From assembly GCA_025558095.1 (NCBI GenBank), contig JAIVFI010000022.1, positions 496,001 to 560,000 on the forward strand: DNA of 64,000 bases, written 5' to 3'. The translations under genes and the position numbers were made by a program. This document shows positions 1 to 64,000 of this stretch, one piece after another (the stretch's first letter is position 1; each line of letters opens with the position of its first letter). The DNA is from Hyaloraphidium curvatum (lineage: Eukaryota > Monoblepharomycota > Hyaloraphidiomycetes > Hyaloraphidiales > Hyaloraphidiaceae). The notes below the pieces were generated by a model. That model was not told the DNA's origin, searched no databases, and saw only the letters and a list, made by a program, of their open reading frames with translations.

Positions 1-1345
1 GCCTGTTCTTAACGATGGCAGGAGGTTCGTCCTCGCCAAGCCGGAGCGAAAAGGCGTTCTGCTGCTTCTGGAGAAGCAGCTCCTGGCCAATCGCCATCAG
101 AGTCTCTTGCATCGACTGGATCCGGATGGGTTTCGTCAGCGTCCCGCGCATGCCGCTGTCGATCGAGCGCGTCTGCGAGATCTGCAGCAAATGGACGCGC
201 CAGACGACAAGTAGGAGACTCAGTGCCCAATCCGACCTCAGAGATGTCGGCAGTGACGGCGATGATTACGGGGTGAGGCCGTCAATGACGGGCATGTTGA
301 CTGTGCGAATTTCGTAAGATGAAGGCCCAAAAAGCAACGGTGAGAGCAACCCACCATCCATCAAGATTAGCTCGAACGGCAGGCCCGCACGGATGGCCTC
401 CTCCACTGTCCACCATCTCGATCGCCACTTTGCCGTCGTTCGCGCATTGGACGCCCTCGAAACCCATCTTCTCCAGGAACCGCGTCGCCAGAAGAAGGTT
501 GACCGAGTTGTCGTACACCGCGGGGATCCGCATCGGCAGCCGCTTGCCCAGGGTGTGGTCGATTTCGCTCGCGGGGTCTTCTGTCTCCCTGCGGCGTTTG
601 GGCGCGCCACCGGCCGCGCCGTCGGGAGCTGCCTCCGACGCGGATCCGTTCGGAAGTGGGGCCGAAGCAGGGGCCCCGGTGGCCACGGCGTTGGCGAGCT
701 TGGCCGAATCCAGAGCCTGCACCACGACCTCGGCCATGGAGCTCGAGCGGTAGGGGATGTAGATGTGCGCGTCACGTTGTTGGGGTAGAACGTCCTGCCG
801 GCGCGGTCGGGTTACTCCTCCAACACGGCCGAACGGAAGCCAACGAACCATTGGTCAAACACGCTCTCCCCGTGGTTGAAGAGCTTGTCGTCGATGCACC
901 ACAGCCGCAGCTTGGTCGCCTCGCTCAAGTCGCTCGTGTAGTCCGTCGCCAGGAAGTGCTCCAGGTCGTTCTTCCGCCACAGTGCGACCGCTGCGGAGTT
1001 TCCTCAGAACATGGCATGATTATCCAGGTCGTAGATCCACACCGGCGAGGTGAAGTTGCCCAGGAGCGTCGCGTGCTCGGGCGTCCAGTGCGGCCTGGCC
1101 ATGAATGCCCGGAAAACCGGCCGCGGCACCCAAGCGAGGCCCGCAAGCACACAAGAACATCAAATCACGGCGGAATCGGTCAGCCGCACCCGCGATGGCC
1201 TCCGTCGGGGCGGTGACCCACCAGTGGTCGAACACCCTCTCGTGCCGCCGGTGCGCCGCCGGCAAGATAGGCGCGCCGCCGCGCCACGGAGGCCGCGCCG
1301 TCCGCGGCATAGTGTCCCGCGCCTCCTTGGCCGGGCTCGAGAATG
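1..1345 (-). pseudogene. Truncated inverted copy of the hybrid histidine kinase at 8242-12361
   Basis: Read on the minus strand, positions 1345 to about 780 match 8263 to about 8815 (N-terminal and PAS-like exons). Positions about 770 to 1 then match 11484 to about 12300 (receiver domain). The intervening 2.67 kb, holding the rest of the PAS region, the HisKA and HATPase domains and the first receiver-like domain, is missing. The receiver part is also damaged. A 7-nt insertion near 405-415 breaks the frame before the phospho-acceptor Asp. About 54 nt are lost near 264-270. The conserved AVDDNS acidic pair reads AVYDNS. Intron equivalents at the two receiver intron sites are still present, so this is a DNA-level duplication and not a retrocopy. 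Similarity stops just after 1345. The left end leaves the window. A functional kinase from this copy is not plausible. Confidence 0.88.
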
Positions 1346-1803
1346 CGGTCATCTTCGCGTATGTACGGCAGTCCGATAGAGGCATCCCGGCCCGATTCGG
1401 CGTCCGCGGGCGCGGTCCGTCCGGCGGCGGTGTCCAATTGCCGGTTCAGGGCCGACCGAGAGTGGTCGCCGGCGCGGGGGCCGGAAGGAAAGGTGGAAGG
1501 CGTGTTGCTCTTCAGAGACGCGGGCATACGGCCGGGCTCGGACTCCAAACAGACGACGCGTCCGCCCGCCGACGCCCCACGTGTGCACAAGCCGTCAACC
1601 CTGTTGGCTCAACGCGTGAGACAAAAAAAATATTCATTGTTCTTTATCTGGTTTCCGAGCAAAGTGCCTACTAGGTTTCCGGTTCTCTGAATCAGTACTC
1701 GCGACCCAGACGATTTCAACCGACCGCAGCCTTCGGCGAGCCCATCCGGCCACTAAAGTATCCTCCCCATCGTAGCATTCGAATCCCACACTTCCCCGCA
1801 GAC
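1346..1803. other. Intergenic, nothing convincing
   Basis: Frames here are short and lack family signatures on either strand. It lies between the broken kinase copy and the 3' end of the choloylglycine-hydrolase-like gene. An A-rich stretch near 1621-1640 is the only compositional feature. Confidence 0.5.
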
Positions 1804-2852
1804 CTAGGCGGAGAACACCGGGATGGTGCGCCTGACCTTGCCACCGGCCGCCATGGACTGCAGCCGCTTCGGGCCAGCGGGATCCATCTTTTTGAGGTCG
1901 ATCTCGAAAATGCCGTTGTCGGTGAAAGTGCGGAAGTGGTAGACGAGGTTCTTGGTGTCTGCCACGCAGGTCCAGAGGTTGTACTCGGCGCTCTCCGCCT
2001 TGGTCTCCGCGTCGACGTTGCGCAGCACTCCCGGGGGGATGTCGAACATGTTCATGACGTGCCAGGCAGCCCACACGGTGCTTTCGCCGTCTTCGCCGGG
2101 GTACGCGTCGCGGGCGTAGAGTGATGCGCGTACAAATCGGTCGGCGGAATTGCTGCCCCCCGGCATGCCCATGTAGCCGAGGCCCACGGTACTCTTGTAG
2201 TTCTGCGAGCCCGCATGGATGGGCTCGGGGTTGTACGGCGACAGGTGCTCGTATCGCTTCCAATTGTTCACGTGCCACTCATAGTCAGGCATGTTGGTGA
2301 CGATCCCGGTTTTGCAGTCGTAGATCTGGGGCGGTTGGCCCGCCTTGTGCCATTCCAGCACGATGGAGTCGCCCGACTTGTCGCCCACCCGCAGCTGGAG
2401 CGGGAGAAGCCCCGGTTTGCCCGGAAACGGGAACAGCGCATCCGACACGATGAAGTCGGAACGCTCCACGGCATTGCGGACCTCGGCGCACGTGGCAAAG
2501 TTGCCGAGGACGTACGGAACCACCTGCCAGATGGCGATGCACTTGTTCCGGTTGGCGTCGGTCGCTGCTGTAAACTCAGAGAACCCGGGAAGGTAGCGAC
2601 GAGGCCGTGCTCGTTCATCCCGTCGTCACCGCCGTCAATGTCGACGCCGTTGATATCCTCTTTGAACAGGGAGCCGCCGAATGCGTGGGCGTTTTGCCAC
2701 TTGAGCCCGTCGGCCCCGGACGCCGTCATGCCGACGAACCACTGCCCGCGCGGCACGAAGCTGAGCGCCGGCGGAAGCGGGGTGTCGAACTCGAGCGTCC
2801 TGGCGTAGACCACGTCGCCATTGCTCGCAATAAGGCGGATTCCGGTGCACAT
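1804..2852 (-). CDS. Choloylglycine hydrolase/linear amide C-N hydrolase-like protein (Ntn fold), one frameshift
   Basis: The protein starts MCTGI, so removing the initiator Met exposes Cys2, the N-terminal nucleophile of the Ntn amidases that cleave conjugated bile acids, penicillin V or N-acyl amides. After the start come a YARTLEFD-type segment, a GMNEHGL motif (about residue 75) and a VVPYVLGNFATCAEV helix (about 105). These appear in family order over about 350 residues. The reading frame slips once near 2585-2593: the upstream frame ends GLVATFPG and the next frame continues as SEFTAATD with no sequence gap. One C missing from the CCC run explains it. No GT-AG intron of plausible length fits. 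The substrate cannot be told; eukaryotic members also include acid-ceramidase-like and acyl-homoserine-lactone-acylase-like enzymes. No signal peptide is visible. Confidence 0.78.
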
Positions 2853-3354
2853 GGTGGTTGGGGGACGCGGTGCGGGAGGGCTAGCACGGCGTGTGGTTGG
2901 AATCGGTCCGGAATGAAGTTGCGGCCATGAGCTCACCGACTACGGCTCCGGGAGGCAGCTGAAGCAAGGGCAGAAGACCTGGAGGCAGACAGCGAGGTAT
3001 TCTGTCCGCTGGTTGGCGCTAGTCCTGGCCGCGCTGCGAGGTTGCTTTGCCCGTTGCCAGTTTCGGCCGTCCCTTGTCCCTTGTTTTTGGGGCCCTAACA
3101 GTCCCTCGACCTGCGGTGGCCGCACATCCCGACCAGAGCGCATCTCGTTCCTCGGTACATCACATCTCGCTTCGCTCCTTGAGCTCTTTGTCATTCCGAA
3201 TATCGGGGTGCAACGGAGCGGTTCTGCGTGGCCGCATCACCGGAACGGCGGCAACGGACGCCGCATGGCGGCTGGAGCAGGTTGTGTCTAGCTGGAGAAC
3301 AGGGGGATGTGCAGGAGCGGAAACCCACCTTCTGCAGGGCACCATTCGCTTGAC
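2853..3354. promoter_or_regulatory. Divergent intergenic region
   Basis: About 500 bp separate the starts of the choloylglycine-hydrolase-like gene (minus) and the ThrE/Prm10-like gene (plus), so it should hold both promoters. No clear TATA box and no coding frame with family features is visible. Confidence 0.4.
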
Positions 3355-4803
3355 ATGTCCGGCATTGCGGTCAGCCCGACCGAGGCCCCCGCGGAGCCTG
3401 ACGGAACTGCGGCCGCGGTCCCGATGTCCTTCCTGGCCCCGCCACCACCCCCTCGCCGCCGCGAGGTGCTGTTGAAGCTGTGCGAGGCCTAATTCGCCAC
3501 GGAGGCTCGCTGTTTGGGGACGCCGGGCTATTCGAAGACCTTGCGAGGGCTTTCAAAGTGCCGGCGCACTTTGCCTTTTCAACCGGAACCCTGCTCCTGG
3601 TGCGCTTCGAACGAGTTGCGGGCGATGCGCAAGCCGGTGAGAAGGAACCCTTGGACCAGCCAGGTGACGGCACCGGTGAGCCGGCACACCTAGAGACGCG
3701 CTTCGTGGCCTTCTCGCGAGCTTTCGATTTCCGCAAGCTGGGCCTCATAAGCGCCCTGGCTGCCGATGTCCTGGCAGGATCACGGGACGGCGCAACAGAT
3801 GCACCCGAAGTGGAAGAGATCTTTTCGCGTCTCAAGGACATCGAGGCGCTGCCTCCCCATGTTCCCGACTGGGTCAAGGACTGGATCGTTCTTCCGCTGA
3901 TCAGCGCACTCATGGCAGCCCTGTTTTACAACGGTCCGTGGATTTCGTGCGCGCTGGCGCTTCCGTTGGGCTACGTGCAATCCGTGGTGAAGCTTGCCGT
4001 GAGCGGCGCCAACCCTATCCTTTCGCACATCCGCGGGTTGCTCACGGCAACCATCGTCGGACTCCTTGCGGGCTGCATCGTCGGCTCCGGCACTTTCATC
4101 GACCAAGGCGTCTGCTTTGGAACCGTTGGCCTGGCCGGCGTCGTTTGGACCATTCCAGGCCTCGCCCTTGTTCTCGCGGGCATCCAGCTCATTACCGGCG
4201 ACATTGGAGCGGGCGCCACCAACCTGGCTGCGGCCATCCTCGGTGTCTTCCTCCTAGGCTTCGGACTCGAATTCGGCCTCCAGATCACGTTGCTCTTTGG
4301 CCTCCCCGGGCACCCCCAACCCAACTGCAATTCCATCCCGGTCTCGGGCTGGTGGTACTTTCTGCTTTTCCCCCTCGTCGGAACGCTGTACTGTTTGGCC
4401 TCGGGGATATATCACCGGGATCCCCGCCGCAGGCTTGGCGTACGGCGTCTGGTACGGCCTGCAGCTCCTTCCCTCGATCGAAGCCGTGGGGATCATGGGA
4501 TTCGGATGCGTGCTGCTCGTGTCCACATTCTGCGCATGCCTGGCTGCGTTCATCTACATGCGGTGGACCATGCGGTCGGCCTTCCCCACCGTCTTCCTGG
4601 CCCTCCAGTTCATCGTACCCGGAGGGCTGGCGCTCAAGCAGGCATTGTCGGATTTCGGCTCCACTGCGGGATTCACCGGCTCCATTTTCGCGACGAAGGT
4701 GCTGGCGGGGGCGTTGGGAGCAACCGTCGGCGCGATCCTGGCGCAGGCCGCGGTGTGGCCGCGCATCGGAACGCACGGGTGGAAAAACGAGCCTTATCGA
4801 TGA
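3355..4803 (+). CDS. ThrE/Prm10-like multi-pass membrane protein, two frameshifts
   Basis: This resembles the threonine/serine exporter family (bacterial ThrE; fungal Prm10). A cytosolic N-terminal half carries the LCEA-LIRHGG segment that corresponds to the family's L..yGa..hR motif, then FKVPAHFAFSTGTLLLVRF. About ten hydrophobic segments follow, including a stretch from DWVKDWIVLPLISALMAALF and an IPAAGLAYGVWYGLQLLP stretch in the C-terminal half. The start chosen is MSGIAVSP, in frame with LLKLCEA. Two slips break the frame. Near 3488-3492 one base is missing after LCEA (GAGGCCTAATTC). Near 4404-4408 a GGGG run has one base too many. Neither can be removed as an intron. If these are assembly errors the protein is about 480 residues, a normal length for the family; otherwise it is a pseudogene. 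Confidence 0.75.
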
Positions 4804-5029
4804 ATGAAGGGTGTGATGACGTATGGCCACGGGCACAAGGCCCGGCGCTGGTTTTACCGGGAGCGACCCGGAGAGACGTACACTCATGTGCGGATTACAT
4901 GGTGGGATAGATAATGCGCCGAGCCCGAAGGGCATCTGACCGCTCCATCAGTCCTGGCCGCAACCTGCCTCGTAGAATCGGCGCATGTCCCACCCAGAAA
5001 CGTATTACTGACACATAACGAGAGTGGAT

Positions 5030-6091
5030 CTACAGCTTCGCCTGCGCCGCCAGGTGCTTCCCGAAGAACCGCAGCATCCGCTCCGTCGCCGTCTTGGCCG
5101 CCGACTGCCCGGTGCGTCAGCATGGACAACGGGCGGGGCGGAGAACCGCTTACCGCGTGGTACGTCGCCGATTCCTCGTTCACTGCAGGGAGGATGGTTG
5201 GATCAGATGGGTCCGCGGAAGGAGCAGAGGGACGCGACCCACTGAAGGCGTGGTCGGCGCCGGGGTACTGGTAGAACTCGCTGCGTTTCCCGGTGCCCGC
5301 GTCAGCAGGCCGATCGTGCAGGCGGTGCGGGCGGTGGTTCACCTCGTGTCCTTGCCCGCCGCTGCCAGCGACCCCTTGAACTTGTCCGCCGTCTTTTTGT
5401 CGCTGTACCCCTCCGCCGAGTCCTCGTCTCCAAAGTGGTACTGGCCGACCAGGGCACGTCAGCCGCCATGTCCCGCGGCCCGAAGGACGGGGGTCACCTG
5501 AAGGGGGCACTTGATCCCCGCCGGCGGGGCAAAGTCCGCGGGCGGGATGCCGTAGAAGCACGCGCCGGCGTCGATCCCCTGGCCGCCGACGTGCACCGCG
5601 GCGGCGATGGTGAGGGCACCGCCCATGCTTTCCCGGCGCGTCAGCAGGCCGCAAAACGCGGGCGGCCGAGCGGCCGAGCGGCACGCACCAGAAGCCCGTG
5701 ATCCCGACCCGCCTGCAGCCCTTGGAGCGGAGGTACGCGGCGCACTTGCGGATGTCCTCCACGGCCGTGGGGAAGTCGAGGCCCTCCATGAGGTGGTTTG
5801 CCTCGTCGGCCTCCGTTGCGACCTTCCCGCGGTAGAGGTCCGGCGCGATGGCCAGCGCCGGCATGGCCTCCGCGAACCTCTTCGTCGTGTTCTTGATCTG
5901 CTGGTTGAGGCCCCACCACTCCTGGATGACGATGAGGCCGACACCCGAGGAGGCTGGGCGGCGGAGGGGGCACGGAGGTGAAGGAGGTGGGACGCGTTGG
6001 CTCGCCGTTCTCGGGACCAGGGGGGCCAAGGGGGCGGCAACGCACGGGATCCGGCGACATAGCACGGCACGCCTTCCCACTGGATGTCCAT
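5030..6091 (-). CDS. Dienelactone hydrolase family protein, 7 exons
   Basis: Splicing six introns (6045-5954, 5688-5628, 5497-5441, 5342-5281, 5242-5183, 5153-5105) gives 226 residues, the usual length of the family. The alpha/beta-hydrolase fold shows as VGLIVIQEWWGLN (oxyanion strand, residues about 19-31) and the nucleophile elbow GFCMGG, with Cys as in classical dienelactone hydrolase. The GFC codon is itself split by an intron (TG|C). The acid region is AAAVHVGG..ACFYGIPP, and YPGADHAF carries the catalytic His. Several introns hold a CTGAC branch-like sequence, and phases agree across all junctions. The enzyme hydrolyses dienelactones or related carboxylic esters in the cytosol. It is divergent from the F-box gene 640 bp away. 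Unlike its two upstream neighbours it has no frameshift. Confidence 0.92.
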
Positions 6092-6730
6092 TCTGCCTGA
6101 TTCGGGGTTAGGACGCGTCCGGGAGACAGCAGGGCCTCGCGGTGTGATCGGACGCCGATCGGAGTCACGCGATCCATTGCGGCTGCCCCGTCGCTTTTCG
6201 GTGACCCCCTGCGCTGCCTGACGTCCCGCGGTTTCAGGCACTCGCGCATTTGAACGCTTACGTGCGATTCCGTGCTCGCCCGTCCCGCCGCTGTCGAGTT
6301 CGTCGCGCGTTTGCCCGCCCTGCACCACTTTTCCTGACGTGCTGCTCCTGCACTACTCGTAGCCCGCCGCCGCCGCCCCGCCGCTTTTCGAAATCTTCTG
6401 ATCGCCCTTCCCCGCCCCACCCCGGCCCCTGTTCCCCCCTAACTCCTTGTTCCCTTCCTGCCCCAGGTGGGCCTTCTCGTTTTCACACGGCGCGGGCGGC
6501 GCTCGACGGTGCGACAACGGCGGCGGATGATCTTGGGCCCTTCTGCGAACAACACTGCTGCGAGACTGCTTGCTAGCCCTGCTCTTAGGTGGCACACTGA
6601 GCCCGGCCCTTGGTGTTTCGCCTACCGGGGAAACGCTCCCGCATAAAAAGCGCGTGTGCACCCCGTGTGGGGCGCCCGACCGTGCCTCGGCAGCGAACCT
6701 TTACAGAGCAGCCTCGCCCCGATAAGCAGC
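6092..6730. promoter_or_regulatory. Divergent promoter region with a TATA-like element at 6642-6650
   Basis: This region separates the dienelactone hydrolase start (minus) from the F-box start (plus). CATAAAAAG at 6642-6650 lies about 80 nt upstream of the F-box ATG and could act as a TATA element. C/T-rich tracts occupy about 6330-6450. No coding frame with family features is present. Confidence 0.4.
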
Positions 6731-7968
6731 ATGTCTTTTGCGGAGGAGGAGTACGCCACACCGCCGGCGTCGCCGTCGCCCGCCGCGCCGCCCGACGTGC
6801 TCACGGCGCTGCCGACCGAGCTCGCCCTCCAAGTGCTCCGCACGGCGCTGCTCCCCATGGACCTCCTCGCCGTCTCAGCGCTGTCGCGGGCCCACCGGTT
6901 GCTGGCCGCGGACGCCTCCGCGTGGAAGCTCGCGTGCGCGCGGCTCTCTCGCGAGAAGGACGACGCGTCGCGGCTGTTCCGGGCGTGGCGCAGTATGGCC
7001 AACACGCTGTTCTTCCCGCCGCGGCCAAGGCGCGGCCAGCTGTTCCCCTTAAGCATGCTGAGCCCGTTCGCGGACTGGGCCGCACAGCCCGAGCTGCTCG
7101 ACTCGGTCGACGCCCGCGAGGCAGAAAAGTGCGCGCGCGCGCTCGCCTTCCTCCGCTCCCTGCCGTACCCCGATCTGCCCCCCAAGGACGCCCTGCTGCA
7201 CCTCTCCGCCTCCTCCTCCCATCTGGTGGCCCGCAGCGCCCCGCCCGCGCCCAACGCCTGGCACCTCTCCCTCGGCGCGCACCTCCGCGAGCGCACCTCG
7301 CGGCGCTTCCCCCTCCGCGCCGAGATCGAGGCGACCGAGTTCGAGTTCCGCTTCCGCGCGCGGAGCTTCGCCTTCCCGCCGCCGGACGACGGCGCGGCCG
7401 AGGACGAGGAGGCGGCGGAGCGGGACGGCGAGGACCGCGCCTACCGCGCCTTCTTCGAGCGCAACGGGACGTACAGGAGCGAGAACTTTTTCGCGGACGG
7501 CGAGGGGGAGGTAAGGATGGACTGGCGGCCCGTGGGGGACGGCGAGCAGCCCGCGGATGCGCCAGGGGAAGGGGACGGGGACGGGGAGGGGGAGGGGGAG
7601 GAGGACGGGGGGCGCGGGGGGCCGAGGGTCGCGTGGTTCCCCGTCCCGTTGCCGCGGAGGAGGCGGGCCGCGGCGCACCTGTGGGACCGCTTCCGCCAGA
7701 TCCAGGTGCTTTTTGCCCCGCGCAACGAACACCCCGCGATGCTGACGCGCCCCTTCCCTCCGGGTCCAGGTATCGCACTACATCCCGCACGGCGTCGAGC
7801 GCGTGCAGCACGGCCGCGCGGCGGGGATGTGGGTCGTCAGGAACGAGGGTGGGTCGCCCGCCGCCGCGCGCAGGCTTCCGTCCTGACGCCCGCGGCCGGG
7901 CAGCGGTGATATTCAGGTCCGTCGGGCCGCGCGCGGACGCGGGGCTGCCGTGGTTGGAGGAACCGTAG
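6731..7968 (+). CDS. F-box protein
   Basis: Three exons (introns 7706-7769 and 7849-7903) give 372 residues. An F-box lies at about residues 20-65: LTALPTELALQVLRTALLP, then a leucine-rich AVSALSRAHRLLA and a basic helix ending WKLACARL. This would be the Skp1 contact of an SCF ubiquitin ligase. The rest has no recognised substrate-binding repeat. An Asp/Glu/Gly-rich insert sits at about residues 275-300. After the first splice the protein continues QIQVSHYIPHGVERVQHG, and it ends WLEEP. The ATG is chosen because MSFAEEEY directly precedes the F-box; an in-frame upstream ATG at 6656 has no support. The target is unknown. Confidence 0.82.
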
Positions 7969-8241
7969 GGGAGGGCGGGTTGCTGACAAACGAGGGACGG
8001 AGGTCGGAGGCGCCGTTGGTGGCCCGCGCATGCCGCTCGGCGTCCCCAGCCGGAGGAAGGAGAGTAATTCGGTCGTATGAGCAGCATCCGCTCGAAGCTT
8101 GTATTCCGCGACCCGGCGGCCGACGTCCCTTGGACCGAGTTATTCGGGACGCAATCGAGGTATCGATCGTGCGGCTTCCCTTGCGGTCCGTTGATGATCC
8201 CTAGGGGCGCCGGCCGACTTTCTCCCCATTTTCCGCGGCGG

Positions 8242-11200
8242 ATGGACGTCGACCCGGCCGAACCCGGCCAAGGAGGCGCGGGACACTATGCCGCGGACGG
8301 CGCGGCCTCCTTGGAGCGGCGGCGCGCCTATCTTGCGGCGCACCGGCGGCACGAGAGGGTGTTCGACCACTGGTGGGTCACCGCCCCGACGGAGGCCATC
8401 GCGGGTGTGGCTGACCGATTCCGCCGTGATTTGATGTTCTCGTGTGTTGCGGGCCTCGCTTGCGGTGCCGCGGCCGGTTTTCCGGGCATTCGTTGCCAGG
8501 CCGCACTGGACGCCCGAGCACGCGACGCTCCTGGCCAACTTCACCTCGCCGGTGTGGATCTACGACCTGGATAATCATGCCATGTTCTGGGGAAACTCCG
8601 CGGCGGTCGCACTGTGGCGGAAGAACGACCTGGAGCACTTCCTGGCAACGGACTACAAGAGCGACTTGAGCGAGGCGACCAAGCTGCGGCTGTGGGGCAT
8701 CGACGACAAGCTCTTCAACCACGGGGAGAGCGTGTTCGACCAATGGTTCGTGGACTCCCGTTCGGCCGAGTTCGGGGAGTAACCGGGCCGCGCCGGCAGG
8801 ACCTTCTACCCCAACAATGCCGACGGCGAGCGTACTGCAATCACCGTGGACTGCCACTGCTTCGGAATCTACCTGCCCAACGGCTACTACGGGTTCTACG
8901 TGGAGGGCATCCCCCGCGCCGCGTCGAAGCCCCTGCCGGCCGCCGCCGGGCCCTCTACAAACAACCTCTCCTCCTCCACCAACCTCGCCGCCCCTTCCAC
9001 CGGCAACCTCACCGCCGCATCCTCCAGCAACCTCTCCTCCGCGGGCAACGCCGCCTCGGCCGCCAGCCTCCCGTCGACGTCGACGAGCGACATGTCGGCC
9101 TCGAGCGGCGCCCTCTCGGCGGCGGATATGATCTCGGCGGTGCGCAACACCCCGTCGGGGGTGCTCTCGCTCGTGTCGCAGCTGGAGATTTCCTCGGGGC
9201 TTCCATCAGGGTCGGTGCCGTCCGGGGCGGTTTCGGGCGGGATCTCGGGGGCGTCGGGTGCCCTTTCGGGCGTTTCGGGCGCCATCTCGGGCTCCGTACA
9301 CTCCGGCACCACCTCCGGCTACGTTCCTCCCGGCGGCATCCCGGCCAACGTCTGGGCCGGCGACGCGCCCACGCCGCCCGCCACGACCTACAGCGAGATG
9401 GGCGACTCCTCGGTCACAGATACCCACTCCGACAACGACCTCCAGATGGCACAGATCAGGGAACGCAACCTCCGCACCGTCGAATCCTTCCACCAGGCGC
9501 CCTACTGCATCCTCCTCCTCCGCCCGCTGCCTGCGTCGGCCGCCACCGACGCCGCCGAGCTGTGGGCCCGCCCGGGCCAGGACATGGTGATGCAGAACCC
9601 CGAGGCGATGCGGCGTTTCGGCCCCGCGTGGAGCTTCTGGGCCTCCTGGGCCGACCGCGAGCGGCGCAACGGCGCCATCGCGGAGCTCCAGGCCCGCGGC
9701 GCGTCCTCGGACGAGGCGCTGCTGGCCGCGCGGGAGGGCACCCCGGCGTGGTTCAGGTTCGACGCGAGGGTGATGAACGATCCGGCGACGGCGGGCACGC
9801 TGCTGCTCGTGTTCCTGGTGGATATTTCGCAGCAGAAGTCGCTCGAGGGGCAGCTCGTGAAGGCGCGGGCCGACGCGGAAGCTGGAAACCTGGCCAAGAG
9901 CGAGTTCCTCGCGATCAGTGGGTGATCGGCCACTCGGCATCGGTGAAGGGGCTGACGGGCGTCCAATTAGTGTCGCACGAGATCAGGACGCCGCTCAATT
10001 CCATCATCGGGATGACGACGCTGCTGATGGACACGGAAAAGACCATGACGCCGGAGCAGAGCAAGTGCGTAGGGCTGATACGCAGCTCGGGGGACTCGCT
10101 GCTTTCCATCATCGACGATATCCTCGGTAGACGCGGCTGAGCGTTCTTTGTCTGGCCCAGCTAATCGTTGCGTCGCAGATTTTTCGAAGATCGAGTCAGG
10201 AAAGTACAACCGTGGGTCGAGCCGTCGCTGGCCAACGACAGCATCCGCTGATCCACGTTCTTCCAGTCCACCTCGAACCCTTCCCCATCCGTCGCATGAT
10301 CGAGGAGGTCATGGACCTCTTCCGTTCCCAAAGCGTCACGAGGCAGCTCCGTCTGACCCACTGCGTCGCGCCCAGCGTGCCCGAATGGGTTCGCGGGGAC
10401 GAGAAGCGCCTCCGCCAGGTGCTCTGGAACATCCTGGCCAACGCGGTCAAGTTCTCCAAGACCGGCGGCTACGTTTCCGTCATTGTTGACCGGGATGAGT
10501 CCCTCGATGGCGGCGTGAGGTTCGCCGTCACCGATACCGGGATCGGGATACCCCAGGAGAAGATTGGCGTGTTGTTTTCGCCCTTCACCCAGGCCGACTC
10601 GTCCGTCAACAGGCGGTTTGGCGGCTCGGGATTGGGTCTGGCCCTCGTCAAGCGGCTGGTTGGCCTCATGGGCGGACACATCGAGGTGACCTCCGTCGTG
10701 GGACGGGGGAGCACCTTCACGTTCTCCATTTGCGCTCCGGACGCCGGGCACGAGGCGGCCGCGGGATCGGGCTACTTCGGACACCAGCCTACCCACTACA
10801 AGATGCTTGCCTCGTCGCCCGACGGGGGTGCCGCCGCGCGGCGGTATCCCGGCACCACGCCGCCCGTGCACCAGCAGAACTTGCACACGCCTCCGGTACC
10901 CGGCGCCGCAGGAGCACGTCTCCTCCCGTTCCGGCTCAACGGCACCGCGGTGCGCAGCCCCGGCTCCGAAGAGGCGTCCGGATCCCTCCACGGGAGCCCG
11001 GGCGTCGATCTGGAGCTCACGTCGGGGAAGCGCTTCGCGGTCGTGATCCCCGACGTGGTCAGCCGCGGCCAAGCTTCCACGCACCTCTCGCGCGAGCTTG
11101 GCATGGTGTGCGCCGGGGAGTGGGCGTCCGCCGACGAGGCGCGGGCTCACCTGGAATCGGAGCAGCTGGATCTGATTGTCGTACATCGGAGCTTGGGGCC

Positions 11201-12361
11201 GGCGGAGCGGGATCCGTACGAAACCCTGCCGCGGCGCGAGGGTGCCGAGGGGAAGCGGGCCCTGGACGGCGGCCGAAGGAAACCTTCGGCTATCGTGGAC
11301 GACGGCGGTGTTGGCCAGCTGTTGCGAGCTTCCGCGGATGCGCAAAGACGGAAGTTCGGACGGCGCCCCGCGGTCGTGATGACTTCTTGGCTCGCGGTCG
11401 CGGGCACGTCGGCGGACCAGGGTGCCACCTCGGCGGCGCAGATGTTTGTCCCGTCGGCATCCGAGTTTGACGACGTCGTCGACGCCCACATCTACATCCC
11501 CTACCGCTCGAGCTCCATGGTCGAGGCCGTGGTGCAGGCTCTGGATTCGGCCAAGCTCGCCAACACCGTGGCCACCGGGGCCCCTGCTTCGGCCCCACTT
11601 CCGAGCGGATCCGCGTCGGAGGCAGCTCCCGACGGCGCCGCCGGTGGCGCGCCCAAACGCCGCAGGGAGACAAAAGGCCCCGCGAGCGAAATCGACCACA
11701 CCCTGGGCAAGCGGCTGCCGATGCGGATCCTCGCGGTGGACGACAACTCGGTCAACCTTCTTCTGGCGACGCGGTTCCTGGAGAAGATGGGTTTCGAGGG
11801 CGTTCAATGCGCGGACGACGGCAAAGTGGCGATCGAGATGGTGGAGGAGGCCATCCGTGCGGGCCTGCCGTTCGAGCTAATCTTGATGGATGGTGGGTTG
11901 CTCTCGCCGTTGCTTTTTGGCCTTCACCTTACGAAATTCGCACAGTCAACATGCCCGTTATTGACGGCCTCACCGCGTCTCGGGAGATTATCGCGTACTG
12001 CGAGAGTCTGGGCCTAATGCCTCCCGTCATCATCGCCGTCACTGCCGACATCTCTGAGGTGGGTTTGCGTGCCAGCTCTCAACTCGCTTTCGTCTGACGC
12101 GTCCATTTGCTGCAGATCTCCCAGGCCCGCTCGATCGACAGCGGCATGCGCGGAACGCTGACGAAGCCCATCCGGATCCAGTCAATGCAAGAGACCCTGA
12201 TGGCGATTGGCCAGGAGCTCCTTCTCCAAAGGCAGCAGAACGCCTTTTCGCTCCGACTTGGCGAGGACGAAACCCCTGCGCTCGTTAAGAACAGGCTGGA
12301 GAGGTCGCGGCCGCCGTCAGAACGGGGTGGGAGGTCGCCGGGGAGCGGGAACGAGGGATGA
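8242..12361 (+). CDS. Hybrid histidine kinase (PAS-HisKA-HATPase-degenerate REC-REC), 8 exons
   Basis: Introns at 8442-8499, 8746-8799, 9918-9970, 10127-10178, 10212-10266, 11893-11945 and 12059-12115 give 1,245 residues. A PAS-like fold spans about residues 60-190 ([31 protein letters not shown]). A Ser/Gly-rich linker follows, then a second PAS-like segment and a coiled coil ([20 protein letters not shown]). The HisKA H-box SHEIRTPLN carries the phospho-His. The N box is [11 protein letters not shown]1 [18 protein letters not shown] and G2 [12 protein letters not shown] receiver-like domain without the acidic pocket comes next, then a C-terminal receiver with AVDDNS, the acceptor in [11 protein letters not shown] (codon split by the sixth intron) and LTKPI Lys. 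One exon is only 33 nt. It should autophosphorylate and pass phosphate to the C-terminal receiver in a fungal-type multistep phosphorelay. No membrane segment is seen, so it is probably cytosolic. An in-frame ATG at 8077 is possible, but similarity to the inverted copy starts near 8263. Confidence 0.9.
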
Positions 12362-12833
12362 CGAGGACGTGTGAGAGTCGATCTTGTTCCAACTGATTTT
12401 GGCATAACAGGCCGATATGTATTGCCATACTCTATTGGATTAATCACTCTGTGTGCATTCGAATGACCAGTGTCGCATCGCTCGGGGTGGAAAGACGGGG
12501 TCATGGGGGTGACTGGCGGCGTGGCGGTGGGAAAGATGAACTCGGGGCCAAGCCGTAGATCCCCGTGCTGTGCACGACCGGATGGTTTTGATGCCGAGAG
12601 ACGTCATCGGTTCCTCGCGGGAGACGTAAGGGTTCAGGGTCCGACGCGTGTGGAAAATCCTGGCATGGCTGGAGCGCACGTAATGTCTCCCCCGTCCGGA
12701 GAATGTTCCGCGAGAATGTCGCGATTCCATCGAACCGCACCATTAAAAGGAGCCCGTTCTCTGCCATTCCATTCGCGTCCGACCAACCCATTCCCTGACA
12801 CCGCTTCCTTCGCACCAACAGCACCCAACAGCG
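12362..12833. promoter_or_regulatory. Intergenic, likely promoter of the NTF2-like gene
   Basis: It lies between the kinase stop and the next ATG in the same direction. CATTAAAAGG at 12741-12750 is about 85 nt before the ATG, a spacing similar to the other TATA-like elements in the window. No convincing coding frame. Confidence 0.35.
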
Positions 12834-13985
12834 ATGGCCGCTTCCAGCGAGAAGATCAAGGCCGCCTTCCAAGGCCTTGTCGACGACACCAACAAACAGG
12901 CCAAAGCGGCGGCGCCCGACGCATCGTACTGGAAGGCCCACGCCGCCGACCCGTCCTCCCTCGCGTTCAGCAGCGTCCTCGGTCGGTCGCCCCGCGGGCA
13001 GGAAACCCGCCCGCCCGACTGATGCCCCGTCCCGCACCCAGGAAGCGTCTACGGCGCCGACGAGGTCACCGCGGCCGTCAACCTCTGGCTCGCCGGCGGG
13101 ATCGCCATCCACCCCGTCGGCGAGATCAAGGTGACCTCGCCCGGGCTCGGGATCAACTTTGCCGAGGCGCCAGTCAAGTACACCTTTACGAAGGAGGTGT
13201 TGCCCGGAGCCCCCCTCGGTGTGCCTCACTGTCCATGATGGCATTTTCTGGTTCTGATGTGTGCCGCAGAGGCCAAGGGCACGCTCACGATCACCGCGAC
13301 GGACGACGGCAAGGTCACGCAGATCAGCGGCTACGATGCGCCCGAGCTCCGCGAGACGCTGATCAAGCTTCTCGGTGGTGGGGCCGTCGCCAAGGAGAGC
13401 GAGGCGGCCAAGGCGGCGCTGGAGGCGATGGTGGCCAATGTTAAGACGCTGGATGCGAAACAGATGGCCAAGGACATGGCCGACGACGGTGGGACCCGCA
13501 GCCGCGATTGCAGGCTCCTCTCGGGCTGAATCAGATGCTTCCAGTCGTGTTCGTCGACCCGAATGCGGCGGTCAAGGGCAAAGGTGGGCGAGCCGTTTGC
13601 GGGGGCCATCGGTGGGACTGATCGGTGCGCAGCCAACGTCGAGGCGGCCGTCGCGCAGTGGTTCAAGCTGAGCCTGAATGGCAGCAAGACGCTTTCGGCG
13701 GTCCGTTCCGTGCAGCCACACACCGCGTTCGCCACAGTGGAGTACGACTTTGCGCTGCCCCCCGAAAGCGGCCTCGCAGGTGGGCTCCCGTCTCGGCAGC
13801 GTGCGGGGCATGGCTGACAGCGGGCATGTGTACGAGAAGGGAAGAAGCAGGTCGGTCCGCTTTTTGTCAAGACCAACGACGCCGGCAAGGTTTCGCTCGT
13901 GGCGGCGCTGACCGGCGACGCCGCGTCCAGGGCGTTCAACGCGACTCTGCTCGGATTCGCTGCCAAGGCTGCTGGCGCTGCGTGA
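12834..13985 (+). CDS. Two-domain NTF2/SnoaL-like protein
   Basis: Six exons (introns 12982-13041, 13197-13271, 13489-13544, 13584-13632, 13780-13839) give 283 residues. An N-terminal helix (KIKAAFQGLVDDTNKQ) precedes a first alpha+beta segment: LGSVYGADEVTAAVNLWL, then strands ending KGTLTITATDDGKVTQISGYDAPE. A linker helix region follows. A second, similar segment is VFVDPNAAVKGK-ANVEAAVAQWFKLSLNG, then strands and VKTNDAGKVSLVAALTGD. In both halves a G.(A/N)V..AV..W helix precedes strands ending in a 'DG/AGK(V)..' turn, as in duplicated NTF2-like (SnoaL) folds. That fold call is inference from pattern. No catalytic residues can be assigned. The acceptors at 13271 and 13839 are the least certain. 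No signal peptide. Confidence 0.72.
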
Positions 13986-14210
13986 TCGGAAAGGATGCGG
14001 CGTTAGTCATGATTGTATTGGCATTGCAAGTACAGAGTCCAAATGCGTGCAGCAGTGATCGGCCGACGCTCGGGTCCGCGGGGAGTGCGACCGGTGCTGT
14101 GAAGCATGGCTCATTGGAATGTGTCGGAATGCCAAAATCAGGGAGCTTGGCAGGGGCCGGAGAGCCGAAAGCCTGACGTGCACAGTCATCGTTCACCCAA
14201 ACAAACCACG

Positions 14211-14531
14211 ATGTCGCTCATCCCCGTCCGCGCGCCCCTCGCCCTCCTGCGTATCTTTTCCCGCGCATTCTCCACGCCTCCCGGGCCCACCGAGTCGGTC
14301 CCGTCGCCCAAGACGATGCCCGCGACGCCCGGCACGCCCCACCCCTCCTCCCTCGACCCCGTCGACCCGCGTTCGGTCCCGAACGAGGGCGATACTCAGG
14401 ACGCCTCGGGCAAGAGCGAGGGCGGGAAGGTGCTCGAGAAGAAGAAGGAGGAGGAGATGGAGGACCGGGATCTCGGGGACGTGCAGAAAGCGAAGGAAAG
14501 GGTGGTGGACACGGACCAGACGAGCTCCTGA
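14211..14531 (+). CDS. Small protein with mitochondrial-type presequence
   Basis: A 106-residue single-exon frame. The N-terminus (MSLIPVRAPLALLRIFSRAF) is Arg-rich, free of acidic residues and amphipathic. It ends in an R-A-F/S context that resembles a matrix-processing-peptidase site near residues 18-21. The remainder is Pro/Ser-rich, then highly charged (KVLEKKKEEEMEDRDLGDV) and probably disordered or helical. I do not recognise a family. It runs towards the large secreted-protein gene and ends about 115 bp from that gene's stop. Start choice rests on the presequence; an in-frame ATG 105 nt upstream is less likely. Confidence 0.55.
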   Translation: MSLIPVRAPLALLRIFSRAFSTPPGPTESVPSPKTMPATPGTPHPSSLDPVDPRSVPNEGDTQDASGKSEGGKVLEKKKEEEMEDRDLGDVQKAKERVVDTDQTSS

Positions 14532-14646
14532 GGACTCCGAGTGGGTTCGAATGGAGACAAAGACTTTCGTCAACTGATAACTTACAACTACTGTGCCACA
14601 GGTCACAAACGACAAACGAATCCATGTGAATCACCAATGCCATCTT

Positions 14647-17600
14647 TCAGTCTTCGCCAAACAGCCCACCGTCCTCTTCCACGTCCTCAGCCGATCCTTC
14701 AACCTCACGGCCTTCCTGCGGACCCTCTTCCTCCTGCTCCTCCGCCGTCGTTGCCGCAGACGGAGCCCCCTCGGGCGGCACGGGCCTCCAGCATGTCAGC
14801 AGCGCCGGATCCTGCCCTCCAGCAGCATACACATCCTTCCCGTCGTCGGACGCGCGCATGAACAGCTCGCGCGCGTTGCGCGCCCGCAGCGCAAAGGTGA
14901 TTCCCGGGCACCCGGACCCGAACCCCGGCCGCGCGGGGCCGGGCGTCGGCAACCAGCACGCGTCCTCCTTCCTCCTCGGCCGGTCCGTGAGCACGATCTC
15001 GGTAGAGTTGCTCGCCGCCAGGGCAAGGTACTGGCCCGGCCTGAGCACAGACTCGAGCGTGAAGTGGTAGCTTGCCCCGCAGATCGGCTCAACCACGCGG
15101 AACGCCGCGGAGCGGTCGGCCTGCTGCACGTCGAGCTTGCCCCTGCGCAGGACGACGTCGCCGTCCAAGGGCTCGGTTGCAATGTACTCCTCGCCAACCG
15201 ACCCGACCGAATGGAACGAGATCAGGTCGCCCAGGTTGATCGACTCGGCGTTGATCCTCGGCTCGAAGCGCTGCACCCTCGCGCCCGCCTGGTCCACCGA
15301 CGGGTCCGCGCACCGCGTCAAGCGGAGCTTCTTCTTCCTGGTCACCGCGAGGCACCGCCCGTCGCTGGCCGTCGACGCCAGCACCACGTCCTCGAGCATC
15401 ACGGGGGAGCCAAAGTCGCGCGCAATCGCCACCCCGGCGCCGGTGGGGGTCAGCTGGCCCGTCCGGTTGTTGTAGGCCCACACGCCATTGGGCCGGCCCT
15501 CCAGGCAGGGCGTCAGGACCAGGCTCGAGCGTGCATTAACGCCCAGGCAGAACCCGCCGCTGACGCGGAAGCTCTGGCCGTGCGGTTCCTTGGTCGACTG
15601 CGTATGACGGGGTCAATCGATGCCGCGCCCATCTCCGCGAGACGTTGCCCACCAGAAACACGGTCGAGTGCATCTTCTTGCGAAGCGCGCACGGCGGGCC
15701 CTCGCGCGAGAAGGCGCCGACCATGGTGCCGCACGAGACGTACAGGTCGTCCCCGAACTTGAGCCGGAAGTCGTTGTCCTCCCCGCCCGGCATGCCGGGC
15801 GGCGGGCCCTGGAGGTGGACGGGGTCAGCGGGCACGGTTTGAGGCCGGGAGAGGCGGGACTCACCGCGTAGTATCCGGGGGCCAGGGCTGGGATCACGGG
15901 TAGCTCGCTGGCCGAGACATGCTGACCGGGATCCGATCCGTCTTGGTTCTGCGCAGTGCCGCCGCGCTTCTCCAGCCTCAGCCGACGCTGGAGATGCAGG
16001 TCGATCGCCTCGTCCAGCGTCATGACGCGCGAGTCGAAGAGGATCGTCTCAGGGGTGTCCAGCAGATCCCGCTTCCGGAAGCGGAAGTGGCCGTGGGGCA
16101 GGAACTCGACGTCCTCGACGTCCCGCTCGGCAAGCCTGAAGAGGTTGGCGACCTTTTCCGCGATGCCTTTCAGGTGCTGTTCGAAGAACCTCTCCGCGGT
16201 CGCCCCGATGTTCTTGAAGTTAAAGGCGAACTGTACGTCGACCCTCTGGCCCATGATGACGCCCATGATCCGGACGGTGACCGCGCCCGACATGAAGCCG
16301 GCCTTGAACCCCGCGTCGAGCTTGGCGGATATGGCGGCGGTCTGGATCCCAATCATCTGCTTGATCTTGGGCTGGATCCACGTGGCGATCTTGGCCGCGG
16401 CCTTGACCGCGGACGACAGCCCGTTCAGGGTGCCCTCGGCGGCCTTCAGCGAGCCCGTCGCGATGTCGAGGGCGCCCTGAGCGGCGGTGCAGGCCGACTG
16501 GCACGCGGTGTTGATGGCGAAGCCCGAAACGGCGGTCCAGCCCTTGCAAACGCCCTTCTTGACCTTGTTGAAGGTGTCCTCGGCGGTGTCCTTGATCTTG
16601 CGGCCCACGCTTTCGCCCCACGACTTGATTTTTCCGAGGCGCTTCTCGAGCGCGATCCTGTGCCCACCGTTTACGGGCGCGCCCGGGGAGAGCAGCGCTC
16701 CGCGCCGGACGAGGAGGCGCCGCCGTCCGCACTTGACCTTGTCCGCCGCCTGCTTGCACTTCTTCTTCCTGGAAAACGATGCAAAGCAGCTCAGCTCCGG
16801 AAAGCGTCGCCTCTCGCCGAAGGACGCACCAATCGCACGCTGCCTTCTTGGCCTTCTCCACCGCGGCGCGCTTGTTGGCGACGTCGTCCGACGCGCTCTT
16901 GAGAGCCTTGGCTCCCGCCTGCGCCCACTTGGTCACGGCGTCGACGACGCGGTCGATGAAGCGGTCCATGTTCTGCAGGTTCGCCGCGACCGCAAAGTCG
17001 AGCCGGGCACCGATGCTCGCCTCGAACTTGAAGTCCGCGCGGAACTCGTAGTACGTCGCCGCGAAGCCGACGCTGTACCGCGTGGGGCTGATGGACACCT
17101 GGGCGTCGACCTCGAACATCAGGACCCTGACGAAGGCGTTGAGCTGCAGCGAGATCGCCGTGGGCTGGGCCATCTGCAGGTTCAGGTCGAGCATGGGACC
17201 CCGCTTCCTGTCGGTCCGGCTGAAGTAGGCCATGATGAGCCCGTCGCCGAGCTTGAGCGGGGTCAGCGACGCCTTGACGCGGATGCCGGCCGCCGGGTTG
17301 ATGGAGATCTCGGCATCGGCCGTCACGTCCAGGATGTTGAGCGTCCCCTTGAAGAAGAAGCCCATGGGGAACTCGCGGCCGGGGACGACGCAGCCACCCA
17401 TGGGACAGAGGGACAGCGTGTTCTTGCCGGGAAAGCCCGAGTTGAGGATGGGCGCGGGGATGATGTCGGGGGAGATTCGGATGCCGGTGAAGGCCGCGAT
17501 GATGGTCTTGAAGTCGATGTTGCTGATCTCGCCGCCGAACCAGTTGTTCTGCGGGTTGGCCGGGTCGATGGAGAGGTAGACCGATCCTCCGATGCACTGC

Positions 17601-20600
17601 GATTTGACGTCGAACTGGTTGTCTGGAGTGTAGCAGTTCTTGCCGATGGCAACCTCGCCTCCGAGCAGGACCGATGGCGCTCCCAAGGTCGCGGTGATGC
17701 CGACCTCGAGGATGAGGTTGCCGACGTTCAGGCGCTCCCAGCCGAACGCGCGCCTCCAGATCCCCTTCATCGAGCCCCCGAGGATCACGCTGGCGGACTT
17801 AACGCCGATGAAGGCGGACAGCGTGATCGGCGGCTGGCTCTTGTCGACGTGGAGTTGGAGTGCGCCGACCAGCATGAGCCGGAGGGCCGGGAAGGAAGCC
17901 TCGAAGCCGACCTGCTGCAGCACGAGGCCGTCCGTGATCCTGAGGTCCGACACGCCGGCCGAGACGGTCACGTCGGGAGGGTTGACGACCGCGCTGATCT
18001 GCAGCGCGGCGTCCTGGCCCAGCAGCATGACCATGACCTCGCAGAACTGCTGGCCGCCGCAGTCCGGCGGCAGGCCCATGCGGAGGTTGAGCGAGAGGCC
18101 GCGCTTGATTTCGGGGATGTACTGCAGGGGAGGATCGAATGCCATGGGCGTGCCTTCGACGTAGCGCGAGCTGCTCGAGATGATGAGGCCCATCTGAAAC
18201 GGTTCGTGTCAAACCCGCTCCGTCGAGCCGCCGATGGCGCTCACCGTCATGCCCGAGGCCACGAGGTCGAGTCCGGGCACCTTGAACCCGGGGATCATCT
18301 TGGCCAGGAGCTTGGTGAACATGTCGCCCCTGATCCCGAGGGCCAGGGTCCCCCCGAGAGCTCCCCCGGCCTGCTTGCCGGCAATGACCTGCACGACCGC
18401 CCCCGGCAGGACGTTTGCCCCGGCGCTGAACCGCACGACGGCGTCGCCGCTTCCGAGGATGACCGCCAGCCTGAACTGTTCGAGCTCGAACGCCCTCAGC
18501 TTCAGCTTGTCGATGATCGCCTCCACGGGACCCGAGGGAAAGATGGCCGCCCCGAGCTGCTTGATCACGTCCCCGAAGCCGAGGCGCTCGGCAGTGACCG
18601 AGATCACCCATTGTCCGCCGCCGTTTGCCGGCACGCCGGCCGGAGCCGCGGAACCACCAGAAGGCCTCGAGGCTTGCGACCGTCCCTTCGAGGCGGCCTT
18701 CTGCCGCTTCCAAAGCCGCCTTTGAAGGTCGGGCGCGGTCTCGTTCGCTCCGACGGCCGCCAGGTGCCGCCGAAACAGGTGGTGGTTGACGTGCGCGAGC
18801 GGGATCTCAAAGAACCCGAGCTCCTTGGCGTCCGACAGGGGTGGGACCTCGGCCCAGGGCCGGATGCCGTCGATTTCGGGCGCCGGAAGCCTGTCGTCGG
18901 GCGCGGTTTCGGCAAAGAAGGCGTCCGGATCCCGATCGCGGGACCGCTCCGCGCGCGCAAAGAGCCGCCGCCGTGCCTCCTCCTCGGACTCGACCGCAGC
19001 AGCGCCGTCCGGGAAGTCCCCCGACGTGTCCACGCCGTCCGCGCGGCCGATCCTCGCGGCGAGCGGCACGCCGCCGACGCTCCACGAGCCCTCGATCCGG
19101 ACGTCGACCGCGCGCTGCGCGCCGAAAGGATCCAGGACGGCGAACACCACGGCGGGGTTCCCGAAGCTGATGGGGAGGAAGTCGAACCGGAACATGCCGG
19201 GCGGGAGCACGGCGCGAAGGGAGAAGCGCGTGGCGCAGCCCGAGGCGGCGGCGCCCCGTTTGCAGAACACGAGCGAAATGTCCTTGATCTGGGTGTTCAG
19301 CACGCCGTTGATGCCGGAGGAGAGAACGGGTATGGCGGGAATGTCCGAAAGGAGCTGCGATACCTTGAGCTTCGACAGCAGGGACTTGATGGTGACGGCG
19401 CGCCCGCCGACGGACATGCGGAGCGGGAGGGCGTCGCCCTCGCCGAGCACGGGAAGCGAGAATCCGACGTCCGGAAAGAGCGGGAGGCGGGCGGTACCCG
19501 CGAGGTCGAACCTGACGCCCGAGGCGGCGTCGTAGCTGAGGGTGGCGGAGTTGTTGGCCAGCCCAAAGCCGTCGCCGAGCCTGATGTCGGCGAAGCTGAT
19601 GACCGCGCGGGCCGAGGCGACGGCCGGCACCGCGTCGAAATCCAGAGCGACCTGGCTGAGGGACGCGATCGAGCTGATGGGCCCGAAGGCGTCCGGCAGG
19701 GCCAAGGGGGGGCTGCCGCCCAGCAGAAGCCCGACGAATCCCTGGGCCGCCTTCCACGAGAGCTTCAGCCCCGTGAGCCGAACCACGATCTTCCTTTCGA
19801 GGCCGCCGGTGTAGCCCTTGCATGTGGCCTCGATCGGAACGGCCGCCGACGCGGCCAAGGTCCCGGCGACGGATCGGCGGCGCCAGCGTGCGCGGCCGAG
19901 ACGCCGCCGCCTCGGTCGCCCGCGTTTCGTTCGGCGGCGGCGCTCCTCGGATTCCTCGCAGTCGTCCCCGGCCTCCTCGGCCTCCTCGGCCTCTTCGGGT
20001 TCCTCGGCCTCCTCGGGTTCCTCGGCCTCGGTCTCGGCCGACTCCTCGTCCTCCTGTCCCGCTTCGTCGTCCCCAGCATCCGCTTCCCCGTCGGCCCCGC
20101 CGTCCCCTGCTGGCCCGAGCCCGATGATCATGCCCGGCTTGGCCCCCGTGCGCGGCACCAGCTTCCCGACGGCATTGCCCGCGCAGCCGAGGGCGCCGCC
20201 TAGATCCCCCGGAAGCACCGACGAGGCGAACCTCGCAAAGCCGTCCGGGTCCTGCGCGGATGGGAGTCAGCACCCCGACATGCGCTGCGCGGTCGGTCGG
20301 GGCCCACCTGGACGACGAACACCACCCCCTGCGACTCGTCTTCGGCGTCGCCGTCCGGCATCGCGCCCGCGCACGCGCTCTTGGCGGCGACCAGCTGCAC
20401 GGGAGAAAGGTCCGGGAGGTCCGTCGAGAGGCTGCCGCAGTGCGCCATGCGGACCGAGGCCGCCTTGGCCCGTGCCAGGGCCCTTTCGAGGGCAGAGGGG
20501 GAGATGCCGAGGACGGCGGCCAGCCCTGCCGGCCCGGTTGGACCTTTGGATCCGAATCAGGGTGCGCCGAAGGTGCGATCCGCGGCAGCAACCCACCTTT

Positions 20601-21062
20601 GTCCGATTCGGCGTCGGTTTCGTCGCCCTCGTGTCCTTCCATGCTTTCTGAAGGCCCCTCTCCGGCCTCCTCCTCGTCGGCCTCCTCTTCGCCAGCACCC
20701 TCCTCGGGATCCTCACCGGGTTCCACATCCGCGGGCTCGTCTTCGGCCGCTTCGGGCTCGGGCTCCTCGTCCCCGGATGGCTCGAAAGGCTCGTCCTCCC
20801 CGGCATCCCCCTCGTCGGTCCCGTCCTCAGCTGCTCCCTCCTCGGGCTCCTCCTCCGCATCCCCGTCGTCGTCGGCCTCCTGTGCACCCGCGTCCCCAGG
20901 GTCGGGCGGCTCCTCCACGTCGCCGCGCACGTCTCCCGCGAGCGCCGGCCGCCCGCCGCGCACCACCGCGCGGCCGTCCGCCGCGGGCGCGCGCCACACG
21001 GCGATCGCGAGCAGGAGGAGGAGGGCGAGGAGCAGCGTGCGCGTGCGGCGCCAGGGCGCCAT
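14647..21062 (-). CDS. Very large secreted protein with acidic N-terminal region and beta-trefoil-like C-terminus
   Basis: Six introns (20596-20526, 20307-20252, 18244-18194, 16829-16769, 15864-15809, 15643-15598) join seven exons into about 2,024 residues; exon lengths sum to a whole number of codons. Residues 1-30 are a signal peptide (MAPWRRTRTLLLALLLLLA). A long Glu/Asp-rich stretch follows (to about 155), and a second one lies near 260-300. The middle (about 330-1,450) is repetitive in texture: many short beta-like segments with SLNLRMGLPPDCGG, NPPDVTVSAGVSDLRI and Cys pairs, but no family I can name. Near 1,450-1,620 are amphipathic helices. The C-terminus has GGFCLGVNARSSLVLTPC..W.YNN.TGQL, typical of a ricin-B-like trefoil repeat, then a second trefoil-like block (GDLISFHSVGSVGEEYIATE). 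It may be an extracellular, calcium-binding or adhesive protein; function unknown. The reverse strand carries a 1,238-codon open frame that is only a composition shadow. Confidence 0.8.
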
Positions 21063-22164
21063 CGCGCGGGGCGGCGGATGGCCGGTGCGGTGCACCCGCC
21101 GTGGCTCCGCGGGGCGGGCGGGATTTGGCCCTTGATTTCACCCAAATGGCCCCGGGAGTAGAGAACTGATTTCACCCCGGCCCGGATTCATCGCCGGACA
21201 ACCGCCGAAGGTAGCGCTCATCGAAGTTTACAGCACAGGGCATGGTCAGTTAAATGGACCAGCGCCGATTTGTGAGCCCTACAACTGACCCGCGAGTATC
21301 GGGCGCGCTTCGGAGTGCGAGGCACAGCCGAGGAAGTTCACATAAGCTTACTTGAGCAGAGCGTTCTTTCTTTGCCTTCTCCCCGTAATCGGCTCTCACA
21401 CGCCAATGTTGATGTAATGGTGAACGGACCACAGGCCCGTTCAGGGGTAGGAGTAGGCCGCAGGCAACCGTCTCTGAACTTCCGCAGCTGTGCCTGGCAC
21501 CCCAGGACGCGCCCAATCCCCACGCTGGCGCGCAACCGGCCAGTGCAGCGGTCCATCCAGATCGAAACCCTTACAGTCGGCACCTTGCCGCGAAGGGACG
21601 GCACGCCTGGCAGCGGCCTTGAAGAAGTCGTTCGCCTGAGGGCCGAGGCGACCGAAAGTCTCGATGCCAAAGGGCACATAGCCGATAAGGGAGGGATCGG
21701 GGATAGCAAACCATGTGGCAAGGGCAGTGAGCTTCCGTCTCCGCCTCTAGCGGCGTGACCCGCTGCCGACGGACCCCCTCACCTCGTTGCGGCACGCCCC
21801 CGGCCTGCGTTGCCCGACAGGGCCGGCCGACGAAGAGGGGGCTAACGTCCGGTTGTTCTTACCACCTAGTTGACTCTGTCGGGTGAATTTCCGGCATCAG
21901 TCATCGAGGAGGGACTTGACGGAGAAGGTGGTGCACAACTGAGTGCAGCGAAAAACGCACTCCCATGCAGAAGCCCACCTCGGCGTGAACAGACCTCCTC
22001 CCGTCGACTACAGAGCCTCAGGATGTTGCGAGCGTACGCTCGCGGCGGGGTTTCCGCGCCTTGCCCCCACACTGCGAAATACTCGCATCGTGCGGCCAAA
22101 ACAGGGCGCTGACGAAATGGCTCCTGACTCCTCACGAACCCCCACATCAGATTGTACCAAAGCC
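21063..22164. other. 1.1-kb intergenic region, nothing recognised
   Basis: It separates the divergent starts of the large secreted-protein gene and the first small Cys-rich secreted gene, so it presumably holds both promoters. GC content drops noticeably near 21220-21430. No coding frame shows a signal peptide, family motif or consistent splicing, and no tRNA-like cloverleaf was found by eye. Confidence 0.4.
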
Positions 22165-22880
22165 ATGGGTCGCCACGCCGGGCTCATCGCTCTGCTCCTT
22201 GTTCTGTCGCTCTCTGCGCTGGCCGACGCAAGGTGGGCCTTCGGGTGCCGGGGTCCTTCCGAGAGAGACGGGCCACCGACCCTCCGACAGCCCCTTTGCG
22301 AACCAGGTCCTGTTCGCCCGCAGCTGCGGGGACTGCGCTGCGGAATCGTACTGGTGGGCCCGCTGCGCACGTCCGCCACGCCCCCGCGTGCCTGACACGG
22401 CCCGCGCCCAGCGAGTTTTCCCACCCCGGGGCTCCGGAAGGCCACGTCGCCTGCGTCGCATACTTCCACGGCGCCCGCTCGCTCTACCGCCGCTACGACG
22501 ACACGGTATGCACCGGCCAGGACGTTGCCGGCTTCAAGAAGTGCCCCGACGGCGCCGTGCCGGGCACCGCATGCGACACCGGGACGGGGAACTTCCTCCC
22601 GGCGGGCGCGACCGAGTCGGGCGGTGCCTGCACGTATGCCCCGGCCAGCGGCGAGCGCTGCTGCGTCGACTTCACTTTCATGTCCACCAAGTTTGGCTGC
22701 AACACGGTGTGCCGCCCCGCCGCAGGCGTCGACGAGGTGCCGGTGTGGACCGCCAGCGGCCAGACCATCTACTGCGACAACGGTGGACTGGTCACGCAGA
22801 CGCCGGGAACAACTATGTGCACCACTGGCAACTATTCCCCGGTCCCCGGGATAGTTGCCTTGTGCTGCACAGGACAGTAG
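22165..22880 (+). CDS. Small secreted Cys-rich protein, copy A
   Basis: Introns 22233-22290 and 22354-22411 give 199 residues. The signal peptide is MGRHAGLIALLLVLSLSALADA. Exon 2 encodes SCGDCAAESY. The exon 2/3 junction makes YCEFSHPGA, a string identical in copy B at 25773-26442. Exon 3 continues VACVAYFHGARSLYRRYDD, CTYAPASGERCCVDF, FGCNTVCRP and a C-terminal ALCCTGQ. About 16 Cys residues in the mature part suggest a disulfide-stabilised extracellular domain. Intron positions and phases (both phase 2) match copy B. No known effector, lectin or enzyme motif is recognised. It is probably secreted to the cell surface or medium. Confidence 0.78.
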
Positions 22881-23411
22881 TGTTGAACACGCGCGACGAT
22901 GGTGGTGGCGGCTCCGCCGGCCGGGACGGAGCTGGTGACGAAGAAAGTCATCAATGAACCACCGCACGTGTTAACATAACAGCACGAGAGGTTGGGAGCT
23001 GTTGGGATCATTCATAGCAGGTGGGCCGCACAACTCCGCTTCAACATCAAGATTGCATCGTGGTTTGTCCTCCCATTGTACAAACATCAATCTCCTTTAC
23101 ACTTACGGCGCGTTCTGCCCCTGCCCTTATGCCCCGGTCGAGATGATGTGCGCCAGTGATGCCTGATCAGCGTCCAGCCAACGCGGCATGTCATGCCCTG
23201 CTCGCATGCGGGATGAAGCTCGTGAAAAACGGGGAAGAACGGAGGAGCAGCTGCTCGGAGGGGGCATCGTCGCCGTTGCGGAAGCGGGCAGAGAGTCGAA
23301 CGTTCACCTCCTAGGATCCCGCCCCTGCTTGGACGGCGGTCGGGGAGATGGAGAGACGCAATCGGTCGTATTAGTAAGGCGACTGCCTGCTTTCCGTCCC
23401 ACAACCGGCCC
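22881..23411. other. Intergenic, nothing recognised
   Basis: It lies between the convergent 3' ends of the Cys-rich copy A gene and the GFA enzyme gene. The first ~200 bp are less GC-rich than the surroundings. No coding frame with family features. Confidence 0.4.
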
Positions 23412-24041
23412 TCAGAGGTCCATCAGGTCGCCCGAACCCCCAAAGTCCTTGGGGAAATCCTTGAACTTGGGCAGCCCGTCCCCCTTGAACGTCCCCTCGG
23501 GCATCACCGTCTCCTGGTAGTGCACGTGCATCCCGGCCTTGAACTCCAGGGAGGGTATGGTCGAGGCAAACACGTCGACGACGGCGCCGTGGTCGTTGTA
23601 GAGGTGGCCACCGCACTTTGTGCAGAACTTGCGGGCCGAGAAGGAGTCGGGGTTGCTCCTGAAGGTGCCAATGAGGTCGGCGCCGGCGGTGATTTCGAGG
23701 CCGGTCGCCGGCCTTGGGATGCGGTGCGGCGTCGTTTCGCGGGCCGGCACCGGGATTTTGATGGTTGGTGCCGCGCAGCGGATTTCCGGACGAGGGTGGG
23801 TCAGCCTGGCACGGCCCGCGGCAAGCGCACGAATACAAAGCACGCACCAGATCGTGAACATGTTGAGCGGCCCTCCCGCCCAGTGGCGGCACGACCTGCA
23901 ATGGCCTGTGTCGTTGTCCCGAGTGAGCCCGGCCCCGGCCGATCACGCGGGGGCGAACGCACAGAATCCCATGGCGGACGGCTCCCCTGTGACGCGCAGC
24001 TTTACAGAGCCGCAGAAGCAGTCGCCTTGGTGCTGGGCCAT
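23412..24041 (-). CDS. GFA/CENP-V-type zinc enzyme (glutathione-dependent formaldehyde-activating family)
   Basis: Three exons (introns 23962-23906 and 23847-23713) give 145 residues. Zinc ligands appear in the expected order: GDCFCGSV (residues about 7-14), GFCHCRSC (about 26-33, made by the first splice) and KFCTKCGGHL (about 78-87). FTIWPATGLEITAGADLIGTF lies between them, as in the family. Members bind S-hydroxymethyl-glutathione or act as small CENP-V-fold zinc proteins; many fungal paralogues have unassigned substrates. The second intron is longer (135 nt) because the nearest acceptor that restores FTIW-PATG is ATCCCAAG. No targeting signal is seen, so it is probably cytosolic. It shares a ~350-bp upstream region with the broken membrane-protein gene on the other strand. 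Confidence 0.9.
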
Positions 24042-24393
24042 GTCTCGCCCGTGCCTGGCGTCCGCGGCGTTGCGTTGGGGACGCGAGCGGGTCGCGCGCG
24101 GTTGCCTCCCACACACCCCTGCGGAGTGGCTGCGGCGCCCGATGCTCGTCCGCAAGGCACAAAGCGATGGGCCAACAGGGCTATCACTGCCGGGTGCGCA
24201 GGATGCAGTCGGGGGGACAGGCCGAACGGGAGTGTGTGGTGGCTGTGCAGCTGCCGTGTGGCTCCGTGGGTGGCTCCTCGCTCTTCTATGGTTCCGGGAG
24301 TTGGGGTTGGGACCCAAGCCGAAACCGCTCTGAGACCCGCAGCGACCGATGTCAAGGCGCATCGCTGGCCCGATCGGGGTGCCGATTAATTGA
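24042..24393. other. Region upstream of the GFA gene
   Basis: It holds the presumed GFA promoter and the place where the N-terminal third of the membrane-protein gene at 24394 would be expected. No trace of that N-terminal domain (the GDLSG..DLALIVRYLER segment of the paralogues) can be seen. Confidence 0.35.
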
Positions 24394-25588
24394 TTGGATA
24401 ATCAGTACAAGTACGTTCCTGCCTTGACCGAACTGCCGCGGGGACTGCTCACGATCTACGGACAGCCATTGAAGAGGCAACCGGACTTTTCCACCACGGC
24501 CTCGGCGAGCGCAGCGCGGTGGCCAAAGCTCGCTTCTGGAGGAAAGACAGAGGACGGATGCCCGGAATCGCCGCTCCTGCGGCACGTAGCAGTCGACGGA
24601 TTGTGCCCTTGCCCGTCCCCAACGTGCGCAGGCGACCTGCCGCGGCGCGGCGGCTTGACTCGTCTGGTGTTGCTCGTTGCCGGCCCGCCGCTGTGGCAGC
24701 TTGTTATCTACGACATCCTCGTGCCTTGGACCTTCATAATCAGTTTCGGGAGCTACACGTGGTCCTAGCCGGGGCTCGCGGTTGTCTTTTCGCTCTCGCT
24801 TTTCTTCGGCGTGCTCTTCAATTACGTTGTCGCGTGGGGAAGCCTTGCCGGAGGGGCCGGCCAGTTTGTTTTGCAGCCATACCTGCGGCGCCTGCGAAGG
24901 CGGGCCATGAAGGACGCCCTCGACGCGATGCTGGATCGTCATTCGCGGGTAATGGAGGACGATCGTGCCGGCACTCCGAGCTCGCCGGCAGACTTTGCCG
25001 TCGCGCAATCCTACGAGGTCCTTCACTCCCACCTTGCACCGCTGTGGGAAGCCTCGGCCAGCAACCGCAACTTCACCCCGTTGGTCTTTGTCCACACAGT
25101 CTGGTGCATCATCTTCGGGCTGCTCTACCTCGTGGGTATTGGAAATGCCGCGCAGAGCCAACACTGACGATGTTTCCCTCCCACAGGCAACGGGTCGCTG
25201 CATTCCCGGCTTTGTCGTCGGCATACTGCTGTATCAGCTTTCAACCTTCGTGTTCGCCGTTGGCTCGGCCTCCGGCGCCAACGCCTCGATCAGTGACGCC
25301 CGGCACCTCTACCTCGCAGCGCAGTACCGCCTCCGGACCTTCCTCGCGCGACACGGCCCCTTCCCATCTGCCGCCGCGGACTCGCTCCGCGCGCACGACG
25401 CGCTGCTCGCCGCCTGCATCGCGCAGGCGGATGCGTCGGGGATGAAGCTCTTTGGCGCGACGGTCGGGCCGTCGGCCGTGCGGGTGACGGTCGTGACTCT
25501 GTTCACGATCCTGCTGGGCCTGTGGACCATCATCAGGGGCCTCGGAGGCACGCTGACGCTCGAGAGCATGTGTCCTATCGTTGCGTGA
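24394..25588 (+). pseudogene. 5'-truncated multi-pass membrane protein of the CPCP family with an internal stop
   Basis: This is a paralogue of the genes at 36798-38333 and 38572-40100. It keeps the LCPCPSPTCAGDL motif, three middle hydrophobic segments, HRVMEDD-type loops, and after a 55-nt intron (25132-25186) the TGRCIPGFVVGILLYQL segment and the conserved end (LLGLWTIIRGLGG..LESMCP). Two defects stand out. The frame is interrupted by TAG at 24766-24768, exactly where the paralogues read TWT-NAWSAIL and this copy reads TWS-stop-PGLAVV. The N-terminal ~200 residues, with two membrane segments, cannot be found upstream. It could only be functional with stop readthrough and a different N-terminus; decay is more likely. 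Confidence 0.75.
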
Positions 25589-25772
25589 CCTTATGTACTC
25601 GGCCTCGATTTCGAAAGTGCTCTTGAAAACGGCACTCCCGCCGAGTCACGTCATGTCGAGTCACAAAGCGCAGGGACGCACCCAATAGGGAAATGATCCC
25701 TCATTCACTCATTCACTCCCTATTCCTCACTCACCAAACACTGCATATCGTCCGCTCATCTATCTGGCCTAC

Positions 25773-26442
25773 ATGAGAGCCGCCCTTGCCGCCCTCACAC
25801 CCTTCTTCGCCCTGCTCGCTGTCGCCGCGTGGGTGCCACGGCGCCGCCCCCACCGCCCGCCGCCGCTGTGCTGACTGCACTTCCCGACACAGACCGGCTC
25901 TCGGGGCCCCCGCCGCCTCCTCCCCGGCCATCTTCGTGCGCTCTTGTGACGAGTGCGACACGAACCAATATTGGTCAGCGAGGATTTCCGTCCCCAAACG
26001 CGCCGGCCGCGCTGACGGATGACTCCGCTTCAGCGAATTTTCGCACCCCGGCGCGTCCTCCGAAGCACCGCTCGCCTGCGTCTCGTACACGGACGGCCAC
26101 TCGCTATACCGCCGCTACGATTACACCGGCAACTGCCTCGACCGGCCGGGACTGGACGCCAAGTTCTACTACGAGTCAGCGTCGGGCAGCTACTGCTGGT
26201 GGTTTTCCGAGCAGGGCGGCGCGTGGAAGCTCAACATCGCCGAGGGGACATGCCCGCAGTCGACTCCGCTCGTCGCCTTCGACGTCGTGGCGGCCTCGGG
26301 GAGCGCCCCGGGGACGTGCTGGACCGCCAGCCCCAACGGCGTCCAGTTCGGGCCCGGCTGCAACTCGTTCGTCATGCACGGGGGTTCGGAATCGTGCGGC
26401 GGGGCTACGGGCACCATTCCCATCACGGTTCCGTTTGCCTAG
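25773..26442 (+). CDS. Small secreted Cys-rich protein, copy B
   Basis: Introns 25829-25892 and 25974-26033 give 181 residues. The signal peptide is MRAALAALTPFFALLAVAA. Exon 2 encodes FVRSCDECDTNQY and joins exon 3 to form YCEFSHPGA, then LACVSYTDGHSLYRRYD, as in copy A (22165-22880). Downstream the two diverge: this copy has SYCWWFSEQGGAWKLNIAEGTC, a GTCWTASPNG segment and ends GTIPITVPFA. The shared exon-intron layout (first two introns, both phase 2) shows common descent. It is likely an extracellular disulfide-bonded protein; function unknown. The GFA gene and the broken membrane gene sit between the two copies. Confidence 0.78.
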
Positions 26443-26899
26443 GGGCAGGATCGGGCCCGGGTCTCGCTGTCACCCGCATAGCGCAGCAATCTGTAACCTA
26501 CTCAACCAGCTGCTCTCAATCTGTATCGTCATATCCGCCGTTCGGTCACCCGGCGTCCCGTTCGCAGGCAGGTATGCTTCCGGTTCTTCTCATGCTGTCC
26601 GCGGAACCGCAGCAACCGCTGGACTGCGCGCTCAACCAACGAGTTTGGCCCTGTCAACCATTCTGTCACGGAAGGAAAGGGGAATCCATCCGACCATTCC
26701 ACTTTTCGTCTGCATTGTCGCTTCCCGTTGCGTTACGTGGGTTCGTAGTGCGGGGCGGGGGTTTCGGGCCGTGAGCGGTGGCAAAGGCGGATGGAGTGAC
26801 GCGGGCAGAGATCCTGTACCATACCCTCCCTCGAATCACAAGGCGAATGCATGATGCATAATGGCGATACTCCTCATGCGCCGGCCCCCCGTCTCCCCC
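26443..26899. other. Intergenic between convergent genes
   Basis: It lies between the stops of Cys-rich copy B (plus) and the mucin-like gene (minus). No coding frame or RNA gene is recognised. Confidence 0.4.
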
Positions 26900-28734
26900 T
26901 TATTCCACAGCGAACCAAAGTCCCCCAGGGTAGACCGCCCCGTCATTCCCGCACGAGAACTTCATGTCCCCCGGCTGCGTCCTCATGAAGCACGTGGCCG
27001 GCCCCCGCCCGAACTCGATGAAGAACTGCAGGCACGGGAGCGCGTCGCACAGGCCCCGGCACCACAGCGTCATGGCCACCGCGGAGTTGTCGAAGTTCGC
27101 GGCGTCGTCCACCTGGGAGGCGTCGTAGTCGGGCGTGGTGCAGCCGGGGGAGAAGTTGCCCCTGCGGACGTAGGCGCGGGTCGCGGTGCGCGTCTGCGTC
27201 CGCGTCGGGGTGAGCGACGGCGTCTCGCTCGCGGTGGAGGACGTCAGACTCTCCGACGTTGTCGAGCTCGCGAGGGTCTCGGAAGTGCTTGAGCTCGTGA
27301 GGCTTTGGGAGGTGGTTGAGCTCGTGAGGCTCTCCGAAGTGATCGAGCTGGTCTGCGACAGGCTCGTCGTTGTCCGGGTCTGGCTGGTCGTCGCGCTTGC
27401 GGATGTTGTTGAGCTCGTGAGGCTCTCCGAAGTGGTCAAGCTGGTGATGGTCTCCGACGTAGTCGAGCTCGTAAGGCTCTCGCTGGTAGTCGAGGAGGTC
27501 CGGGTCTCGCTTGTCGTCGAGCTGGTGGCGCTCTGGCTGGTTGTGCTGCTGGTCGCGCTGATGGTCGAAGTCGCTGGCGTGAAGGACGTGCTGCTGAGGG
27601 TCGAGCTCGGTAGAGTTTCGGTGCTGCTGGTCTGCGCTTCGGACGTCGTAGCCGAAAGCGAGCTTGTACTCGCTGTCCCGGAGGTGGTGGCCGTCAAAGA
27701 AGAGCTCGCAGTGGCGCTGGATGTCCACGGCAGCGTGGTGATTGCCGCACCCGTGACCGACGTCGTCTGGAAGGGACGCAGTATCAGCCTGGTTGTTCGC
27801 CGGAGACACGACGAGCGACCGACCCCCTGGATGAACGTCCCGCCATCGACGCTCGTCGCCCCCGCCGGCCACGCGATCCGGCCCACCTCGATGCACCCGT
27901 CCAGCACGGCCAGAAGCAGCTCCGGCGGGGGCGGGGTGGTGGTATTGCCCGCCGCGGAGCCGTCCGTGCCCGTGCGCATGGCGAACAGGGGGTTCGGGGG
28001 GCAGTCGCGCGCGGCGAGGCGTCGGGCCGGCGGGGCGCCGGCGACGAGATCCACGCCCGGCCACGGGATTCCGGAGGGGTCGACGAGCCGCACGGACAGG
28101 GTGAAGCGGAGGGGGATCCTGGCGGTGGCGGTGCGGCGCGGGGTCGTCCTCCTTTTCGGTGTGCTCGCGCGGCGGGTCCGCGTGATCGTCCGCGTCAGGG
28201 TGCGGCGGGGGGGGCAGCACCACCGCGAGCCGGATGGCGTGTCCGAGGTGCGGAGGATGGCGACCCCGCGCGGGCAGGCGGGGCAGAGGTGCCGGGGGGC
28301 GAGCGCGTGGCCGACCTGCGGGGCGGCGTCGTCGGGCTCGCGCGGGGTGAAACCCCGGCCCGCGATCGCGGCCGCGGCTAGCGGACGGGCAAACCGAATT
28401 GCCGTCACGGTTTTTGTGACCGTTGCTGGGGCCAGGCGCGGGCAGCTGCGGGGCGATCAGGCTTCCGCGTGGGTGCGGTACGGCGGGACACGCACCAGCA
28501 GCCGTCCGCGGTCGGGTACGTGCAGCCCCGGCAGCTGAGACGGAGACGGGTTAGCTGCGGCCGATTCGGGGCGGCGGAGGCGCACCAAACAGGGGCCGCG
28601 CGCCAGGGCATCGACGCGGCCGCAGCGGGGCCGGTGGTGCGGAGCACCGCGAGGAGCAGCGCGGCCGCGAGGAGCGCCGCCTGTCGCGGGTGGAAGCGCG
28701 CCGACGCGGCACCGTGGAGGCGGAGGTGTGCCAT
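26900..28734 (-). CDS. Secreted Ser/Thr-rich (mucin-like) surface protein with Cys-rich end
   Basis: The signal peptide is in MAHLRLHGAASARFHPRQAA plus LLAAALLLAVLRTT. Introns 28585-28535 and 28495-28446 create a short Cys cluster (VCCRGCTYPTADGCCPR) and then ATVTKTVT, typical of fungal surface glycoproteins. A possible third, in-frame intron (27823-27767) cannot be decided. The next segment, LRFTLSVRLVDPSGIPWPGV..EVGRIAWPAGA, looks like a short beta-sandwich. A Ser/Thr stalk of about 170 residues follows, built on degenerate TTSESLTSS units and likely O-glycosylated. The C-terminal ~80 residues have six Cys (FSPGCTTPDYDA..WCRGLCDALPCLQFF..CFMR..FSCGND), resembling a small carbohydrate-binding or WSC/PAN-like module; this is a guess. 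No C-terminal GPI hydrophobic tail is seen, so it is probably secreted or wall-bound. Length is 558-577 residues. Confidence 0.75.
27190..27735 (-). repeat. Degenerate repeats encoding a Ser/Thr stalk
   Basis: Imperfect units of about 24-30 nt (on the plus strand GAGCTCGTGAGGCTCTCCGA and variants) recur many times. They encode TTSESLTSS-like peptides on the minus strand. Such arrays expand and contract by slippage, so copy number may differ among strains. Confidence 0.75.
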
Positions 28735-29130
28735 CGCCGCGGTCTTCTTCTCGGCGCCGGGCGGGGAACGCGCAATAACTCGCCAAGCGCGCCTGGTGGC
28801 TGTGCCGGCCGGATGCCGCACCCCCACCGGCCATCGAAAGCATGGAAGCGAGGCACGGAAGCACATGGCGCAGGCCGCGACTGCCGTCGGGGGTATTACC
28901 GCCGTTACCTGGCGCCGCGGCGCCGCCCACTGGGGCGATACAGCGGACTTCCACCCTGCACGGACACAGCCACCAGGCGGAGGATCGGGCGCGGGGGACG
29001 CGGAGAGGGCGGCTGAGGGGAGAATGAGGACGTGGAGATGGGGGAGTAAAGCTATTGGTGGATGGTTCGTGATGGTATCCCCGTGTGGAGAGAAGGATAC
29101 CACAACACAGCCACGCTCGACGCCGAACCG

Positions 29131-29236
29131 CCGACGTGGTGATGTTCGCCGTGCTGCTGCGCCTGTGGACCATCGTTAGGGGCTTGGGGGCACTCCAGAG
29201 CATGTGCTCCACTGTTTTGCGATTCCATGTAGTCTC
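29131..29236 (+). pseudogene. Remnant of the CPCP membrane-protein family (last exon fragment)
   Basis: Translation gives DVVMFAVLLRLWTIVRGLG-ALQSMC. It aligns with the C-terminus of the gene at 24394-25588 (TVVTLFTILLGLWTIIRGLGGTLTLESMC) and is visibly similar at nucleotide level too. Nothing upstream on this strand belongs to the family, so this is a decayed fragment. It lies about 400 bp 5' of the mucin-like gene start. Confidence 0.7.
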
Positions 29237-29892
29237 GCAGTAAAGGATCATCCTTGCAGTAGTAGGGAAAGGCGTGTCAGGACGCATCCAGCGCCGAAGT
29301 TGCGCCAGATAACCGCCCGTTGGTGACTGGAAGAAAGGGAGGAGGCCAGAAAAGTTGTCTCCGAAGAGTGTATGGGGCTATCTTCGCAGAGCTTCACTCA
29401 GGGATGTGGGCGCTGCGGAACAGAACCTGTCAAGGGGCGTCAGCGAAGGAATTCGGGGGCCGGGTCAGAACTGTCACTACAAACCAATCCCAAAAAGTTG
29501 AAATCGCTGCTTTCGGTGCCTGTTGTTGTCGGTTTCGTGACACGGTGCCCGGGCCGGGTCCCGGGGGAAGGGCACCCGCCGGCGGCCCGGGTGTGGCATT
29601 CCCGGCCTCCGGCCACCGGGCAAACCCTTGCAGCGAAATGCATGAATCCATTTTATGCATGCCCGCTGCTGTGCGCCGGGGTCGGCAACTGAGGCTCCTC
29701 GGGGACGGTGGCGGGACCGCGCGTGTTGGGTGCCCGGAGCACGCGCAACCTCACCGCGGACCTCAAAACAAACACGGCAATTGCCGCACGCGCGTCAGCG
29801 GCCTCCTCGGCGGGCGGCGTTTTGCGGGACTTCCGGCCTTCCGCGGCGGGACGGCACGGCGGCGCGCGCTGCCCCGAGCGCGGCGGCAAACA
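29237..29892. promoter_or_regulatory. Upstream region of the protein kinase gene
   Basis: About 650 bp without a supported gene. It presumably contains the kinase promoter and 5' leader. No TATA element is obvious. The in-frame ATG at 29320 would add a long stretch without recognisable protein features and is not used. Confidence 0.35.
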
Positions 29893-32294
29893 ATGGACGC
29901 GCACGCGGCCGGGGGGCGGCGGCGGCCCGCGCTCGACGACACCGACGGCGACTCGGCCGCCACGCTGCTGCCCGACGCCGTCGCCGCCGCCGTCGGCCCG
30001 TGCTACTCGGCCGGCCCGGCCGCCGCCGCGTGGGGCATCGACGCGCACGCCGCGCACGGCGACCAGCGGGTGCCGCGCAAGGAGGTGCCGCTCGCGCCCA
30101 TGCAGACGCGGCTGCGCTCCGTGCTCGAGGCGCCGGACGCCCACGGCAGGCTGCCGGCACCCGGGAAGCCCGCAAACAACACCCCGCTCGACCTGCCCCC
30201 GCTGCCCGCGCTGCCGCACCCCGCAGACCCGGCACACAGCAGGCGCAGCTGCGACGTGCCGCAGCAGAGGCCGCAGGTGCAGCGCTCGGGCTCGGAGGGC
30301 TTCGTCAAGCCGGTGGCCGGGCGGGTCGGGCCGTGGATCCTGGGGCGGACGTTGGGCAGCGGCAGCGTCGGTGGGTGGCCCTTTCATTTTATTGGGAAAT
30401 TCCCTCCGGCTTACAGGAAGCCGCTCCCGCGCTCCCGCTTCATGTGTTGACCCCGCTTCGCACCCCGCTTGGTGTTCAAACCGCTTCGCACCTGGTGCCA
30501 CCTGTCAAACTCCGCACCCCGCGCGCCCACTCCGCCGCGCCGCCCACCAGGCAAGGTGAAGCTCGCCACGCACAAGGACACGGGCCAGCGCGTCGCCATC
30601 AAGATCGTGCCCAAGGAGGAGGTGTACAAGGACGACCGCAAGGGCGCGCCGCGCAAGCGGGACCACCGCCTGAAGCTCGAGCGCGAGGTGGCCATCATGA
30701 AGCTCATCAAGCACCCCAACGTGCTGGAGCTCTACGACGTCTACGAGTCGGACACGGACCTCTTCCTAGTGCTCGAGCTGGTCGAGGGCGGCGAGCTGTT
30801 TGACTACCTGGTCTCGCGCGGCCGCCTGCCCGAACCCGAGGCCCTGCACTTTTTCCAGCAGATCATCGGCGGGCTCTCCTACTGCCACTCCCACCTCGTG
30901 TGCCACCGCGACCTCAAGCCCGAGAACCTCCTGCTGGATCCCTCGTGCCGGCGCGTCAAGATCGCGGACTTTGGCATGGCCAACCTGCAGCTCCCCTCCC
31001 GCCTCCTCCAGACCAGCTGCGGCAGCCCGCACTACGCCTCCCCCGAGGTCATCCGCGGCGTGCAGTACGACGGCGCCGGGGCCGACATCTGGTCCTGCGG
31101 CGTCATCCTCTACGCCCTCCTCACCGGCGGCCTCCCCTTCGACGACCCCGACATCAAGCGGCTCCTGGCCAAGGTCAAGACGGGCGTCTACGTGGTGCCC
31201 GGCCGCGACATCTGCTCCCCGCAGTGCCAGGACCTGATCGCGCGCATGCTCACGGTGGACCCGGCGAACCGCATCGGCATGCGCGACATCGTGCGGCACC
31301 CCTTCTTCACCTCCCGCGCGCCGCCGCCGGCCTCGGTCGTGCCCTCGGTCCTGGGCAGCGGCGACTGGCCGGCGGTGCCCGCGGAGCACCTCGACGCGGA
31401 CCTGGTCAGGCAGCTCGCGGTGCTGGGCTGGGGCACCCCCGCGCAGATCGCCGCCCGGCTGGGTGCCGAGGAGGCCAGCCTCGACAAGGCGTTCTACGAG
31501 CTGCTCGGGCGGAGGCAGAGGGAAGGCAGGGAACGCCGCGCGGGCCGCCTCGTCGAAGCCCCGGCGAAGCCGCACGCCGCCGAAGAACGCCCGCACCCCC
31601 CTCCGCGCCGCGCGCCGCCCCCCAAGATCGCCATACCCACCGCCGACGAGGCCGCGCGGCTGTCGCAGCCCGCGGCGTACGAGGGGACCACCCCGCGGTT
31701 CCACCGCCCCGTGCGGCGGTCCGGCTCTGGGGCGTCCGAGGCGTCGCTCACGGGTTCGGCGAGCCCCAAGCGGAGCTGGTTCGCGAACCTCTTTTTCGGG
31801 CGGGGGGAGGGGATGGCGGCCAGCCCTTCGGCGTCCAGCGCGAGCGATGCGGAGAGCATGGTGTCGGACGGGTCGGCGGCGGCACCGGACGAGGACCCCG
31901 GCAGGGCCATCAGGGTGCGGGTCGGGGTGCCAAGCGATGTGGGGGCGGACAGGGCGGCGGCGGACGTGGCGGGGGTGCTGGCCGTGCGCGGGGCCAGGGC
32001 GGAGCACGTGCCGCACCTCGGGGCGTGGCTATGCTGGCAGGGGGAGGCGGCGTACGTGCTGACGCTGGCCGAGGGGGAGGGGGGGTGGGTGCTGGAGGGG
32101 GCTCCGAGGAACGGTGGGTGCTTCGAAGGGTGCGGTCGTGGGAAGGTTGTGCTCAAGGTTGCATGCGCGCAGAGCTGGCGAGGGTCGAGGTGGAGGCCGT
32201 GTGCGGGGAGCTCAGGGCGAGGTGGGGACGGGGCAGGATCGGGCGGGCGCTGGGGAGGCTGATGGGCAGCCGGGAGGGCGGGGCGGGGCAGTAG
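29893..32294 (+). CDS. SNF1/BRSK (Gin4/Hsl1-like) Ser/Thr protein kinase
   Basis: Introns 30371-30550 (180 nt, unusually long here) and 32114-32172 give 720 residues. The first splice completes the glycine loop, GRTLGSGSVGKVKLATH (residues about 150-170). VAIKI supplies the ATP-binding Lys, HRDLKPENLLL the catalytic loop, DFGMANLQ the Mg2+ loop, and TSCGSPHYASPEVI the activation segment with the LKB1-type Thr. A UBA-like helix pair follows (LVRQLAVLGWGTPAQIAARLG), as in BRSK and fungal septin-ring kinases. The C-terminal ~100 residues (IRVRVGVPSDV..VLAVRGARAEHVPHLG, ending in a basic helix) resemble a KA1 membrane-binding domain. Fungal relatives act at the bud neck or septum in morphogenesis checkpoints; that role is inferred from family. 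The 150-residue N-terminal extension is Pro-rich and probably disordered. Confidence 0.9.
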
Positions 32295-32426
32295 ACGTGC
32301 GGCGGACGGACGGGGATTTGCGTGCGGCACGGGCCGTAGACCAAAAATGACGATTGATTGATGATTGAACAGCCGGCACCGAGTCCTTGGTCCTCTGCAA
32401 CCAGCAAGCAAGGGCCGTCGTATCGT

Positions 32427-33362
32427 CTACTCCGTCTCCGCGGCCTGGGCGGCCGGTCGACAGATCCGTCTATGGTTGGACCAATCCTTGCGCTGGCAGT
32501 CCTTCGAACAGTACTCAACCATCTTGCATCGAGAGCACCTCTGGAAGCTGTTCTTCTCGGGCGCAACTAGGTGGCAGGAAGCGCAAACGACTCCGATACC
32601 AGGTCCTGGAAGGTCCCTCCGCGCCGCTCTCGCCTTTGACCAGTGTTTGACCCTTTTGCACACCGCGTGCTCGCATGAGACACAGCTCATGAATGCTTCT
32701 ACCAGCAGTTGCCAAGGCCAATGGTCGGGCAAGAGAGCGTGGAGGAGCTGCCATTGGTCTGACTCGCGACCGCAGTTGATGCAGGGGTAAGCCCAGGCTT
32801 TCGGCTCGATTAGCTTCATGAGATCCTGGGCTTCACGGCCGAGGCACGTCATGATTGCGTCTTTGCTGTCGCCGCGGCGGAAAAGAGCCTCGGGCACTTC
32901 GACTTCGACCGGCGGCGCGAGGTCCACAAACACTGGATCGGCGGCGTCCTCCGGCCACGATTCCGCGATCCGCGGAACGATCATTACCGGGTGCTTTCCA
33001 TCCCGCGCCGGAGGTAGGCCCCTCCGCTCGGACACCAGGACCCGCTCCGCCCGCTCCGAGCACGCGGGTTCACCGCACACAGCCAGGACGCAGACGCGTG
33101 CCGGGGCCGACGAGAGCACCAGCGCACATCGGGCGCTCTCGTAGGGTCTCGTCCGGCATGCGAAGCACTTGGTCGCGTGCTCGGCCGCCAGCTCCTGGCC
33201 GCGGGACTCGCACGCGGGTGCCACGAGCTCCAGGTTCTCCGGCGACAATGGCGCGTCCGTTTCCTCGGAGATAACGAGCGGCTTCTTCATGTTGCCGTCC
33301 AAGATGAGGAACGTGACGGGACTAAGTGCCTCCATGTTGCTCAGAAACTCCCGTTCGGGCAC
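32427..33362 (-). CDS. MYND zinc-finger protein, multi-CxxC subfamily
   Basis: Single exon, up to 311 residues; Met at 33332 is an alternative start. The C-terminal MYND finger is CASCHLVAPEKNSFQRCSRC followed by KMVEYCSKDCQRKDWSNHRRIC, with all eight Cys/His ligands present. Upstream are Cys pairs shared with the other MYND genes in this window: HATKCFACRTR, VCGEPACSERA, ESWPEDAADPVF, YPCINCGRES and SCVSCEHAVC. Their order and spacing suggest further zinc-binding units. No SET domain is present. MYND fingers bind proline-rich peptides, so a scaffold or transcription-related role is possible but unproven. It is divergent from the F-box-LRR gene 190 bp away, an arrangement repeated at 44074-46872. 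Confidence 0.85.
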   Translation of the reverse strand: MPEREFLSNMEALSPVTFLILDGNMKKPLVISEETDAPLSPENLELVAPACESRGQELAAEHATKCFACRTRPYESARCALVLSSAPARVCVLAVCGEPACSERAERVLVSERRGLPPARDGKHPVMIVPRIAESWPEDAADPVFVDLAPPVEVEVPEALFRRGDSKDAIMTCLGREAQDLMKLIEPKAWAYPCINCGRESDQWQLLHALLPDHWPWQLLVEAFMSCVSCEHAVCKRVKHWSKARAARRDLPGPGIGVVCASCHLVAPEKNSFQRCSRCKMVEYCSKDCQRKDWSNHRRICRPAAQAAETE

Positions 33363-33553
33363 CGTGAGGTGTGTGGGTAAACAAAGCGACGCTCGGGAGG
33401 CGGCCCCAGTCCCGGTGGCGTACCTCCTCGCGGAAAATGGATGTCCGAAACGCGGATAATGTCCAGTTCAATGAAGGAGGACCTACGAAGGTTGCTTCGG
33501 GGCGGTTGTCAATCTCCCAGCGCGATCGGCGCGTTGCCCCCGACATACCGAGA

Positions 33554-35301
33554 ATGGGTAACCTCCTCTCTGCCGATGAGCCCCATGCCGCTGCCTGCGA
33601 GAGATTCGAGCCTCCAAGCGCTCCCGCGCACCCCGAGGAAGACGCTGCAGAGCCCGTCGTCGAGCTGTTCTGGGTTTCCCGCCAGCCTCACGCGCTCCCC
33701 CCGATGCGTCGCAGCGGGCGATCGATTCCGTCCTCGGACGCGTACCTCGCGACGCGTATCTTGCGCAGCTGAAAAGAGCAGGAGTTTTGCCGAGCATGAC
33801 GCCCGCGCTCCGACGCGTTTCTCCGCCCGACGAGGCGGTCGCGCGGATCGTCTCGTTCGCCGCGCCCCTCCACTGTCACGAGCACAGGGATAAAGACTGC
33901 TGCAAAGAAGGGAGAAAGGTCGCGGCGGTACTGGCGAGGGTGAACAGGCAGTGGGCCCGCGCCGCCGTCCCGAGGATCTGGTGCTGCGTCGACTCCGGGT
34001 TTGCGAACGAGGTCCTGTCGCGACTGCTGATCCTGGCCGATGCCGGCAAGCGGGCCACGATCCGATCGCACGTCAGGAACCTGCGCGTGGATCCGGACGA
34101 CATCGAGTTCCCGTGCGGCTTCTCGGACCTAGTTTCGGTGCTCCCCAACCTCTCTTCGGTCTCATTCGCGGAATCAGACGTCGACTGGCTCTCGGAAGAC
34201 GAAGAAGAGTGCTCGGAGCTCGATGAGGTCGAAAAGCTCCACCGCTGGGGCCATGGAACTCTTCGATCTCGCCCGGTCCTGCGGAGCCTCGCCCTGATGT
34301 GCCGGCCGGACAACGGCATCCGCACCCTCCGCCTCGCCTGCTGGGACTTCGACGAAGCCGATCTCCGCGACTGCCTCCGCAACCTACGCCGCCTCCGAAA
34401 CCTTGAGATCCAGGCTTTCGAAGCGCTTTCGGACCGTGTGATCGCGCAGATCGTTTCGGCCGTTCCCGCGGACCTGAAGGAGCTCGCGATCGGATGCCGC
34501 GAAACCGGGCCGCACATGCCGCTCCTGGACTCGCACATGCAGATGATCATGACCCGCACCAACCTTTCTCTACTGTCGATCGACGGCTCGCACTCCCTTA
34601 CCGACGCCGCGCTGGGCGCCGCGCTCGCAAAGTTCGACAACCTGGTCACGCTGCGGCTCCGGCATTGCCCGAAGATCACCGACTTTGCCATCGTCAGGGC
34701 GGCGAGCGCGCAGCTGACCACACTGGTTCTGAAGAACATGCCGGGAATCACCGCCGGGGCCCTGGTGCAGGTGCTGGGCAGGCTCCAAGAGCTGACCATC
34801 GCAGACTGCGCGGGAATCACGGTAGGGTGACGTGGCTTCTGATCTGCGCCACAGATTTGACGCCACCGATGATCCCAGGACGGACTGCTGACCAGATACC
34901 AGTGGCACGCTCTCCCGAAACTCGAATCCATCGGCTTCCGCGACCTGGGCAACCTCACCGCCTCATCTCTCGGCATGCACTTCTCCAAGCCGCGCGCGCA
35001 CCTCCGCCGCCTCGACCTGTCCTGCACCAAGGCGGATTCGCAGACCGTCGAAGCCCTTTCCGTCTCATGTCCCGGGCTGGTTTCCCTCCGTCTGGCGGGT
35101 TGCCTGGCCTCGCGTGAAGCGGTGTACATTGCATCTGCGAAGCTCGACAAGCTCGAGCTGCTCGACGTGCGCGGGATGCCCTGGGCGGAGGGCGAGGCGT
35201 TGCAAACTCTGAGGGAAGGGATGTGCCGAGCGGGGTGCAAGATCGTCGCGGATGAAGACGAGGATGACGTCGATGAAGACGAAAAGAAGTGGATCGTGTA
35301 A
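33554..35301 (+). CDS. F-box/LRR-type protein, paralogue of 44074-45910, probable frameshift
   Basis: It begins MGNLLS like its paralogue. The F-box-like segment is SPPDEAVARIVSFAAPL..KVAAVLARVNRQWARAAVPRIWCCVD. About ten leucine-rich repeats follow (NLRRLRNLEIQAF, LKELAIGC, NLSLLSIDGSHSLTDAALG, LVTLRLRHCPKITD, LTTLVLKNMPGITAG), typical of the AMN1/Grr1-like class that presents substrates to an SCF ligase. The intron at 34822-34878 is in phase with the paralogue's intron. The frame slips once near 33665-33675: the first frame reads EPVVELF, the next GFPPASRAPPDASQRAID, which matches the paralogue. A missing T in a TTT run would explain it. Translation from the internal ATG at 33796 would still give F-box plus LRRs (482 residues). 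The C-terminus is acidic and ends KKWIV. Confidence 0.8.
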
Positions 35302-35444
35302 CTGAAGGCAGACAAGGCGTCCCATTATGACCGCTGACTCACCCCTTGAAAGTCTCCTCCACCACCTACAAGAGCTCGGAACCGCGCAGCCCCACCCCTA
35401 TCGCCCACAATCTGCCATCCATCTCCCGAAGAAGACCATTCAGC

Positions 35445-36743
35445 ATGATGTCCGCCCAGCAGCTCGTTGCCTCCACCGCCAGGGGCCCCGCCCACGCCGG
35501 CAGCGACGGCCCCTCCGACGAGGCCAAGGAGCTCGGTGCGCTCTTCTTCGCGCCCACGCTGTCGCACGCCGATGCCGTCCGCTTCGCAACGATGCTCTGC
35601 GGCCCGCTGGAGAAGGCGGCGGCCTACTTCCGCCACCTTGCGCTCGCCCGCTGCCCGCGCCCGCCGTTCCTCCCCACGGACATCGACCCGGCCTTCACCG
35701 TCAGCGCGAACGCGACGCTCGAAGCGGTGCTCGAGATGGCCCAGGTCATGGCGGGCTTGCCCACCCGCGACGCCCGCATCGGACCCGAGGGCGAGATGGT
35801 CCACGCCAGGACCGCCACGGCGCTGGCCATCGCGCACGGCGGGCTGCTGCAGACGCTCTCGTGGATCGCAGTGGCTCTGGATGCTTCGACGATGGAAAGG
35901 TGGGGGATGCTGGGCAAGGGGCTTCCGAGATTCCCTCCCGACGCCTCCACGGGCGGGATCACCAAGCAACCCGACCCCATCGCGGACATGCGCCCCGTCT
36001 TCGTCGCAGCTTTCGTCAACCCGGCCATCGTGTGCACCACGCCATTCCAGGCGCTCGAGAAGCACCCCGCGCTGCGGCGGCGACTGGCGAAGCGGCCCGA
36101 CAACACAGAAGCATCCGCCCTGTTCCTGATGCTCGCCGATCCGGCCCGGCAGCTGTTCGAGAGGGCGGACTGGACCACCGCGCCCGAGGCCGAGCTGCGC
36201 ATGGCGATGATGGCTCTCACGAACAGGGGGAGGGCTCTCGTCTCCATTCTTCTCCAGGACCCGGCCCCGGCGCGTGCGTACCGCTCCTGCGCCCTGGCCG
36301 AGGGGCGGTACGACGTTCTCGGCGCGCTGGCTGCAGCTCTCGGCCGCATCGCATCCGTCGCGCGCTCCCGCCGCATGCACAACACGGGTCCCGCGGAGAA
36401 CACGGCCGGGCTTCTCGCCGCCTCCCTCGGGATCAGGGGGCGCGAGGAGGGTTGGGCGACGGCCCAAACGGAAGATTCCGAGAAGCGCATGGGGGAGATG
36501 GCCGCGAAGGAGAGGGAGGATGATGCTGGGGCGGGGGCCGATCGGTGCGACGCGTGCGGCAAGGAGGAACGAGGGGGGCAGAAGCTGATGTGGTGCGGCA
36601 AGTGCGGGTTCGCGAGGTACTGCTCCACCGCGTGCCAGAGGGGCGACTGGAAGGCGGGGCATGGGGCGGTCTGCATTCTGGTGCCGGCGCCGGGTTTCGG
36701 GAGGGCGGCCGACGGCGGAGCGAGGGTTAAGGTGGGGAAGTGA
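35445..36743 (+). CDS. MYND zinc-finger protein, distinct subfamily
   Basis: Single exon of about 432 residues. Start MMSAQQLV is chosen because the upstream in-frame stretch looks like leader sequence. Residues 30-330 are mostly helical and Ala/Leu-rich (LSHADAVRFATMLCGPLEKAAAYF, LEAVLEMAQVMAGLP) without a named domain. The C-terminus holds a MYND finger: CDACGKEERGGQKLMWCGKC, then FARYCSTACQRGDWKAGHGAVC. It lacks the multiple CxxC pairs of the other MYND genes in the window, so it is a separate lineage. The gene is 144 bp after the F-box-LRR stop and convergent with the membrane-protein gene, about 55 bp apart. Confidence 0.82.
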   Translation: MMSAQQLVASTARGPAHAGSDGPSDEAKELGALFFAPTLSHADAVRFATMLCGPLEKAAAYFRHLALARCPRPPFLPTDIDPAFTVSANATLEAVLEMAQVMAGLPTRDARIGPEGEMVHARTATALAIAHGGLLQTLSWIAVALDASTMERWGMLGKGLPRFPPDASTGGITKQPDPIADMRPVFVAAFVNPAIVCTTPFQALEKHPALRRRLAKRPDNTEASALFLMLADPARQLFERADWTTAPEAELRMAMMALTNRGRALVSILLQDPAPARAYRSCALAEGRYDVLGALAAALGRIASVARSRRMHNTGPAENTAGLLAASLGIRGREEGWATAQTEDSEKRMGEMAAKEREDDAGAGADRCDACGKEERGGQKLMWCGKCGFARYCSTACQRGDWKAGHGAVCILVPAPGFGRAADGGARVKVGK

Positions 36744-36797
36744 AAATCGTAGCCTTCACGGTTGTTCCTGTTGCTTCATCCGATCACGGGTTCAACG

Positions 36798-38333
36798 TCA
36801 GCTGCCCGCCCCGCCGCCCGGGCACACGCTTTCCAGCGTGACCCCTACCCCCACGCCCCGCAGCACGCCCCAAAGTACCGCAAACACGGTCAGCACGGTG
36901 ACCGCAAACACCCTGACGACGCCGTAGTCCACCCTGACGTCCAGGATGTACGTGGCCCGCTTGCCGTCCGCCGGCATGAAACCCGACAGCACGGCGTCGT
37001 GCGCTTCCAGTGCGTCCGCGGCCGGGCCGGTGGGGCAACGCGCGCGGAGGCGCCGGATCTCGTCGCGGGCGAGACTGTACAGGTCCTGCACAGAGGACAG
37101 GCCGGAGTTGAAGCGGGCGACGGTGAGGAGCCCGTCGAGGAGGTAGAAGCAGTGGACCAGGATGTGCGTCAGCACCCAGGCTGGGATGCAGGAGGAGCCG
37201 GCGGCGTAGATGAAGGCGTAAGCCAGGCCAAAGGCCAGCCCAAAGGCGAAGTTATTCTGAGCGAGACGATGGTTGTCAAAGCGGCGCTGCCAGGAGGGGG
37301 CGAGAAGGTGGTGCAGGGCGATGTATGGTAGGTCCGGTTCGTCCGCGGGGACCTGAACAAATGGCGATGTGTTGTTGACGAGGTCGCGGAGGCCGACGAC
37401 GAGATCCGACATTGCGAGGGATGCCACCCGCACCTGCAGGCGTGACTCCAGTGCAGCAGCACGAGGAGCAAATATCCCGTACGTGAGGCCTGAGTAAGGA
37501 ATCCAGAAGCACATGACGTTGTTGAAGATGTAGAGCGCGGCCAGGATAGCGCTCCAAGCGTTCGTCCACGTGTCGGAGCCCAGGGTGACGAGAGGAGTGA
37601 AGAACATGAGGAAGTTCATGATGGCGATAGAATGAAATACAATTTGCAACAGATTGCGAGCCAATGACGACCACAGGGGGCGAGTTGCGAGGTCGCCTGC
37701 GCAATTCTTCGCGGGGCAGGGACACAGCGGATCCGCGTCTCGGTGCTCCAGCAGAGAACGGGTGCCCGGAAATGTCCCCCGCAGCCCCCCTCCTTCTTCC
37801 AGATTGCGTGGCTCCTCCGCGCTGTGTCCCAATACGCTGGAGTCTTTGTTCCTGCCGGTTTGCACGGCCGAGGCGCGCTCGAGATAGCGGACGATCAACG
37901 CGAGGTCCCCGGCGCCCGACAAGTCGCCGCCTCGCGTGATCAGCCGCCTTCCCAATTCGAACCGGACCGCGAGGTACCACGTGAGCCCGATGTTGAGCGC
38001 CAGGGCCACTGTGGCCACTGCCTTCTCGCCCGTCCCGAACTGGGCACCGAACACCCACGGGACGACGAGCAACGGCACGGCCAGGACCGGGAAGACCAGC
38101 GCCGGCCGCATCGTGAGCCGTCCCCACGTGTCCGCGGCGAGCCGCAGCCGCACCAGTGCGTGTGCTGCCGGTTTTCCGCGGAGAGCGGCGAGCACGCGGC
38201 GCGCGTCCAGCGGCTCGCGCTCCGGCGGCGCCGCCGGCGGTTCCCATGGCGGTGACGGTGCAGGCGGGGCCGTCGACCGCAGGAGGGCGAGGTCGGCGGC
38301 GGAGAGGAAACCGGGCGCGTGGGGGGGAGCCAT
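36798..38333 (-). CDS. Multi-pass membrane protein, CPCP..CAGD family (intact member)
   Basis: A 511-residue single-exon protein. Cytosolic N-terminus: MAPPHAPGFLSAADLALLR and a Pro-rich stretch. Two hydrophobic segments follow (about 90-112 and 118-142), then a loop with GDLSGAGDLALIVRYLERA and the family mark LCPCPAKNCAGDLATRPLW (about 222-240). Further hydrophobic segments lie near 245-270, 280-315 and 375-425, and a last one near 480-505 (VFAVTVLTVFAVLWGVLRGVG), ending LESVCPGG. The CPCP..C cluster could bind metal or be palmitoylated. I do not recognise a named family. Three related loci exist in this window: the tandem neighbour at 38572-40100, the broken gene at 24394-25588 and a fragment at 29131. 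Confidence 0.8.
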   Translation of the reverse strand: MAPPHAPGFLSAADLALLRSTAPPAPSPPWEPPAAPPEREPLDARRVLAALRGKPAAHALVRLRLAADTWGRLTMRPALVFPVLAVPLLVVPWVFGAQFGTGEKAVATVALALNIGLTWYLAVRFELGRRLITRGGDLSGAGDLALIVRYLERASAVQTGRNKDSSVLGHSAEEPRNLEEGGGLRGTFPGTRSLLEHRDADPLCPCPAKNCAGDLATRPLWSSLARNLLQIVFHSIAIMNFLMFFTPLVTLGSDTWTNAWSAILAALYIFNNVMCFWIPYSGLTYGIFAPRAAALESRLQVRVASLAMSDLVVGLRDLVNNTSPFVQVPADEPDLPYIALHHLLAPSWQRRFDNHRLAQNNFAFGLAFGLAYAFIYAAGSSCIPAWVLTHILVHCFYLLDGLLTVARFNSGLSSVQDLYSLARDEIRRLRARCPTGPAADALEAHDAVLSGFMPADGKRATYILDVRVDYGVVRVFAVTVLTVFAVLWGVLRGVGVGVTLESVCPGGGAGS

Positions 38334-38571
38334 GATGCCGGGGAGGCGGTCCCCTACTTCACCTCAACAAGAAAGCTAGCGCAAAATGCTTGAAACATGG
38401 TTAAAGCGTGTTCGTGATGGATGCAGACCCGTAGTCACCAGGATCCGTGTTGATGTTTCTGGGATCAGCGCGCTTGATCGACTCCCGAGCAGGTTGGATG
38501 CAGCCGGGTCAGCTAGTACAGTTCGTCGTCCGACATTCTTCCCGATCCGCCAACTTTAGAATGGGTCAGCG

Positions 38572-40100
38572 TCAGCCGCCCGCCCCGCCGCCTGGGCACA
38601 CGCTTTCCAGCGTCACGCCGACCCCCACGCCCCGCAGCACGCCCCAAAGTACCCCAAACACGGTCAGCACGGTGACCGCAAACACCCTGACGACGCCGTA
38701 GTCTACCCTGACGTCCAGGATGTACGTGGCCCGCTTGCCGTCCGCCGCCACGAACTCCGAAAGCACGGCATCGTGCGCTTCCAGCGCGTCCGCGGCCGGG
38801 CCCGTCGGGGAGCGGGCGCGGAGGCGCCGGATCTCAGCGCGCGCGAGGCGGTACAGGTCCTGCACGGCTGTCAGACCGGCGTTGAACCGGGCCACTGTTA
38901 GGAGGCCATCGAAGAGGTAGGGGCAGTGGACGAGGATGTAGGTCAGGGCCCAGGCCGGGATGCAGGAGGAGCCAGCAGAGTAGATGAAGGCGTAAACGAG
39001 GCTGAGGGCAAGGTTGACGGCAAAGATGCTCTGGCTGAGGCGGTGGCTGTCAAACCGTCGTTGCCAACAAGGAGCGAGAAGGTGGTGCAGGGCAATGTAC
39101 GGGAGGTCCGACTCGTCCTCAGGGGGCTGAAGGACTTGCGATGGGCTCTTTACGAGGTCGCGGAGGCGCACGACGAGGTCTGACACTGCCAGGGACGCGG
39201 CCCGAACCTGCAGGCGTGACTCCAACGAGAGCGCACTTGGAGCATACATCCCGTATGTGAGGCCGGAAAAGGGGATCCAGAAGGCAATACAATTGTTGGC
39301 GAGATAGAGCGCGCAAAGTACGGCGCTCCACGCATGGGTCCATGTAGCGGAACCCAGCGTGACCAGGGGAGTGAAGAAGAGGAGAAGGTTGTTCATGATG
39401 ACCAAATAGAATACGGTAGTAAAGAAATTGCGCGCCAACGACGACCAGAAGGGGCGAATAGCGAGGTCGCCTGCGCAGGATTTTGATGGGCAGGGACACA
39501 GCGGATCGCCATCTCGATGTTCCAGCAGTGAAGGGGTGCCCAGAGTAGCCATCCCTGTCCCTTTCCCGCGGCGTCCAGGTCGATCTCGGGTAATGTCTCG
39601 CTCTGTTTCGATCCGCCAGGTGGTTTCACGGCTCGCGCCGCACGCTCTAAGTAGCGAACGATAAGCGCCAGGTCCCCGACGCCAGACAAGTCGCCGCCGG
39701 GGGCATTCCGTCGCCTCCCAAACTCGAGCCGGACCGCAAGGAGCCCAGTAAGTACCATGTTGAGCGCCAGGGTCGCCGTGGCCACCGCCTTCTCGCGGGT
39801 GCCGAACTGGGGACCAAACGCCCATGGCACGGCGATCGGTGCTGTCGTCAGGAGCGGGAAGAGCACCCGCGGCCACGCCGTGATCCGTCCCAGCACGTCC
39901 GCCACGATCTGTAGCCGCACCAGCGCGTGTGCCGCGGGGCGGGTGCGCAGCGCGTCGAGGAGGCGGCGCGAGTCCAGCGGCTCGCGCTCGGGCGGCGCGG
40001 CGGGCGGATCCCACGGCGGCGCCGGCGCCGGCGAGGCCGCCCACTGCAGGAGGGCGAGGTCGGCGGCGGACAGAAAGGCCGCCGCGTCGGGCGGCGACAT
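38572..40100 (-). CDS. Multi-pass membrane protein, CPCP..CAGD family (tandem copy, one frameshift)
   Basis: A tandem paralogue of 36798-38333 with the same layout: MSPPDAAAFLSAADLALLQ, two N-terminal membrane segments, GDLSGVGDLALIVRYLERA, LCPCPSKSCAGDLAIRPFW, the middle membrane segments, and an almost identical C-terminus (DVRVDYGVVRVFAVTVLTVF). The frame slips once near 39551-39570, in the loop just before LCPCP: one frame reads EIDLDAAGKGQ, the next MATLGTPSLLEHRDGDPLC. No intron of plausible size fits. Because everything on both sides is well conserved, a single-base indel (error or recent mutation) is more likely than old decay. Intended length is about 510 residues. The two genes are 238 bp apart and co-oriented. 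Confidence 0.75.
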
Positions 40101-40477
40101 GTTTCGTGTGAGCGGCACAAGGGCGGTGGAACTTTCCCGCGCATCGAGCTGTCCCCCACTCGGTTCCCACCCAGAAGCGCCACCGAATCCTTCAGACCCT
40201 GTGTTGAAATACGGATTAGAATGACTTTAATACGATGCGGAGATGTCTTTTCCATTCTCGATGTTTTGGGGCGGGGCTGACCCTTGTGGTGGTCCTTGGC
40301 CGGCCGAGCAATACATGAGAAACCCACGTGTTAGTGCCAAAAGAAAGCAAGAATACGATGGATGCATGGCGCCTTATTGAAGGGCCAGGGTCTGTGGTCG
40401 TCACTTTATGGGGCCACCCTGATCGCCTCTTGCCACAGCGGCACGGTCTCCTGGGCCCGCGCGCGGACGCGTCCAAA
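40101..40477. promoter_or_regulatory. Divergent promoter region
   Basis: It lies between the membrane-protein gene (minus) and the methyltransferase (plus). The segment 40200-40350 is comparatively AT-rich. No clear TATA box or coding frame. Confidence 0.35.
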
Positions 40478-41218
40478 ATGGCTTCGCAGAACGTCTACGA
40501 CGATCCCGGCTTCTTCAACGCGTACTCCAATCTCCCGCGGTCGCGCCTGGGCCTCGCCGGCGCGCCGGAATGGCACCTGCTGCGCGCCATGCTCCCGCCC
40601 CTGGGCGGGGCACGCGTCGCGGACCTCGGCTGCGGATACGGGTGGTTCTCGCGCTTCGCGGCCGAAAACGGAGCGGCGTCGGTGCGCGCGTTCGATCTCA
40701 GCGAGAAAATGCTCGGTCGCGCACGGGAGATGACCCCTGGGGGACCCATCGAGTTTGAGCTAGCAGATTTGGAGACCCTGGACGTCCCCGAGAGGGCCTT
40801 CGACCTCGTCTTCAGCTCCCTCGCGTTCCACTACGTGCAGAACGCGGACCGGCTGTACCACTCCATCTTCCGCTCCCTCGTCCCGGGCGGCTCGCTGGTC
40901 TTTTCGACGGAGCACCCCATCTTCACCGCGCCCTCGCCGCAGGCCTGGCATTCCGACGCCTCGGGCCGGCGCGCGTGGCTGCTGGACGGGTACTCCCGCG
41001 AGGGCCCGCGGACGAGCGACTGGCTCGCGGAGGGGGTGGTGAAACAGCACCGGACGGTGGCGACGACGGTGGGGTTGCTGCTGGGGGCGGGGTTCGTCCT
41101 CACGGGGTTGAAGGAGTTTGCGCCGACGGAAGAGCAGATTTTGGAAGAGCCGGCGATGGCGGAGGAGGCGGACAGGCCGATGTTCATGTTCATCTCGGCC
41201 AAGCGGCCGTCGAATTGA
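40478..41218 (+). CDS. Class I SAM-dependent methyltransferase
   Basis: Single exon, 246 residues (MASQNVYDDPGFFNAY start). The Rossmann motif I is ARVADLGCGYGWFSRFAAENG (residues about 47-67). The acidic ribose-binding residue sits in VRAFDLSEKML, motif II is IEFELADLETLDVP, and motif III FDLVFSSLAFHYVQNADRLYHSI. A later LVPGGSLVFSTEHPIF strand and a GAGFVLTGLKEFAP segment fit the Methyltransf_11 pattern of UbiE/small-molecule methyltransferases. The substrate is unknown. No targeting signal. It converges on the PKD-like protein gene with only 25 bp between stops, so the transcripts probably overlap. Confidence 0.9.
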   Translation: MASQNVYDDPGFFNAYSNLPRSRLGLAGAPEWHLLRAMLPPLGGARVADLGCGYGWFSRFAAENGAASVRAFDLSEKMLGRAREMTPGGPIEFELADLETLDVPERAFDLVFSSLAFHYVQNADRLYHSIFRSLVPGGSLVFSTEHPIFTAPSPQAWHSDASGRRAWLLDGYSREGPRTSDWLAEGVVKQHRTVATTVGLLLGAGFVLTGLKEFAPTEEQILEEPAMAEEADRPMFMFISAKRPSN

Positions 41219-41243
41219 CACAGTCGGTCGCCAGAACAATCCA

Positions 41244-43748
41244 TCACCTCTTCCGCGTTGTAGTCCTCTTCCTTGTCGAAGTCTTCCTCCGTGTAGTAGT
41301 CTTCCTCCTTGTCGAAGTAGCCCGCCGCTTCGTCGACCCCACCTTCCTCCTGCTGGACGTCCTGCGCCTCGCCGTCGTCTTCCCCGCCACCCGCGCAGTC
41401 GTCTTCCCCACCGCCGCCGTCTTCCGCCTGGTCGTCGTCCAAGCCGGGTCCCAAACCTCCACATCATACCGTCTCCACCTCCCCCTCACCGCCCTCGACG
41501 GCGCCCCCTGCGGATCGGCAAACACCACCCCCGCCCCCGGCCTCGCCTCGGCCCACCCCGCCGCCGCGCCCTCCCCGATCCCCGTCGCCCCTGCGTCCGC
41601 GGACGGCGCCAAAGCCGCCCACGCAGCGGCGTACCTCTCCCCCGCCCGCGCGAGGAGGTCGACCTCGACCCGATCGAGGTGGTACGTGATCCACCTCCCG
41701 TCGTACTCGTAGTCGCACAAGGACACCTCGATCGCCGATGCCGAGCCGTTTCGTGAAATGATCCTCGCGCGGGCTTCCTCGCCCGCCTCCGCGGCGGGGC
41801 CGAGCGAACCGTCTTCCAGCTCCCTCCGCACCCACACCCTCACGTCCACCAGGGAGACCGGGATCCCGAACTCGATCCTCCGTCCCGTGGAGGGATCTAT
41901 CGACGCAGCACCCAGCGCGTCCGATAACCGGAACCGCGGGGTGTAGCGGCACCACAGCCCCGCGTGCCGGAAGCCGATCGCCAGGGCGGCCAGCGGCCCG
42001 GCGCCGGCGGCATTGTGCACCGCGTACGATCGTGCGGTTGATCCCCACCCGCCTCCGCCCTCCTCGAGGAAGGAGGAGATGCCCGAGAGCTCCGTGGAGC
42101 CGGCGGCTGCGCGGAGCGAGAAGAGGAACCGCAGGCCGACGTTCCGCGGATCGGTCAGGTCCAGTTGCACGTCGCGCACGGTGACATCCTTCAGGAACGG
42201 CTGTGCGCTCCTCAACCTCGATGACGGCACGGGGGCTCCGGGGGCGCCGGGGATGCGCAGCGGGAGGAAGGCCGCGGAGCGGAGGCCGGATGCGTTCTCG
42301 AGGAAGAGCTTGGCGACGAGCGTGCGCGCGGTGGGGCCGCGGGGGTACGCGTGGGAGAGGGAGAAGCCGGGTTGGGAGGAAGGGATGGGGAAATGGGAGG
42401 GGGGGGAGTGGTCTCCCCAGTCGATGGTGAGGCGTCGTGGGGAGGTGCCGGCCTCGGGATCGGAGATGGAAAGCTCCATGCTGACTGTCGTCTCGGTCGT
42501 GCCGTGGGTGCGTGACAGCGAGATGCGGGTGATGCGCGCCGGCCTGCCCATGGCCACGTCCTGAAAGGCGTCCGGCTGCGCGGGCTCACCCGGCGCCGGC
42601 GCCGCCAGCAGCCTCCAGTCCTGCAGCATCAGGACATCCCTCAGCACCGCGAGCGCTGGTCCCGTGGATTGGTTCCACGCCGCCGCCTCGGCGTCCCCGC
42701 CCGGTACGGCCGCGGCGAGGTGCGCTGCGGCTGCCGCGGGCCTCCACACCCTGGATTCGGCGAACGAGAAGCGCGCGTGGAGGTTGCCGACCGCCGACAG
42801 CAGCACCTGCGTGCCCCATGCTACCAGAAGCGCTAGCTCTGAGGCAGGAGCGACGACGGTGCTGTTGTCGGGCCCGAGGATTCGCAGCCGCGGGGGAATC
42901 AGGGAGGGGTCGCCAAAGGGGGATTTGGAGGAGATGTCGGCGAGCCAGCCGCTGCGTCCGCGCTGGGTGAGCCAGTCCGGAATAGAGCGCAGGGTCGGGA
43001 TCTCTGCGTTCCGGGAAATCGGGGCACTCGGGTTGGCAAGGTCCTTCGAGGAAACCTCAGTCGAGAAGCCGTCCAGGTAGGCCTGCCAACCCCACTGCAG
43101 CTGCATGCCAAACGAACGTGCCCGCACGGCGGCACTGGCGGCGTCTGCGTACCCGGCCAGCGCGGGCGGTGGTTCGGGAGCCCGGTGCTGCAACCTCGCT
43201 CCTCCAGCAGCCGGGTTGCACAGGGGCAGGTGGTCACAAATCTGACGGATAAAGAGGCAGGCCTTTCCGATCGTGTCCTGCTCCAGCACCATGGTCATCC
43301 CCGCGGGCCTCGTGCCGGCCCCGTAGTTCGGGTGGTTGCAGTTCACCACGGGGAACCCAACGAAGGATGTATGGCACTCCCCCGGCGCGGTCGAGCAGCA
43401 CTGGAAGCACTCGCCGGTGCCACAGTCGATCACAAACGGGTTCCACGCCGCCGGGATCGGATTGTAGGGCACGAAGGCGAAGTACTGGTCCGCGAGCAGG
43501 CAGAAGGGCGGGATCGCGCCGCACTGCCGCGCCGTGCCGCCGCGGCGCACGCACGATGCCGTGTTGTCGAAGAACCGCTCGATGTTGCCGCCGAGCTCGA
43601 TGGGCGTCGATACGGTGTCCCACGCGTCCAGCGCCGGTTCCAGGGCCTCGTAGAGAGCGCCGAGGCCGCTCTGCCCTCTGGCCCCGCACGCCGCCAGGAG
43701 GGCCCCCGCCGCCGCCAACAGGTACCGGGCGAGGCGGCGGCCCGCCAT
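41244..43748 (-). CDS. Secreted protein with PKD-like domain and Lys/Arg/Thr-rich tail
   Basis: An 834-residue frame starting MAGRRLARYLLAAAGALLAA, a signal peptide. Residues about 50-180 are Cys-rich (ASCVRRGGTARQCGAIPPFC, DCGTGECFQCCSTAPGECH, CNHPNYG), suggesting a disulfide-bonded domain. Around 410-480, TVSMELSISDPEAGTSPRRL..DWGDHSPP..SLSHAYP matches the PKD pattern (WGDGS..H.Y). Further beta-rich segments follow (VSLVDVRVWVRREL, CDYEYDGRWITYHLDRVEVDL). The last ~65 residues are almost only Thr, Lys, Arg and Ser. Another frame of the same DNA encodes an acidic DKEED/YYTEED repeat, so the true 3' frame (or a hidden intron) should be checked. It is likely an extracellular surface protein; no catalytic motif. 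Confidence 0.7.
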   Translation of the reverse strand: MAGRRLARYLLAAAGALLAACGARGQSGLGALYEALEPALDAWDTVSTPIELGGNIERFFDNTASCVRRGGTARQCGAIPPFCLLADQYFAFVPYNPIPAAWNPFVIDCGTGECFQCCSTAPGECHTSFVGFPVVNCNHPNYGAGTRPAGMTMVLEQDTIGKACLFIRQICDHLPLCNPAAGGARLQHRAPEPPPALAGYADAASAAVRARSFGMQLQWGWQAYLDGFSTEVSSKDLANPSAPISRNAEIPTLRSIPDWLTQRGRSGWLADISSKSPFGDPSLIPPRLRILGPDNSTVVAPASELALLVAWGTQVLLSAVGNLHARFSFAESRVWRPAAAAAHLAAAVPGGDAEAAAWNQSTGPALAVLRDVLMLQDWRLLAAPAPGEPAQPDAFQDVAMGRPARITRISLSRTHGTTETTVSMELSISDPEAGTSPRRLTIDWGDHSPPSHFPIPSSQPGFSLSHAYPRGPTARTLVAKLFLENASGLRSAAFLPLRIPGAPGAPVPSSRLRSAQPFLKDVTVRDVQLDLTDPRNVGLRFLFSLRAAAGSTELSGISSFLEEGGGGWGSTARSYAVHNAAGAGPLAALAIGFRHAGLWCRYTPRFRLSDALGAASIDPSTGRRIEFGIPVSLVDVRVWVRRELEDGSLGPAAEAGEEARARIISRNGSASAIEVSLCDYEYDGRWITYHLDRVEVDLLARAGERYAAAWAALAPSADAGATGIGEGAAAGWAEARPGAGVVFADPQGAPSRAVRGRWRRYDVEVWDPAWTTTRRKTAAVGKTTARVAGKTTARRRTSSRRKVGSTKRRATSTRRKTTTRRKTSTRKRTTTRKR

Positions 43749-44073
43749 CGCGGGCAGGCCGTGTACGGGCGACTGCCAGCGCTCGGGAAGAAGATCCGAG
43801 GAGAGGGGGACGCAATGGCGCCGGCCCAGCCGCCGCCGCAACATCAGCCCCGTCCGTCAGCCTCGCCTTGGCATCCTCCGCCGACCGAAATGGAAGCACC
43901 TGCGGTCCTCCATGCTCTCATCGAGTTCGGGCCATCCAAGCATTCTTGATTGGGGTTATTGCGTTTGCGTAGCGTTAGAGGATCGAAGAAGAGGAATCGG
44001 CGCTTCCAGTTGCGGAGGACGGCATTGCGAGCTGGAGCAAAAGCACTTGCATCACCAATCATCCTGGTACGTG

Positions 44074-45910
44074 CTACACGATCCACTCCGAGTCCTCGTC
44101 ATCGTAATCGGCCTTGTCCCCGCCAGCGATCACCCTGCACTCGGGCCCGCAGATCCCGTCCCTCAGCGTCTCGAGCGCCCTGCCCTCGGCCCACGGCAGC
44201 CCCCTGACGTCGAGCACCTCCAGCTTCCCGAGCTTCAACGCCGCCACGAAAACCGACTGCTGCGACGCCCTGGTGCCGTCGATCCGCAGGGTGAGAAGGT
44301 TGGGGCAGGATGAGGCGATGCTCTCGATCAGTGCGGCGTCGGCGGGGCAGTCCGTCAGGCGGAGGTGGAGGAGGCGGGGGCGCTGGTGGCGGAAGAAGGT
44401 GCCGATGAGCTCGATGGAGAGGTCGTCCAGATCGGAGAGGTCCAGGGATTCGAGGTTCGCGAGGAGAGATCGGGGCAGGTCCCTGATCGGGGCGTTCTGC
44501 AGGCATAGGAAAACAAGGACTGAGCACGTTTTCGGCCACACGCGCTCTGTCCACCCAACAACCCACCACGCGCGCGCAGTAGCTCACGATGAGGGTCTTG
44601 ATCCCCGGATTGCGCCTCGCGATGCCGAGGATCGCTGAGTCGGTCACCCCCGGCATCTCCTGCAGCGCGACCTTCTCCAGGCGGATCGTCGAAAGCCGAG
44701 CAAAAGACAGGTTGGTGATCTGCGGGCAGTCGCGCAGCCTCAGCGTCGTCAGGCCGTCCAGCTTCTCCAGCGCGTGCGCGAGCCCAGCGTCCGTCAGAAA
44801 GTGCGCGCCCTCGATCGCCAGCAGCGACAGCGCGAGGCGGTCCGCGAGCGACCGCAGGTGCCTGTCGCCGAGCATCGTTTCGATTCCCGTCCCACCGCAT
44901 CCGATCGCGAGCTCCTTGAGGCCGGAGGGCACCCCGCGGGCCAACTGCACCGCCGCCTCCTCGGAAAGCCCCCCGAAGGCGCGGACCTCGAGCGAGCGCA
45001 GGAGGGGCAAGTTGCGCAGGCAGTCCCGGAGCGCGTCGGCGTCGACGGTGCGGAAGGCGATGCGGAGGGTGCGGATGCGGTTGTCGTCGCGGGAGAGGGA
45101 GAGACCGCGCAGGCAGCGGGTCGATTGGGGGCCACCCGGGTAGATCCCGTGTTCGCGTTCGTAGCGGCGCGACTCCTGGTCTTGGCGGAGCCACTCCAGT
45201 TCTTCCTTGTCGTAAAGCCCCAGGTCCTCTTCGCCGTCGGTGTAGAACTCCTCGTCCCGGTCCCAGTCCTCCCCGTCCTCCGCCTCCTCGAACGTGACAG
45301 AGCGCAGGTTCGGGAGCACCTTGACCAGGTCCGGGGCCTCGTCCCACAGCTTTTCCAGATTGATCAGCATGTTCCGCACGTGCGACCGGATCGTGCGCCT
45401 CTTTCCTGCGTCGGCGAGCGAAAGCAGCCGCTGCACCGCCGTCGGCCAACCCTTCATCGAATCTCCGACGTCCACGCAACACCAGATCCTCCTCGCGGCC
45501 GCCCAGCGCCACTGCCTGCCGACCCTGGACAGCGAGATAGCGAACTTTTGCTCCTGCTTGCAAAGAACCCCGTCCTTGTGACCGTCGCAGAGGGGTACCG
45601 CAAACGACACGATTCGCGCGACCGCCTCGTCCGGCAGCGGCACCCTCCGCAGAGGCCTCGGCGCCACGGACCCGGCTTCCCTTTTCCTCACACGGGCAAG
45701 GTAATCGTCGCGGGAAACGTGCTTGAGCAAAGAATCGATGGTCGGTTGGGCCGCATCGGAGGGCGAGCGGGTGGGGCGCCGCGCGGGGCGTTTGCGGGCG
45801 TACGAGAGCAGCTCGACTGTCTCGACGCCGTCCTCGTCGGCTGCGGCGCGGCAGAGATCCTCGGCAAGGCGCACGGAGGGGTCTCGGGGGGCGAAGGAGA
45901 GGAGGTTACC
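44074..45910 (-). CDS. F-box/LRR-type protein (intact paralogue of 33554-35301)
   Basis: One intron (44569-44497) gives 587 residues. It begins MGNLLSFAPRDPSV. An F-box-like segment is PLPDEAVARIVSFAVPL..KFAISLSRVGRQWRWAAARRIWCCVD. Leucine-rich repeats run through the rest: LPLLRSLEVRAFGGLSEEA, LKELAIGCGG, LALSLLAIEGAHFLTDAG, LTTLRLRDCPQITN, LEKVALQEMPGVTD and, after the intron, LESLDLSDLDDLSIE. The last part, KLEVLDVRGLPWAEGRALETL, and the EWIV end are nearly the same as in the paralogue. The family presents substrates to SCF ubiquitin ligases. The gene is divergent from a MYND gene 80 bp away; the same arrangement exists in mirror image at 32427-35301. Confidence 0.87.
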
Positions 45911-45990
45911 CATTTTTGCGCACGAAGGAGAAACGGTGATCGCTGAAGTCAGCCGCGCCGCCGCCGCCTTTCTCATAACTCGTCGGCGCC

Positions 45991-46872
45991 ATGGGAACGT
46001 TGGAGATCTTTTACTCGCTCAACGAGGGCTCCGAGCCGCCCGTTGGCTTTCGCGAGGTGTTGGACGCGTCGGCGTTCGCAGGCAACGAGTCGGCCATGGA
46101 GGCGCATTGTCGGTCGCGCGGCGAAGCACTGGTCAAGACGCACGCGAAGGAATGCCATGAGTGCCGCAAGCAAGCTTCGGAGAGGGCCGTCGTGAGCTCC
46201 AGGCTCGGCAGCGTTCCGGCGTTTGTGGTCGTTGTTGCCGTCTGCGGGGAGGCCGCCTGTGCAGAGAAGGCGCGAGCGACGCTCGACCTTCGTGCCCCTC
46301 AGAACGGAACGTATCCGGTGAAACTCGTCATGCGCGTCGCAACGTCGTGGCCGGCCGACGTCGCGAGCCCCGTGCTCGAGGAGGCAACTGTGCCTCAAGA
46401 GATCTTTGTTCCCGAGAACGCAATGGTCGGCGGCACAGGTCACGACCACATCTTTTCCAGGGTCGAGACGCAAGTCAGACCGATTCTGGATCAAGAAATG
46501 CGGCGCCGGCACCTACCTTGCCTCGCTTGCGGCAAGCAGAGCTCGATCTATCTCGGGGACATCAACCTCACCGCGGAGTCGTGGCCACCGATGCTTCGTT
46601 GGAACGCCGTCCCATCGTGCTCCAACGTTTCTTGCCTGCAAGCTCTGAAGAAGCGGATCAAGGGATGGACGAAGCGAAACGAAGAGGAGAGCAACCTTCC
46701 AACCGTGACTGGTAGATCCTGCGGGGCCTGCGGGCAGTTGTCGATGAACAAGAAGGACTTCCAGAGATGCTCGCGCTGCAAGCTCGTGTTGTACTGCTCC
46801 AAGGCCTGTCAGGCGAAGGACTGGCCCGAGCACAAGAAGATGTGCCGGCCCCGCAAGGATCCCATGAACTAG
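45991..46872 (+). CDS. MYND zinc-finger protein, multi-CxxC subfamily
   Basis: Single exon, 293 residues (MGTLEIFYSLNEGSEPPVGF). Conserved Cys units: HAKECHECRKQ (about 52-62), VAVCGEAACAEKA (about 81-93), a VATSWPADVASPVLEE segment, LPCLACGKQSS (about 176-186) and SCSNVSCLQAL (about 208-218). The MYND finger is SCGACGQLSMNKKDFQRCSRC then KLVLYCSKACQAKDWPEHKKMC (about 243-285). The order is the same as at 32427-33362, 48090-48992 and 50800-51710. No enzymatic domain. It probably mediates protein-protein contact through the MYND finger. It shares an 80-bp divergent promoter with the F-box-LRR gene. Confidence 0.87.
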   Translation: MGTLEIFYSLNEGSEPPVGFREVLDASAFAGNESAMEAHCRSRGEALVKTHAKECHECRKQASERAVVSSRLGSVPAFVVVVAVCGEAACAEKARATLDLRAPQNGTYPVKLVMRVATSWPADVASPVLEEATVPQEIFVPENAMVGGTGHDHIFSRVETQVRPILDQEMRRRHLPCLACGKQSSIYLGDINLTAESWPPMLRWNAVPSCSNVSCLQALKKRIKGWTKRNEEESNLPTVTGRSCGACGQLSMNKKDFQRCSRCKLVLYCSKACQAKDWPEHKKMCRPRKDPMN

Positions 46873-47089
46873 ACAGTGATCACGGAAACGACTCTGGACT
46901 CATGGCGCATATCAACAGGGAGAGCGGCGGATGTGATGGCGTGACCAATAAATGCAGAAGGCCTTGGCCGTGTTGAGCTCCCGATCGCGGATACATGGAG
47001 TCCTTTTCGTCCAATGTCGCGTCACTACGAGCTTCGGCCTACAGCTTGCCCGTTTTTCGCGCCGCGTTGCGCGCTGAAATCATGCGCAA

Positions 47090-48035
47090 TCAGAGACTGT
47101 CTGTGGTGGACCGACAGGACGCGCACGTACCCTTCAATTCCACCAAATACGTCTTGGTCCTTTCCTTCGGCGCCCCCGAGGCAAACCTCTCCGCAAGCGC
47201 GGTCATGGCTTCGACGACGGCCCGCTTCCTCTTCTCCCGGAGCGGGTCGGCCATCAGCTTCTTGGCCAGCAGCACGGAACCAGCGTCGTTGGCGTCCAGC
47301 TTTTCGGTCAGGTACCCCAGCACCTTGTCCATGAACCCGGCGGCCGGAAGCACAAAGTTTGCGAGCCCCAGGCGCTCCATGGTCTCGGCATCCATCCTGT
47401 CGCCCCACACGATGTAGGGCACCGCGCGGCGCCAGCCCATCGATTCCGGAAAGATGGACGCGATCCCTCCCTCGGGAGCGACGGCCAAGCGGCTGAACGG
47501 GATCACCATGGAGGCTTCGGTGGAGGCGATGACCATGTCCGCGACGCCGAGGAACCAGGCGGCTGCGAGGTTTGAGCTGAGTCAGATCCACGACGACTCG
47601 CGGCCTCGGCGGGGACTCCAAACCTCCGGCACCTGCCGAGGGACCATTCACGGCCATCACGAGAATCTTCCGATGGTCCACCATGTCCCGGATCACGTCG
47701 ATGGCCGTCGCGAAGCGCGTCACCCAGAACTCGCGCGCCGCGCTCTCGTCCAACCCCTCGGGGGTCGACGCCGCCAGCGACGGCAGGTCCGTCACGTCCG
47801 CGCCCGAATTGAACCCGCGGCCGTTGCCGGTCACCACCGTGACCACGGTGTCGGGGTCGCGGTCGAACGCGCGGAGGGCGCGCTTGTACTCCGACATCAT
47901 GGAGCCGCCCATCGCGTTGAGCGTCCGCGGGCGGTTGAAGCGGATGACCCCGATGCGGCCGCCGGCCGCGGTGCCGACCTCGATGTCCTTGTAGTCCGGC
48001 ATTTCGGAGTGAGGGGGCGTGGGAGACAGCATCAA
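47090..48035 (-). CDS. Enoyl-CoA hydratase/isomerase (crotonase) family protein
   Basis: One intron (47623-47563) gives 283-294 residues, depending on whether Met 48002, 48032 or 48035 is used. Crotonase features: GVIRFNRPRTLNAMGGSMMSEY (residues about 28-49), GNGRGFNSGADVTDLPSL (oxyanion-hole loop, about 69-86), VMAVNGPSAGAGAAWFLGVADMVIAST (second oxyanion loop, completed by the splice), FSRLAVAPEGGIASIFPESMG, and a C-terminal trimerisation helix. An Asp-rich or Glu catalytic pair cannot be assigned with certainty. The protein may act in peroxisomal or mitochondrial beta-oxidation; the extreme C-terminus (TDSL) is not a clear PTS1. Only about 55 bp separate its start from the divergent MYND gene. 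Confidence 0.88.
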
Positions 48036-48089
48036 GCGTCACGCTTGCGAAAGCAGCCCATCGCGCCACATCAGCGTTCCTTTCCCGCG

Positions 48090-48992
48090 ATGGAGGGCCC
48101 CGAAGTTGCCATAGACGTTCTCGATAGGCGATTTGAGAGGCCGTTCACGGTGTTCGAGGACGTGGCGCCGCTGCTGGAAGTCGTTCGGACGACCGCGAAC
48201 GCGGAAGCCGCAGAGGCGTCGATGCGGTCGCGCGTCGAAGCGGCGGTCCGCAAGTACGCCCGAGCATGTTACGTTTGTGGCGTAGAACCCGTATCGGAAT
48301 GCTGGAGCACGCTCATCTTTGCGGACAAGTCTCCTCGGTTCGTCGCGGTCGCTCTCTGCGAGAGAGCTTCTTGCCGGAACGAAGTGAAACGCATCCTGAG
48401 AGACGCGCCCGACGACCATCCGTTGCGAAGAGCTACGCAGAACGAAATCTACTCAATTGTGCTCTGCTCTCGCGTGTGCACGTCTTGGCCTGACGACTCG
48501 CTTGAGCCCTGCTTTAGCGAAAGCACCCTCGAACGCAAATTCCCGGTTCCCGGCCTCATGATGTTGGCGGAAGACAAAAGGCTCGCCATGCAGCTTCTCA
48601 AGCCTGATCTGCAAGCCATTGCCGAAGAGCTCTTTTATGCGCGACCCCGCAAGTGCTTGGGCTGCGGAGGAAAAGCAGTTGCGTACAAGGATCATTCTGA
48701 CCTAATGAGTGGAGATCCCTGGGTCTATCGATGGAGCTTGTTCCCAACGTGCTTGGCCTGCGCTACTACGATCACGAAGAAGGCAAACGCGTGGCAAAAC
48801 CACTACGATGCCGCCCGAAACTTAAACGTCAGCTTTACCTACTATTGCGCAACCTGCGGGGCTCATTCGCTCGACAAGGCACAGTTCCAGAGGTGTTCCC
48901 GTTGCAAACGTCGCCACTTCTGCTCCAGGGACTGCCAGGAGAAGGACTGGCCTGAGCACAAGAAGACTTGCAAGCCGCAAACGGACTCGTGA
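48090..48992 (+). CDS. MYND zinc-finger protein, multi-CxxC subfamily
   Basis: Single exon, 300 residues (MEGPEVAIDVLDRRFERPFT). Shared units: FEDVAPLLEVVR, ASMRSRVEAAVRKYARACYVCGVE, VALCERASCRNEV, SRVCTSWPDDSLEPCF, PRKCLGCGGKAV, PTCLACATTI. The MYND finger is YCATCGAHSLDKAQFQRCSRC, then KRRHFCSRDCQEKDWPEHKKTC. It is most similar to 50800-51710; both carry the EDAAPLLEVLR-type opening and a LDKAQF(R/Q)RCSRC core. The spacing of the upstream CxxC pairs is constant across the subfamily, so they are probably structural zinc sites. Function unknown. Confidence 0.87.
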   Translation: MEGPEVAIDVLDRRFERPFTVFEDVAPLLEVVRTTANAEAAEASMRSRVEAAVRKYARACYVCGVEPVSECWSTLIFADKSPRFVAVALCERASCRNEVKRILRDAPDDHPLRRATQNEIYSIVLCSRVCTSWPDDSLEPCFSESTLERKFPVPGLMMLAEDKRLAMQLLKPDLQAIAEELFYARPRKCLGCGGKAVAYKDHSDLMSGDPWVYRWSLFPTCLACATTITKKANAWQNHYDAARNLNVSFTYYCATCGAHSLDKAQFQRCSRCKRRHFCSRDCQEKDWPEHKKTCKPQTDS

Positions 48993-49078
48993 GAGCAGGG
49001 CAGATCGGAATTGGGAAGGGAGTGCAAATGAAAGGCAGAGATAACAATGAGACACCAACGACCGTGTTGAAAGAAGCC

Positions 49079-50553
49079 TTACGCAACCGCTCCTCCGTCC
49101 CCACCCGGGGCCCCTCCCGCATCACCTCCCGCATCCCCGCCCACCCCGTCCCCGTGGCCCCCCAAGTCCGCCCCCGGCGCCAGCCCCAACCCCGGCTGCG
49201 GCTGCGGCACGATCGGCGGCATTCCCCACCCCAACCCGGGATCCACGGCCCCCTCCCTCAGCGGCGCGTCCGCCCCCGGTACCTCGATGTACACCCCACC
49301 CCCCGCGCCCAGACCGACCTCCCCGTCCTGCAGCCTGATCCGGCCGCCGGTGAAGCACGGGAACCATTCCAGCACCGAGGAGAGGGAGGGGCAGCGCACC
49401 TCGAAGCCCTCCCACACGTCGTCGTCGTCCTCGTCGTCCATGGGCGGGGGAATGCCGGTCGCGGGGCGCTTGCAGACGGGGCAGGTGCGGCGTCGCCGGA
49501 GCCAGGGATCTGTGGGGACCGCATAGCGCCTTGGATCATTGCGTTTGCGACGATCAATGCGGATGGCACCCACCGACGCATTCCGGATGGTACCCGTGCC
49601 CGCACTCGAGCATGCGCACCGGAATGTTGGGCTTGAATTCGTCTAGGCAGATGGCGCACACGTCCTCGGCCTCCTCGTCCGCGGCCGCGAGTGCGGCATC
49701 GCCTGACGGGCCCGCGACGCGCGGGGACCCCGAGCCGCTCGACCCGCTTGGCTGTGGTGCCTGCACGCGACGGGGTTTGTACGGGACCACGGGCAGACCC
49801 TGGATCCCGCGCCATGCGCGCCGGCGGGCGCGCCAGCGTGCCGCACCCGCGAGGCAGGCGAGTGCGCCGAGGGGGAGGAGCACGGAAGCGAGGAGGAGGG
49901 GGAGCAGTTGGAACGGCGGGGCGTTGGGGAACAGGGTGACCTCGAAGTCGCGCGAGGAGGAGAGCAGGCGGAGCTCGCGGTACGAGCCCGCGCCGACAAA
50001 GACGCCGGGGATCGAGACGGCCGAGGTGTCGCCCTCGGCGTACATGGTGACGAGCGCCTCGCGGCGGTCATCGCCGACGACGATGGCTTCGAAGCCCGAG
50101 TCTTGCATTGCGATGAATTTGGCCAGGAACGGGCAGCCGCCGCGGAGCACAAGCGCGATCGGCGGGCGCGGCGTGTTCGGCAGCGAGGTGTTGAGGGGGG
50201 AGCAGCCGAGCGGGGATCCCGACGGGTCGAGCTCGTCGATCGGGAGCAGCACGCCGCGCAGGCCGTCCTCGGGCAGACGCGGGCCGAATGCGGCGATCCT
50301 TTCGGGGCGGGGCGGTCACGCGGGCGGGCGGCGGGGGGAGAACGCGGGAAAAGGCGGGGAAACGCTTGAGTCGCGGATAATAGAAACAACAGAAAGCCGT
50401 TTACCTGTCGTCCCACGTCGTGTTGTCGCCGCCGACGACCGCAAAGACCTCGGCGCGCGCGGGGGCCGCGAACGCGGCCAGGACGGCGAACGCCGTGAGC
50501 GCCGCTCGGGCCGCGCACCGTGCGGAAAGGGCTGCGCCGCGCGGGCGCGCCAT
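49079..50553 (-). CDS. PA-TM-RING E3 ubiquitin ligase
   Basis: Introns 50404-50299 and 49573-49510 give 434 residues. A signal peptide (ALSARCAARAALTAFAVLA) is followed by EVFAVVGGDNTTWDDRIAAFGP. The protease-associated domain includes CSPLNTSLPNTPRPPIALVLRGGCPFLAKFI and GFEAIVVGDDRREALVTM. One transmembrane helix lies at about 195-217 (FQLLPLLLASVLLPLGALACL). After a basic linker comes a RING-H2 finger: CAICLDEFKPNIPVRMLECGHGYHPECVD, then PWLRRRRTCPVC. The second intron splits the Asp codon between the two halves of the finger. This order is that of the RNF13/GRAIL/RMR class, which sits in endosomal or vacuolar membranes and ubiquitinates cargo on the cytosolic side. The C-terminus is Gly/Pro-rich. 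Confidence 0.92.
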
Positions 50554-50799
50554 CGTGGGGGACAGCCGGCCGGCGGGCGCGAAGCGGGGGACCGGAATGA
50601 GGCGACGGGGGCGGAGCGGAGCCGATTTTAGGTGGTCGAGCTCTAAGGGTGGGGACTCCTACGGAAAAGGCTAGCCAAAACACCCAGCAGGCCCGAGAGA
50701 CCACAAGCGCCAAGCAGGCAAGTTCTCTTATCATCAGATTGGATTACTTCGTTTCCAGACATAAGCGCGTTGCACATTGGGCAACCCTTCCACCAAGCT

Positions 50800-51710
50800 T
50801 CACTTCTTCTGCGCGGATTCATCGGGCGTCCGGCAAATCTCCTTGTGCTCGGGCCAGTCGGCGCGCTGGCACTCCTTGGAACAGTAGTAGTAGACCTTGC
50901 ACCGGGAGCACCGCCGGAACTGAGCTTTGTCCAGCGTGCGTGCCCCACATGCGGCGCAATAGAACGTGGTCGTCGTAGGCACGCTCCCGTTGGCTTCCCG
51001 CCGCTTCATCCAGCCATGCATACGCTTCGAGATCGAAGTTTGACAGGCCGAGCACGATGGATGGATGTCCGATTCAAACGTCCACGGCCATTCAGTGGTC
51101 TTCAGGGTGAGACTGTCGCTCCATCCATCCGCTTCGCTTCTGCAGCCGAGGCAAGGGCGTGGTTGGCTGTCGTAAACGTCTTCGGCGATCTTTCTCAGCG
51201 CAGGCTTCAGCAGGTCCATGGTCGGTCTTTGGTTCATGTTGAGCATCATGGCCCGGGGAACGGAGAACTCGCGCCAGGGAGTGCAATCACCGAAGACGGC
51301 TTATTCGCGCCGGTTGGCCATGAGGAGCACACGCGGACGCAAAGCATGACGGGGTAGTAGTCATGCGGTGTAGCTTGCAGCGGATGGTCCGGAGAAATCG
51401 AGAGCTCTTTCTCGACTTTGCGGCGGCACGTGTCTTTCCCGCACAGTCCTGCGGCAACGAATGCCGGAGAGCCTTGGTATAGGAACAACCCGCCGACGAA
51501 GTCCACGACGAGGCTCTTGTAGCACGAATGGCACTTTCGGGCATGCTCCATGACCGCCGCTTCGACGCGAGAGCGCATGGACGCCTCCTGCTCCCCCCTG
51601 CTCCCTTTCCGTCGCAAGACTTCCAAGAGCGGTGCCGCATCCTCAATCGCCGTGAATGGCTCCTCAGATGTCCCTGAGGGGACTATGATGGCGATTTTGC
51701 GAGACACCAT
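50800..51710 (-). CDS. MYND zinc-finger protein, multi-CxxC subfamily, one frameshift
   Basis: It starts MVSRKIAIIVPSGTSEEPFT and contains EDAAPLLEVLRRK, HARKCHSCYKSL, LCGKDTCRRKVEKEL and VRVCSSWPTGANKPSS. After a frame slip at 51250-51257 (CCC/GGGG run) it continues MMLNMNQRPTMDLLKPALRKIAEDVY, PRPCLGCRSE and SCSACQTSI. The MYND finger is YCAACGARTLDKAQFRRCSRC then KVYYYCSKECQRADWPEHKEIC. The two halves align without a gap to 48090-48992, where PGLMMLAEDKR spans the junction, so one base is missing here and no intron is involved. With that base the protein would be about 302 residues. All MYND ligands are intact. A recent mutation or assembly error is more likely than old decay. Confidence 0.8.
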
Positions 51711-51828
51711 TGCTGGACAGGAGCGATGATGTGGCGTGGCGCGACTGTTGCCGGCCACGTCATTCACCGATCGGAAACGAAACGCCCTTCCCCGCACCCC
51801 TGCAAAGACTTCCCGACCGCACGACGCA

Positions 51829-52194
51829 ATGAAGGACGACACCACCACCCTTGCCGACTTCCGCGGCGCCGTCAACATGACCACCCCCGAGCTCGAGCAG
51901 TGGCTCGCCACGCCCGAGTCGCTGCGGGTCGGGGACCACCACGGCGACCCCGTGAGCGAATCGACGGGCCACGCGATGGGCAGGCGGATCGTTGAATTGC
52001 TCGGCAAGGAGGACGATAGACGAGGGTGACTTTGCCGACATGCGCAAGGTGGTGGGGTACGTGCACCGGCATCTCGCCAGGGTGGGCCGGCGGAGGGGAG
52101 GGAGGGCTCCAAGTGGTGGTTCAGCCTCATGAACTGGGGGCACGATCCCGAGAAGGACAGATCTGATGAAGGCAGGGAGGGCGCGGATCAGTGA
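51829..52194 (+). pseudogene. DUF3140-like gene with two frameshifts
   Basis: The first frame gives VNMTTPELEQWLATPESLRVGDHHGDPVSESTGHAMGRRIVELLGKE, the N-terminal half of DUF3140 (an actinobacterial/fungal family of about 100-120 residues, function unknown). The frame then slips near 52015-52021 into GDFADMRKVVGYVHRHLA, and again near 52083-52110 into SKWWFSLMNWGHDPEKDRS. Together these recover the complete family pattern in order, so the gene is nearly whole at DNA level. No intron explains the slips; the second interval is only a G-rich run. It is either a recently disabled gene or two homopolymer errors. It is divergent from the MYND gene, about 120 bp away. Confidence 0.72.
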
Positions 52195-52248
52195 CTTGGA
52201 GGGCGTCTTCTTGAGGCTTTACATCGGCTCGCGCCGGGCGCCCCGCAA

Positions 52249-53544
52249 CTAGAGATCGCGCGTGAGAATGATGTAGCCCGAGCTTCTGCTCTCGAAAACC
52301 GTCAGCTTCTTCCCAGCCGTGAGCCTCCTCCACATCTCCCTCTCGGCGGCGTCGTGCCGGCAGGTGGTGCCCCTCACTTGCTCGATGTGCCTCACATAGA
52401 CCGACCCGTAGTCTCTCCGCAGCGCGCTCTCCAGCGCCTCCGACTGCTCCTTCGCCAGCGCGCTTCTGTAGTTGTCGATCACGAGCACCGTGGCTTGGGG
52501 CAGCAAAGAGACCCGAAGGAGGAAATCCGTCTTGCCGTACACCAGCTCCAGCTCCTCCAGGCCGCGGAGGGCGCCCAGCGTCGGCGGAAGTCGCACCGGG
52601 CGACCACGACGCTCCGTGCTGGAAAAAATGGAGAGCGCAGCGGGCCGGAAGAGGGGGTTCTGGAACAGCACGTCGGCGTGCTGGAGGTCACTCCCCTTGA
52701 GGCGCAGCTTCTTGATGGCGGACACCACGCGCGGATACGAAGGGATGCTTTCGAGAAAGGCCCGGATGTGATCGCCCGTGACTCGGAGCTCCAGCGTTTT
52801 GAGGTTCCCGGCGGCCGCGTCGAGCGCCTCCAGCGTGCGGGAGGGATCGGGGGGTGCGCACCCTTCGATCGCGAGGTACTTGACGCTCGGCGGGATGACG
52901 TCCAGAGGAATGAGCTCCGCGGACGAACAAAGCTCGAGTCGCGTCAACTTCATTTTCGAGACGAGTCCGAGGGGAGGAGAGTCGGGCTCGGCAAGGCGGA
53001 GGACCAGGCTGCGCAGTTCCTTGAAGATCGCCAGGGACGAGACGAGCCCCAAGCGCCCCCCTTCCTTTGCGAAGTCAGTGTAGCTGAGCTCCAGGTCGCG
53101 GACCAGGTGGGCGTGCTTTGGGCCGTTCTCGAGGAAGGAGCGCGACGCCACGTTCTTGGAAAGGAGCCGCGAGAAAAGCACCGGGAACGCGAGGTCCATA
53201 GTCAGACGCGACGCGACAGCGCACTCGAGAATGGTCCGTTTGCAGCCCATGGCACCGAGGGCCTTGAAGACCTCGCGGAGGAGTTCCGGCGGGAAAGCCG
53301 GGCGGGCCCCTTTCGTGCGACGGCAGCCGCCTTCGTCGCCGTGGACGCCTGCGTCGCGGCGAAACGGGGTTGACGGTGCGCTTTCATGTTTTGAAGGACA
53401 CGGCGTGAGGTTTCCCAGCCTGAGAGGGGCGATGTGCCGAAGTTTGGTGCCCGCAGGAGAAAGAGGAGCGAGGGGCGCCACCGATCCGGCGTCCCTTCGA
53501 AATCCCCGAGCCACGAACCGCGAGAAGATCGATCCGATCGGCAT
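52249..53544 (-). CDS. F-box/LRR-like protein
   Basis: Single exon, 431 residues. The first ~75 residues are basic with no clear domain; a later Met could be the start. An F-box-like segment is FPPELLREVFKALGAMG..TILECAVASRLTMDLAFPVLFSRLL (about 85-130). Leucine-rich segments follow: LVRDLELSYTDFAKE, LRSLVLRLAEPD, KLTRLELCSSAELIPL, LKTLELRVTGDHIRAF, LRGLEELELVYGKTDF. It is a different lineage from the two AMN1-like F-box genes above. It probably serves as an SCF adaptor with unknown substrate. The stop is convergent with the damaged DUF3140 gene. Confidence 0.72.
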   Translation of the reverse strand: MPIGSIFSRFVARGFRRDAGSVAPLAPLSPAGTKLRHIAPLRLGNLTPCPSKHESAPSTPFRRDAGVHGDEGGCRRTKGARPAFPPELLREVFKALGAMGCKRTILECAVASRLTMDLAFPVLFSRLLSKNVASRSFLENGPKHAHLVRDLELSYTDFAKEGGRLGLVSSLAIFKELRSLVLRLAEPDSPPLGLVSKMKLTRLELCSSAELIPLDVIPPSVKYLAIEGCAPPDPSRTLEALDAAAGNLKTLELRVTGDHIRAFLESIPSYPRVVSAIKKLRLKGSDLQHADVLFQNPLFRPAALSIFSSTERRGRPVRLPPTLGALRGLEELELVYGKTDFLLRVSLLPQATVLVIDNYRSALAKEQSEALESALRRDYGSVYVRHIEQVRGTTCRHDAAEREMWRRLTAGKKLTVFESRSSGYIILTRDL

Positions 53545-53664
53545 CCCGCCTTAGATAGAATGTTTCGTCAATGTTATTCACGCTGCTGAGCCGGATGAAG
53601 AGGAGAGGGACATCGTGTTGGCTCAAGGAGTAGAAAGAGAAGCCACCGCCTTCCGACTGCCCGT

Positions 53665-54782
53665 TCAAGCAGTGCCCCACACCTTCTTGAGCTCCTTCGC
53701 CGCCGAGCCCAGCGACGCCATCGCGTCCTCCTTGAAAAACGCAAACTGGTGGATGAAGCCATGCTGCTGCCCGCCAAAGCTCTCAAACAGCACCGGCACC
53801 CCCGCATCCTTGAGCTTCCTCGCGTACGCAATGCCCTCGTCGCACAGCGGGTCCCACCCGGCCACCATCACGTACGCCGGCACCGCGTTGTCTTTGACTT
53901 GGGCGTCCGGTGCGGCCAGGGGCGAGAACCGCCAGTCGGCGCGCGCCTTGTCGTTCCCTGATGCGTAATTGCCCCAAAACCACTTCATCAAGTTCTCGTC
54001 CAGTCCGGCGTTGGACCTCCCGCGGAGGTATGACGGGTACTCCGTGGCGTTCATGCGCTCGGGGCGCCCGTCGACGCAGGGGTACAGCAGGACCTGGTAC
54101 GACAGCTTGCCGGGGAGCTGGGTGTTGTGCAGCGAGACGACGGCGGCGAGGTTGCCGCCGGCCGAGTCGCCGGCGACGGCGATCTTGCCGGGGTCGGCGC
54201 CGAGGGCGGCGGCGGAGGTGAAGGCGTACGAGACAGCCGAGAGGCAGTCCTCGAGACAGGCCGGGAAGCGGTTCTCGGGCGCGAGCCTGCCGAAGTGCAT
54301 CAGTATCGGCATCGGGCCGGTGTTGCCCGGCCGGTTGCTGCCCACCTGTACTCGACCGAAAGCACCGCGCAGTTGGCGAGGTTCGCGAGGTGCCTGCAAA
54401 CGCCGTCGTGCGTATCGACGCTCATGATCACGAAGCCCGAGCCGTGAAAATATACGACGAGTGGCAGCTTTGCGTTTCTGTCCGTCGTGGGCCTGTACAG
54501 CCTGCACTTGACGGTCTTGCCGGTCGGCTTCCCCAGGCCGCCCTCCAGCGCCGGAACCTCGATGTCTTCAACGAACGCGCATTCCACGCCCTTCTGCACC
54601 TCGGCGGTCGGCCCGTCAAACGCGGCGCGCAGCTGGTCGGCCGTCAGTTCCCAGGCGTTCGGGGCGCCTTCCGCGCGCGCCGAGAGCGCGGCGGCCTGCA
54701 GTGCCTCGACGGCCGGGGCCTTGGGCGGCAGCGGGACAGTGGCGGGAATCGCCTCCGACGGCGGGACAACCAGAGTGGCCAT
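53665..54782 (-). CDS. Alpha/beta-hydrolase, hormone-sensitive-lipase-type esterase
   Basis: One intron (54345-54287) gives 352 residues. The oxyanion motif is HGSGF (family HGGGF, with Ser for the second Gly) at about 115-119. VEYRLAPENRFPACLEDCLSA is completed by the splice. The nucleophile elbow is GDSAGGN (about 188-194). The acid is in AGWDPLCDEG, and the catalytic His in GGQQHGFIHQF. The N-terminal ~80 residues form a helical cap (PSEAIPATVPLP, AWELTADQLRAAFDG). This class hydrolyses short-chain or aryl esters; the natural substrate is unknown. No signal peptide, so probably cytosolic. It shares a 295-bp divergent region with the CSC1-like channel. Confidence 0.92.
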
Positions 54783-55077
54783 TGTCGTTGCGGGAGTGGG
54801 TCGCGATTTGGAGTGAACGGGAGACGTTCGGCGTCGCGGTGCCGATCCCCACATCCCTTGCCACCACAATGGATGCGGCGGCCTCGGGACCAGCATTTCT
54901 CACCATCCACTTGGACGATGCCATCTGCGTAGCATCTCGAAGGCAACACTGGCCCGAACGATGTCGATTTGCTTGGGTTGGGTGGCGGGACATGGGTTTA
55001 GCCCGGTCAACTAGGAAATATCGATCAACTCAGGGCCTCAAACCCCGAGCTCCCGAGAGCGCCTGGAGGCCGCCGCG
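54783..55077. promoter_or_regulatory. Divergent promoter region of the esterase and the CSC1-like channel
   Basis: A 295-bp region between two divergent ATGs. It must contain both promoters and leaders. No TATA element is obvious. Confidence 0.4.
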
Positions 55078-58000
55078 ATGTCCGGGGGCCCGTTCGAGCC
55101 GCCGGGCCCGGGCGTCAACGGCAACTCGACGGTGCTGCCGACGTACCAGGCCACGCTGGTCACGTCGGTCGCGCTGCCGTTCATTGTGTACTTTTCTGGC
55201 GGCGTGCTGCTCTTCCTGCTCTTCTCGCTGCTGCGGCTGAAGCTGCCGGCGGTGTACGAGCCGAAGCGCAAGTTCCTGCACGATGCCCCACCGCCGCTGC
55301 CCGCGACCTTCTCCGGCTGGTTCCCGGCGCTGCTCAAGATCCCCAACCACGTCGCGATGCGGGCCGCCGGCACCGAGGCGCTCGTCATCCTGCGCTTCAT
55401 GCGCTCGTCCTTCCTCTTTTTCCTGCTCCTTTCCTTCTTCTCCATCACCGTGCTGCTGCCCGTCAACTACTCGGGCGGCGAGGTCGACCGCATCATCGCC
55501 AACACGTCGACGCTCACTTCGCAGTTTTCGCGGATTTATGTTGCCAACAATACCAACAGCTCATCGGGCTCCATATTTGGCGTCGACGAAGTGACCATGC
55601 TCCGTCGCCTCTCCATCGAGAACGTGCCCCCCGAGTCGTGGCAGAGCATCGTGCAGCTGGTCTTCACGGTGCTGTTCCAGATATTCGCGCTGGTCAACGT
55701 CAAGTTCTTCTACTCGGAGAGCGTGAACACGCGCGTGCAGAAGGTGCGCAGGGACCTTGCCGTGTGCGAGGGGGTAGACTGCGGGTGCGTGCGGCCGACG
55801 GACGTGCCCGGGCCGCTGGGGACAAACACGGAGGAAAGGACTGGGGCGGGGCTGCCGTCGGGTTCGACTGCAGGGTCGGCCGGGTCACCTGCACCTTCGC
55901 TGCATTCTGTGACCGTGGCCGGAGCCTCCTCGTCGTCTTCGGCGGAGGGCGACCACGAGTCTGCCGACACCGCCCCCGCCGTGCCGCCAACCACGGCGGA
56001 ACCGGGCTCCGCCAACGACTCTTCGATGAGCACAGTCACCCTCCCGACGCCGATGGTAGTCACCCTTCCCCCTTCGATGCCCCTGAGCCCCACTTCTCCC
56101 ACACCCCATGACGCCCATGCCGCCCACGGCACCCAAGCCGCCTCCCACTGCCCGCACACCCCCGTCGTCCCCATCGAGCTGCGCTCCGTGATGCTCCTCA
56201 ACCTTCCCGTCAACCTGCGTCACCCGTACGCCCTGCGGCGCTTCTTCGAGCACACCTGCCGGTTCGGGGCGGGCGAGGTCGAGGCGGTTTCGGTAGTAGG
56301 CCTGCACGAACAGCTCCAGCAGGAGCTCACGGACCGGTGGAATGCGCTGCGGGACGTGGAGATCGCGTGGGTCAAGTGGAGGGGCAACGACGGGGAGAGG
56401 CGCTACGAGTCCGAGGACGCCGAGACCAGGGTGGACGAGGTGGCGGCGATGCTGGACCGGATGAGGAAGGAGCTCGAGGCGGACCGTGTGCCGGCAGCCG
56501 TGGTCACGGCGAGCACGCAGGGGGCGGTTGAGCTTGGGCCGATCCCGGCACTGCCGCCGCGGCCGCTGGCCAAGCCTTCGCTCTGGCTCCGGATCAAGGC
56601 CTTCTTCTCGCCGAGTTCGGTCATGGCGTCGCAGCTGCAACCGTTCGACGCGCTGAGCGCGGCCTGGGCCCGGTTCCGGTTCCACAACCGGCGCGTGCAC
56701 CTCCTCCGCCGCGAGGCGCTCGACTGCGCCAAGCTCGCCTTCAACGGCGAGTGCGACGGCCCTGCTGGCGCCTTCACACCCGAATCGCCCTCCGCCACCT
56801 CCCCCGCCGCGGAGCGGATGGCCAGCGCCTCGGGCATGACCAAGTCGGAGAAGGCGCGCGAGCTCTACACCGGCTCCACCGCCTTCGTCACCTTCCGCCA
56901 CGCCCGCTCCGCCGTCGTCGCCGCGCAGACCATCCTCCCCCCCTGCCCGGGCTCGGGCCACGCCTCCTTCATGGTTCTCCCCGCACCGGCGCCGAAGGAC
57001 CTGTACTGGCCGAACCTGAGCTCCAAATGGGCGTCGCCCAAGGCCAACTTCATCCGCGCGCTGCTGTGCATCTCTGTGCTCGTGCTTCTCGTGTTTTTCT
57101 GGTCGATCCCCATCGGGATGATCGCCAGCCTGCTCAGCGTGGAGAGCCTGTCGCAGACGTTCCCGGGATTTGCGGAAATGGCGGCGGAGCTGCCGCCATA
57201 CGTCATCGTAAGTTCTTGGAGGCAGCTGGGTCTGCGACGTGCTGATGGCCGGCAAACAGGACACCTTCCAGGCGTTCGTGCCCTCCATCCTCGTCGGCAT
57301 CTGGCTCGGGCTGCTTCCGGGCGTCGTCCTGCTCCTGAATTACCTGCAGGGGATCCAGGTGTTTTCATGGATCGACGGATCGACGTTCTCCAAGCTCTAC
57401 GTCTACTACGTGGGTTCCGTTCCGTCAGCGTCGGGGTCAGTGCCAAGCTGACTTGGCCAACAGACGTGGAACCTGGTCCTCGTCTTCCCTATCTCGGGCT
57501 CGGTGTGGTACGCACTCAACATTGCCGTGAACTCACCAAATCAGGTCCCCTACCTGCTCGGTTCCACGCTGCCGGGAGTGGCACCCTTCTTTATCAACTG
57601 TGGGACCTGTTGACCTCGTTTCGCCGCCGAAAACTAACATGGCTCTCATCCAGACATCAACCTCCTCGGCTTCATCTTCTGGCCGGTCATGATCCTGCTG
57701 CCGGGACCGATGTGGGGACCGGCGCTCCTCCGCTGCTGCTTCGGCTACCGCAAGAAGAGCCCTCGCGCCGTCGCGTCCCTCGCCTACCCCGTGGACTGGA
57801 TGACGCTCTTCCTGGGGCAGTACACCCCGCTCCCCATGCTCGTCTTCACCGTCACCCTACTGTACTCGCAGATCCAGCCGCTCGTGTGCCTGGCGGGCTG
57901 CACCTACTTCTTCCTGGCTTTCGTCGCCTTCAAGTACCTGCTCATGTACGAGCACGTGCCCTTCTCCGACAACCGGGCCACGGGGTATGGCACCGTCGGC

Positions 58001-59554
58001 TACGGCGGCGCCTTCATGCGCCGCGTCATCTTTTCGGTGATCCTGCAGGCCCTGACCATGTGGGGCGTGCTCACCTACAAGGGGCTTGTGGACCCGGCGA
58101 CCATCATCGGCGTCATCGAGATCGTCGTGGCCATCATCGTGTGGATCTCGCTCGACTCGACGCTTGGGAACTGGGAGGCTCAGGTCGGGCTGGCCGCGGC
58201 TGTGGAGCACGAGGTGCCCGACAGGGAGGAGGAGGAGACGTCGTCGCTGGTTGCAAAGCCGTTCTACGAGGAAACCGAGGTGCTGCGGCAGAAGTCACTG
58301 GCGGGCAGGAGCCTCACCACGGTCGAAGAGGCGCCGACGGTGTTCGGCAGGAAGTCCACCGTCCGCAGCGCAACAGTGGCGGTGCCCAGAGCGAGCATTT
58401 CGGTAACTGGCGCCGATGTGGACGATCTGGATGGCAACGCGGCACCGAAACGCCAGGGAACGGTGACGGGTGGGGCCTTCTTGGAGCCCGGCTACGTGCG
58501 CCCGGACGAAGCGGACCCGGCCGGGGCGGCTCGGGCGCGGCGGCCGTCTAAGTTCCTTCACGCTGCCTACCAGCTAGCTTCCACCGTCGTGACCGGCGGC
58601 GCAACGGACGGATTTGTGCCTGAGTCGGCGCTCGAATGGACAGTCGGACAGGACGGCGGCGAGGAGGCGGACGCGGATGGCGCCGGCAAGCCTCCCGGGA
58701 CGGTCAAGCGGGCTCCGCGGGGCTCGACGGTGAAGACTTTGGACACGAACAAGGATGTCGGGAAGGCAGCGGCACAGGTCGCCGTGGTTCCGGAGTCGTC
58801 GACGAATGCCGGTGCCCCTGCCAAGGCTGTGACTGGCGGTTCCGCGGACAACAGCATCGTGCCGACTACTGCGGGATTTGAGGCTGATGAAGAGGCGAAC
58901 GACGAGGAGGGGTACACGCTGGCGGACCCGACCGTGAACGGCATCGACTTTTCCCAGGAGACATCCTACCGTTTTGACACGTACGACCCCGAGTCGGGTT
59001 CAAAGAAGCCTTGGCTGCGCTTTACCAACTACCTCGAGCCGCCTGCCACCCGCGTCGCCGGCATCCTGAACCCCGTGATCCCGCTGCGCGGGCAGTCACT
59101 ATTTGCTTCCCGGGAGCCGACGGCCGACGACGCGAGCCTTTCGTCCTACGAGCACCCCGCGATCGTCGGCAGGTTGCCGTGGATCTGGTTGCCGGGGGTG
59201 GAGGATGTTCTACGGGTGGACGCGGACGAGGGCGACGTGACGAACCGCGCGGGCGCGGTCCGCGTCGAGAATTCCCGCGCGGAACAGGCCGAGGAGGAGG
59301 CCGGCAAGGTGCAGGAGGACGAGGTCCGCCGCGTGGCGATCATCGACGAGGACGACGAGCTCGTGCGCCGGGTGCAGGCGCAGACGGACCAGCGCAGGCA
59401 GGAGGAGCTCGAGAAGGAGAGGGAGCTGGCTGCACGGCCGTGGTGGCTATGGGGGAGCACGGCCGAGGTGCCGCCGGCGTGGAAAAGCCTGCAGGAGGAC
59501 GTGGACCATTTCTTCAACGCGGTTGGGTTCTGGGGCAGCTGGTACGCGCGGTAA
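55078..59554 (+). CDS. CSC1/OSCA/TMEM63-type hyperosmolality-gated cation channel
   Basis: Introns 57208-57259, 57410-57463 and 57600-57653 give 1,438 residues. N-terminal three-helix region (about 22-210): TLVTSVALPFIVYFSGGVLLFLLFSLLRLKLPAVYEPKR and SSFLFFLLLSFFSITVLLPVNYSGG. A long Ser/Pro/Thr-rich insert (about 245-365) precedes the cytosolic RNA-recognition-like domain (VMLLNLPVNLRHPYALRRFFEH.. and STAFVTFRHARSAVVAAQ). The pore-forming RSN1_7TM block (about 655-1,000) starts at DLYWPNLSSKW and includes FQAFVPSILVGIWLGLLPGVVL and NYINLLGFIFWPVMILLPGP. The ~400-residue C-terminal tail is acidic and probably disordered; fungal relatives are usually shorter. The channel conducts Ca2+ and other cations across the plasma membrane on osmotic or mechanical stress. 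Confidence 0.93.
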
Positions 59555-59626
59555 TGACAGTGAAGAGTCGTATTTGCACCTGTGTGTCAAGAGAATGTGA
59601 AACGTCAGTTTGACGCGGTCACTCTT

Positions 59627-60732
59627 CTACCGGCTGCGCTTCTTTTCCCGCTCTTCCTCCGCTTTCGTCTCCGTGCGCCTCCTGTCCGCCCATTCGGCGA
59701 GCATATCCTCTTCAGGGCAAGTGAACGAAACACGAAGCCTCGCGATGTTCAGGGGTCTCTTCCCTTTTCGTGGACGCCGCAGGGCTTGATCCGGAAGCCG
59801 CGAACCATTGGCGACCCGCTCCCGAGCAGCTTGGCGAAAGTTTCGACCGCAGGTCCATCAGACCGCTTGTCCAGTTCCGTCCATTGAGGATGTGGCGCGT
59901 TTGCCGTTTGCTGGGTTCCTTCGAGGACCCAGCGGATCATGCGATCTCCATGGCGACTTGAGCACTGGAACGAGTACGATTTGATTCTCAGAGGAAACGG
60001 AAGAAAACCTTCCACGGTCTCAGATTCATTGCTCAAGTAGACTCCATCGAGGGATGTTGCGTTGATCGCGGACGGAGAGCCTTGACTGCCCAGTTTGTCC
60101 AGGCCCTTCAAGTGGAACGACCCGTCCGACTGGTAAAGCACCCGCTGCTCCAGTCGGCGGAGACGTGCCAGGGCTCCTTCATCGATGGAATGCGAAGATA
60201 CGTACGGGAAAGCTCGGCACGTGTCCAGAATGTGGCCCGGCAGGAGCGAGAAGCGAATCGAGCTCGTCAGAGCAGACCAAGACAAAACACCGTCGAGAAA
60301 GGGGTCCGCAATCGTAGGGCTCTTTCTCTCGATGTAGTGCACGATCGCAAACAGCCTCTGGAACTCGGACGCCAGCTTCAGATCGGAGCGTTTCAAGAGC
60401 TCGGCGAGCAGCCGGGACGAAAGCTTCGAGAGATCCTGGTTCCATAGGACGTTTTGGAAGCACTTGGCAGCGAGAGGCAGCACGAGCTCCTTGATCTCGG
60501 GAAAATCGTCCGCGTCCCCGAGGACTTGCAGCACCATGGCCGTCGGAAGGTCCTCCAGAAAAGCCTTGCACGGCTCCCTCAATCTCGGGATATCTAGCTG
60601 CTCGCATGTCACTTTGGTCTCATCGCAGACGATGGCGTCGAGTCCGGAGTTGGGGCCGGGGTTCTCTTGGCTCATTCTAGGCGAAGCCGACCCGCTCGTT
60701 TGGATGTGACGCGGCGATCGCGACACCTCCAA
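59627..60732 (-). CDS. BACK-domain protein of BTB type, lacking BTB, one frameshift
   Basis: After a short N-terminus (MSQENPGPNSGLDAI is a plausible start at 60675) a BACK-like helical domain covers about 40-165: CEQLDIPRLREPCKAFLED, LVLPLAAKCFQNVL, LSSRLLAELLKRSDLKLASE. A beta-rich C-terminal part (SYSFQCSSRHGDRMIRWVLEGTQQ) ends in VRGFRIKPCGVHEKGRDP. The first frame stops at 59749, but a shift of one base at the GGGG run 59751-59755 continues LNIARLRVSFTCPEEDMLAEW and ends in a basic tail at 59627. That continuation fits the usual end of these BTB-BACK proteins. No BTB domain is found upstream. It may have been a Cul3 adaptor relative; without BTB, Cul3 binding is doubtful. Confidence 0.68.
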
Positions 60733-60759
60733 GCTCTGTACAAGTCCTCGACCGCACTA

Positions 60760-61215
60760 AACCCTCGAAAAAAACTGGTGCTTCAAATCACGAGCGTCTG
60801 CTGCGATTCCGACCAAAAGCTGCGCCCCGGCTGGCCCCACCGGGCGATGGTCAAGCAGCTGGCGCACGGCATCCAGGCCCTGCTGTGCAGCATCCCAGAG
60901 CAGCTGCGAAACGAACTCAAAAGCTCGGGGCACAGGACCTTGTTGGAACTCCAGATGTCGGCCGTGATTTTGTACACTATGACGGACCTGCCGCCGGAGC
61001 TGGCTCCCCCGACGCCGTACGATCCCCCCCGAAGCTCCACGCCGAGCTCCGTTCCCGACAGAAAGGATTGCTGCGATCCGTGCGACCGCGCCATGAGGCC
61101 GGCGGAGCTCAAGAGGTGCGGCGGGTGCAAGACGGCGCGGTAGTACTGCGGCAAGGAATGCAAGCGGGCGGCGTGGCCGGAGCACAAGACGGTCTGCAGG
61201 GGCCGGAGCGGGTGA
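60760..61215 (+). pseudogene. MYND gene remnant with in-frame TAG
   Basis: The frame encodes MVKQLAHGIQALLCSIPEQL, SAVILYTMTDLPPELAPP and CDPCDRAMRPAELKRCGGCKTAR, then TAG at 61141-61143, then YCGKECKRAAWPEHKTVCRG in the same frame. All MYND ligands are present, but the stop lies in the middle of the finger, where an aromatic or basic residue normally sits. No N-terminal half of a MYND protein can be found upstream; the 5' side overlaps the start of the BACK gene on the other strand. It is a 5'-truncated, nonsense-disabled gene unless the stop is read through. Confidence 0.72.
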
Positions 61216-61395
61216 AGGATGCTGGCATGATGCGCTTGCTTTCCTTCTTGCCGTGCGAGGATGTTTGGCCCGGGGAGGCGTGCACAGCCGCAAGTCGATT
61301 GGAAGTGTGGCGGAGCTCCGATCGGCCCGCAGCCCCCGAGGCACCGTTTCGTTCGGCGCCAGGCGAACATTCCCCGCGGGCGCAGCGGGGCACGA

Positions 61396-61401
61396 TATAA
61401 A
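61396..61401 (+). promoter_or_regulatory. TATA box of the Vgb-like gene
   Basis: TATAAA lies 79 nt upstream of the ATG in an otherwise GC-rich stretch and is followed by a short leader without upstream frames of note. It is the clearest TATA element in the window. Confidence 0.6.
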
Positions 61402-61479
61402 GGACCGGCCGATGCGCCGCTGCGGGCAGACAGAAACGCCTTCCATGACACGAATCCCTCCTCCGACGCGAACACCGCC

Positions 61480-62697
61480 ATGCCCCTCCTGCGCCCCCTC
61501 GCCCTCGCGGCCGCCCTCGCCCTCGTCCCCTTCGCCTCCGCGGCCCCGCTCCGCCGCGCCTCCGCCGCATTCCCCAACGCTACGTTCCCCGGCGACGCAT
61601 CGCTGTTCCAGCTGCCCTTGGCGGGCGGCAACACGCACGAGCTGGCGCCCGTCGACTCGGACGTCATATGGGTGTCGCAGTACGACGCCGACCGCATCCT
61701 GCGCGTGCAGACATCCCCAGAAGGGGACGTGGTGAAGACGGACGTGTTTCCCATGCCGCCGGGCTCGGTGCCGCACGGCATCTCGGCCAACTCGTCCGCG
61801 CAGGCGTGGTTCACGCTGCAGGGCGCCGACAGGCTCGCGCTCGTCGGCGCCGACGGCAAGATCAGGCGTAGCATCGCGCTGCCGGCCGGCACCGCGCCGC
61901 ACGGCCTGACGACTGCCCGGGACGGCTCGCTGTGGGTCGCGGGGAGGGACGGCAACGTCGTCCTGCAGGTGGACCAGAACTCGGGTGCCGTGCTGCAGTC
62001 CTTCCCTCTGGGACCCAACGCCGGGCCGATCTACATCCGCGAGAACGTCGACGGTAGCATTTGGTTCACTGCCCTGTGGGCATCGGCGCTCGGGAGGATC
62101 AAGGACGGCAACCTGACCCTGATCCCCTTGGACCACGCCCCCGGCGGCGGCGAAATCACCGTGCCGTACGATATCGGCGGCAAGCTCTACCACGTCGACG
62201 TTTCCGCGGGCGTCAAGCTGCGTGACGCTGGCGGCAAGCAGCTCTCCTCCGCCCTCGCTTCCATCGGCGGCGCCGCGGGGCAGCCCTCCAACCTCCCCAT
62301 CGCCGTCGAACCCGACGCCGCCGGAAACATCTGGTGGTCCGAGGAATCCGGCAACTCCATGGGCTTCATCCCCGCCGCCGTCGCCGCCGGTCCCGCCTCG
62401 GGGCTCACCAAGGACAACATCCAGGTGCACCCCCTCCCCAACACCGGCTCCAAAGGGGCCGCCCTCCTCGTCACCAAGGAAGGCAGCGTCTGGGTGCAGA
62501 CCTACTTCCCCTTCGGCCTGGCCCGGTGGAAGAGCGGCGCGTGGGAGCAGTTCTGGCTGCCCGTGGCCCCCATTCCCGTCGCGCCGTTCTGGCCGACCCC
62601 GCATCGGATCGCCAGGGCGCAGGACGGCGCGTTCTGGTTCACGGAGATGAAGGGGGACAGGTTGGGGAGGGTGGCGGTGGATGCGGCTCTCCTGTGA
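61480..62697 (+). CDS. Secreted Vgb/SMP-30-like beta-propeller protein
   Basis: Single exon, 405 residues. The signal peptide is MPLLRPLALAAALALVPFAS. The rest is a run of propeller blades with the Vgb-type pattern GxIWFT/W: DVIWVSQYDADRILRV, SVPHGISANSSAQAWFTLQG, TAPHGLTTARDGSLWVAGRDG, GSIWFTALWASALGRI, AAGNIWWSEESGNSMGFI, GSVWVQTYFPFGLARWK and a final DGAFWFTEMKGDRLGRV. These are the repeats of the streptogramin-B lyase-like family. Known Vgb enzymes linearise the antibiotic using a Mg2+-dependent His/Glu site. I cannot confirm that site here, so lyase activity should not be assumed. Export, one exon and a TATA box suggest a highly expressed extracellular protein; bacterial origin is possible. 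Confidence 0.85.
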   Translation: MPLLRPLALAAALALVPFASAAPLRRASAAFPNATFPGDASLFQLPLAGGNTHELAPVDSDVIWVSQYDADRILRVQTSPEGDVVKTDVFPMPPGSVPHGISANSSAQAWFTLQGADRLALVGADGKIRRSIALPAGTAPHGLTTARDGSLWVAGRDGNVVLQVDQNSGAVLQSFPLGPNAGPIYIRENVDGSIWFTALWASALGRIKDGNLTLIPLDHAPGGGEITVPYDIGGKLYHVDVSAGVKLRDAGGKQLSSALASIGGAAGQPSNLPIAVEPDAAGNIWWSEESGNSMGFIPAAVAAGPASGLTKDNIQVHPLPNTGSKGAALLVTKEGSVWVQTYFPFGLARWKSGAWEQFWLPVAPIPVAPFWPTPHRIARAQDGAFWFTEMKGDRLGRVAVDAALL

Positions 62698-62728
62698 AGC
62701 ACAATACATCCGCCTCCTTCCATCTCTT

Positions 62729-64000
62729 CTACGATGCCTGTCCCGCGGCCCTGACCGGCGGGATGCCCTTTGCCCTGGCCCTCCAAAACGCCCCCTTTGC
62801 CCTCCCCACCGCAATCACCCTGTTCGCCTCGCCGATAGCCCGTTCCTCCCACTCCTTTAGCGCCGCGTCGGAGTCGGGGGCGAACAGCGCCTCGGCGAGC
62901 GACACCGCCTCGCGGATGCCCTTGGCCGCGCCCTGCCCCGAGGACGGGGCGGCGGCAGCGAAGGCGTCGCCGAGGAGGACCGCGGGGAGGGAGGGGAAGT
63001 ACGCCTGCCGGGGTCTGCGCGGCGTCGGGCGGTCAGCCAGGGAGCGGCACGGGGCGGGCGGGGAAGCGAGGCACCCACTCAAATTCCCAGCACCCCTGCG
63101 CGGCGATCGCGTCTGACCTGATCGCCGCCTCGAACAATGCCTTCCATTCGGGCGCCCCCTTCAAAGCCGCCTCCGCCTCGTCGAGCAGCCTCTGTGCGGC
63201 CCACTCGGACAGCTGCCCCGCGTAGGTGTTTGCCTCGTGCCGCGTGCCGAACCTGTCCAGCATGAACTTCTGGAACTCTTCGTTCCCGATGTCGTTGATG
63301 TACAGCGAGATTTCGATGCGGGAGGGCGCGCCCTCGGGCACGTGCCCCGAGTCGTCCATGGCGGGCGGGGCGAACCGGAACACCATGTAGGGATACTTGG
63401 GCGTCTCGAACCAGAGGAACCCGGCGGCGGGGTTGAGCGCCGAGAAATAGGCCAGCGTGGCGGGGTCCGCGCTTTCGCGCTCCATGATGGCGCGGAAGAG
63501 CATGTACTCCTTGTAAACTGCCTCGGCGGACTCGTCGGCGAGGAGGAGCTTGCGGAGCTGCGAGCGGAAGCCGTCCGCCACGACGAGCAGGTCGGCGTGC
63601 TCGACGGAGCCGTCGTCGAATTGGACCTCGGGGCCGTTTTCGCTGCGGGAGACGCCCACGGCGTTGCGTCCTGCGGTGAACACCCCGCCCGCGTCCAGAA
63701 AGTCCTTCAGGATCGCGTTGCGGAAGCTGCCGTAGGACAGATCGGCGCCCTTCACCGGCTTTGCCGACGTTGCCAGGATGTGCCCGCCGGCTTCGAACTC
63801 GTACGCCTTCAAATTGCCCTGCATGTCGAGCAGCTGCATGCTCACGGCGGCGCCGGGCGGCGTGTTCCGCGGCGGGTGCGTCGGCGCCAGCTTACCGCCG
63901 AACAGCCTTTCGAGCACGTCCTCGGTCATCGACATGCCCGAGCCGCGGTCACGGAAATCGCGCGAGCGGTCGACGACGCGCACCTCGGCGTCCGTGCCGG
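62729..64000 (-). CDS. FAD-dependent monooxygenase (PHBH-type), 5' end outside window
   Basis: The gene enters from the right edge; the Rossmann GxGxxG FAD motif lies beyond it. Visible parts: EVRVVDRSRDFRDRGSGMSM, LSYGSFRNAILKDFL (FAD-binding Arg/substrate region), DDGSVEHADLLVVADGFRSQLRK (the DG fingerprint), substrate-domain strands (YPYMVFRFAPP, SRIEISLYIND). After the intron (63078-63015) comes PRQAYFPSLPAVLLGDAFAAAAPSSGQGAAKGIREAVSLAEAL, the GD fingerprint. The family hydroxylates aromatic rings or small molecules using NAD(P)H and O2. The GD motif reads GDAFA instead of GDAAH. About 400 residues would be expected in total. The 3' end lies about 30 bp from the convergent Vgb-like gene. 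Confidence 0.87.

Follow-up and report, generated by a model that had tools for sequence, protein, structure and literature searches.

A large, undescribed family of seven-helix membrane proteins in a fungal genome, with possible chemoreceptor-like function

In this work we describe a family of seven-helix membrane proteins, represented by four loci in the window (the whole stretch of DNA analysed here, 64,000 nucleotides) and by approximately 250 loci in the genome to which it belongs. The family is real, very large and undescribed in the family libraries searched, and it is likely one of the largest gene families in this genome. On our reading, to which we give a probability of roughly 0.4, its members are lineage-expanded receptors that may work like the insect gustatory and odorant receptor channels (7TMICs). 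Such a number of loci stands in a fungal genome of 32 Mb, and none of the curated family libraries used covers them.

Family loci and neighbouring genes in the window

A family profile HMM was built from 51 paralogs and run across the window in six frames. It finds four loci, exactly those listed in the preliminary description. Copy A (36798..38333, minus strand) had been called intact, and it is indeed an intronless gene running from ATG to stop in a single open frame of 511 aa, matched by the profile at 36816-38330 with 510 bits (model positions 2-480). This score is high by construction, copy A being among the profile's own sequences, and the other loci are not all independent of the profile. 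The His/Cys motif of copy A, H-x6-C-P-C-x4-C, occupies residues 197-211 (37701..37745, minus strand), within the TM2-TM3 loop.

Copy B (38572..40100, minus strand) is a tandem paralog with 67-78% amino acid identity to copy A. The single frameshift attributed to it was recovered as two profile matches in different frames, at 39630-40097 (86 bits, model positions 2-165) and at 38590-39570 (413 bits, model positions 167-480). The frameshift falls at about 39570-39630, where the loop joining TM2 and TM3 is variable, and may be a single-base assembly error; an intron at this place was ruled out by the absence of GT..AG at the junction.

Copy C (24469..25588, plus strand) is a divergent paralog, which in the family tree branches with a different part of the family than copies A and B. 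The profile matches it in three pieces, at 24469-24765, 24778-25137 and 25187-25579 (77, 44 and 112 bits, respectively). Model positions 1-140 are missing and an in-frame TAG is present at 24766-24768, in agreement with the earlier account of a 5'-truncated locus with an internal TAG at 24394-25588. The coding sequence is interrupted by one spliceosomal-type intron of 55 nt in phase 0 (25132..25186, plus strand; GTGGGT...CCACAG). The fourth locus, fragment D (29124..29210, plus strand), is a relic of the exon encoding TM7 and the C-terminus, previously noted as a last-exon fragment at 29131-29236. Its profile score of 11.1 bits compares with a maximum of 7.7 bits in controls made by reversing or shuffling the window, and its DNA is 74% identical over 73 nt (E 7e-9) to the end of copy C, the closest copy. 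When the three large loci were masked, no profile score above 4 bits was obtained in the window apart from that of fragment D.

Genes of other kinds lie between and beside these loci. Three of them, at 32427-33362 (minus strand), 35346-36743 (plus strand) and 47454-48992 (plus strand), each encode a protein with a MYND zinc finger (Pfam PF01753) at its C-terminus and without any other recognised domain; they lie within 17 kb and represent a locally repeated type that flanks copies A and B. Beside the tandem pair are two minus-strand ORFs without Pfam match, of 866 aa (41244-43844) and 625 aa (44099-45976). A 502-aa ORF at 26900-28408 (minus strand), also without Pfam match, contains a long Ser/Thr-rich repeat stretch (TSSTTSESLTSS...), and its product resembles a stalk of the wall or surface type. 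A gene for a CSC1/RSN1-type calcium-dependent channel (Pfam RSN1_TM, PHM7_cyt, RSN1_7TM) is found as two ORFs at 55078-59554 (plus strand), presumably split by introns. Finally, the 478-aa ORF at 61261-62697 (plus strand) gives a strong match, at E 2e-33, to family PF24684 (Virginiamycin B lyase). Propellers of this type are best known from bacteria, and acquisition of the ORF by horizontal transfer is possible.

Protein anatomy and conserved residues

Members of the family are about 470-540 aa long and have seven membrane segments, as judged from the hydropathy of 53 distinct members. In copy A numbering the segments span about 77-97, 104-126, 216-249, 259-285, 359-379, 385-405 and 467-492, TM5 and TM6 (359-405) being separated only by a short conserved SSCIP turn. 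The long parts of the protein, namely the N-terminus and the TM2-3, TM4-5 and TM6-7 loops, all lie on one, more basic face, with a mean K+R content of 7.2, 7.2, 8.9 and 8.2 over the 53 members. On the opposite face the corresponding means over the same members are 0.9, 0.2 and 1.2 in the short loops and the tail. According to the positive-inside rule the N-terminus and the long loops are therefore predicted to be cytoplasmic, and charge and length together point to a protein with its N-terminus in and its C-terminus out.

Conservation is distributed unevenly along the protein. Mean column identity is lowest in TM1-6, which vary most (0.17-0.22), and reaches 0.57 in the TM5-6 turn, 0.47 in TM7 and 0.46 in the His/Cys motif. 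TM7, with the consensus VRtvaATvLTvgvGLfgiLRG, is the most conserved helix. The cysteine motif had been given in the preliminary description as LCPCP..CAGD; it is common to the family except for the final D of CAGD, which is not a conserved position, and the family-wide form reads H-x6-C-P-C-x4-C-x-G. The conservation of the cysteine cluster, proposed there as a point to check, is borne out across the paralogs: H197, C204 and C211 are present in all 53 members (100%) and C206 is present in 98% of them, all four residues lying in the first long loop. H-x6-CPC-x4-C is a probable zinc site, a metal site being favoured over palmitoylation by the occurrence of an invariant His together with three invariant Cys. 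Other invariant or nearly invariant residues are W256, W260, R298 and R302, as well as R474, T479 and T482 in TM7. The same holds for two cysteines, C382 in the turn between TM5 and TM6 and C504 immediately following TM7, which may form a disulfide on the outer face.

Expansion, selection and introns in the genome

The genome containing the window comprises 31.9 Mb on 55 contigs. Four protein searches, with about 84-90 candidates scored in each, yielded at least 165 distinct family loci on 42 contigs. Searched as DNA, the pattern CPC-x4-C-x-G occurs at 288 sites of the genome, compared with 33 for a reversed-pattern control, and all 12 sites read among those absent from the protein-search lists proved to be true family members. 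These two results lead to our estimate of about 250 loci. Of the 12 sites, a small sample picked by the motif, nine are open across most of the model: five in one frame, and four more when one or two introns are assumed. The remaining three are broken or truncated. Most of the approximately 250 loci have an open full-length frame. The proposal of an expanding and decaying membrane family, put forward from the window, thus extends to the genome, where broken copies occur among the loci and where the expansion takes on a scale unseen in the window. Clustering near chromosome ends is at most weak, 41% of the family loci lying within 100 kb of a contig end versus 32% expected (p 0.04, in a biased contig set). 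No relatives were found in viral and prokaryotic contigs.

Related pairs of members show dN/dS values of 0.22-0.44, indicating purifying selection. For copy B versus copy A the values are 0.22 in the C-terminal part and 0.41 in the N-terminal part. The members, this pair included, therefore are or recently were functional proteins.

The phase-0 intron of copy C lies four codons before the invariant C382, and the same site is used in five other members (L062, L067, L068, L070 and L075). It had been stated that the intact copies have no introns while the broken one has one; this does not apply family-wide, since the site is also used in members that are otherwise open. The intron as a mark of decay is ruled out by the identical intron in open paralogs. 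The carriers placed in the tree (L062, L067 and copy C) are scattered among intronless relatives. This is most simply explained by many losses of an ancestral intron, and repeated intron loss in an expanding family is possible. The protein searches favour unbroken frames and therefore return an excess of intronless copies. The chitin synthase genes of the genome, the presence of which fits a fungus, are split into several pieces, and the organism thus uses introns. For IFT57 no match above the cut-off was obtained in the genome. The organism could conceivably be an early-diverging fungus rich in GC.

Possible function and comparison with known systems

The family could be assigned to no described transporter or channel in the preliminary description, and our searches agree with this. 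Twenty-three members compared with Pfam and NCBIfam gave no family match beyond isolated chance hits, and a search of the PDB chains with the family profile gave no hit with an E value of 10 or less. A match to bestrophins or to an annotated DUF, named earlier as the result that would speak against a new family, was looked for in Pfam and NCBIfam and found for none of the 23 members. The bestrophins, the fungal GPCR classes, 7tm_7, 7tm_6, DUF3537 and PHTF are all contained in Pfam and none of them matched these members.

Profile comparison by hhalign with Gr43a, Gr64a, BmGr9 and Orco, the sequences of which were verified against PDB chains, gave no support for homology to gustatory and odorant receptors: the probability was 0.1-0.2%, and the scores were no better than those against rhodopsin or reversed receptors. 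Genome searches with 7tm_7 and DUF3537 gave no match, and the controls were equally silent, so that absence is not implied. The motif TYhhhhhQF is absent from TM7 of the family. Two AlphaFold models, computed from window-only alignments, reached a pLDDT of 42 and 53; in these low-confidence models long helices extend past TM4, lead into TM5 and continue beyond TM6. Foldseek and VIA-align searches with them returned chance-level helical bundles. Three insect gustatory receptor chains appeared among the top 36 rows of the Foldseek search with the TM3-TM7 model, at E values of 0.42-1.2, which are not significant and offer at most a lead. In view of the negative sequence tests, the missing TM7 motif and the poor models, we suggest a possible 7TMIC-like mode of action for the family and do not claim that it belongs to the 7TMICs.

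Membership of this superfamily has been recognised by general features before. Benton and colleagues identified GR-like proteins in protists and chytrids as proteins of about 350-500 aa with seven membrane segments, the N-terminus inside and internal loops longer than external ones, and their criterion also admits candidates without similarity to other families (PMC7746228). These authors later used the fold to recognise further 7TMIC members, whose sequence similarity is slight or absent (PMC9998090). The present family has the seven segments, and copy A, with 511 aa, is slightly above the published length range. An internal N-terminus and longer internal loops are likewise found, as far as topology can be read from charge and length only.

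Taken together, the architecture of the family and its mode of variation bear the signature of the insect gustatory and odorant receptor channels. The family is most likely a repertoire of sensory receptors, and may thus represent a fungal sensing system that has gone unrecognised. In the mechanism that we propose, the His/Cys site would bind zinc and brace the cytoplasmic part, and an extracellular C382-C504 disulfide would hold TM7 against TM5-6. The variable TM1-6 bundle would bind different small molecules, while the conserved TM7 of several assembled subunits would form the gate or pore, and the resulting channel repertoire would give the fungus a broad chemosensory range. The full form of this proposal, in which the fungus would have its own repertoire of about 250 chemosensory ligand-gated channels with a zinc-braced loop and a disulfide-clamped TM7, arisen as a very strongly diverged gustatory-receptor branch or by convergence, is rather doubtful as a whole. 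If the members are ligand-gated channels, their number is comparable with the size of insect odorant receptor repertoires. If they are chemoreceptors, they represent a sensory repertoire at insect scale and bear on how early-diverging fungi sense their surroundings. They would then also be informative about the early evolution of the gustatory receptor superfamily, whose fungal members so far are one gene each from two chytrids.

The extent of the expansion and the variability of TM1-6 would also suit a sensory family of independent origin, GPCR-like or other, composed of seven-helix receptors that are unrelated to gustatory receptors and are not ligand-gated channels; the zinc-like loop and TM7 would then couple to intracellular partners. 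The absence of a sequence signal to 7TMICs is in line with such an origin, but the predicted N-in/C-out topology is opposite to that of GPCRs and no Pfam GPCR family matches, and we consider this explanation somewhat unlikely. It is unlikely that the family serves in transport or in lipid or metal handling, with a metal-binding or catalytic His/Cys site and with copies providing dosage or substrate diversity. The invariant H-x6-CPC-x4-C could belong to such a functional site, as could the small number of Arg, Trp and Thr residues that are invariant; however, some 250 diverse copies with the helices least conserved would be unusual for a transporter, and no transporter family matched beyond chance. 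A role as surface proteins of allorecognition or self/non-self discrimination, with diversification through birth and death, would explain why the repertoire is large and diverse and includes pseudogenes and tandem copies, but is very improbable, as the short loops and tail amount to almost no extracellular sequence and leave little to display.

Among known systems, bestrophins share with the family that they are multi-pass membrane proteins, but the family has no Pfam match and bestrophins differ from it in the number and layout of their TM segments. Fungal GPCRs such as the Pth11-like class resemble it as expanded seven-TM families, with 1 to 40 members per genome in the species shown (PMC12842992). 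The present family differs from them by the lack of a Pfam match, by its opposite predicted topology and by a copy number several times higher. With the GRL1 proteins of chytrids, compared here by description only, it shares a fungal origin, seven TM segments and an identical predicted topology, whereas Spizellomyces punctatus and S. palustris have a single GRL1 gene per genome (PMC7746228) and not about 250 loci. Chytrid GRLs keep one of the four TM7 motif positions (PMC7746228). Compared with 7TMICs in general, the family is without detectable sequence or profile similarity and without TYhhhhhQF, and it has two additional features, the His/Cys site of the first long loop and the invariant Cys that follows TM7. 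It resembles them in its seven TM segments, its predicted N-in/C-out orientation, its long internal loops and its length of about 500 aa; in both, moreover, conservation among the helices is strongest in TM7, and the repertoire is large, expanded and includes pseudogenes.
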